From Mitsuokella jalaludinii DSM 13811 (GTDB taxonomy: Bacteria; Bacillota; Negativicutes; Selenomonadales; Selenomonadaceae), in contig NZ_JNKR01000020.1 in assembly GCF_000702905.1 (NCBI RefSeq), forward strand, positions 1 to 33,319: 33,319 nucleotides of DNA. The letters run 5' to 3'. Both the position numbers and the translations under genes were made by a program. Below the pieces are notes generated by a model. It was given only the letters and a program-made list of their open reading frames with translations, did no database searches and was not told where the DNA came from. Positions 1-33,319 of this stretch are shown here, piece after piece; position 1 is the stretch's first letter; every line of letters starts with the position of its first letter.

Positions 1-326
1 TGGCGAAACTTTGACTTACATGGATTTTCCTACTGAGCATTGGAGTCGGATCCGCACGAATAACTTGACGGAACGAGTAAATCGCGAGATACGCCGCCGT
101 ACAAGGGCCATTGGTGCATTTCCTGATGGCAACAGTGCGCTGATGCTCGTCTGTGCCAGACTTCGCCATGTTGCCGCCTCAGAATGGGGCTCAAAACGCT
201 ATATGGACATGGAGCATCTATTCAAGATGGAAATTGAGCAGCCAGCTGACGAGGAAAATCCATACATCTGATGCCGATATTTACTGGCGGATGAAATGAA
301 TTTGCGAAAGAATCTTGACACTACCC
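1..326 (+). mobile_element. Right end of an IS256-family insertion sequence
   Basis: The window opens inside this element. It contains the transposase C-terminus (stop at 271) and a short noncoding tail. The likely outer end is at about 326, in the motif TTGACACTACCC (315-326), which resembles the terminal repeats of IS256-family elements from memory. Immediately beyond it an open reading frame resumes without its own start, which supports this boundary. The left end and target duplication lie outside the window, so the exact border is inferred. Confidence 0.65.
2..271 (+). CDS. IS256-family transposase, C-terminal fragment (partial at window edge)
   Basis: The reading frame is open from the window edge to a stop at 271, so this is the last ~89 residues of a longer protein. 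The segment HWSRIRTNNLTERVNREIRR followed by a conserved RTRAIGAFPDG stretch is typical of the C-terminus of mutator-type (IS256) DDE transposases, just after the catalytic glutamate region. The protein would cut and join the ends of its own element. The catalytic DDE residues are upstream of the window, so integrity cannot be judged. A TTG at 11 is not a real start, because the frame continues upstream of it. Confidence 0.85.
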   Translation, partial: GETLTYMDFPTEHWSRIRTNNLTERVNREIRRRTRAIGAFPDGNSALMLVCARLRHVAASEWGSKRYMDMEHLFKMEIEQPADEENPYI

Positions 327-372
327 ATACATCCATGAATCAACGGATGATCAGATTGCAGCATTTTATGAA

Positions 373-1248
373 ATGCTTAAGATTTTTTGTTCATCCGGTA
401 TGGTAAGAGTATCAGAAGGTTCATTTTTTTCGACTAACTATAAAGTGAAAAATGAATATTTTACTACTATTTCCTTGTCGAATGAGGTGTCGCCTACTGT
501 TAATATCATAATAGATACTGAAAACGTAGATGAAACATATAGAGAGGGAGATTTATTAGACTCTGAAAGATACAAACAAAAGGATGTTTCATATAAGTGG
601 GAGGAAATAAAGGACTATTTTGTAACACTATCGTTATTGGATATGGAGTTGCTCCATGGTCAAGAGATTAATCGGTATGCTGTTAAAGATGATTCATTAT
701 TTACGGCTTGTGAGAATTTAGATATTGGGGCGATAAAATCTGCTATTCAAGATGGAGCTAATATATTCGCTTTAAATAAAGACGGAGAATCGCCAATTTA
801 TAAATGTGTGGAAGCAATACAAGATTTTTACTTAGATGAACTTGATGTCTTTGGAAAATCAGAACTAAAATCAAGGATATCAAAAATGAAAGAATGTATT
901 GATTATTTGATCAGTCAAGGGGCAGATATAAATTCATATGGATTTGGGTGCTTGTGTTCACCACTATGTGAATCTGAAGATATATGTGATGTAGGTGTCA
1001 TGGAGTTCCTGCTTAATCGAGGGGCAAATCCAAATTACAATACAAATTTTGAGGATATGTGTATTATGCGTGATGAATGGTATATTAAATCGTCAGTATT
1101 AAGCATGGTATCAGATTCGATTTCTGTTTATGGTGAGGAGTATAGTGAAGTTCAAGAGAAACTCCTATTGTCACATGGTGCTCAGATGTATATCGATGGA
1201 TTTAACCCGGAAACCGGAACTATGGAGGAAAACTATGTCAGAGTATAA
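373..1248 (+). CDS. Ankyrin-repeat protein, 5'-truncated by an IS256 insertion
   Basis: A 291-residue product is readable from ATG 373, but the same frame is open back to a stop at 316-318. The upstream codons (HESTDDQIAAFYEMLK) read like normal protein, so the native gene probably began further upstream and was cut by the IS256 element ending near 326. No convincing ribosome-binding site precedes 373. Ankyrin-like repeats are visible at about residues 107-139 (ending in DGANIF), 172-190 (ISQGADIN), 205-225 (LNRGANPNYN) and 258-273 (LLSHGAQ). Ankyrin repeats mediate protein-protein contacts; no enzymatic domain is seen. The gene overlaps the next one by 14 bp, so they were probably co-translated. 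Base composition is far more AT-rich than the housekeeping genes, suggesting transfer. A role as an immunity or effector-associated protein is only a guess. Confidence 0.7.
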   Translation: MLKIFCSSGMVRVSEGSFFSTNYKVKNEYFTTISLSNEVSPTVNIIIDTENVDETYREGDLLDSERYKQKDVSYKWEEIKDYFVTLSLLDMELLHGQEINRYAVKDDSLFTACENLDIGAIKSAIQDGANIFALNKDGESPIYKCVEAIQDFYLDELDVFGKSELKSRISKMKECIDYLISQGADINSYGFGCLCSPLCESEDICDVGVMEFLLNRGANPNYNTNFEDMCIMRDEWYIKSSVLSMVSDSISVYGEEYSEVQEKLLLSHGAQMYIDGFNPETGTMEENYVRV

Positions 1249-2221
1249 TATTGCTAGGGATGTGTTGGAATTTCGGCTGACTGGCTATCGTTATGGTCCA
1301 GACAGCTTTCCAATGGCAGCAGTTGAAATATATATCAACGGAGAGAACTTTAGAGAAAAAGTATGCAAGCAAGAACTTCCGTTTGCAAAGAGAGAAGGGA
1401 ATCCTGAAATAGCAGGACACGCTCCAATTACTCCGATGGACCTTTATCAGTCACTACACAATGATTATGCTGAGGAGGAATGCGTTTCAATTTTTGGGTG
1501 TGGCTGTGGGGTGATTGATTGTTGGCCATTAAATGTCGCTATTGAAGTAGGAAAAAATGTAGTAACCTGGTACGGATTCAATATGTATCATCGTAAGAAC
1601 TGGGATTATAGTGGCCTGGGGAGTTTTGTCTTTCGCAAACAACAATATTGGAGTGAAGTGGATAAGCTGCTTGAGCTTGAAGAGCAGGGAAAAATTTTGT
1701 TTAAGAACTTTTCTGTTTCTTTTGATGTAGAAAAAAATGGTTGGGTTAAAATGAATTTGCGCCTATCAGATGATCAATTCTATTTGCGTCTGTCCTATCT
1801 TTATTCGCCATTTGATGATATCCTTAAAATGATAAAGAACATTGAAAACGGCAGCACGGCTGAAGAAATTTACATTGATGAAGAAGGCGTTGGAGCGACA
1901 CTTTCAGTGCAATCTACAAGCAACTATCTTGAGTTGGATATATCCGTAGATGTTCATAATGCGGGTGATATACCAGATGATCATTATAAATGCAGAACTA
2001 AAAGAGAAGTATTCATATATGCTTTTCGTTGGGCTTTCATGGAACTGGAAGATGAAGGCTTTGACCCCAATTATTGGGACCAGCATGATGAAGGATATGA
2101 ATACGGCGAGGATGAAACTAACCCAAGGGAGACCAACACGTCTTTTTGGGAGGAACCATGGTTTGATTATCTGCAGAATGACATTGTAGATTATAATCCA
2201 TTTCAAATTTTGCATACCTGA
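1235..2221 (+). CDS. Hypothetical acidic protein, possible polymorphic-toxin immunity protein
   Basis: The product is 328 residues, starting at ATG 1235 behind a good GGAGG (1224-1228). An earlier in-frame start at 1130 would lie deep inside the upstream gene and is rejected. The protein is acidic, aromatic-rich and has no signal peptide or membrane segment. A cysteine cluster (C83, C89, C91, C96; GCGCGVIDCWP) is followed by VVTWYGFNMYHRKNW, resembling small families often found beside secreted-toxin or immunity genes; I do not recognise a named family. The C-terminus is very acidic and tryptophan/tyrosine-rich. It is translationally coupled (14-bp overlap) to the ankyrin gene and shares its AT-rich composition, so the pair is probably a remnant of an acquired cassette. 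Confidence 0.6.
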   Translation: MSEYNIARDVLEFRLTGYRYGPDSFPMAAVEIYINGENFREKVCKQELPFAKREGNPEIAGHAPITPMDLYQSLHNDYAEEECVSIFGCGCGVIDCWPLNVAIEVGKNVVTWYGFNMYHRKNWDYSGLGSFVFRKQQYWSEVDKLLELEEQGKILFKNFSVSFDVEKNGWVKMNLRLSDDQFYLRLSYLYSPFDDILKMIKNIENGSTAEEIYIDEEGVGATLSVQSTSNYLELDISVDVHNAGDIPDDHYKCRTKREVFIYAFRWAFMELEDEGFDPNYWDQHDEGYEYGEDETNPRETNTSFWEEPWFDYLQNDIVDYNPFQILHT

Positions 2222-2224
2222 AAA

Positions 2225-2256
2225 CCTTATAAGATAAGGCTCTATCAGATTTTTAA
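2225..2256 (+). terminator. Weak terminator-like hairpin
   Basis: CCTTAT (2225-2230) pairs with ATAAGG (2234-2239) around a 3-nt loop, four bases after the upstream stop codon. The T-run (2251-2255) lies about 11 bases beyond the stem, so termination would be inefficient. Confidence 0.3.
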
Positions 2257-2283
2257 GCATCTTTCTCGCATGAGGAGCGTGGA

Positions 2284-2453
2284 GTCAACTACCCACGACT
2301 GAAGTCGCGAGCTTGAGGGAATCTTGCGACACCTCAATTTGCTTAGATAGGCCAAGCTTACTGCACTCGCAGTCCTGCGAGATAGAGCAGAGGCTCGGCA
2401 ATTACCAAAGCCATTAACGTCCGCAAGTTGCCAAACGGACGGATGCAGTTGCA
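2284..2453 (-). ncRNA. Candidate omega RNA (reRNA) of TnpB copy A
   Basis: TnpB nucleases use a guide RNA made from the 3' end of the tnpB transcript through the element's right end into flanking DNA. Here about 170 noncoding bases after the tnpB stop are conserved with the second copy (roughly a dozen differences plus one length change). They keep two clear hairpins: CTCGCAG/CTGCGAG (near 2367-2383) and the terminal CGCGACTTCAGTCG-type palindrome near 2294-2309. In the terminal stem an A/G difference at 2295 keeps pairing (G-U versus G-C). The guide would come from bases just below 2284. The 5' end is not defined and probably overlaps the tnpB 3' end. Confidence 0.5.
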
Positions 2454-3722
2454 TCAATGCATGGATGCGAGCTTTGCTTTGGCTCGCGCTAGGATGTTCT
2501 TGGCCGCATTCACGTCGCGAATGTGGTGTATCCCACATTTCGGGCAGATCCACTCGCGGTCCTTGAGCGTCAGTTTCTCTTTGCCGCTCATGATATGGCC
2601 ACAAGCGTGGCAGGTTTGCGTCGTATTCCGCGGGTCGACGGTGACGAAGTTTTTGCCATACAGTGCGGCCTTATAGGTTAGCATACCAAGGAACATCCGC
2701 CAGCCGTTGTCTTGGATGCTCATGGCCAAGGCATGGTTCTTCAGCAAGTTCCGGCTCCGCAGTTCTTCTGCTGCGACCAGATCGTGGTTCTTGATCAGTA
2801 TCGTGGAAGTGCGGTGCAGGAAATCCTTGCGGCGTTGCATGACTTGTGCCGTGAGCTTGGCGACGAGCAGACGCTGTTTTTCGACGTTCTTTGCCTCGCG
2901 GAGTGGGCGATGCTCTTTCTTGGCACGGACAATCCGACGGCTCAGTTTGCGCTGTGCGTTGGCCAGTCGGCGTTTCTGCCTGCGGTAATAGCGCGGATTG
3001 GCCAAGATTTCGCCGTTCGAGTCGGCATAGAAGTTCTCGATGTTCAGGTCGATGCCAATCTCTGCCTTTGTTTTCGGACAGGCTTTTATGAATGGCTCAT
3101 CGGAGCCAAGCTGGAATGACGCAAAATAGCGGTGCAGACCGTCCTTTGTGATGGTAATTGTACCGATGCGGACTTCCTTCATGGCGAAAAGCCGGCCCAG
3201 CATTTTACATGAGCCTTGGAAGCGGATGCGCTTGAGCTTGGGCAGCATCAGGTGATGCTTGTCGAGGAAGCGGGCATTGCTGGTGAACAGAGAGATCTTC
3301 GTGTCCTTGCCGTAATGTGGATTCGTCTGATACGACTCGACAGACGATTTCTTATGGAAGTTCGGCACGCCAGCATGATGAACGGTGCGGAACTGCTTCC
3401 AAGCACGCTGGTAGTTCTGCCGTGCATTGGCAATGCTAAGTGAATCGATGTCACTGTGGCGAAGCCACGGATAACGGTCTTTCAGCGCCGTTACAGTGCT
3501 GATTCGTTCGCGCAGTGCCTCGATGCGCTTCTCGATGAAGTCGATGTAGATGCTCCGTTTGCCGAACTGAGCAATCTCCTTGTTCACAGCGACATGTTCA
3601 TTGTAGACGCAGCGCGCCGCATCCGCATTGCGCTGGATCGTCTTTTTCTGTTGCTGGCTGGGGTAGATGCGGACTTTCAGGCCGTAATGGTAGGCATAAT
3701 CCACCATCTTCTTCTGTTCCAT
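2454..3722 (-). CDS. tnpB: RNA-guided endonuclease TnpB (IS200/IS605 OrfB family)
   Basis: The product is 422 residues. The start at 3722 (MEQKKMVDYAYHYG) sits behind an excellent AAGGAGGTGAATGAA. A start 18 codons upstream would lie before this ribosome-binding site and is rejected. The N-terminal helix-turn-helix domain spans about 10-60. The RuvC-like nuclease has candidate catalytic residues D225 (GIDLN), E319 (VAAEEL) and D403 (IRDVNAAKN). A four-cysteine zinc ribbon is present at C371/C374 and C393/C396. All key residues are retained, so an active RNA-guided nuclease that helps the element persist at its target site is plausible. It has its own promoter and no adjacent TnpA. It is an ancestor-type relative of Cas12 by family knowledge. 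Confidence 0.93.
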   Translation of the reverse strand: MEQKKMVDYAYHYGLKVRIYPSQQQKKTIQRNADAARCVYNEHVAVNKEIAQFGKRSIYIDFIEKRIEALRERISTVTALKDRYPWLRHSDIDSLSIANARQNYQRAWKQFRTVHHAGVPNFHKKSSVESYQTNPHYGKDTKISLFTSNARFLDKHHLMLPKLKRIRFQGSCKMLGRLFAMKEVRIGTITITKDGLHRYFASFQLGSDEPFIKACPKTKAEIGIDLNIENFYADSNGEILANPRYYRRQKRRLANAQRKLSRRIVRAKKEHRPLREAKNVEKQRLLVAKLTAQVMQRRKDFLHRTSTILIKNHDLVAAEELRSRNLLKNHALAMSIQDNGWRMFLGMLTYKAALYGKNFVTVDPRNTTQTCHACGHIMSGKEKLTLKDREWICPKCGIHHIRDVNAAKNILARAKAKLASMH

Positions 3723-3746
3723 TTCATTCACCTCCTTCCTGCTTCT

Positions 3747-3776
3747 ATTATACAAGTACATGTTCATCAGCTTCAA
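3747..3776 (-). promoter_or_regulatory. Promoter for tnpB
   Basis: Read on the minus strand, TTGAAG (3771-3776) and a perfect TATAAT (3747-3752) are separated by 18 bases. The -10 lies about 25 bases upstream of the tnpB start and its strong Shine-Dalgarno. Confidence 0.6.
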
Positions 3777-3862
3777 GCACGAGAAATTCTAGGGGCGCTC
3801 ATATCCTTTCTGAAGTGAGAAGATTATTGGCCGTATCGTATTTTTATTGAATCGCTGAATCA

Positions 3863-3916
3863 AAAAACGAGACTGTAGACCAGATGCTATTGCATCCAGG
3901 GTACAGTCTCGTTTTT
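3863..3916 (-). terminator. Intrinsic terminator after the CNNM/CBS gene
   Basis: A long stem is formed by AAAACGAGACTGTA and TACAGTCTCGTTTT, with T-rich sequence on either side, so it can work in both directions. On the minus strand it lies 13 bases after the stop codon at 3930. It also insulates that gene from the TnpB element. Confidence 0.85.
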
Positions 3917-3929
3917 GTTTTAAGGTGAT

Positions 3930-5276
3930 TTACTTGTCGCTGTCTTTTTTGGCATCAGACGGCGCTGCGGGGGCAGCGTCGGTGTTTTCCTCGCGGGTGA
4001 CGAGGATTTTGTCGATGCGGGCGCGGTCCATGTCGACGACTTCGAAGGTGAAGCCGTTCCACTCACATTTCTCGGCGACTTTTGGGATGTAGCCGAAGTA
4101 GGAGGTCAAGAAGCCGCCCATGGTCTGGTAGTGGTCGTGGTCTTCGTCGGGGAGCTCGGCGATGTCGAAGCGCTCTTTGAAGTCGTCGATGGAGCAGAGG
4201 CCGTCGACGTACCAGGAGTGCTCGTCGCGTGGGGTGAACTGGATTGGGTCAGGCTCGACGTTGGACATGGAGTCGCCGATGATCTCCTGCAGGATGTCGC
4301 TGAGGGTGATGAAGCCGACGACGCCGCCGTACTCGTCGAGGACCATGGCCTCGTGGATGCCGGTATCGCGGAACTTGGCGAGCACGCGGAAGGTCTCCAT
4401 CGAGCGCGGCACGAACATGGGCTTGCGGATGTACTGCGCGAGGTCGAGGGACTTGCGCTCGAGCGAGGCGTTGAGGAGGTCCTTGGCGTAGAGCACGCCG
4501 CAGAAGTCGTCGAGATTCTCGCGGCCGACGGGGAAGACGTTCTGCGGATGTTCGCGGATGATGCGCAGGTTGTGGCGCAGGGAGTCGGTCAGGTCGAGCC
4601 AGAGCATCTGGGTGCGCGGCGTCATCAGGGAGTAGGCGGTCTGGTCGCTCATGTGGAAGATGCGGTCGACCATGGCCTGCTCGGATTTCTCGAAGGTGCC
4701 GTCCTCGGTGCCCTGCTCGATGAGGTCCTTGACCTCGTCTTCGGTGACGGTGTCCTCGACGTGCGGGTTGATGCCGAGCAGCAGGAGGACGCCGCCCGCA
4801 GAGCCGGACAGGAAGCGGATGAAGGGGCGCGCGAGGCGCGTAAGCCTTGCGACGATGCCATGGTACTTCATGAGCATGTGCTCAGGGTTCTGTGCGGCCT
4901 TCTTCTTCGGCAGGAATTCGCTGAAGAGCAGGGTGATGTACGTCACGACGACGATGCTGAAGAGCATGGCAATCGTCGTGGCATGCGGCAGGAAGGCGAT
5001 GAAGCTGGCGAGGTACGGCGCGATGAAGGCGCCGGTGCAGATGCCCATGAGGATGCCAGTCAGCGTGATGCCGACCTGGACGAGCGAGAGCGGCGCTTCG
5101 ACGTTCTCGAGCAGGCCGAGCGCTGCCTCGGCATCTTGATTGCCGTCTTCGGCGAGCTTCTCGAGCCGTCCGCGGTGGCTCTCTGTGAGGGCCGTCTCGA
5201 TGAGCGAGAAAAAGGCGTTAGCCAGCAGCAGTAACAGGAGTAAGACGAGCAATAGGCCCGCGTCAGTATTGTCCAA
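3930..5276 (-). CDS. CNNM/CorC-type membrane protein with CBS domain pair (hemolysin C-like)
   Basis: The product is 448 residues. The N-terminal DUF21/CNNM transmembrane domain (about 1-170) begins with a leucine-rich helix and has further hydrophobic segments near 65-90, 98-118 and 155-170. It is followed by two CBS domains (about 205-325; second CBS with MVLDEYGGVVGFITLSDILQ) and a C-terminal CorC_HlyC domain (about 350-430; DHYQTMGGFLTSYFGYIP). Family members are inner-membrane proteins linked to Mg2+/Co2+ efflux or homeostasis, with CBS domains sensing adenine nucleotides; the substrate here is not shown. The best start in this frame is TTG at 5276, preceded at a rather long distance by AAAGGA. 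It has its own promoter and terminator, so it appears monocistronic. The C-terminal tail is low-complexity (Ala/Asp/Lys). Confidence 0.88.
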   Translation of the reverse strand: MDNTDAGLLLVLLLLLLLANAFFSLIETALTESHRGRLEKLAEDGNQDAEAALGLLENVEAPLSLVQVGITLTGILMGICTGAFIAPYLASFIAFLPHATTIAMLFSIVVVTYITLLFSEFLPKKKAAQNPEHMLMKYHGIVARLTRLARPFIRFLSGSAGGVLLLLGINPHVEDTVTEDEVKDLIEQGTEDGTFEKSEQAMVDRIFHMSDQTAYSLMTPRTQMLWLDLTDSLRHNLRIIREHPQNVFPVGRENLDDFCGVLYAKDLLNASLERKSLDLAQYIRKPMFVPRSMETFRVLAKFRDTGIHEAMVLDEYGGVVGFITLSDILQEIIGDSMSNVEPDPIQFTPRDEHSWYVDGLCSIDDFKERFDIAELPDEDHDHYQTMGGFLTSYFGYIPKVAEKCEWNGFTFEVVDMDRARIDKILVTREENTDAAPAAPSDAKKDSDK

Positions 5277-5331
5277 AAATGATACACATCCTTTGCTAAA
5301 GATACATACAGATTGTAAACTATTTTCCTAT

Positions 5332-5360
5332 AATATAGCATAACCATGGCGTTTTGTCAC
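5332..5360 (-). promoter_or_regulatory. Promoter for the CNNM/CBS gene
   Basis: On the minus strand GTGACA (5355-5360) is separated by 17 bases from TATATT (5332-5337). A TG one base before the -10 gives an extended -10. It lies about 55 bases upstream of the TTG start. Confidence 0.6.
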
Positions 5361-5385
5361 ATATGGCGCGGGCTCTGGGAGTGGC

Positions 5386-5970
5386 TCAGTCGTCATACCA
5401 GGGGCCGTTGCCGATGACGATGCCGCCGTGCAGGGTCACGGGCGTGGAGCTGCCGACTTTTGTCGGCATGCGCGTCGTGAGCTTGTAGGGCGTGTCGACA
5501 AGCCAGGCCGTCACGAGCACCGCGTCGTCCTTGATCTTGCGGTAGGCCTTGCGGTCGAGCTCGGCCGTGTAGACCTCGCTCTTGTGGGCGGCGACGGAAG
5601 AGCTCGTCAGGGCCTGCGTGAAGGCCATGCCGTCCGACCGGCGGTAGAGCGTCTTGCCATTCTTGTCGAGGATGGCGAAGTCGTAGACCTGCCCGTCGCG
5701 GTGGGCGACGGAGTAGTCGCTGTCGCCGTCATTCGTGACTTTTAGCTCCATGACGAGCCGGCCGTGCTTCTCCTCGACGGTCAGCTCCTCGACAATGCTG
5801 TCGAAGCTGAAGGCCGCGTACGACGGCACAATCTCGCTGCTGTGCGAGCCCGAGGTCGGGAACGAGACGCCGATGCCCGTGCCAAACGAGGCAGAGGCCA
5901 CCGGCATCGCGGACAGGGGGACAGCAAAGGCTGTGAGCGCAAGCGCGGGGATAAGGGCATATCTTTTCAT
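5386..5970 (-). CDS. Secreted BsuPI-domain protein (putative proteinase inhibitor)
   Basis: The product is 194 residues from ATG 5970, chosen because CAGGAG lies just upstream and a clean signal peptide follows (MKRYALIPALALTAFAVPLS, ending near SASA, residues 25-28). A longer reading frame upstream has no ribosome-binding site. The mature part carries a BsuPI-type beta-sandwich: a LVMELKVTNDGDSDY strand, VYDFAILDKNGKTLYRRSDG, then MAFTQALTSSSVAAHKSEVY. These are typical of the intracellular proteinase inhibitor family of Bacillus, here in an exported form. The protein would act outside the cytoplasmic membrane; its target protease is unknown. It is divergent from the ureide operon and has its own promoter. 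Confidence 0.75.
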   Translation of the reverse strand: MKRYALIPALALTAFAVPLSAMPVASASFGTGIGVSFPTSGSHSSEIVPSYAAFSFDSIVEELTVEEKHGRLVMELKVTNDGDSDYSVAHRDGQVYDFAILDKNGKTLYRRSDGMAFTQALTSSSVAAHKSEVYTAELDRKAYRKIKDDAVLVTAWLVDTPYKLTTRMPTKVGSSTPVTLHGGIVIGNGPWYDD

Positions 5971-6021
5971 GGTAATCACTCCTGATTCTGTCAGTCGTTC
6001 TAGATTGGTATCGTTGGTTCT

Positions 6022-6051
6022 ATTGTACCATGTCATGTTAGAATTAGGCAA
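6022..6051 (-). promoter_or_regulatory. Promoter for the BsuPI-domain gene
   Basis: On the minus strand TTGCCT (6046-6051) and TACAAT (6022-6027) are separated by 18 bases, about 50 bases upstream of the start codon at 5970. Confidence 0.6.
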
Positions 6052-6123
6052 AAGATGTTCCTTGCATGTATGGGGACTCAAACGGCAAAGATTCGTTCAA
6101 AGATTCATGGCTTGATTTCGATA

Positions 6124-6148
6124 GTATACAATATGCCTAATTGTATAC
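6124..6148. promoter_or_regulatory. Inverted-repeat operator upstream of the ureide operon
   Basis: GTATACAAT (6124-6132) is a perfect inverted repeat of ATTGTATAC (6140-6148) with a 7-base spacer. Arms and spacer give half-site centres on the same face of the helix, as expected for a dimeric regulator. It lies upstream of the operon -35 (6172), a position typical of an activator site. The likely binder is the PucR-type regulator at 18185-19768, although TTGTATAC-type sites are also used by GntR-family proteins. Confidence 0.6.
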
Positions 6149-6171
6149 AGCTAAAATATGCAGTGTGTATA

Positions 6172-6200
6172 TTGTTAAAGGAGCGCATTCCCGCTATACT
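6172..6200 (+). promoter_or_regulatory. Promoter of the ureide operon
   Basis: TTGTTA (6172-6177) and TATACT (6195-6200) are separated by exactly 17 bases. Transcription would start near 6207, giving a leader of about 90 nt before the first gene. Confidence 0.7.
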
Positions 6201-6229
6201 GTAACCATAAAAGGCGATATGAAATATGC

Positions 6230-6270
6230 AGCGGCGCATTAGTAAAGTAAAATGTTACTCGTGCGCCGCT
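6230..6270 (+). promoter_or_regulatory. Leader hairpin before the ureide operon
   Basis: AGCGGCGCA (6230-6238) pairs perfectly with TGCGCCGCT (6262-6270). An inner stem AGTAA/TTACT (6241-6245, 6255-6259) closes a 9-nt loop. It is followed by TTTGTCTATTT and then the AGGAGG (6281-6286) of the first gene. It could be an attenuator-like terminator or an mRNA-stabilising stem; the U-tract is imperfect. Confidence 0.5.
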
Positions 6271-6295
6271 TTGTCTATTTAGGAGGTACGATTTT

Positions 6296-7534
6296 ATGAA
6301 AGCAGATGCAGCACAATTGAATGATTGGCTAATGAGAATCGATACCTTCAATGCAACGCCTGGAGAAGGTACAACTCGAGCCGTTTATACAAAGGAGTTC
6401 TATCGGGCTCGCGAATATTTAAAGAAGGAAATGCAAGATCTCGGCCTTGAGATCCATGAGGATTGTGTCGGCAATATATATGGAGAATATAAAGGATGTC
6501 ATCCAGAACGTCCGCCTGTCTGGACCGGTTCACATATCGATACGGTTCCGCATGGTGGGCGCTATGATGGAATGGCCGGCGTATTTGCAGCTCTGGAAGT
6601 TATCCGCATGATGAAAAGTGATGGCTATCAGCCGAAACGGAGTATCTTCGTCAATGCTTATGCTGGAGAGGAAATGAGTCGTTTCGGGATGTGCTGTATT
6701 GGCAGTCGCGCGATTGTCGGTCGCATTCATCAGCAAGATTTAAAGGACGCAAGAAATATGGCTGGTGAGAGCATCTTTGATGTCCTCAGCCATGATGGTT
6801 TTGAGCCAGAGCGATTCAATCGAGACTTTTCTACAAAGCCGAGGGTCCACGCAAGTCTTGAGCTGCATATCGAGCAAAACAGGATCTTGCAGGACAAGGG
6901 CATCTCTGTTGGTATTGTCACTGGCATTTGTGCACCGACAAATCTGCGATGCGAGATTCATGGCATTCAATCGCATGCCGGCGGCACGAGTATGGAGGAT
7001 CGCCGCGATGCCTTTATGGCGTCAGCTGAGATTGCTCTGGCACTCGAGCACTTAGCGAAAGCCTCAGATAGTGAATACATCACGGGAACAGTCGGCGCGA
7101 TGAAATTGGACCCTGGCGCAGCAAATGTCATTCCGGGGCAAGCGAATTTCTCCATCGATATCCGCTCCATCTCGGCACAGGATAAGGATGACTTGGTCGA
7201 GGCATTGCAGGAAAAGATTGATGAAATCACAAGGAACCGCGGTGTTACCTATCAACTGGAACAGCTGAATAACGATACACCGTACATCTGCAGTCCGCGC
7301 ATCCGAGAACTCTTGCATGAAAGTGCAAAAGAACTGGAGCTTCCTGTACTCGATATGATCAGTGGTGCTTATCATGACAGCCTGATGTTGGGTGACATCA
7401 CAGATGCAGCGATGATCTTCATCCCCTGTAAAGATGGCATCAGTCATGACCGGAAAGAATCGATTGATATGGATGATCTTGCTAAGGGCACAGACCTTTT
7501 AGCGGCCACCTTACGCCGCCTTAGTGAAGAATAA
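6296..7534 (+). CDS. M20-family amidohydrolase, allantoate/ureidoglycolate amidohydrolase-like (first copy)
   Basis: The product is 412 residues behind AGGAGG with 9-base spacing. It belongs to the dimetal M20/allantoate amidohydrolase group, which removes CO2 and ammonia from ureido acids in the cytoplasm. Metal-ligand positions are all visible: H80 (GSHIDT), D91 (GRYDGMAG), E126 (AGEEMSRFG), H191 (ELHIEQ) and H384 (DGISHD). A dimerisation/substrate lid domain carries SHAGGTSM (226-233). Compared with the second M20 copy and E. coli AllC it is divergent: EQN for EQG, HAGGTSM for HAGTTPM, and GAYHDS for GAGHDA. A different ureido substrate is therefore likely, perhaps ureidoglycolate. It is the first gene of the operon. 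Confidence 0.8.
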   Translation: MKADAAQLNDWLMRIDTFNATPGEGTTRAVYTKEFYRAREYLKKEMQDLGLEIHEDCVGNIYGEYKGCHPERPPVWTGSHIDTVPHGGRYDGMAGVFAALEVIRMMKSDGYQPKRSIFVNAYAGEEMSRFGMCCIGSRAIVGRIHQQDLKDARNMAGESIFDVLSHDGFEPERFNRDFSTKPRVHASLELHIEQNRILQDKGISVGIVTGICAPTNLRCEIHGIQSHAGGTSMEDRRDAFMASAEIALALEHLAKASDSEYITGTVGAMKLDPGAANVIPGQANFSIDIRSISAQDKDDLVEALQEKIDEITRNRGVTYQLEQLNNDTPYICSPRIRELLHESAKELELPVLDMISGAYHDSLMLGDITDAAMIFIPCKDGISHDRKESIDMDDLAKGTDLLAATLRRLSEE

Positions 7535-7573
7535 GGATAGGATATTCTGTATTAGGATAGGAGAGAAGACATT

Positions 7574-8734
7574 ATGGCAAAGAAGAAGATTTGCATTATC
7601 GGCGGCGGTATTTCTGGTACGGCTCTTGGTTATAATCTGAGCCTCTATGATGATGCAGAAGTCACGCTTTATGAAAAAGGCCGCATCGGTGCTGGCACGA
7701 CATCGAAATCAGCGGGTACGGTATGCCTGTTCGATGATTCCCTGAATAATCGCTATTGGGATGTCCGCCTTTATGGTTTTGAGACATACTGTAAGATGGA
7801 GAAGGAAAAAAGGGGATCGGCTGGATTTGACAAGACGGGCACGCTGGTCTGTGCATTGGATGAAAAAGACGAAAAACGCATCAAGACAGGTATTGCACTG
7901 GCAAAATCCGCAGGTTACACGGGTGAATACATCACGGATAAAGACAGAATCAAGAAGATTCTTCCGATGATTGATCCGGATTCCATTATCGGTGCAGGCT
8001 ATACGGCAGATGATGGGTACTTCGATGGTACGATGATTTCCAATAATTTTGCCAGCAAGATGGAAGCGAATGGCGCAACCGTCATCATCGGTGTTGGTGT
8101 TACGGATATCAAGGTAGAAGGTGGAGCAGCTGTTGGCATTACGACGTCGGAAGGCAAACAGGAAGCTTATGATGTCATCGTGGACTGCACGGGGCCGTGG
8201 AGCCGCTTCACGGGCAAGATGGTCGACCTTGAAGTGCCAATCTGGCACACGAAGGCAGAAGCATTCTTCATGGCACCATCTGAAAAGCTCGACTATGTAT
8301 TCCCCATCCTGAAATTCCCGGCATTCTATGCGCTGCGCGCCGGCAACAACATCTTCATCTGTAAATCGCATCTGTCGATGGACCTGGACAATCCAATGCA
8401 TGCGGGCCAGTGGGACCCGGATAAACTGCCGGAACGCGGCGGCACAGATGATTATTTCATTGAGTTCCTGTTCGAGCAGATGGAAAAGAATGTTCCTGGC
8501 TTGGTCGATGCAGGCCTGAGTTCATCGTGGCTGTCTTATCGTGCAGAGCCACGCGATTTCCTGCCAATCATTGGTGACACGCCGGTCAAGAACTATCTCC
8601 TGGCCACGGGCTATGGCGGAAATGGTGTCATCGAGGCACCGGCAGTCAGCCGTGATCTGGCAAAATACATCATGCGAGGCGAAAGCACATTGCTCCTCGA
8701 AGAATGGGCATTCTCGAGATTGTTGAAGAAATGA
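7574..8734 (+). CDS. FAD-dependent DAO-family oxidoreductase, likely ETF-linked
   Basis: The product is 386 residues behind GGATAGGAGAG. The N-terminal FAD-binding motif is GGGISG (10-15); a DAO-fold C-terminus contains ATGYGGNGVIEAPAVSRDLA. The family includes sarcosine and dimethylglycine dehydrogenases, which pass electrons to electron-transfer flavoprotein, as well as glycine and D-amino-acid oxidases. Here etfB starts 12 bases downstream and etfA follows, strongly suggesting ETF is the redox partner. The histidine that carries covalent FAD in dimethylglycine dehydrogenase (TxWHxAG) is replaced (TTSKSAG), so FAD is probably noncovalent. The substrate is unknown. Candidates from context are ureidoglycine or ureidoglycolate (to oxalurate), or a glyoxylate-derived amine. 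Confidence 0.8.
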   Translation: MAKKKICIIGGGISGTALGYNLSLYDDAEVTLYEKGRIGAGTTSKSAGTVCLFDDSLNNRYWDVRLYGFETYCKMEKEKRGSAGFDKTGTLVCALDEKDEKRIKTGIALAKSAGYTGEYITDKDRIKKILPMIDPDSIIGAGYTADDGYFDGTMISNNFASKMEANGATVIIGVGVTDIKVEGGAAVGITTSEGKQEAYDVIVDCTGPWSRFTGKMVDLEVPIWHTKAEAFFMAPSEKLDYVFPILKFPAFYALRAGNNIFICKSHLSMDLDNPMHAGQWDPDKLPERGGTDDYFIEFLFEQMEKNVPGLVDAGLSSSWLSYRAEPRDFLPIIGDTPVKNYLLATGYGGNGVIEAPAVSRDLAKYIMRGESTLLLEEWAFSRLLKK

Positions 8735-8746
8735 GGCGGATGACGC

Positions 8747-9529
8747 ATGAAGATAGCAATCTGTATAAAACATGTTCCCGTCAGTGAAGATGTAGAAATC
8801 GATCCGGTTACGCATAGTGTCCGTCGTATCGATGCAACGTGCGATATGAACCCCTGTGATCTGAATGCGATGGAGATGGCTGCTCAGCTCAAGAAAGCAA
8901 CGGATAGCAGTATCGATGTCTACACGATGGGGCCGGATGGTGCAGCGGCATCCTTGAAGAAGTGTCTAGCCCTTGGGGCAGATGAGGCGTATCTCCTGAG
9001 CGACCGCAGCTTTGCCGGTCGTGATACACTCGGCACGGCTCGTGTACTTGCCGATTTTGTCAAACGCAAATCATACGACATCGTTTTCACGGGAGCGGAA
9101 TCCAGTGATGGTGCAACCGGGCAGGTTGGTGCTATGCTCGCTGAACTTCTCGGCATGCCGGATGTCGCCGATGCCGTATCCGTAGAGCCGGATGGAGACG
9201 GTGCACTGCTTATCGGCAAAAAGGTGCAGCAGGGGACGTTGAAAATCAAGGCAAGAGGACCAGTCCTCTTAGCGGTACCATTTGGCTGCAATGAACCGAA
9301 ACTCCCGACACTGCGTGCGCAGATGAAAGCGAACCACAAAGAGATTCATGTCTTGACGGGGAAGGACTGCGATCCATCCGTCCTCGAGAACTTGGAAGTC
9401 AAGTCTGTCGTCACGGATGTATATCCAGCGCCGGAGGCAAATAAGCAGGCGAAGGAGATTACAGGTACTCCGAAGGAAATCGCCATAAAGATACAGAAAC
9501 TTTTGGAAGGAAGTGAGCAGGATGTCTGA
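8747..9529 (+). CDS. etfB: Electron transfer flavoprotein, beta subunit
   Basis: The product is 260 residues, the normal EtfB/FixA length, starting MKIAICIKHVP. Typical features are the DPVTHSVRRIDATCDMNPCD region, the ALGADEAYLL segment, and the nucleotide-binding SSDGATGQVGAMLAELLG (about 119-136). EtfB forms a heterodimer with EtfA and shuttles single electrons between a flavoprotein dehydrogenase and a quinone reductase or acyl-CoA dehydrogenase-type partner. Placement between the DAO flavoprotein and etfA indicates a dedicated pair rather than a general fatty-acid ETF. Whether it can bifurcate electrons (second FAD/NADH site) cannot be told by eye. The stop overlaps etfA by 8 bases. Confidence 0.92.
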   Translation: MKIAICIKHVPVSEDVEIDPVTHSVRRIDATCDMNPCDLNAMEMAAQLKKATDSSIDVYTMGPDGAAASLKKCLALGADEAYLLSDRSFAGRDTLGTARVLADFVKRKSYDIVFTGAESSDGATGQVGAMLAELLGMPDVADAVSVEPDGDGALLIGKKVQQGTLKIKARGPVLLAVPFGCNEPKLPTLRAQMKANHKEIHVLTGKDCDPSVLENLEVKSVVTDVYPAPEANKQAKEITGTPKEIAIKIQKLLEGSEQDV

Positions 9530-10493
9530 GATTGTTGTTTATGCACAGATCACCAAGAACGGTCTGAATCCGGAGACAGCCGAGCTCGTCACTGCCGCAC
9601 AGGAAGTCGCAAAAGTTTCTGGAGAAACCATCACCGTTCTCGCCGCTGATGACCAGGCACCTTTGTATGAAGATGCACTGAAGCTGGATGGCGTTTCGGA
9701 TGTTATTCTCCTGCATACGATCGGCATTGGTGAAATGCAGACGGATGTGCTGAGCGAGGTCATGGCAGATGTCATCACTTCCCGTGATGTGTCGACGATT
9801 CTTGCGCCGTCGGAGCATCAGGCCAGAGCTTTGCTTTCGCGTATTGCTGTAAAGCTCGACGCGGGCATGACAGCGGCCTGCAAAGAACTGAAGCCAGAAG
9901 CCGTAGATGGCAAGGTAGTCGTCCATCAGATCAAGAGCTCATTTGGCAGTCAGGGACTCGTTACGTGTGATATCACGACAAAGCCGGCAATCATCACGTT
10001 GATCCCAGGCTCCTACGAAGCAGCACCCCAGACAGGGACGCCGAAGATCCAGGTCATCGAAAAGGAAAATCTGACATCGGCTCTTGAGGTTCTGGACTTT
10101 GAAGAAAGCCAGTCGGCAGGTAACCTTCTGGGGGCAAGGCGCGTGGTCTGCGTTGGCAAAGGCGCCATAGAAGGAGAAAACTTCAGTCTGGCAAAATCTT
10201 ATGCACAGAAAATCAATGCTGCATTTGCTGGCAGCCGTCCGATGGCCGATCAGCACTGGATTGATTTTGAGGCACAGATTGGTGAATCCGGTACGGTTAT
10301 CCGACCAGAAGCCTGCCTAATCTGTGGCGTTTCCGGTGCCATCCAGTTCACGGAGGGAATCAAGGGAGATCCTTTGGTCATTGCCATCAACAAAGATCCA
10401 AAAGCCCCAATTTTCGGTTTTGCTGATTACAAAGTCGTTGCCGACATGAAGGATATCTTACCAGAGCTCCTGGCGGCAGCCGACCAAAAATAA
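9522..10493 (+). CDS. etfA: Electron transfer flavoprotein, alpha subunit
   Basis: The product is 323 residues from ATG 9522, overlapping etfB by 8 bases, so translation is coupled. GTG 9513 is an alternative start three codons earlier. The C-terminal FAD domain has GSR (237-239), IGESG (253-257), CGVSGAIQF (268-276), AINKDPKAPIF and ADYKVVAD. One family position differs: the motif normally reads SGAIQH, with the histidine contacting the flavin near C2=O, but here it is Phe276. This could shift the flavin potential or semiquinone stability. It partners with EtfB and probably with the DAO flavoprotein. Confidence 0.92.
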   Translation: MSEIVVYAQITKNGLNPETAELVTAAQEVAKVSGETITVLAADDQAPLYEDALKLDGVSDVILLHTIGIGEMQTDVLSEVMADVITSRDVSTILAPSEHQARALLSRIAVKLDAGMTAACKELKPEAVDGKVVVHQIKSSFGSQGLVTCDITTKPAIITLIPGSYEAAPQTGTPKIQVIEKENLTSALEVLDFEESQSAGNLLGARRVVCVGKGAIEGENFSLAKSYAQKINAAFAGSRPMADQHWIDFEAQIGESGTVIRPEACLICGVSGAIQFTEGIKGDPLVIAINKDPKAPIFGFADYKVVADMKDILPELLAAADQK

Positions 10494-10532
10494 ATTTCAA
10501 ACTTTTGTTTTCTAGGAAAGGAAGTATTTGAT

Positions 10533-11315
10533 ATGAGTTACTTGAATGGTCAGACGGGTTACCGTAAAGACATCCTGACGAATCGTTCTGTCATTGGCAA
10601 TGGCTATGTCATCCTGGAACCGGACGGACTCGTCAAGAACGTTGTACCGGGCTATTCGGATTGTGATGTCACGATCCTCGGCACGCCACAGATGGGCGCT
10701 ACGTTTGCTGATTATCTTGTCACGGCACATGCAGGCGGCAAGAACACGGGCATTGGTGGCAATGGCATCGAGTCGTTCCTCTATGTCATAAGTGGATCGG
10801 TGAGCGTTAAGAATGCAGATAAAGAAGCAGAATTGACGGAAGGCGGCTACATCTTCAGTCCGGCAGATAAGCCATTCACGTTCGAGAACAAGAGCGGTAA
10901 AGATGCCAGACTCTATGTCTATCGCCGTCGCTATATCCCGCTTGAAGGAACGAGCGCTCACACAGTAGTCGGCAACATCAATGATGTTCCTTACATGGAC
11001 TATGAGGGCATGAAGAATGCACAGAGCAAAGATTTCTTGCCGTCGGCAACGGATCTTGGCTTTGATATGAACATGCACATCCTCAAGTTCGAGCCGGGTG
11101 CATCGCATGGCTACGCAGAGACGCATTTGCAGCAGCATGGCATGCTGTTCCTCCAAGGCAAGGGCATGTATCTCTTGGATGATCAGTGGATCCCGCTCAA
11201 GAAGGGCGATTATGTATTCATGGATTCTTACTGCCCGCAGGGCTGCTACGCCGTTGGCACGGAAGACTATATCTACATCTATTCCAAAGACTGCAACCGT
11301 GATGTAGAACTGTGA
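10533..11315 (+). CDS. allE: (S)-ureidoglycine aminohydrolase
   Basis: The product is 260 residues, the same length as E. coli AllE (261), and highly similar throughout: MSYLNGQTGYRKDIL at the start, LVKNVVPGYSDCDVTILGTP, GIESFLYVISG, LGFDMNMHILKFEPGASHGY and a C-terminal IYSKDCNRDVEL. It is a bicupin manganese enzyme that converts (S)-ureidoglycine to (S)-ureidoglycolate and ammonia. The metal-binding residues of the second cupin are visible as E196, H198 and H202 (ETHLQQH). This is the most diagnostic gene of the cluster and ties it to allantoin/allantoate breakdown. It is followed by a terminator-like hairpin, so genes downstream may be expressed at lower level. Confidence 0.95.
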   Translation: MSYLNGQTGYRKDILTNRSVIGNGYVILEPDGLVKNVVPGYSDCDVTILGTPQMGATFADYLVTAHAGGKNTGIGGNGIESFLYVISGSVSVKNADKEAELTEGGYIFSPADKPFTFENKSGKDARLYVYRRRYIPLEGTSAHTVVGNINDVPYMDYEGMKNAQSKDFLPSATDLGFDMNMHILKFEPGASHGYAETHLQQHGMLFLQGKGMYLLDDQWIPLKKGDYVFMDSYCPQGCYAVGTEDYIYIYSKDCNRDVEL

Positions 11316-11365
11316 TGCCAGTAATCGGCAGCCCGGTCTTTTAACCGCATAGAAAGAGGACAAGG

Positions 11366-11411
11366 GAGTCTGAACTTGTCGGAGCATTTCCGGCTTGTTC
11401 AGGCTCTTTTT
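11366..11411 (+). terminator. Terminator-like hairpin inside the ureide operon
   Basis: GAGTCTGAAC (11366-11375) pairs with GTTCAGGCTC (11397-11406) with one T-G opposition, and an inner TCGGA/TCCGG-type stem closes the loop. A TTTTT run follows directly at 11407-11411. It lies 50 bases after allE and 40 bases before the transporter start; no clear promoter was seen between them. It may act as partial attenuation between the two halves of the operon. Confidence 0.7.
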
Positions 11412-11450
11412 GTTTAAACGAACGAAAGCTTCGGGAAAGGGAGCGATATT

Positions 11451-12755
11451 ATGAAGGGCAAATCAGGGCTTTCTTTGACCATGTGGATCATCATTGCCAC
11501 AGTTGTCGGCATTATCTTTGGTTCTGTCGTTGGCCCATGGGCAACAAACTTGAAATTCATTGGTGATATCTTTATCAACTTGATCCAGATGTCAGTTGTC
11601 GTACTGGTCATGACAGCCGTTGCCGGGGCCATTGCTGGACTCGGTGGGAATGGCTCTGGGAAAATGGGCTTGGTTGTATTCGCGAGCATTGTCGTCTTTA
11701 CCTTGTTGTCTGCTTTCCTTGGAGTTGGCTTAGGCCTTTTGGTCCAGCCGGGACTTGGTATCGATATTGGCACCACGGCTTCTACTGCGCAGATAGCAGA
11801 TACTTCTATCACGAAGACACTAGTAGGTTTTGTGCCGACGAATATTTTCTCATCGATGGCATCGGGCGCCATGGTTCCATGTATCCTCTTTTCTATCTTC
11901 TTTGGTGCATGCACAGGCATCTATCAGCGTGACCATCATACTACCATCGTTACGGATTTCCTGACGGCTGTCAATGGCGTCATCTTGGAGATCATCAAGG
12001 CTGTCATGAAGGTCGCTCCAATCGGCATCTTCTGCCTGCTGGCAAATGTAGCTGGTGGTACGGGATTTGCCGTCATCATGCCAATGCTCAAGTTCCTTGG
12101 CTGCCTGCTCATCGGTGATGTGATCCAGTTCCTTGTTTACTGTCCTGCTGTTGCGGCTATCTGTGGCGTCAATCCGATGAGAATGCCGAGCAAATATGGA
12201 AAGATGTCGATGATGGCACTGACGACAACATCGTCGGCAATCTGCCTGCCAACCAAGATGGAAGACATGGTAACAAAGTTTGGTGTCGATCGCAAAGTCA
12301 CAGACTTCGTTGGTCCAATCACGATGTCGATGAATAGCTGCGGTGCCGTCCAGTGCTATGTCCTCGCCATCCTCTTCATGAGCCAGTCCACGGGAATCAC
12401 GCTCTCTCCGATGCAGTTCGGCATGGCTATCTTGCTGGCCGTCCTGATGTGCATGGGAACAATCGTTGTCCCAGGTGGCATGATTGTCGTCTACACCTTC
12501 TTCGCTACAACGATGGGACTTCCGACCGAATCCGTTGCCATCCTCATTGGTATTGACTGGTTCTCGGGCATGTTCCGCACACTGATGAATGTCGATGTCG
12601 ATGTCCTGGTTGGCATGCTCACCAGCAAGGCCCTTGGAGTATTCAACAAAGGCGTCTACAACGATGAGACAGCTGCCTCTTATATCGATGCTATAACAAA
12701 TCCTGGACCGACCTGTGGCAAGTCCGGAAAAATAAAGGAGAATCGCAATGGATAA
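11451..12755 (+). CDS. Divergent DAACS-family (glutamate/dicarboxylate-type) symporter
   Basis: The product is 434 residues with about eight hydrophobic segments and the re-entrant hairpins of the Na+/H+-dicarboxylate (GltP/DctA) family. Hairpin 1 is TTTSSAICLPTKMED (258-272), hairpin 2 is VVPGGMIVV (339-347), and TM8 reads DWFSGMFRTLMNVDVD (369-384). Aligned from memory with GltPh, D394, which binds the substrate amino group, is Gly373. R397, which binds the carboxylate, is kept as Arg376, and N401 is kept as Asn380. The TM7 NMDGT motif has become SMNSC (293-297). This argues for a carboxylate that is not an amino acid, such as allantoate or another ureido acid. The gene overlaps the next hydrolase by 8 bases. 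Confidence 0.78.
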   Translation: MKGKSGLSLTMWIIIATVVGIIFGSVVGPWATNLKFIGDIFINLIQMSVVVLVMTAVAGAIAGLGGNGSGKMGLVVFASIVVFTLLSAFLGVGLGLLVQPGLGIDIGTTASTAQIADTSITKTLVGFVPTNIFSSMASGAMVPCILFSIFFGACTGIYQRDHHTTIVTDFLTAVNGVILEIIKAVMKVAPIGIFCLLANVAGGTGFAVIMPMLKFLGCLLIGDVIQFLVYCPAVAAICGVNPMRMPSKYGKMSMMALTTTSSAICLPTKMEDMVTKFGVDRKVTDFVGPITMSMNSCGAVQCYVLAILFMSQSTGITLSPMQFGMAILLAVLMCMGTIVVPGGMIVVYTFFATTMGLPTESVAILIGIDWFSGMFRTLMNVDVDVLVGMLTSKALGVFNKGVYNDETAASYIDAITNPGPTCGKSGKIKENRNG

Positions 12756-13980
12756 GAAAATCAGTACGGCACGCATCCGCAAGAACCTGGAAGACCTGAA
12801 AGCCTTTACGGCAACACCGGGCAAGGGATGCACGCGTATGCCGTTTTCCAGGGAAACAAAAGCTGCGGCAGAATATCTGAAAGCAGCGATGAAAGACGCT
12901 GGCCTTGATGTGGTGGAAGACTGTGTCGGCAATATCATCGGCACACGCAAGGGCAAAGACAGCAGCCTGCCGGCCATCGTCTGCGGCTCACATTATGATT
13001 CTGTATACAATGGCGGCGATTACGATGGTATCGCTGGCGTGGTGGTAGCGATTGAGCTGGCGCGTATCTTGCAGGAAGAAAATGCGATGCTCGATACGGA
13101 TTTCGTCGTTGTAGCCTTCATGGATGAAGAGGGATGTCGCTTTGGTACGGGCTATTTTGGTTCGTATTCCATCCTTGGTGAGATGGATGTGGAACAGTGC
13201 AAGCGCTTCAAGGACCGGGATGATATCAGTGTTTATGACGCTATGCAGCGTTATGGCCTGGACCCAGAGAAGGTTACGGAGGCTGCCTGGGACAAGAATC
13301 GCATTGGCCACTATATCGAGATGCACATTGAACAGGGGCCTGTCCTCGATGCAGAGAAACTGGAGTTTGGCCTTGTCAACTGTATCGTTGGCATTCAACG
13401 TTACTTATTCACAGTACATGGCCGTTCGGACCATGCAGGGACGACGCCGATGCACATGCGCAAAGATGCTGTCGATATTGCGACGAAAGTCATCAGCAAG
13501 ATCGGGGACCTGGCGCGCGCTGAAGAGCCAGGTACCGTTGCGACGGTCGGATTTGTCCATGCCGTCCCTGGTGGCATGAATGTCGTTGCTCAGGAGATGT
13601 CCTTCAGTGTCGATATCCGCTCGACAAAGAACGAGATCATCGACAAGATTGCCACGAAGATACAGGCGCTTTTGGAAGAGGAAACGTCGAAATGTGGTGC
13701 ATCGTATTCGTACGAGACAAAACTCAGCATCACGCCTGTCGATATGAGCAGTGCAATGCTGGACATGATGGAAGATTCCTGCAAGAAACATGGCTACCAG
13801 GCCATCCGCATGCCAAGTGGCGCTGGTCATGACGCACTGGCCATCGGCCAGCATCATGATACCGTCATGCTCTTTGTGCCGAGCAAAGATGGACGCAGTC
13901 ATTGCCAGGAGGAGCATACGGAGTATGAGTCCTTCGGCAAGGCGACAGAAGTCTTATACGATTTGATCCATACGCTGTAA
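12748..13980 (+). CDS. M20-family amidohydrolase, allantoate amidohydrolase-like (second copy)
   Basis: The product is 410 residues. It is the more canonical of the two M20 hydrolases here: H82 (GSHYDSV), D93 (DYDGIAG), E128 (MDEEGCRFG), H193 (EMHIEQGP) and H385 (DGRSHC) are the expected dimetal ligands, with DHAGTTPM (228-235) and MPSGAGHDA (355-363) as in allantoate amidohydrolase and N-carbamoyl-L-amino-acid hydrolase. It would hydrolyse allantoate to ureidoglycine, CO2 and ammonia, although an N-carbamoyl amino acid substrate cannot be excluded. Its start overlaps the transporter stop by 8 bases and the allantoinase gene follows closely, so the three are co-translated or nearly so. Confidence 0.82.
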   Translation: MDKKISTARIRKNLEDLKAFTATPGKGCTRMPFSRETKAAAEYLKAAMKDAGLDVVEDCVGNIIGTRKGKDSSLPAIVCGSHYDSVYNGGDYDGIAGVVVAIELARILQEENAMLDTDFVVVAFMDEEGCRFGTGYFGSYSILGEMDVEQCKRFKDRDDISVYDAMQRYGLDPEKVTEAAWDKNRIGHYIEMHIEQGPVLDAEKLEFGLVNCIVGIQRYLFTVHGRSDHAGTTPMHMRKDAVDIATKVISKIGDLARAEEPGTVATVGFVHAVPGGMNVVAQEMSFSVDIRSTKNEIIDKIATKIQALLEEETSKCGASYSYETKLSITPVDMSSAMLDMMEDSCKKHGYQAIRMPSGAGHDALAIGQHHDTVMLFVPSKDGRSHCQEEHTEYESFGKATEVLYDLIHTL

Positions 13981-14028
13981 GGCGTGACAGCTGCTAGTAT
14001 AGCTGTGATTATCATGGGGGCGAAGATG

Positions 14029-15396
14029 ATGTTTGATTTGGTCGTGAAGAATGGCAGGATTGTCACATCTGATCAGATTTTTTCCGCAAATGTTGGCGTG
14101 AAGGGCGAAACGATTGCCGCGATTTTTGCACCGGGGCTGCCGTTTGAAGCAAGAGACGTGGTTGATGCAAAAGGGAAATACGTATTCCCTGGCGGCATTG
14201 ACAGCCATGCGCACCTGAATGATCCGGGATATAATTGGCGCGAAGATTACACGCATGGTACAGCAGCTGCTATCGTTGGCGGTTATACGACCATCATCGA
14301 TATGCCCTTGCAGAATGAGCCGGCGATGACCAATGGAAATATCATGGATAAGAAACTGGAAATCGTTGCGCCACAAGCTTATACCGATTACTGTTTCTGG
14401 GGTGGACTAGTCGACTATAACTTTGCTGACCTCAAAGAACTCGATGCAAAAGGCTGCGTCGCTTTCAAGAGTTTCATCGGGCCGGTCTCTCCCGATTATG
14501 TACCGCTGACCATTGGTCAGGCGCGCGAAGCGATGGAGATCCTCAGGGAATTCGATGCGAGAGCCGGTTTCCATTGTGAGGACTATTCCTTGATCAAATG
14601 GGGCGAAGAACGAGCTAAGCGCAAAGCAAAGCCAGATTGGCAGGATTTCCTGGATTCACGCCCGGTCATTGCAGAACTCGTCGCAACGCAGAATATCATC
14701 GAATGTGCCAGAGAAACTGGTGCTAAAGTGCATATCTGCCATGTCAGCCATCCGAAGGTCGCTCAGGCAATCAAGGAAGCACAACTCGATGGCGTGGATG
14801 TCACGGCAGAGACCTGTGGGCACTATCTGAGCATGACCGATAAGGATGTGTTGGCACATGGAAGCCTCTTCAAATGCGCACCACCTCTGCGCAGTGCAGA
14901 AGATGTCGATGCGCTCTGGCATTATGTTGAAGATGGCACGCTTTCCTGCATCGGTTCCGACCACTCTCCCTGTGAGCTCAGCGAAAAGAGTGAGGAAAAG
15001 CATGGCATCTTTGGGGCATGGGGGGGCATCTCGAGCATCCAGAGTACCATACAGGCAGCTTACAGCGAAGGCGTTGTCAAACGAGGTGTCAGTCCGACTG
15101 TCATTGCCCATGCCATTGGCGAGGGCCCTGCTCGTGTCTTTGGCCTCTATGGCAAGAAGGGCGCCATCCGTCCAGGGTTCGATGCGGACATGGTCATCCT
15201 CGACCCGGATGCCAAATGGGAAATCACAGCAGATTCACTGTACTATGTCAATAAGATTTCTGCTTTTGTCGGCATGAAAGGGCAGGGGCTTCCCGTCTGC
15301 ACTATCCTGCGTGGTAAAGTCATGGCCAAAGATGGCAAATTGGTCGGTGAGAAAGGCTTTGGAAAATTCGTGAAGAAACAGTGGGCAGAAGGATGA
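14029..15396 (+). CDS. allB: Allantoinase/hydantoinase-family amidohydrolase (first copy)
   Basis: The product is 455 residues from ATG 14029 (MFDLVVKNGRIVTSD), with GGGGG (14016-14020) at good distance. ATG 14026 is an equally possible start one codon earlier; a GTG at 13984 is too far upstream. The cyclic-amidohydrolase metal site is complete: H60 and H62 (DSHAHLND), K147 (FKSF, carboxylated lysine), H182 (FHCED), H238 (ICHVSH) and D311 (GSDHSP). The enzyme opens the hydantoin ring of allantoin to give allantoate in the cytoplasm. The length matches E. coli AllB (453). It differs from the second copy in the active-site loops (SFIGPVSPDY), so the two may have different stereo- or substrate preference. 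Confidence 0.85.
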   Translation: MFDLVVKNGRIVTSDQIFSANVGVKGETIAAIFAPGLPFEARDVVDAKGKYVFPGGIDSHAHLNDPGYNWREDYTHGTAAAIVGGYTTIIDMPLQNEPAMTNGNIMDKKLEIVAPQAYTDYCFWGGLVDYNFADLKELDAKGCVAFKSFIGPVSPDYVPLTIGQAREAMEILREFDARAGFHCEDYSLIKWGEERAKRKAKPDWQDFLDSRPVIAELVATQNIIECARETGAKVHICHVSHPKVAQAIKEAQLDGVDVTAETCGHYLSMTDKDVLAHGSLFKCAPPLRSAEDVDALWHYVEDGTLSCIGSDHSPCELSEKSEEKHGIFGAWGGISSIQSTIQAAYSEGVVKRGVSPTVIAHAIGEGPARVFGLYGKKGAIRPGFDADMVILDPDAKWEITADSLYYVNKISAFVGMKGQGLPVCTILRGKVMAKDGKLVGEKGFGKFVKKQWAEG

Positions 15397-15411
15397 TGGG
15401 GGTGCTTTACC

Positions 15412-16767
15412 ATGTCGAATACTTATTCCTTGCTAATCCGTGGCGGTAAGGTCATGCTTCCTGAGGGAATGCAGCAGGTCGATATCGCTGTCGATGGAGA
15501 AAAAATTGTTGAAATCGGGCCATCTCTTTCTGGCTCCGCAGACCGTGAAATCGATGCCACGGGAAAAGTAGTGTTCCCTGGTACTTTTGATGGTCACGTG
15601 CATTTCGATGAGCCTGGCCGTACAGAATGGGAAACCATCAAGGACGGCAGCGCAGGTCTTGCAGCTGGTGGCGGCACGACATTCATCGATATGCCGCTCA
15701 ACTCCAGTCCTTGCTTGCTCGATAAGGAAGAATTCCAGAAAAAATATGATATTGCCAGCCATGATTCCTACACGGATTTTGGGTTCTGGGGTGGCTTGAC
15801 GCCCGACAATCTCGACCGGCTCGAAGAATTGGCTGCCTGTGGCGTGGTCGGATTCAAGGCATTCTCTTGCTACAGCGGCATCCCAGAGTTCAAGGGCATT
15901 GATGATTATTCCGCACTCAAAGGCATGGAAATCATCAAGAAGCTCGGGCTCCCTCTCATGGTCCATTGCGAAAATGATGCACTGACCGCAAAACTCGGGG
16001 CTGAACAGGCGGCAGCTGGACGCGATGATGCCTGGGCGTATTTTGCGGCACATGCTCCCATCACAGAGATTGAGAGTATCACGCGCATGATCACCTTCGC
16101 CGAGGAAACGGGCGTCAAGCTGATCATCGCGCATGCATCCCTTGGCAAGAGCATCGACATCATCAATGCAGCGCGTGCAAGAGGTGTCGATGTATCAGTA
16201 GAGACGATCGGGCAGTACCTGATCCTGACGGATGAAGAGGTCGCAGCTCTCGGCCCAGTGGCAAAATGCTCGCCGCCGGTCCGCAGCAAGGAGAACCAGC
16301 CACTCATGTGGGCACATCTCTTGGCAGGTGATATTGATTATGTGGACTCCGATCACTCTCCGTCCGACCCATCTTTGAAAGAGGGCGTTTCTTTCATGAA
16401 GGCATGGGGTGGCATCGCTTCTGTACAGCACACGCTGACAGGGCTGCTTACGCACGGCTACCATGCGCGGAAAGTGCCATTAGCAAGAATCATGAAGCTG
16501 ATCTGTGAGAACATGCCAAAATCTCTCCGGATTGAGGGAAAAGGAAAGATCGCGGTAGGCTATGATGCAGATTTTGCACTGATAGATCTGAATCGAGAAT
16601 ACATCCTGAAAGCCGACGATATCCTTTACAAGCATCATGTTAGCCCCTATATGGGGACGCGCTTCAAAGGCGCTGTCGATGAGACAATCCTTCGTGGACA
16701 GACCATCATGAGAGATGGGAAAATCATCGGTACGCCGCGTGGCCGCATGATCATGTGCAAAGGATGA
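15412..16767 (+). CDS. allB: Allantoinase (second copy)
   Basis: The product is 451 residues, starting 15 bases after the first allantoinase. It is closer to E. coli AllB overall: TFDGHVHFDEPGRTEWE, AAGGGTTFIDMPLNSSP, CSPPVRSKENQ and SDHSPSDP. Metal ligands are H62, H64, K149 (GFKAF), H185 (VHCEN), H241 (IIAHAS) and D314. Two usually conserved spots differ: CHVSS is AHASL, and the CPHY motif is IGQY (267-270). The enzyme should hydrolyse allantoin to allantoate. The presence of two paralogues in tandem suggests separate handling of the R and S enantiomers, or that one acts on another hydantoin. Confidence 0.87.
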   Translation: MSNTYSLLIRGGKVMLPEGMQQVDIAVDGEKIVEIGPSLSGSADREIDATGKVVFPGTFDGHVHFDEPGRTEWETIKDGSAGLAAGGGTTFIDMPLNSSPCLLDKEEFQKKYDIASHDSYTDFGFWGGLTPDNLDRLEELAACGVVGFKAFSCYSGIPEFKGIDDYSALKGMEIIKKLGLPLMVHCENDALTAKLGAEQAAAGRDDAWAYFAAHAPITEIESITRMITFAEETGVKLIIAHASLGKSIDIINAARARGVDVSVETIGQYLILTDEEVAALGPVAKCSPPVRSKENQPLMWAHLLAGDIDYVDSDHSPSDPSLKEGVSFMKAWGGIASVQHTLTGLLTHGYHARKVPLARIMKLICENMPKSLRIEGKGKIAVGYDADFALIDLNREYILKADDILYKHHVSPYMGTRFKGAVDETILRGQTIMRDGKIIGTPRGRMIMCKG

Positions 16768-16805
16768 CAATCTACCATGAATTACCAGAAAAAGGAGTGG
16801 TCTCC

Positions 16806-18155
16806 ATGTGTGTAGCGATAAACAAGGCAGTAGAAATCGATGAATCACTGCTGCCCAAGAAGCCGGAGGAACGGAAGCTCAATCCGTGGAACTATATGTC
16901 GATGTGGCTCGGAGATGGTGTAAATCTCGGTAATATGACTCTCGGTGGAAGTCTTGTCGTTGCGGGTACAGCCATGATGAATATCTACCAGACACTGGCG
17001 GCGGCGTTCATTGCCATTGCAATCATATCCGTGATTTTTTCTCTGAATGATAGTTTTGGCTATAAGACAGGAATCCCGTATGTCATGCAGCTCCGCATGT
17101 CCTTCGGTGCCAAAGGCAGCATCATCTCATCACTGCTCCGCGGCATCCCTGCCATCGTATGGTATGGTTTCCAGAGCTGGATTGGTGCAACGGCATTGAA
17201 TGAGATACTGAAGATTGTTGCTGGCATCGATCAGCAATTCATGTGCTTCATCGTCATGCAAGCTGTGCAGATTGTCCTCTCTTTCTTTGGTTTCAAGGCC
17301 ATCAAATGGGTAGAATCGATTATCTCGGTTGTCATTATGCTGGCACTGCTCTATGTCTTCTATATCCTTCTATCTCAGCATAGTGCAGAAATCGTCAGTA
17401 CGTGGGTTGATGCGGAAGGAACCTGGGGAATTGAATTCTTTGGCTTCATCATGGCATTCATGGGTAACTATGCGGCAATTTTTCTTTCTGCTGCGGATTA
17501 TTCACGCGAACTGGAACCTGGCATCAGCCATGGAAAACGCGGCTTGCTGTATTTCTGTCCGATTGCTCTGGCTTATGGAACCGTCCTCTGCATCGGCGCT
17601 ATGCTCGCATCGGTAACGGGGATTTCCAACCCAGCAAAGGCCATTCCGATGGTCGTTAATAATCCGTCAATCAGTGTATTCATTTCCGCATTCATCGTCA
17701 TGGGTGCTGTCGCTGTAAATATGGTTGCCAATATCGTGCCGCCTACCTATGTCACGGTTCTCCTGACGAAGGTACACTATCGTGTGGCAGTTGTCATTAC
17801 CGGCGTGCTTGCTGTCTGCAGCTGTCCGTGGATCTTGGTGCAGGATTCTTCAGCTATGGGGCTGACCTACTTCATCCTCATCTATTCCGCATTCCTCGGT
17901 CCAATTGTTGCCATACTCTTGATTGAGTATTACATTCTGCGTAAGCAAGAAATTGATATTGCGACGATTTATTCCTCAGAAGAATCTATGCCGGGGTACA
18001 ATAAAGCCGCTATCCTTGCCATGTTCCTAGGAGCTATCGCCGCTTTCCTAGAGGTCAAGCTGGCATGGTGCCTCGGATTTTTTATCGGGGGTATAGCGTA
18101 TTACTTCCTCATGAAATATACTTCTCTTGGTGCAGGATTCCGCACGGACATATGA
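16806..18155 (+). CDS. NCS1-family permease, probable allantoin transporter
   Basis: The product is 449 residues from ATG 16806, preceded by AAGGAG with 8-base spacing; an in-frame GTG at 16755 lies inside the upstream gene and is rejected. It has about twelve membrane segments. NCS1 hallmarks are KLNPWNYMSMWLGDGVNLG near the N-terminus, GIPYVMQLRMSFG (89-101) and IVWYGFQSWIGA (117-128), where W119 and Q123 match the hydantoin-stacking tryptophan and glutamine of Mhp1 (W117, Q121). A later segment reads ANIVPPTY. The family includes PucI, AllP-type permeases and Mhp1, which carry allantoin or hydantoins by Na+ or H+ symport. Position after two allantoinases fits uptake of allantoin. It is the last gene of the operon. 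Confidence 0.88.
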   Translation: MCVAINKAVEIDESLLPKKPEERKLNPWNYMSMWLGDGVNLGNMTLGGSLVVAGTAMMNIYQTLAAAFIAIAIISVIFSLNDSFGYKTGIPYVMQLRMSFGAKGSIISSLLRGIPAIVWYGFQSWIGATALNEILKIVAGIDQQFMCFIVMQAVQIVLSFFGFKAIKWVESIISVVIMLALLYVFYILLSQHSAEIVSTWVDAEGTWGIEFFGFIMAFMGNYAAIFLSAADYSRELEPGISHGKRGLLYFCPIALAYGTVLCIGAMLASVTGISNPAKAIPMVVNNPSISVFISAFIVMGAVAVNMVANIVPPTYVTVLLTKVHYRVAVVITGVLAVCSCPWILVQDSSAMGLTYFILIYSAFLGPIVAILLIEYYILRKQEIDIATIYSSEESMPGYNKAAILAMFLGAIAAFLEVKLAWCLGFFIGGIAYYFLMKYTSLGAGFRTDI

Positions 18156-18184
18156 ACCTATGAAATAAAAGAATCCACTGGAGT

Positions 18185-19768
18185 TTACTGTTGGATATCG
18201 AGAGCGAGAAGAGCAAGGTAAATCAGATGATTTTCTTCTGCGTTGTCAAACTGGATGTCCAGCAGTTCTTTTATTTTCTCGATGTGGTTGATGGTTGTAT
18301 TCCGGTGCAGATACATCGACTTTGCTGCCAGGCTGGCATTGTAGTTCGCATTTAGGTAAGCACGGAGTGTTCCTATTAAATTGGTATGATGCTCATGATC
18401 ATATTGGATGACAGGTTCTAGGAAATTGTGAATCAGGATAGACTGATTTTGGGGGTGATTAGCTATCATCAGAGCAGGGAGAAGATGCAGGTATGAGCGG
18501 ATTGAACCAAGATTTTTGGTATTGGTATTCAGTGCTGTCAGGCTTTCCTCTAAGGACTGGCGAATCGATGCTATGCTGTTATGGCAGCTGCTGATACCGA
18601 TGGGGATAGGAGGATCTGCATAGGGTTTCCATTTTTTCATCAGTTCTCGTGCGAGTTGGCGTACTGTATGCAGTGCTTTGAGAGGATGGCAATCCGTAGG
18701 GAATAAGAAAAAGCAACAGAATATGTTATTGTTCGTGCAGATGAAAGGAGTAGAGAATCCTGCCGCTGTTTGCAGGACATCCTGCTTCATTTTGGACATC
18801 ATATCATTGGAAAGCTCTTTTAGCGCTGGCAGCTTGGTTGTTAGGCAAATCCATGATTTGTGGAAATCAAATCCGTAAAAGAGGCATAGATTCTTGATCT
18901 CCTGTTCGGTCAGTGTCTGTTTCTGCATGACTGCACGCAGAAAGAAAGACGAATGATGTTCGCGATTCTGAAGGCTGAAGTTCTGTTGCTCGAAAGCGAG
19001 CGCTAATAGTCTTAAGATACATTGCCAGAAATCTTCTGGAGGAATCATCTGTTCTTTTTTATAAAAAATCAGAAGTCTCCCCATCTGGTTGGGAAGATCC
19101 ATGATCTGCATTTTGTGTGCGGCGTCTTTCAGCATTAGTTTTTCTATGGCAGGGATACCTTGGCTGTAAGCATTTTCCATGATTCGCTGAAACCACTCAT
19201 CATCTGGAAGCGTATTTGTTGGAGCAATAGAACAGAGTGGCATTTCTTGTTCATCGACCAGGCTTACCGGCATTTCCAAGAAGTCAGCGAGTTCCTGTAA
19301 CAGGTCATCCCAAGAGGAACGGTTGAGTACATCATCCATGAAATTTTGGATAAATTCTTGCCGTGCAATCGGCAGAGCATGCGCTTCGATATCCAGCTGA
19401 TTGAAAACAACCTGAGAAATGGTAGAAAAGCCGTAGAAGAAAGGCAACTCGATGATCGGGAAGTCGAGTTTTGCCGCTTCGTCCAGGATGGCTTCTGGAA
19501 TTGACCGAAAGTAACGACGAATCTTGATAGCAAGTGCAGCGCATCCGAATTCTTTCAGGTCGCGGACAATACTGCGCTGCAATTCTGGGTTGCCCAAAAA
19601 TATAAAGCCTGTCGTTAAAATCAACTCATCCTTCTTGAACCACTTGCTGACATCTGGATTATCCAAAACATTCACGCTTTGAATGGGGCTATTGATGTGA
19701 CTGAAACTAGTGAGTAAGCGCAGATTACTCAAGCCGCTATCCTTTAGCAGCCATTTGATTGTTGGCAT
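18185..19768 (-). CDS. pucR: PucR-family transcriptional regulator
   Basis: The product is 527 residues from ATG 19768, chosen because AGAGGAGG is just upstream and the protein then starts directly with the PucR N-terminal domain (MPTIKWLLKDSGLSNLRLLT). Domains: purine catabolism regulatory N-terminal domain (about 1-125), a central GGDEF-like domain without catalytic motifs (about 270-420), and a C-terminal PucR-type helix-turn-helix (about 460-527; NASLAAKSMYLHRNTTINHIE). Members activate ureide/purine genes when allantoin-pathway metabolites are present. It is convergent with the operon, 29 bases from the permease stop. It probably binds the inverted repeat at 6124-6148 and perhaps its own promoter region. 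Confidence 0.88.
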   Translation of the reverse strand: MPTIKWLLKDSGLSNLRLLTSFSHINSPIQSVNVLDNPDVSKWFKKDELILTTGFIFLGNPELQRSIVRDLKEFGCAALAIKIRRYFRSIPEAILDEAAKLDFPIIELPFFYGFSTISQVVFNQLDIEAHALPIARQEFIQNFMDDVLNRSSWDDLLQELADFLEMPVSLVDEQEMPLCSIAPTNTLPDDEWFQRIMENAYSQGIPAIEKLMLKDAAHKMQIMDLPNQMGRLLIFYKKEQMIPPEDFWQCILRLLALAFEQQNFSLQNREHHSSFFLRAVMQKQTLTEQEIKNLCLFYGFDFHKSWICLTTKLPALKELSNDMMSKMKQDVLQTAAGFSTPFICTNNNIFCCFFLFPTDCHPLKALHTVRQLARELMKKWKPYADPPIPIGISSCHNSIASIRQSLEESLTALNTNTKNLGSIRSYLHLLPALMIANHPQNQSILIHNFLEPVIQYDHEHHTNLIGTLRAYLNANYNASLAAKSMYLHRNTTINHIEKIKELLDIQFDNAEENHLIYLALLALDIQQ

Positions 19769-19841
19769 AGAACCCCTCCTCTTAGAAGATGAAAATTTTG
19801 TATAAATATACCAGCGGTCCGTCCTTACCTTGTTTATCATC

Positions 19842-19870
19842 AGTATAGGGCATGAAGTATGTTCGTGCAA
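19842..19870 (-). promoter_or_regulatory. Promoter for the PucR-type regulator
   Basis: On the minus strand TTGCAC (19865-19870) and TATACT (19842-19847) have a 17-base spacer. Transcription would start near 19835, giving a leader of about 65 nt. Confidence 0.6.
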
Positions 19871-19875
19871 TACCG

Positions 19876-19887
19876 ATTTGTACAAAT
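19876..19887. promoter_or_regulatory. Palindrome upstream of the pucR -35
   Basis: ATTTGTACAAAT is a perfect 12-base palindrome lying 6 bases upstream of the -35 of pucR. It shares TTGTA with the operon operator arms, so autoregulation by PucR is possible. A chance AT-rich palindrome is the alternative. The rest of the 355-base gap 19769-20123 holds the two divergent promoters and one hairpin; no other gene is seen. Confidence 0.4.
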
Positions 19888-19976
19888 GGTTTTACACTCG
19901 CTGGACTCTTGGCGTCAGACTGATGACAATGTGACGAAAAAAGATATTAGGGCGGGCGCCCCTGTACTGCCTTGAC

Positions 19977-20005
19977 TTTACAAGGCGCAAGAAGTCCGAT
20001 ACAAT
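19977..20005 (+). promoter_or_regulatory. Promoter for the rbgA-rnhB operon
   Basis: TTTACA (19977-19982) and TACAAT (20000-20005) are separated by 17 bases. The predicted start site falls inside the hairpin that follows. Confidence 0.5.
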
Positions 20006-20039
20006 AAAGACAGCTGTACAAGTTGGTACAGCTGTCTTT
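20006..20039. other. Perfect 14-bp hairpin in the rbgA 5' region
   Basis: AAAGACAGCTGTAC (20006-20019) pairs perfectly with GTACAGCTGTCTTT (20026-20039) around a 6-nt loop. It starts directly after the -10 of the proposed rbgA promoter. It resembles a bidirectional terminator, yet no gene ends nearby on either strand. A 5'-end stabilising stem, or a regulatory site for the promoter, are alternatives. Confidence 0.6.
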
Positions 20040-20123
20040 CTCTATTATAAGGAAATACCTCTCGGTTGATGAGAAAATGGGCTTGCCCACCATGGGGCAG
20101 ATTTTGGAGGAATAAGGATACAG

Positions 20124-21047
20124 ATGGATAAAGAAACAAGAAATGACCTGCCGGGAATCCAGTGGTTCCCTGGCCATATGAAGAAGGCGCAGCGGCTCAT
20201 CGAGGAGAACCTCAAGCTCGTCGATGTTGTCATCGAGCTGCTCGATGCGCGCATCCCGGCGAGCAGTGCCAACCCGATGCTCGCCGAGATCATCAAGGGC
20301 AAGCCAAGGCTCATCGCGCTCAACAAGTCGGACCTCGCGGATGCGGCGAGCACGAAGCGCTGGCTCGCGTATTTCCGCGCGCAGGGCATCCCGGCGGTCG
20401 CGATTGACTCGGTCAAGGGCCGCGGCATGAAGCAGCTTGTCGCGAAGGCGGAGGAACTCGCGCGACCGAAGACGGACCGTTTCGTCAAGAACGGCGGTCG
20501 GCCGCGCGCGGCGCGCTGCATGATCCTCGGCATCCCGAACGTCGGCAAGTCGTCCCTCATCAACCGCCTGGCCGGCGCGGTCAAGGCGAAGGCAGCCGAT
20601 AAGCCGGGTGTCACGCGCGCGAAGCAGTGGATCAAGATCGGCGCTGCGCTCGACCTGCTCGACACGCCGGGCATCCTCTGGCCGAAGTTCGAGGACCAGA
20701 CGGTCGGACTGAAGCTTGCGTTCACGGGTGCCATCAACGACGACATCTACGACCGCGAGCAGGTCACGGCGCTCCTGCTCTCTGTCATGCGCCGCGATTA
20801 TCCGGAGCGCCTGCAGGAGCGCTTCAAGTTCAAGGGGGATATGCCGGAAGATGGCATCGAGCTTTTAGAGGCCATCGGCCGCAAGCGCGGCTGCCTCGTC
20901 AAGGGCGGCGTCGTCGACCTCGAGAAGGCGCAGAACATCGTCCTGACAGAGTTCCGCAGCGGCAAGCTCGGTCTCGTCACGCTCGATGAGGTCCCCCAGT
21001 CTGCCTCGACGGAAGCTGCTGATGAGAAGCGGGGGGATGAGGCATGA
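20124..21047 (+). CDS. rbgA: Ribosome biogenesis GTPase RbgA (YlqF)
   Basis: The product is 307 residues. It is a circularly permuted GTPase: N-terminal GIQWFPGHMKKA, then G4 NKSD (67-70), then G1 GIPNVGKSS (136-144), then G3 DTPG (180-183), with a C-terminal RNA-binding domain. RbgA promotes a late step of 50S subunit assembly in the cytoplasm of Firmicutes and is usually essential. The stop overlaps the rnhB start by 4 bases (ATGA), and the rbgA-rnhB order is common in Gram-positives. GC content is much higher than in the ureide operon. Confidence 0.95.
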   Translation: MDKETRNDLPGIQWFPGHMKKAQRLIEENLKLVDVVIELLDARIPASSANPMLAEIIKGKPRLIALNKSDLADAASTKRWLAYFRAQGIPAVAIDSVKGRGMKQLVAKAEELARPKTDRFVKNGGRPRAARCMILGIPNVGKSSLINRLAGAVKAKAADKPGVTRAKQWIKIGAALDLLDTPGILWPKFEDQTVGLKLAFTGAINDDIYDREQVTALLLSVMRRDYPERLQERFKFKGDMPEDGIELLEAIGRKRGCLVKGGVVDLEKAQNIVLTEFRSGKLGLVTLDEVPQSASTEAADEKRGDEA

Positions 21048-21826
21048 AGGCCGTCGCAGACTGCACGATAAAGGAACTCGAGGCGGCCTTTGCCGCTGGC
21101 GCGGTCAGCGAGGAATTCCTCGCCGCCTGCCGCGCGGATACGCGCAAGGCTGCGGCCCGCCTCGTGCGCCGCTACGAGAAGGCACAGGCGGAGCACGAAC
21201 GATTGCTGAAGCTCTACGCCTACGAGCATGCGGCTTGGGCGCGCGGCCACGAGATCGTGGCGGGCGTCGACGAGGCGGGCCGCGGTCCGCTCGCCGGTCC
21301 TGTCTCGGTGGCGGCCGTCATCCTGCCACACGACCTCTGCTTGCCGAAGCTCAATGACTCGAAGAAGATCTCGGCCAAGGTCCGCGAGGAGCTCTTCGAT
21401 GAGATCCAGGAGAAGGCTATCGCCGTCGGCACAGCGCTCATTGACGCGCAGACAATCGACCGCGTCAACATCTACCAGGCGACGATCAACGGCATGTACG
21501 AGGCTATCTTCTCGCTGCGGCCGGAGCCGCAGGAAGTCCTCATCGATGCCGTGCCGCTCGACAGGCTGCCGATGCCCTCAGAGTCCATCATCAAGGGCGA
21601 CGCGAAGTCCGCTTCGATAGCGGCGGCCTCAATCATCGCCAAGGTCACGCGTGACCGCCTCATGGACGAGTACGACAAGGTCTATCCGGAGTACGGCTTC
21701 GCGCAGCACAAGGGATACGGCACGGCGCAGCACATCGAGGCGCTCAAGAAGTACGGTCCGTGCCCGATTCACCGCCGCTCCTTCGAGCCAGTACGTTCGC
21801 TCTCCTACGACTTCGACGGAATCTGA
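21044..21826 (+). CDS. rnhB: Ribonuclease HII
   Basis: The product is 260 residues. An N-terminal extension of about 70 residues, as in B. subtilis RnhB, precedes the catalytic domain. Catalytic carboxylates are D76 and E77 (GVDEAGRGPLAGPV), D168 (LIDAVPL) and D204 (VTRDRLMDEY); the end has GYGTAQHIEALKKYGPCPIHR-type conservation (more than one motif block, about 224-245). The enzyme cuts RNA in RNA-DNA hybrids and removes single ribonucleotides from DNA. It is translationally coupled to rbgA. Confidence 0.95.
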   Translation: MKAVADCTIKELEAAFAAGAVSEEFLAACRADTRKAAARLVRRYEKAQAEHERLLKLYAYEHAAWARGHEIVAGVDEAGRGPLAGPVSVAAVILPHDLCLPKLNDSKKISAKVREELFDEIQEKAIAVGTALIDAQTIDRVNIYQATINGMYEAIFSLRPEPQEVLIDAVPLDRLPMPSESIIKGDAKSASIAAASIIAKVTRDRLMDEYDKVYPEYGFAQHKGYGTAQHIEALKKYGPCPIHRRSFEPVRSLSYDFDGI

Positions 21827-21856
21827 CTGCAGGTATCGGACTGCTTTGCAGGATGC

Positions 21857-21885
21857 TTGACTCTTTCTCGCTCAGCCCCTATAAT
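21857..21885 (+). promoter_or_regulatory. Strong promoter before yraN
   Basis: TTGACT (21857-21862), a 17-base spacer and a perfect TATAAT (21880-21885) lie about 48 bases before the yraN start. This starts a new transcription unit for yraN and comM. Confidence 0.8.
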
Positions 21886-21932
21886 GAAACTATACGAATC
21901 GTTTGAAAATTACAGGGAATGTGGAGAGAATC

Positions 21933-22289
21933 ATGGACACGACGAAACTTGGCCGTCAGGGCGAAGAGGCCGCGGCCGTCTTTCTCAAGGAGGCTGGCTA
22001 CGAGATTCTTGCGCGCAATTTTCGCACGCCGCGCGGGGAAATCGACATCGTGGCCGGCACTGGGCAGACCGTGGCCTTCATTGAAGTCAAGACGCGGCGC
22101 ACGAGGCGCTTCGGTCGGCCAGCGGCCGCTGTCGATTACCGGAAACAACAGAAAATCATCCAGTCTGCGCGCTGGTTCTTGCGGCAGAGACATCTCGACG
22201 GTTGTCTCTGTCGTTTTGATGTCATTGAGGTCTGCGTCGCAGGGGAGCGCTGGGAAATCCATCACCTGCCCGGCGCGTTTGAGACGTGA
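21933..22289 (+). CDS. YraN/UPF0102 family nuclease-like protein
   Basis: The product is 118 residues from ATG 21933 with GGAGAG upstream. A TTG at 21903 is ten codons earlier, has no better ribosome-binding site and would add residues not typical of the family. The UPF0102 signature is clear: LGRQGEEAAAVFLKEAGYEILARN, then RGEIDIVA and FIEVKTRR, the last two forming the PD-(D/E)xK-like active site (E, D, E-x-K). Function is not firmly known; it is a predicted endonuclease-fold protein usually encoded beside rnhB and comM, as here. Confidence 0.9.
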   Translation: MDTTKLGRQGEEAAAVFLKEAGYEILARNFRTPRGEIDIVAGTGQTVAFIEVKTRRTRRFGRPAAAVDYRKQQKIIQSARWFLRQRHLDGCLCRFDVIEVCVAGERWEIHHLPGAFET

Positions 22290-22366
22290 GCATTTTGCAG
22301 GCTACCTGCCTTCTCGAGCGGAAAAGCAGAACGGCAGGCGAGTCGTAGAGATTGGGGGGATTGCGA

Positions 22367-23899
22367 TTGTTTGCAAGATCATTTGGCGGCACGACGATGG
22401 GCGTCGACGGGCTCATCATCGCCGTGGAAGTCGATTCGGCGGCGGGACTGCCTGCCTTTGATATCGTCGGGCTGCCAGACACGGCGGTGCGTGAGTCGAA
22501 GGAGCGCGTGCGCACGGCCATCCGCAACTCCGGCATTCAGCTGCGTCAGGAGAAGGTCACGATAAATCTCGCGCCGGCCGGCATCCGCAAGGACAGTCCC
22601 GGCCTCGACCTGCCAATCGCCATCGGCCTCCTCGCAGCGTACGGCGTTGTGCCGCAGGACTCAATCAAGACGTCGTTCTTTGCAGCAGAGCTCTCCTTGG
22701 AAGGGGAGTGCCGCGCAGTGCACGGCATCCTGCCGATGGTCATCGCCGCGCGAGAGAAGGGGCTGACGTCCGTCTTTGTTGCGCGCGGCAATGCCAACGA
22801 GGCGCTGCTCGTCGAGGGCATCACGGTCTATGTGCTCGACCGGCTCAATGAGGTCGTGCAGTTCCTCAATGGGCAGGAAGCGCTTGCGCCGGCTGTGCCG
22901 TCGGAGGCAGAGGAGCGGCCTGTACTCTGCGATGACTTCGCTGATGTGCAGGGGCAGTTCCAGGCAAAAAGGGCGCTCGAGATTGCGGCGGCGGGCGGTC
23001 ACAACCTGCTGATGATCGGCGTGCCGGGCTCCGGCAAGACGATGCTCGCACGCCGTTTGAGTTCCATCCTGCCGCGCCTCTCGCGCGAGGAGGCGCTCGA
23101 GGTCACGAAAATCTACAGCATCGCGGGTCTTTTGCCGCAGGGCGGCGGCCTTGTGCAGGAGCGCCCGTTCCGCAGCCCGCACCACACGACGTCGATGGTC
23201 GCGATGATCGGCGGCGGCAGTGTGCCGCGTCCCGGCGAGGTCACGCTCGCGCATCACGGTGTCTTGTTCCTCGACGAGCTGCCGGAATTCTCGAAGGCGA
23301 CGCTTGAGGTCCTGCGGCAGCCGTTGGAGGACCGGGCTGTGACAATCTCGCGCGTCCACGCGACGCTGACGTTCCCGTCGAGCATGATCCTGATCTGCGC
23401 GATGAATCCCTGTCCGTGCGGCTACTACGGCGATGAGTCGGGCGGCCGGACGTGTGAGTGCACGCCGAGCGAGATCCGCCGCTACACGCGCAAGATATCA
23501 GGGCCGCTGCTCGACCGCATCGACATCCACATCCGCGTGCCGCGCGTCGCCTATCAGGAACTGACCTCGAAGCGGCGCGCTGAGTCGTCTGAGACGATAC
23601 GAGGCCGCGTGGAGCAGGCAAGGCAGCGCCAGCTCGCGCGCCTACATCCGTTTGGCCGCTTCTGCAATGCCCAGATGAACCACACCATCCTGCAGCGTGT
23701 GTGTCCGCTCACGGACGAGGCACAGTCGCTTTTAGAGCTGGCCTTCCGCCGCATGAACTTATCGGCCCGCTCTTACGACAGGATCATCAAGGTCGCGCGC
23801 ACGATTGCGGACCTCGACGGGGCACCGGAGGAGATTGCAGCCAAGCACATCGCCGAGGCCGTCCAGCTGCGCAGCGACATCGGCCTTTCAGTGGAGTGA
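22367..23899 (+). CDS. comM: YifB/ComM-family Mg-chelatase-like AAA+ ATPase
   Basis: The product is 510 residues if translation starts at TTG 22367 (FARSFGGTTMGVDGLI follows), with GGGGGGA six bases upstream; this matches the usual family N-terminus. TTGs at 22361 and 22352 are alternatives. An N-terminal Lon-like ChlI domain (about 20-140) precedes the AAA+ domain with Walker A GVPGSGKT (218-225), Walker B LFLDELPEF, and the MNPCPCGYYGD cysteine motif, followed by a C-terminal Mg_chelatase domain. ComM is a hexameric helicase that aids branch migration during natural transformation in Gram-negatives. Presence next to yraN and priA fits a DNA-processing neighbourhood. Confidence 0.92.
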   Translation: MFARSFGGTTMGVDGLIIAVEVDSAAGLPAFDIVGLPDTAVRESKERVRTAIRNSGIQLRQEKVTINLAPAGIRKDSPGLDLPIAIGLLAAYGVVPQDSIKTSFFAAELSLEGECRAVHGILPMVIAAREKGLTSVFVARGNANEALLVEGITVYVLDRLNEVVQFLNGQEALAPAVPSEAEERPVLCDDFADVQGQFQAKRALEIAAAGGHNLLMIGVPGSGKTMLARRLSSILPRLSREEALEVTKIYSIAGLLPQGGGLVQERPFRSPHHTTSMVAMIGGGSVPRPGEVTLAHHGVLFLDELPEFSKATLEVLRQPLEDRAVTISRVHATLTFPSSMILICAMNPCPCGYYGDESGGRTCECTPSEIRRYTRKISGPLLDRIDIHIRVPRVAYQELTSKRRAESSETIRGRVEQARQRQLARLHPFGRFCNAQMNHTILQRVCPLTDEAQSLLELAFRRMNLSARSYDRIIKVARTIADLDGAPEEIAAKHIAEAVQLRSDIGLSVE

Positions 23900-23927
23900 A
23901 CGGCAGGGCGATAGCGAGGCAGCTCCT

Positions 23928-23957
23928 TTGACCAGATGGCAGGCGACAGGATATAAT
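23928..23957 (+). promoter_or_regulatory. Promoter for priA
   Basis: TTGACC (23928-23933), an 18-base spacer and a perfect TATAAT (23952-23957) lie 63 bases before the priA start. Confidence 0.75.
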
Positions 23958-24020
23958 GGAAGGCATCACGATTCAGACACAATCCAGAAGACAAGATCCA
24001 GAAAGGAAGAAAAGAGACGG

Positions 24021-26438
24021 ATGAAGACAGCCGATGTTTTTGTGAATATCCCCGTCAAGAGCATTGCGCGGGCCTATACGTACCGCGTGCCGCAGGAACT
24101 CGCCAAGATCGAGGCGGGCTGGCGCGTATTCGTGCCGTTCGGCAGCCGCAAGGTCGAGGGCTTCGTCGTCGAGACGCATGAGCTCGCAGAAGCGCCGGAG
24201 AAGATCAAGCTCAAGGACATCATCGCCGCCGTCGATGAGGAGTGCTGGTTCTCGCCGCAGATGATCGAGATCGCGCGCTGGCTCTCGGAGTTCTATCTCT
24301 GCTCGCTGGCCGAGATCATGAGGCTCTTCATGCCGGGCAAGAGCGGCCTGCGCATCACGGTACTTTACGAAGCGGACGAGAGCCAGCAGGACCACATGCT
24401 GCTCGCGATGCCGGGCTGCCGCGCTATCTACGACTACTTGCGCCGCGAGGGGCCGCAGAAGAAGGCAGCGATTGCCAAGGCGCTGCCCGAGTGGCAGGCG
24501 GATGTGGCTGACTTTCTCGAGAAGATGCAGAAGTACCACATCGTCCGCAAGGTCTACGAGGCGCAGAAGCGCGACGCGGCCCAGTACGAGAAATTCGTCG
24601 CGCTCTGCGGTGAGGTCACGCCGCAGCTCCTGGAAGGCTATCGGCGCAAGAAGGCGCAGGCACATCTCCTGAAACTCTTGCAGGAGACGCCGGAGATACC
24701 GCTCGCGTCATTGAAGGCGCAGCACGTCAGTCTGGCGACTGTCCACAATCTGGAGGCGGCTGGTCTCGCCGCCATTCGCCGCCGCCGCGTGCTGCGCGAC
24801 AGCTATCGTGACGCCAAGGCGACGCGCAGCGCGATTGAGCTGACGGATGACCAGCGCCAGGTCGTCGCACGCGTCTACCCGGCCATCGATGCCGCGCGCT
24901 ATCAGGGATTCCTCTTGAAGGGCGTCACGGGCAGCGGTAAGACACAGGTCTACATCGAGCTCGCTGAGCGCGTGCGCGCGGCCGGCCGCCGCGTCATCGT
25001 GCTCGTGCCGGAAATCGCGCTGACGGGACAGGTCGTCATGGCCTTCAAGGCGTACTTTCCCGATGATCTCGTCGTCATGCACAGCCGCCTGAGCCTCGCG
25101 GAGCGCAACGACGCCATCCTGCGCGTGCGCCGCAATGAGGCGGGCATCATCATCGGCGCGCGCTCGGCGCTCTTCACGCCGGCCGATGACATCGGCCTCG
25201 TCATCCTCGACGAGGAACAAGACATGAGCTACAAGCAGGACGAGTCGCCGCGCTACCACGCGCGCGTCGTCGCCGAGAAGATTGCGCGCGTCCACGGGGC
25301 CGTGCTACTCCTGGGCAGTGCGACACCGTCGCTCGAGTCGTACTTCCGCGCGGCACAGAGGGAGCTCACGCTGCTCGTCATGCCGCGGCGCATCGGCGAC
25401 ATCCCGCTGCCCATCATCCATTGCGTCGACATGCGCGAGGAGCTGCGCATGGGCAACCGCCACATCATCTCGCGCTCGCTGCAGGAGCTCATCGAGCACA
25501 CCATCGCGCAGCACCAGCAGGTCATCATCATGCTCAACCGGCGCGGCTTCTCGACGTTTGTCATGTGCCGCTCGTGTGGCGAGGTCATCCGCTGCCGCCA
25601 CTGCGGCCTGCCGCTCGTCTACCACCGCAGCGGCCAACTCAAGTGCCATCACTGCGATGTGCAGGAGCCAGTGCCCGATGTCTGTCCGAAGTGCGGCAGC
25701 CGCTACATCAAGTACTTCGGCTCGGGCACGGAGAAGCTCGAACAGGAACTGCGGCAGCTCGTGCCGTCCGCGCGCGTCATCCGCATGGACCGCGACACGA
25801 CGACGACGAAATTCGCCCATCAGGAGATCCTCGAGAGCTTCCGGCGCGGCGAGTACGACATCCTGCTCGGCACACAGATGGTCGCCAAGGGGCACGATAT
25901 CCCAAATGTCACGGCCGTCGGTATCATCAGCGCCGACTCAAGCCTCAACATGCCGGATTTCCGCGCGGCAGAGCGCTGCTTCATGCTGATCACGCAGACG
26001 GCGGGGCGCGCCGGGCGTCACGAGACGCGCGGCCAGGTCGTCATTCAGACCTACAATCCCACGCACTACGCCGTGACCTGCGGCATCCGGCAGGACTACG
26101 AGGGCTTCTTTCACAAGGAGATTGCCCTCCGTCAGGAACTCTTCTACCCGCCATACAGCCGCCTCGTCAAGCTGCTCTACCAGGACGCGTCGGAGGAGAA
26201 GGCGAGGGCGAATGCCACCGCGCTCGTCAAGGCGTTCGAGCTCGCTTTCGCAGGACGCGAGGGCCATCAGGTCATCGGCCCTGCGCCCGCGCTCATCGCC
26301 TGCTTCCGCGGCGTCTACCGTTTCGTCGTGCTCATCAAGACGGCCAATCTTTCAGCCGTGCACGACTTCCTCAAGGAGCAGGGGCTCCACCTGCGCGCCG
26401 ATGTCGCCATCGACATCGACCCCATCACGATGTTTTGA
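24021..26438 (+). CDS. priA: Primosomal protein N' (replication restart helicase PriA)
   Basis: The product is 805 residues from ATG 24021, behind GAAAGGAAGAAAAGAGACGG; a longer reading frame upstream reaches into comM and is rejected. The N-terminal 3'-DNA-binding domain (about 1-105) precedes superfamily 2 helicase motifs: Walker A GVTGSGKTQ (301-309), motif II LDEEQ (396-400), LLGSATPS (430-437). Eight zinc-binding cysteines are present (C516, 519, 525, 528, 542, 545, 555, 558), followed by a C-terminal helicase lobe (LLGTQMVAKGHDIPNVT). PriA reloads the replisome at stalled forks. Motif II normally reads DEEH; here its last residue is Gln400. The gene has its own promoter and a terminator. 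Confidence 0.96.
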   Translation: MKTADVFVNIPVKSIARAYTYRVPQELAKIEAGWRVFVPFGSRKVEGFVVETHELAEAPEKIKLKDIIAAVDEECWFSPQMIEIARWLSEFYLCSLAEIMRLFMPGKSGLRITVLYEADESQQDHMLLAMPGCRAIYDYLRREGPQKKAAIAKALPEWQADVADFLEKMQKYHIVRKVYEAQKRDAAQYEKFVALCGEVTPQLLEGYRRKKAQAHLLKLLQETPEIPLASLKAQHVSLATVHNLEAAGLAAIRRRRVLRDSYRDAKATRSAIELTDDQRQVVARVYPAIDAARYQGFLLKGVTGSGKTQVYIELAERVRAAGRRVIVLVPEIALTGQVVMAFKAYFPDDLVVMHSRLSLAERNDAILRVRRNEAGIIIGARSALFTPADDIGLVILDEEQDMSYKQDESPRYHARVVAEKIARVHGAVLLLGSATPSLESYFRAAQRELTLLVMPRRIGDIPLPIIHCVDMREELRMGNRHIISRSLQELIEHTIAQHQQVIIMLNRRGFSTFVMCRSCGEVIRCRHCGLPLVYHRSGQLKCHHCDVQEPVPDVCPKCGSRYIKYFGSGTEKLEQELRQLVPSARVIRMDRDTTTTKFAHQEILESFRRGEYDILLGTQMVAKGHDIPNVTAVGIISADSSLNMPDFRAAERCFMLITQTAGRAGRHETRGQVVIQTYNPTHYAVTCGIRQDYEGFFHKEIALRQELFYPPYSRLVKLLYQDASEEKARANATALVKAFELAFAGREGHQVIGPAPALIACFRGVYRFVVLIKTANLSAVHDFLKEQGLHLRADVAIDIDPITMF

Positions 26439-26467
26439 GCCGCCCTATACGGGCGGTTCTCTTTTTT
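26437..26467 (+). terminator. Intrinsic terminator after priA
   Basis: GCCGCCC and GGGCGGT form a GC-rich stem with a TATAC loop starting at the stop codon, followed by TTCTCTTTTTT. Confidence 0.88.
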
Positions 26468-26481
26468 GCTGCCCCAGAATG

Positions 26482-26490
26482 TGCTATAAT
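26482..26490 (+). promoter_or_regulatory. Extended -10 promoter for gatCAB
   Basis: TGCTATAAT gives a perfect TATAAT (26485-26490) with a TG one base upstream. No good -35 is seen (only a T-rich stretch), consistent with an extended -10 promoter. It lies 57 bases before gatC. Confidence 0.6.
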
Positions 26491-26547
26491 AAAAAGGTGT
26501 TTTTCAGCACGAGCATGAACATGCAATTTGATTTGGATGGTGAAAAT

Positions 26548-26838
26548 ATGAAAGTAACGAAAGAAGACCTGGAGAACGTTGCGGTCCTCTCCCGCCTCTC
26601 GGTGCCGGAGGGCAAAGCTGAGACCTACATCCAGCAGATGGACTCGATCCTGACGTACATGGACAATCTTTCCAAAGTCGATACGGACAATGTCAAGCCA
26701 ACGACGTACGCGCTGCCGATGCAGAACGTCTTCCGCGAGGATGTCGTCAAGCCGTCGCTGCCGCGCGAGGAAGCGCTCGCGAATGCGCCGCTGCAGGAAG
26801 ACGGCTATTTCAAGGTGCCGAAGGTACTTGAGGACTGA
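26548..26838 (+). CDS. gatC: Aspartyl/glutamyl-tRNA amidotransferase subunit C
   Basis: The product is 96 residues from ATG 26548 ([20 protein letters not shown]), the standard GatC N-terminus. An in-frame ATG at 26521 would add nine residues with no ribosome-binding site. GatC wraps around and stabilises GatA-GatB; the central [15 protein letters not shown] and C-terminal [10 protein letters not shown]-like region ([16 protein letters not shown]) are typical. First gene of gatCAB, which amidates misacylated Glu-tRNA(Gln) and/or Asp-tRNA(Asn). The upstream ribosome-binding site is weak (GGTG). Confidence 0.95.
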
Positions 26839-26852
26839 CGGAGGGAACGATT

Positions 26853-28322
26853 GTGAGATTATACGATAAACCGGCGCATGTCCTGCACGACATGCTCGTC
26901 AACAAGGAAATCACTTCGGTCGAGCTGACGCAGGACGTGCTCAGCCGCATCGATGAGGTCGAGGGCGATGTCGAGGCGTACCTGACGATCACGCGCGCGG
27001 AGGCTCTTGCACAGGCAGAGGCCGTCGACAAGAAAATCGCGGCAGGGGAGAAGATCTCCTTCCTCGAGGGCATCCCGGGGGCCATCAAGGACAACATCTG
27101 CACGAAGGGCGTCAAGACGACTTGCGCCTCGAAGATCCTTGAGCACTTCGTGCCGCCGTACGACGCGACGGTCATGACGAAGATCAAGGCTGAGAATCCT
27201 GTCATCCTCGGCAAGGTCAACATGGATGAGTTCGCCATGGGCGGCTCGACAGAGAACTCCGCCTACCATGTGACGCACAACCCGTGGAACCTCGACTGCG
27301 TGCCGGGCGGCTCTTCGGGCGGCAGTGCCGCAGCCGTCGCCGCTGGCACGGCCATCTGGGCACTCGGCTCCGATACGGGCGGATCCATCCGTCAGCCGGC
27401 TTCCTTCTGCGGCGTCGTCGGCATGAAGCCGACGTATGGCCGCGTCTCGCGCTACGGTCTCGTCGCCTATGCGTCCTCGCTCGATCAGATCGGCCCGCTG
27501 ACACGCGATGTCACCGACTGCGCGAACATCCTCAATATCATCGCCGGCCACGACGAGATGGACTCCACGTCGAGCGCAGCAGAGGTGCCCGATTACACGA
27601 AGGCGCTCGTCGAAGATGTCAAGGGCCTCAAGATCGGCCTGCCGAAGGAGTACTTCGTCGAGGGTATGGACCCGGAGGTCGAGCAGGCTGTCCGCACGGC
27701 CATCAAGAAGTACGAGGAACTCGGCGCAGAAGTCGTCGAGATCTCCCTGCCGCACACGGAGTACGCGATCTCCACGTACTACCTCATCGCGCCGGCTGAG
27801 GCCGCGACGAACCTCGAGCGCTACGATGGTGTCAGCTACGGCGAGCGCGTCGACGGCGAGGACCTCGTCCAGATGATGACGAACACGCGCGACGAGAAGT
27901 TCGGCGAGGAAGTCAAGCGCCGCATCATGATCGGCAACTACGCGCTCTCCGCCGGCTACTATGACGCCTACTACCTCAAGGCACTCAAGGTCCGCACGCT
28001 CGTCCAGCAGGACTACACGGAAGCCTTCAAGAAAGTCGATGTCATCATGGCGCCGACGGCTCCGACGCCGGCCTTCAAGATCGGCGAGATGATTGCAGAC
28101 CCGCTGCAGATGTACCTGCAGGATGTCTGCACCGTCCCCTTGAACCTCGCCGGCCTGCCGGGCATCTCCATCCCGTGCGGCAAGAGCAGCAAGGGCCTGC
28201 CCATCGGCCTGCAGATCATCGGCAAGCCGCTCGCGGAGGAGACACTGATCCGCACGGCCTACACGTATGAGCAGATCCAGGACTACCACAAGCAGATGCC
28301 TGAGCTGGGAGGGAACCACTGA
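26853..28322 (+). CDS. gatA: Aspartyl/glutamyl-tRNA amidotransferase subunit A
   Basis: The product is 489 residues starting at GTG 26853, behind GGAGGGAA. It is an amidase-signature enzyme with the complete Ser-cisSer-Lys triad: K79 (GAIKDNIC), S154 ([10 protein letters not shown]) and S178 ([14 protein letters not shown]). It releases ammonia from glutamine (or asparagine) and feeds it to GatB. The stop overlaps the gatB start by one base (TGATG), so translation is coupled. Confidence 0.97.
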
Positions 28323-29764
28323 TGAAATACGAAGCAGTCATTGGCCTTGAGATCCACTGCGAGCTCAAGACGAAAACGAAGATCTTCTGCGGCTGTGCTA
28401 CGGGCTTCGGCGCAGAGCAGAACACGCATGTCTGCCCGGTCTGCCTCGGCCTGCCGGGCGTTCTGCCGACGGTCAACAAGCGCGTCGTCGAGTTCGGCAT
28501 CAAGGCCGGCCTCGCGACGAACTGTACGATCAACAAGTACAGCAAGTTCGACCGCAAGAACTACTATTACCCGGACCTGCCGAAGAACTGGCAGACGTCC
28601 CAGTACGACCTGCCGATCGCTGAGCACGGCTGGGTCGATATCGACGTCGACGGTGAGAAGAAGCGCATCCGCCTGACGCGCATCCACATGGAGGAAGACG
28701 CCGGCAAGCTCGTCCACTCCGGCACGACCATCAAGGACTCCGCGACGAGCAACGTCGACTACAACCGCACGGGTGTGCCACTCCTCGAGATCGTCTCCGA
28801 GCCAGACCTGCGTTCTGCGGAAGAGGCTCGCGCCTACATGGAGAAGATCAAGGCCATCATGGAGTACATCGACGTCTCGAACTGCCGCATGGAAGAGGGC
28901 AACCTGCGCGCCGACATCAACGTCTCCCTGCGCCCGGTCGGCACGAAAGAGCTCGGTACCCGCACGGAGATGAAGAACATCAATTCCTTCAAGAACCTCG
29001 AGGACGCCATCAACTACGAGATCGAGCGCCAGGAAGACGTGCTCGAGGACGGCGGCCACGTCGTCCAGGAGACGCGCACGTTCGACCCGGCCCGCGGCAT
29101 CACGCTCTCGATGCGCAGCAAAGAGAACGCCCACGACTACCGCTACATGCCGGAGCCGGACCTGCCGCCAATCGTCACGAGTGAGGAGACGATCGAGAAG
29201 TACCGCAGCGAGCTGCCGGAACTGCCGGATGCACGCCGCGCCCGCCTCGAGAAAGAGTACGGCCTGTCCGACTACGACGCCGGCATCATCACGAGCTCGC
29301 GCGCCATGGCCGAGTACTTTGACTCCGTCGTCGCGACGGGCGCTGACCCGAAGCTCGCGGCCAACTGGATCATGGGCGACCTCGCCAAGAACCTCAACGA
29401 GGACGGCATCGACATCACGAAGTCCCCGGTAAGCGCAGAGCGCCTCGGCAAGATGATCGGCCTCATCATGAAGGACACGATCTCCGGCAAGATCGCCAAG
29501 AAGGTCTTCAAGGAGATGTGGACGAACGAGGATGATCCGGAGAAGATCGTCAAGGACAAGGGCCTCGTCCAGATCACGGACACGGGCGCCATCGAGGCGG
29601 CCGTCGACGCGGCCATCGCGGCGAACCCGAAGGCCGTCGCCGAGTACAAGGGCGGCAAGAAGAAAGCCATCGGCGCCCTCGTCGGCCAGGTCATGAAGGC
29701 CACGCGCGGCAAGGCAAACCCGCAGATGGTCAACAAGATGCTCGCCGAAAAGCTCGCCGACTAA
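28322..29764 (+). CDS. gatB: Aspartyl/glutamyl-tRNA amidotransferase subunit B
   Basis: The product is 480 residues. The N-terminal kinase-like domain begins [13 protein letters not shown] and contains the zinc-site cysteines (CGCATGF and CPVCLGLPG), [20 protein letters not shown] and [11 protein letters not shown]. The C-terminal YqeY/tail domain (about 330-480) binds tRNA. GatB phosphorylates the tRNA-bound Glu/Asp and transfers the ammonia from GatA. Full family length, no odd residues seen. The operon ends with a clear terminator. Confidence 0.97.
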
Positions 29765-29783
29765 AACAGGATACTGGAAGTAC

Positions 29784-29811
29784 AAAAGCCTTCCCGACTG
29801 GGAAGGCTTTT
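29784..29811 (+). terminator. Intrinsic terminator after gatB
   Basis: AAAAGCCTTCCC and GGGAAGGCTTTT form a perfect 12-bp stem with a GACT loop, 20 bases after the gatB stop. The downstream T-run is short (TTTTGAT), so some read-through into the next gene is possible. Confidence 0.8.
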
Positions 29812-29835
29812 GATAAAAAGAAAGGAAGAGTCATC

Positions 29836-30501
29836 ATGCAATACAGAGCTGCCATCTTCGACCTTGACGGCACGCTTGTCGACACGCTCGAAGACCTGGC
29901 CATCAGTGTCAACGAAATGCTCGAGTCCTACGGATTCCCGACGCATCCTCTTGATGAATACCGCTATTACCTTGGCAACGGCTCCAAGAAGCTCATTGAG
30001 CGCACCCTGCCGAAGGAGAAGGCCGCCGATGAGGCCTTTGTCATCGAGGCGATGAAGCGCTATCAGGCCATCTACGAGCACCACCGCGACCACACAGGGC
30101 CGTTCCCGGGCATCCAGGCGATGCTCGACGCGCTCAAGGCCAAGGGCATCCCGATGGGCGTCTGCACCAACAAGCACCAGCAGGCGGCCGACGAGATCAT
30201 CGGCGGTATGTTCCCCGCGGGAACGTTCACGACCGTCATGGGTGACCGCCCCGGTCTTCCCATCAAGCCAGATCCGAAGAAGGTCCTCATGATGGCCAAG
30301 GAATACGGCGTAAAGCCCGAAGAGGTCGCCTACTTCGGCGACACGAGCGTCGACATGGACACGGCCGTCAACGCCGGCTTCCTGCCGGTTGGTGTGCTCT
30401 GGGGCTTCCGTCCCGAGAAAGAGCTTCTCGAGCACGGCGCCAAGGTCATCCTCGCTAACCCAGCGGAACTCTTCGAGAAATTGACATTTGCAAAAGGATA
30501 A
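29836..30501 (+). CDS. HAD-superfamily hydrolase, phosphoglycolate phosphatase-like
   Basis: The product is 221 residues behind AAAGGAAG. HAD motif I is FDLDGTLVD (8-16, nucleophile D9 and acid D11), motif II VCTNK (109-113, T111), the conserved lysine K144 (GLPIKPDP), and motif III GDTSVDMDTA (168-177, D169 and D173). The cap is the C1 helical type of the Gph/PGMB group. It probably dephosphorylates 2-phosphoglycolate or a similar small phosphate ester in the cytoplasm; substrate assignment by sequence alone is uncertain in this family. It ends 4 bases before rlmD, so the two are cotranscribed. Confidence 0.85.
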   Translation: MQYRAAIFDLDGTLVDTLEDLAISVNEMLESYGFPTHPLDEYRYYLGNGSKKLIERTLPKEKAADEAFVIEAMKRYQAIYEHHRDHTGPFPGIQAMLDALKAKGIPMGVCTNKHQQAADEIIGGMFPAGTFTTVMGDRPGLPIKPDPKKVLMMAKEYGVKPEEVAYFGDTSVDMDTAVNAGFLPVGVLWGFRPEKELLEHGAKVILANPAELFEKLTFAKG

Positions 30502-30505
30502 TATC

Positions 30506-31876
30506 ATGAAACACAAAGTTCCCGTCGAAAAAGGAAAATCATATGAGATCGAGATCCGCACGCTCGGCACGAGCGGCGAAGGGGTAGGGCGCTACGAAGA
30601 CTTCACAGTCTTCGTGCCGGGAGCCCTGCCGGGTGAATCCGTGCAGGCTGCCATTGATGAGGTCAAAAAGACGTATGCCAAGGGCCATCTCATCAAGGTC
30701 TTGCGCGCCAGCCGTGACCGTGTTGTGCCAGCCTGCCCAATCTACGAGCAGTGCGGCGGCTGCCAGCTCCAGCACCTCGACTACATGGCACAGCTCAAGG
30801 CCAAGCGCCAGCAGGTCATCGACGCCGTCACGCGCATCGGCGGCCAGAAAGACCTCTTCGTCGAGCCGACCATCGGCGCGGAGAGCCCGTGGAACTACCG
30901 CAACAAGATGCAGTTCCCGATTGGGCGCGTCAAGGGAAAGACCGTCATTGGCTGCTTTGCGCAGGGATCACATGAGATCATCGACACACACGACTGCCAC
31001 ATCCAGAAGGAAGGCAACAATGAGATCGTCAACGCCGTGCGCGAGATCATCACCGAACTGCGCATCCCGGTCTACAATGAGGACCGCCACACCGGCGTCC
31101 TGCGCCATGTCGTCGGCCGCGTCGGCGAGAACGGCGAGCTCATGGTCGTCATCGTCACTGCCACCAAGCAGCTGCCGCGCGAGAAGGAGTTCGTCAAGGC
31201 CCTGCGCAAGCGCCTGCCGCATGTCGTCAGCATCCATCAGAACATCCAGACGTATCGCAACAACGTCATCATGGGCCGCGAGACGAATCTGCTCTGGGGC
31301 AAGCCGACCATCCTCGACCGCATCGGCCGCCTGACCTTCCACATCTCGCCGCGGTCCTTCTTCCAGGTCAACACAAAGCAGGCGGAAGTCCTCTACAACA
31401 AGGCCCTGGAATTCGCAAACCTCAAGGGAGAAGAGACCGTCATCGATGCCTACTGCGGCACTGGTACGATCACCCTGTTCCTCGCGCAGAAGGCCCGCGA
31501 GGTCTACGGCATCGAGATTGTCAAGCCGGCCATCCTCGACGCACAGAAGAACGCCCGCGACAACAATGTCCGCAACGCCGAGTTCATCGTCGGCGATGCG
31601 ACAGAAGTCATGCCGCGCCTCTACAAGCAGGGCGTGCGCGCCGATGTCGTCGTCGTCGACCCGCCGCGCGCCGGCTGCACGGAGACCGTCCTCAAGACCT
31701 TCGCCAACATGCACCCCGACCGCATCGTCTACGTTTCCTGCAATCCCGCCAGCCTCGCCCGCGATATCGCCATCCTCGAGCCCCTCGGCTACAAGGCCGA
31801 AAAAGTCCAGCCCGTCGACATGTTCCCGATGACTTCGCACGTTGAGACGGTCTGTCTCCTGTCAAGGCAAAAGTAA
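30506..31876 (+). CDS. rlmD: 23S rRNA (uracil-5-)-methyltransferase, RlmD/RumA family
   Basis: The product is 456 residues from ATG 30506 with AAGGAT upstream; a TTG at 30488 lies inside the preceding gene. An N-terminal TRAM domain (about 8-66) precedes the [4Fe-4S] cysteines C77, C83, C86 and C164 (ACPIYEQCGGCQLQH; HDCH). The SAM-binding motif is DAYCGTGTITLF (314-325). DPPRAGC (385-391) and the catalytic nucleophile C412 (VSCNPASLARD) follow. The enzyme transfers a methyl group from SAM to C5 of a uridine in 23S rRNA; Firmicutes paralogues vary in target (U747 or U1939). No terminator is visible after it. Confidence 0.93.
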   Translation: MKHKVPVEKGKSYEIEIRTLGTSGEGVGRYEDFTVFVPGALPGESVQAAIDEVKKTYAKGHLIKVLRASRDRVVPACPIYEQCGGCQLQHLDYMAQLKAKRQQVIDAVTRIGGQKDLFVEPTIGAESPWNYRNKMQFPIGRVKGKTVIGCFAQGSHEIIDTHDCHIQKEGNNEIVNAVREIITELRIPVYNEDRHTGVLRHVVGRVGENGELMVVIVTATKQLPREKEFVKALRKRLPHVVSIHQNIQTYRNNVIMGRETNLLWGKPTILDRIGRLTFHISPRSFFQVNTKQAEVLYNKALEFANLKGEETVIDAYCGTGTITLFLAQKAREVYGIEIVKPAILDAQKNARDNNVRNAEFIVGDATEVMPRLYKQGVRADVVVVDPPRAGCTETVLKTFANMHPDRIVYVSCNPASLARDIAILEPLGYKAEKVQPVDMFPMTSHVETVCLLSRQK

Positions 31877-31904
31877 ATATGGGGCTCAATAAGCCGGCGA
31901 ATTG

Positions 31905-32103
31905 TCAAGCTAAGTGCAACACCTTTGAGAAATAGACCTCATATGGTGTTTTGTAGCCGCTTCCCAGTGGCCACGGACGGAACGGTTCGCTGCACTGGCA
32001 GGACGCTCTTCGATGGGAGGCGATATGACGAACTTGCCACGATGTTCTTCGTTGCCTTTCTTGTGACGCCGTTTCCCATGAGGCCGTAGTTTCCGAAATC
32101 TCA
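31905..32103 (-). pseudogene. Internally deleted IS30-family transposase remnant
   Basis: On the minus strand one frame reads FRKLRPHGKRRHKKG, then IEERPASAANRS and RGHWE, the conserved start of the IS30 DDE domain. At about 31957-31961 it passes directly, in another frame, to GYKTPYEVYFSKVLHLA and a stop, which is the usual IS30 C-terminus. Roughly the whole catalytic core is missing between them, so the gene is dead. It accounts for most of the 345-base gap 31877-32221; the remaining sequence on either side shows nothing else clear apart from the arsR promoter. Confidence 0.75.
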
Positions 32104-32187
32104 TCAGCGATGGCATTGTATGGCTCTGATGTGGCGGTTGATAGAGTAAATATTTCTCTATCAGCCGTTTTTTTTTGCTTATAAGCA

Positions 32188-32215
32188 TTGACATATCGCG
32201 AAAGATGGATATAAT
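32188..32215 (+). promoter_or_regulatory. Promoter for the ArsR-type gene
   Basis: A perfect TTGACA (32188-32193), a 16-base spacer and a perfect TATAAT (32210-32215). The expected start site is at or next to the ATG at 32222. Confidence 0.8.
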
Positions 32216-32221
32216 AAATGT

Positions 32222-32536
32222 ATGGATAAGATTGAAATTTTTAAAGCACTATCAAATGAAACACGGCTCAGTATTATTGAGTGGTTGAAGGAACCGGAGA
32301 AAAACTTTCCGCCGCAGGGAGGACATTTTGATGATGGGGTGGATCTAAAAGGCGGTGTGTGTGTTGGAAGCATCCGCGACAAAGCCGGGATATCACAGTC
32401 AACCGTATCTCATTACCTAGATATGCTGCAAAAAGCAGGCTTGCTTCTTTCCGAAAGGCGCGGAAAGTGGACATATTACAGACGGAATGAAGAGACCCTC
32501 GCTGCGCTGGCAGACTACTTCAGTCACGAAATTTAA
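32222..32536 (+). CDS. ArsR-family winged-helix transcriptional regulator
   Basis: The product is 104 residues. MDKIEIFKALSNETRLSIIEWL is the typical first helices of ArsR/SmtB proteins, followed by the recognition helix region KAGISQSTVSHYLDMLQKAGLL (about 55-76) and the wing SERRGKWTYYRRNEE. An insertion of about 20 residues (FPPQGGHFDDGVDLKGGVCVG) sits before the HTH, as in some metal- or non-metal-sensing members; only one cysteine (C47) is present, so classic As/Cd coordination is unlikely. No Shine-Dalgarno is present and the -10 ends 6 bases before the ATG, so the mRNA is probably leaderless. It likely controls itself and the following radical-SAM gene. Confidence 0.85.
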   Translation: MDKIEIFKALSNETRLSIIEWLKEPEKNFPPQGGHFDDGVDLKGGVCVGSIRDKAGISQSTVSHYLDMLQKAGLLLSERRGKWTYYRRNEETLAALADYFSHEI

Positions 32537-32552
32537 GTTGTGTATGGATTAG

Positions 32553-32575
32553 ACGGGATGAAGATCCCGTTTAAT
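32553..32575 (+). terminator. Terminator-like hairpin after the ArsR-type gene
   Basis: ACGGGAT (32553-32559) and ATCCCGT (32564-32570) form a 7-bp stem with a GAAG loop, followed by TTTAATTT. It is short with an imperfect T-tract, so termination may be partial. Confidence 0.45.
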
Positions 32576-32637
32576 TTAAACCATTATATATCGACAAAGT
32601 GAGATATAAGGACATATAGAAACGAGGAGGAATTCGT

Positions 32638-32988
32638 ATGCATTTTTCATGTGGAATCGTCAGACCGCCTTATGAGGCTGGTTCCTGTTTTTTACAAGTA
32701 ACGTCGAGTTGTTCGCATAATAAGTGCCGCTTTTGCACCTTTTACAAGGAAGCACCTTTTTCCGTATCTCCGGAGAGTGAGATACGGGAGGATCTTCAGG
32801 AGATCCGGGATTCCGGATGGAAGGTAAAGCGTATTTTTCTGCAGGGGGCAGATCCGTTCCTGCTGAGCTACGACAGGCTTAAAAGAATCATGGACCTGAT
32901 AAAAGAATACCTGCCCTGGGGTGTTTCCGTCGGCGGATATGGCCGGGTGGATAGTGTAAGGAACAAGTCTGTAGGTGAGCTGAAGTCG
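32638..32988 (+). pseudogene. Radical SAM protein gene, interrupted by the second TnpB element
   Basis: The start at 32638 is behind a strong GAGGAGG. The N-terminal 117 residues are intact: a [4Fe-4S] motif C25-x4-C30-x2-C33 (TSSCSHNKCRFCTFY), then a radical-SAM barrel start with VKRIFLQGADPFLLSYDRL and VSVGGYGRVDSVRNKSV. The frame then runs into the right end of the TnpB element at 32989 and stops at 33021 after about 11 element-encoded residues. The rest of the barrel is missing or lies beyond the element. The exact reaction is unknown. The gene follows the ArsR-type regulator and was probably under its control. Confidence 0.8.
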
Positions 32989-33159
32989 GTCAACTACCCG
33001 CGACTGAAGTCGCGAGCTTGAGGGAATCTTTCGATACCTCAATTTGCTTAGATAGGCCAGGCTTACTGCATTCGCAGTCTTGCGAGGTACAGCAGAGGTC
33101 CGGTAATTACCAAAGCCATTAGCGTCCGCAAGTTGCCAAACGGACAAGATAGGTTTGCA
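32989..33159 (-). ncRNA. Candidate omega RNA (reRNA) of TnpB copy B
   Basis: The noncoding right-end region matches that of copy A, with the terminal palindrome CGCGACTGAAGTCGCG (33000-33015) here perfectly self-complementary. The guide would be read from the flanking radical-SAM coding sequence just below 32989. The RNA's 5' end is not defined. Confidence 0.45.
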
Positions 33160-33319
33160 TCAATGCATGGATACGAGCTTTGCTTTGGCTCGCGCTAGGA
33201 TGTTTTTGGCCGCATTCACGTCGCGAATGTGGTGTATCCCACATTTCGGGCAGATCCACTCGCGGTCCTTGAGCGTCAGTTTCTCTTTGCCGCTCATGAT
33301 ATGGCCACAAGCGTGGCAG
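33160..33319 (-). CDS. tnpB: TnpB C-terminus, copy B (partial at window edge)
   Basis: The last ~52 codons of a TnpB are identical to copy A except for very few substitutions (for example Val for Ala near the C-terminus, LVSMH versus LASMH). The second zinc-ribbon pair (CPKC) and the catalytic Asp region IRDVNAAKNIL are present. The N-terminus and start lie outside the window, so whether the gene is intact is unknown. Confidence 0.88.
   Translation of the reverse strand, partial: CHACGHIMSGKEKLTLKDREWICPKCGIHHIRDVNAAKNILARAKAKLVSMH

What the first reader, a model, noticed from the sequence alone, without database searches (positions are those of the whole stretch)
2284..3800. Apparently active orphan TnpB with a conserved candidate omega RNA
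All RuvC and zinc residues are intact, promoter and Shine-Dalgarno are strong, and about 170 noncoding bases plus hairpins are shared with a second copy. That is what an RNA-guided homing nuclease unit should look like. TnpA is missing, so mobility depends on help in trans.
Basis: partly seen in the sequence, partly recalled or inferred. Interest (0 to 1): 0.5.

Follow-up and report, generated by a model that had tools for sequence, protein, structure and literature searches.

The report
IS605-type TnpB copy that lost TnpA
This is a worn copy of a common bacterial jumping gene that has lost its transposase and one functional end but still carries an intact-looking RNA-guided DNA-cutting enzyme and its guide RNA; it is a new example of a well-known kind of system.

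Summary
Window 2284-3846 (minus strand) derives from an IS605-group element of a Mitsuokella genome. It encodes full-length TnpB (2454-3722, 422 aa; RuvC and zinc residues match ISDra2 TnpB) and an omega RNA (2284-2445). Ten aligned sequences (this copy, the second copy, eight relatives) show strong covariation in that RNA (28 of 54 pairs changed on both sides; 0 of 500 shuffles), with the 3'-terminal pseudoknot known from ISDra2. Five in-genome right ends fix the boundary at 2284, so the guide starts at 2283. Left flanks read TTCAA in 7 of 9 copies, the predicted target-adjacent motif. Three close relatives carry a divergent tnpA; here it is reduced to a 21-nt remnant, part of which now stands as a -35-like hexamer. 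'Mobility with help in trans' is doubtful: the left-end hairpin, stable in five of six relatives folded, is lost here. tnpB dN/dS against two relatives is 0.12-0.13. Best reading: a probably immobile, tnpA-deleted IS605 derivative that may still make a functional RNA-guided nuclease, its natural target being the element-free allele of its own site. Expression and cleavage are untested. New member of a known kind.

The parts
2284..3846 (-). whole element, 1563 nt, tnpA-deleted derivative of an IS605-group element
   Evidence: right end from five copies; left end from aligned copies and from an M. multacida locus without the element, whose homology to the left flank stops at 3847
2454..3722 (-). 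tnpB CDS, 422 aa; RuvC D225, E319, D403; zinc cysteines C371, C374, C393, C396
   Evidence: residue numbers of ISDra2 from PMC10097598 passages
2284..2445 (-). omega RNA scaffold (5' end chosen from the conserved block, not fixed; the RNA may begin inside tnpB)
   Evidence: RNA fold z -4.13, covariation
2427..2430 (-). 5' strand of the pseudoknot, CAAC, in the loop of the first hairpin
   Evidence: pairs with 2286-2289 in 13 of 13 sequences; predicted by RNAalifold on 14 sequences
2284..2289 (-). GTTGAC, 3' end of the omega RNA scaffold, 3' strand of the pseudoknot, predicted right cleavage site
2264..2283 (-). predicted guide, TCCACGCTCCTCATGCGAGA
   Evidence: first bases after the conserved right end; guide length of 16-20 nt from ISDra2 (PMC8612924 passages)
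3847..3851 (-). TTCAA, predicted left cleavage site and target-adjacent motif
   Evidence: TTCAA in 7 of 9 left ends
3787..3846 (-). decayed left end; hairpin lost
   Evidence: fold comparisons, alignment
3758..3778 (-). 21-nt remnant of tnpA (20 of 21 identical to L032), holding the -35-like hexamer TTGAAG
3747..3776 (-). promoter-like site TTGAAG-18-TATAAT
32989..33319 (-). second copy of the subfamily, right end and tnpB 3' part, cut by the contig end; lies in a radical-SAM-like gene

Best explanation
A tnpA-deleted, probably immobile copy derived from an IS605-group transposon of Mitsuokella, in which the nuclease module is preserved. tnpB is transcribed from a promoter partly rebuilt from a tnpA remnant (inferred). 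Its 3' end and the right end give an omega RNA with several stems and a pseudoknot joining the first loop to the terminal GUUGAC (structure supported by covariation). The 16-20 nt after 2284 act as guide, and TnpB cuts double-stranded DNA that carries TTCAA followed by the guide match (inferred from ISDra2 and from the flanks). The natural target is the element-free allele of the same locus, so the unit would restore or protect itself through break repair (inferred). It most likely no longer excises, because tnpA and the left-end hairpin are gone (inferred from sequence).
For: TnpB full length and catalytic residues intact. Ends fixed by several copies and by an M. multacida locus without the element that is 98.5% identical over the 1.5 kb of left flank given and stops at the left end. 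Three close relatives with tnpA, 91-93% TnpB identity. Both flanks of one filled M. multacida site map to one locus without an element in the window's genome. Omega RNA: 28 of 54 pairs with both-side changes, 86.8% of cells paired against 34.0-38.8% when slid. Pseudoknot formed in 13 of 13. Left-end hairpin loss. dN/dS 0.12 and 0.13.
Against: No expression or cleavage data. The dN/dS branch (27 nonsynonymous, 53 synonymous) includes time before tnpA loss, so selection after the loss is not shown. TTCAA comes from left flanks of copies, not from a cleavage screen; one copy reads CTCAA and one TTAGG, and the M. multacida locus matching this site reads CTCAA. No element-free allele with both flanks of this site was found: in M. 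multacida the left flank runs into a helicase-nuclease gene that lies elsewhere in this assembly. No target with TTCAA plus guide elsewhere in the genus. The promoter match is not above chance as a count. The pseudoknot's covariation rests on one pair and probably one event.
Confidence: 0.75

Rival explanations
1. A dead relic: the copy is decaying, and tnpB is intact only because the loss of tnpA is recent or because gene conversion from other copies keeps it alike.
For: Left end and tnpA are already lost. An 80-nt patch of tnpB is identical to the in-genome copies that cover it (80 of 80 in C20R and C3, 79 of 79 in C37, 61 of 61 in C31), while neighbouring stretches are about 89-95%, as conversion could leave.
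Against: tnpB differs from relatives by about 10% of bases with few protein changes; the right end keeps its RNA helices and folds at least as well as the other copy. The same patch is near identical in other species too (79-80 of 80), so it may simply be conserved.
Confidence: 0.25
2. A naturally TnpB-only element of the IS1341 group, never dependent on its own tnpA.
For: Only tnpB is present between the ends.
Against: A 21-nt tnpA remnant, and tnpA in the three close relatives; PMC9956272 passages treat copies with more than 20 bp of such sequence as decayed IS605.
Confidence: 0.05
3. Mobile in trans: TnpA of sister copies still moves it.
For: Sister left ends with tnpA sequence in the same genome and an intact right end.
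Against: Left-end hairpin lost; single copy of this form; the in-genome tnpA pieces are cut by contig ends and one has a stop.
Confidence: 0.12
4. A domesticated guide-directed system kept for a host or island function.
For: Nuclease and omega RNA preserved while the transposition parts decayed.
Against: The M. multacida counterpart of the left flank lacks the element, and the third genome of the genus gave no match to the flanks or to this TnpB at E 1e-100; guides differ between copies.
Confidence: 0.08

Closest known systems
ISDra2 (IS605 group) TnpB and its omega/reRNA, Deinococcus radiodurans
   Same: TnpB aligned over residues 15-413 (E 5e-45, entry 8h1j) with matching RuvC and zinc residues; omega RNA from tnpB 3' end plus right end, with a pseudoknot between its 3'-terminal bases and an upstream stretch (passages)
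   Different: predicted motif TTCAA, not TTGAT; conserved scaffold block about 162 nt against 116; at position -3 the pseudoknot pair is G-C here, C-G in ISDra2; tnpA lost
ISLjo5-type elements of Lactobacillaceae (IS605 group, divergent tnpA; name from the annotation of one record)
   Same: TnpB 48-58% identical in the records listed; homologous omega RNA ending GTTGAC in 13 of 14 plasmid loci fetched; divergent tnpA annotated in 9 of those 14 (the gene table is incomplete)
   Different: left flank TTTAA at two L. salivarius sites, and TTTTAA by eye in three other loci, rather than TTCAA
Mitsuokella multacida DSM 20544 copies (L032/L049, L033/L050)
   Same: TnpB 92-93% identical, same right end, TTCAA or CTCAA left flank
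   Different: carry tnpA and a stable left-end hairpin; tnpB of L033 is frameshifted
IS1341 group (TnpB-only elements)
   Same: only tnpB between the ends
   Different: a tnpA remnant points to decay from IS605

Membership tests
TnpB, RNA-guided nuclease | OrfB_IS605 and TNB domains, RuvC D-E-D triad | tested here: met
TnpB, RNA-guided nuclease | CXXC...CXXC zinc finger | tested here: met
TnpB, RNA-guided nuclease | omega RNA from tnpB 3' end and right end, with pseudoknot | tested here: met
   as sequence and structure only; no RNA data
TnpB, RNA-guided nuclease | guided double-strand cleavage next to a motif | not testable with these tools
   motif TTCAA only predicted
IS605 group of IS200/IS605 (intact element) | tnpB between defined left and right ends at a short target motif, no target duplication | tested here: met
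   in the three copies with both flanks printed (window, L032, L033) the motif is not repeated at the right side
IS605 group of IS200/IS605 (intact element) | Y1 tnpA divergent from tnpB | tested here: not met
   deleted in this copy; present in L032, L033, L034. Filed here as a derivative, not an intact member
IS605 group of IS200/IS605 (intact element) | subterminal hairpins at both ends | tested here: not met
   right hairpin present, left hairpin lost
IS1341 group | TnpB-only without tnpA-derived sequence (PMC9956272 passages: more than 20 bp counts as decay) | tested here: not met
   21-nt remnant, just over that threshold
Nuclease-dead TnpB regulators (TldR) | loss of RuvC catalytic residues (recalled) | tested here: not met
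   triad intact
Rfam RNA families | match to a described family | tested here: not met
   none for window 1-6000 at E 0.1; in 7 relatives at E 1 none over the omega RNA on its own strand, one opposite-strand match below its gathering score in L042

The most novel reading that the evidence does not exclude
After losing tnpA and the left end, this TnpB and its omega RNA have been kept by selection as a stand-alone, locus-bound RNA-guided nuclease that protects its site (or the neighbouring genes) against element-free alleles, a step towards domestication of an active nuclease.
Probability: 0.1. Interest if true: 0.5.

Novelty: new member of a known kind. Interest (0 to 1): 0.22.

Why it matters
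It adds a well-delimited TnpB-omega RNA subfamily of Mitsuokella, its relatives and Lactobacillaceae with a predicted TTCAA motif (TTTAA in some relatives), no Rfam match in the searches made, and a clean case in which the transposition parts decayed while the nuclease parts did not. That gives a testable case for whether TnpB can persist without its transposase.

Tried and rejected
Site history, not resolved: in M. multacida a gene with UvrD and PD-(D/E)XK domains (addA-like) follows the left flank directly. In the window's genome that gene ends on contig C31, followed by other sequence and the C-terminal part of a Mutator-family transposase at the contig end. The window contig also begins with the C-terminal part of such a transposase. 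Both edges hold the same end of the transposase, so one copy cannot join them; whether an inserted gene island or a rearrangement separates the two genes stays open.

A first guess of the left end at 3861 (TTGAT next to a terminator-like repeat) was dropped once the left ends of relatives were aligned. still used that start for the window copy, so its stretch holds about 15 flank bases; one search used matched 65-nt stretches.

Self-targeting: TTCAA plus guide, up to 3 mismatches, matches only the element's own right end in three genomes of the genus.

Rows dropped: the omega RNA regex was given 22 loci and the window; L035, L043 and L086 gave nothing (L035 ends in GCTGAC). 14 sequences went into A2 (near-duplicates left out) and 10 into A3 (L038, L039, L040 and L079 left out for long insertions or poor alignment). 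On A2 RNAalifold gave 9 of 22 pairs with both-side changes. Helices 6, 7, 8 and 10 of A3 are poorly supported (37.5-68.2% paired). L033 was left out of dN/dS because of its frameshift.

Low-value scans: phages hold only relatives under 60% identity (71 records at E 1e-40). No paper in the searched library holds TnpB, TTCAA and TAM together or TnpB with Mitsuokella; the 3 papers were seen as a listing and not opened. No structure prediction was run.

Full report
What is there. On the minus strand of window 2284-3846 lies one copy derived from an IS605-group element. tnpB runs from the ATG at 3722 to the stop ending at 2454, 422 codons, with AAGGAGG eight bases before the ATG. Pfam finds HTH_OrfB_IS605, OrfB_IS605 and Cas12f1-like_TNB, each over its cut-off; NCBIfam guided_TnpB scores 277.9 against a cut-off of 100. 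The best solved structures by sequence are an AI-designed nuclease (E 9.5e-48) and then TnpB entries 8h1j and 8bf8 (E 5e-45 and 6e-45), which I know to be ISDra2. Counting the start Met, D225, E319 and D403 align with D191, E278 and D361 of ISDra2, and C371, C374, C393 and C396 with its four zinc cysteines (alignment, whose chain numbers run two higher; ISDra2 numbers from passages of PMC10097598). These seven residues are invariant in the six sequences aligned, the window copy and five relatives.

The ends. Five right ends in the same genome (window copy, right edge of the window, contigs C3, C31, C37) share GGGTAGTTGAC and diverge from the next base on. The left end is at 3846. Left flanks read TTCAA in the window copy, C12, C34, L033, L034, L051 and the mini-element L103, CTCAA in L032 and TTAGG in C50: 7 of 9. 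The next base is T in the seven, so TTCAA and TTCAAT cannot be told apart. Independently, the M. multacida counterpart of the left flank, which has no element, is 98.5% identical over the 1.5 kb given and loses homology right after this point; it reads CTCAA there. For the L033 copy of M. multacida both flanks map, in order, to one locus without an element in the window's genome; the intergenic part is too diverged to align the junction base by base.

tnpA. The closest relatives, L032 and L033 (M. multacida DSM 20544 by the record titles) and L034, have 91-93% TnpB identity and a divergent tnpA between left end and tnpB. In the window copy this stretch is gone except for a 21-nt remnant at 3758-3778. 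The TTGAAG in it now stands 18 bases before the retained TATAAT. Left ends of the subfamily with tnpA sequence are on contigs C12, C34 and C50 of the genome, all cut by contig ends; the tnpA piece on C34 has a stop.

Left-end decay. Folded as single-stranded DNA over 65 nt, the left ends of L032 (also given a second time as L049), L034 and L045 have a stable hairpin (z -3.05, -3.06, -2.91), L044 a weaker one (z -0.90), and the window copy none (z +1.01). Longer stretches gave +1.96 for the window copy, -2.19 to -2.57 for five other copies and -0.52 for L044. The window left end matches relatives at 39-41 of 48-49 aligned bases plus indels; the relatives match C12 at 53-55 of 55, or 48 of 49 for L051. 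Y1 transposases recognise such hairpins (established knowledge), so movement in trans is unlikely, though not excluded.

The guide RNA. The 162 nt ending at 2284 fold as RNA with z -4.13 (0 of 200 shuffles as stable); the copy at 32989-33150 has z -3.54 (0 of 200). The two differ at 17 of 162 positions, 8 of 100 paired and 9 of 62 unpaired; all seven altered pairs are standard in the window copy, four of seven in the other (the structure came from the window copy, which favours it). Relatives with TnpB 48-60% identical share the RNA. On ten sequences 86.8% of cells pair, 28 of 54 pairs change on both sides and none of 500 shuffles reaches any of the five measures; sliding drops pairing to 34.0-38.8%. 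The shuffles do not correct for relatedness. RNAalifold on 14 sequences, given no structure, joined the first hairpin loop to the terminal GUUG. This is the pseudoknot that PMC10097598 (passages) describes for ISDra2, where -5U to -3C pair with -103A to -105G. With three more sequences (L079 and two units of L035) it forms in 13 of 13: one pair is A-U in ten, G-U in L079 and G-C in both L035 units. That is one compensatory change, probably one event, and the small helix is weak by itself (20 of 500 shuffles reach its covariation score, 214 of 500 its number of changed pairs). No Rfam family matched on the RNA's strand.

A covariance model of the RNA, trained on the ten sequences, finds matches in 25 of 189 genomes of the family, against 8 of 189 with TnpB at E 1e-100. 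Of the 29 new loci, 9 hold a tnpB match at E 1e-5; many of the others lie at contig edges or score weakly. L103 is a 319-nt element with left hairpin and omega RNA and no tnpB or tnpA match.

Selection. Against L032 and L034 dN/dS of tnpB is 0.12 and 0.13, and 0.18 between those two. On the branch to the window copy 27 nonsynonymous and 53 synonymous changes were counted. This shows constraint in the family; how much fell after the loss of tnpA cannot be told.

Function. Following ISDra2 (PMC8612924 passages), TnpB with its right-end RNA would cut DNA bearing the motif and the guide match, which is the element-free allele. That step is inferred. TTCAA with the guide has no match within 3 mismatches in three genomes of the genus other than its own right end.

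Neighbourhood. The left flank is the 3' side of a gene with CNNM, CBS and CorC_HlyC domains, with a terminator-like repeat. In M. multacida the same flank abuts a gene with UvrD and PD-(D/E)XK domains; in the window's genome that gene ends on contig C31, and the link between the two places is unresolved. On the other side lie a gene of no Pfam match and an ankyrin-repeat gene. Nothing found ties the element to these genes.

Verdict. The unit is a decayed IS605 derivative with its nuclease part preserved, an ordinary kind of thing with some clear and testable details.

Noticed in passing
L103, element at about 1336-1654 (G093:C75): A 319-nt mini-element with TTCAA left flank, left hairpin and a full omega RNA but no tnpB or tnpA match in the locus; a possible trans-guided RNA.
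   Followed up: partly
L035 2769-2883 and 2920-3046 (G125:C5): Two omega-RNA-like units in tandem after one tnpB, both ending GCTGAC with a matching change in the pseudoknot loop (GGCAGC).
   Followed up: partly
window 32638-33021: A radical-SAM-like gene (Pfam just under cut-off) beside an ArsR-type regulator gene is cut by the second copy; in a relative (L056) the reading frame runs across the corresponding point.
   Followed up: partly
window about 2526-2605: An 80-nt stretch of tnpB is identical or one base off in all copies compared, synonymous sites included, while neighbouring stretches differ by about 5-11%.
   Followed up: partly
window 1-2283, L089, L068, L070: Similar motifs (GCTTATCTTATAAGG and near variants) occur here, beside the addA-like gene on C31 and at two places in M. 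multacida; seen by eye.
   Followed up: no
window 11-271 and L091 3472-3714: The contig starts in, and contig C31 ends in, the C-terminal part of a Mutator-family transposase, so the assembly breaks at repeats.
   Followed up: partly
L042 782-1382: A ROOL RNA lies upstream of the tnpB relative on a Ligilactobacillus salivarius plasmid (Rfam, E 6e-55).
   Followed up: no
window 6296-19885: M20 peptidases, amidohydrolases, a flavoprotein, an FAD oxidoreductase, a dicarboxylate symporter and a purine-type permease beside a PucR-type regulator suggest purine or hydantoin use.
   Followed up: no
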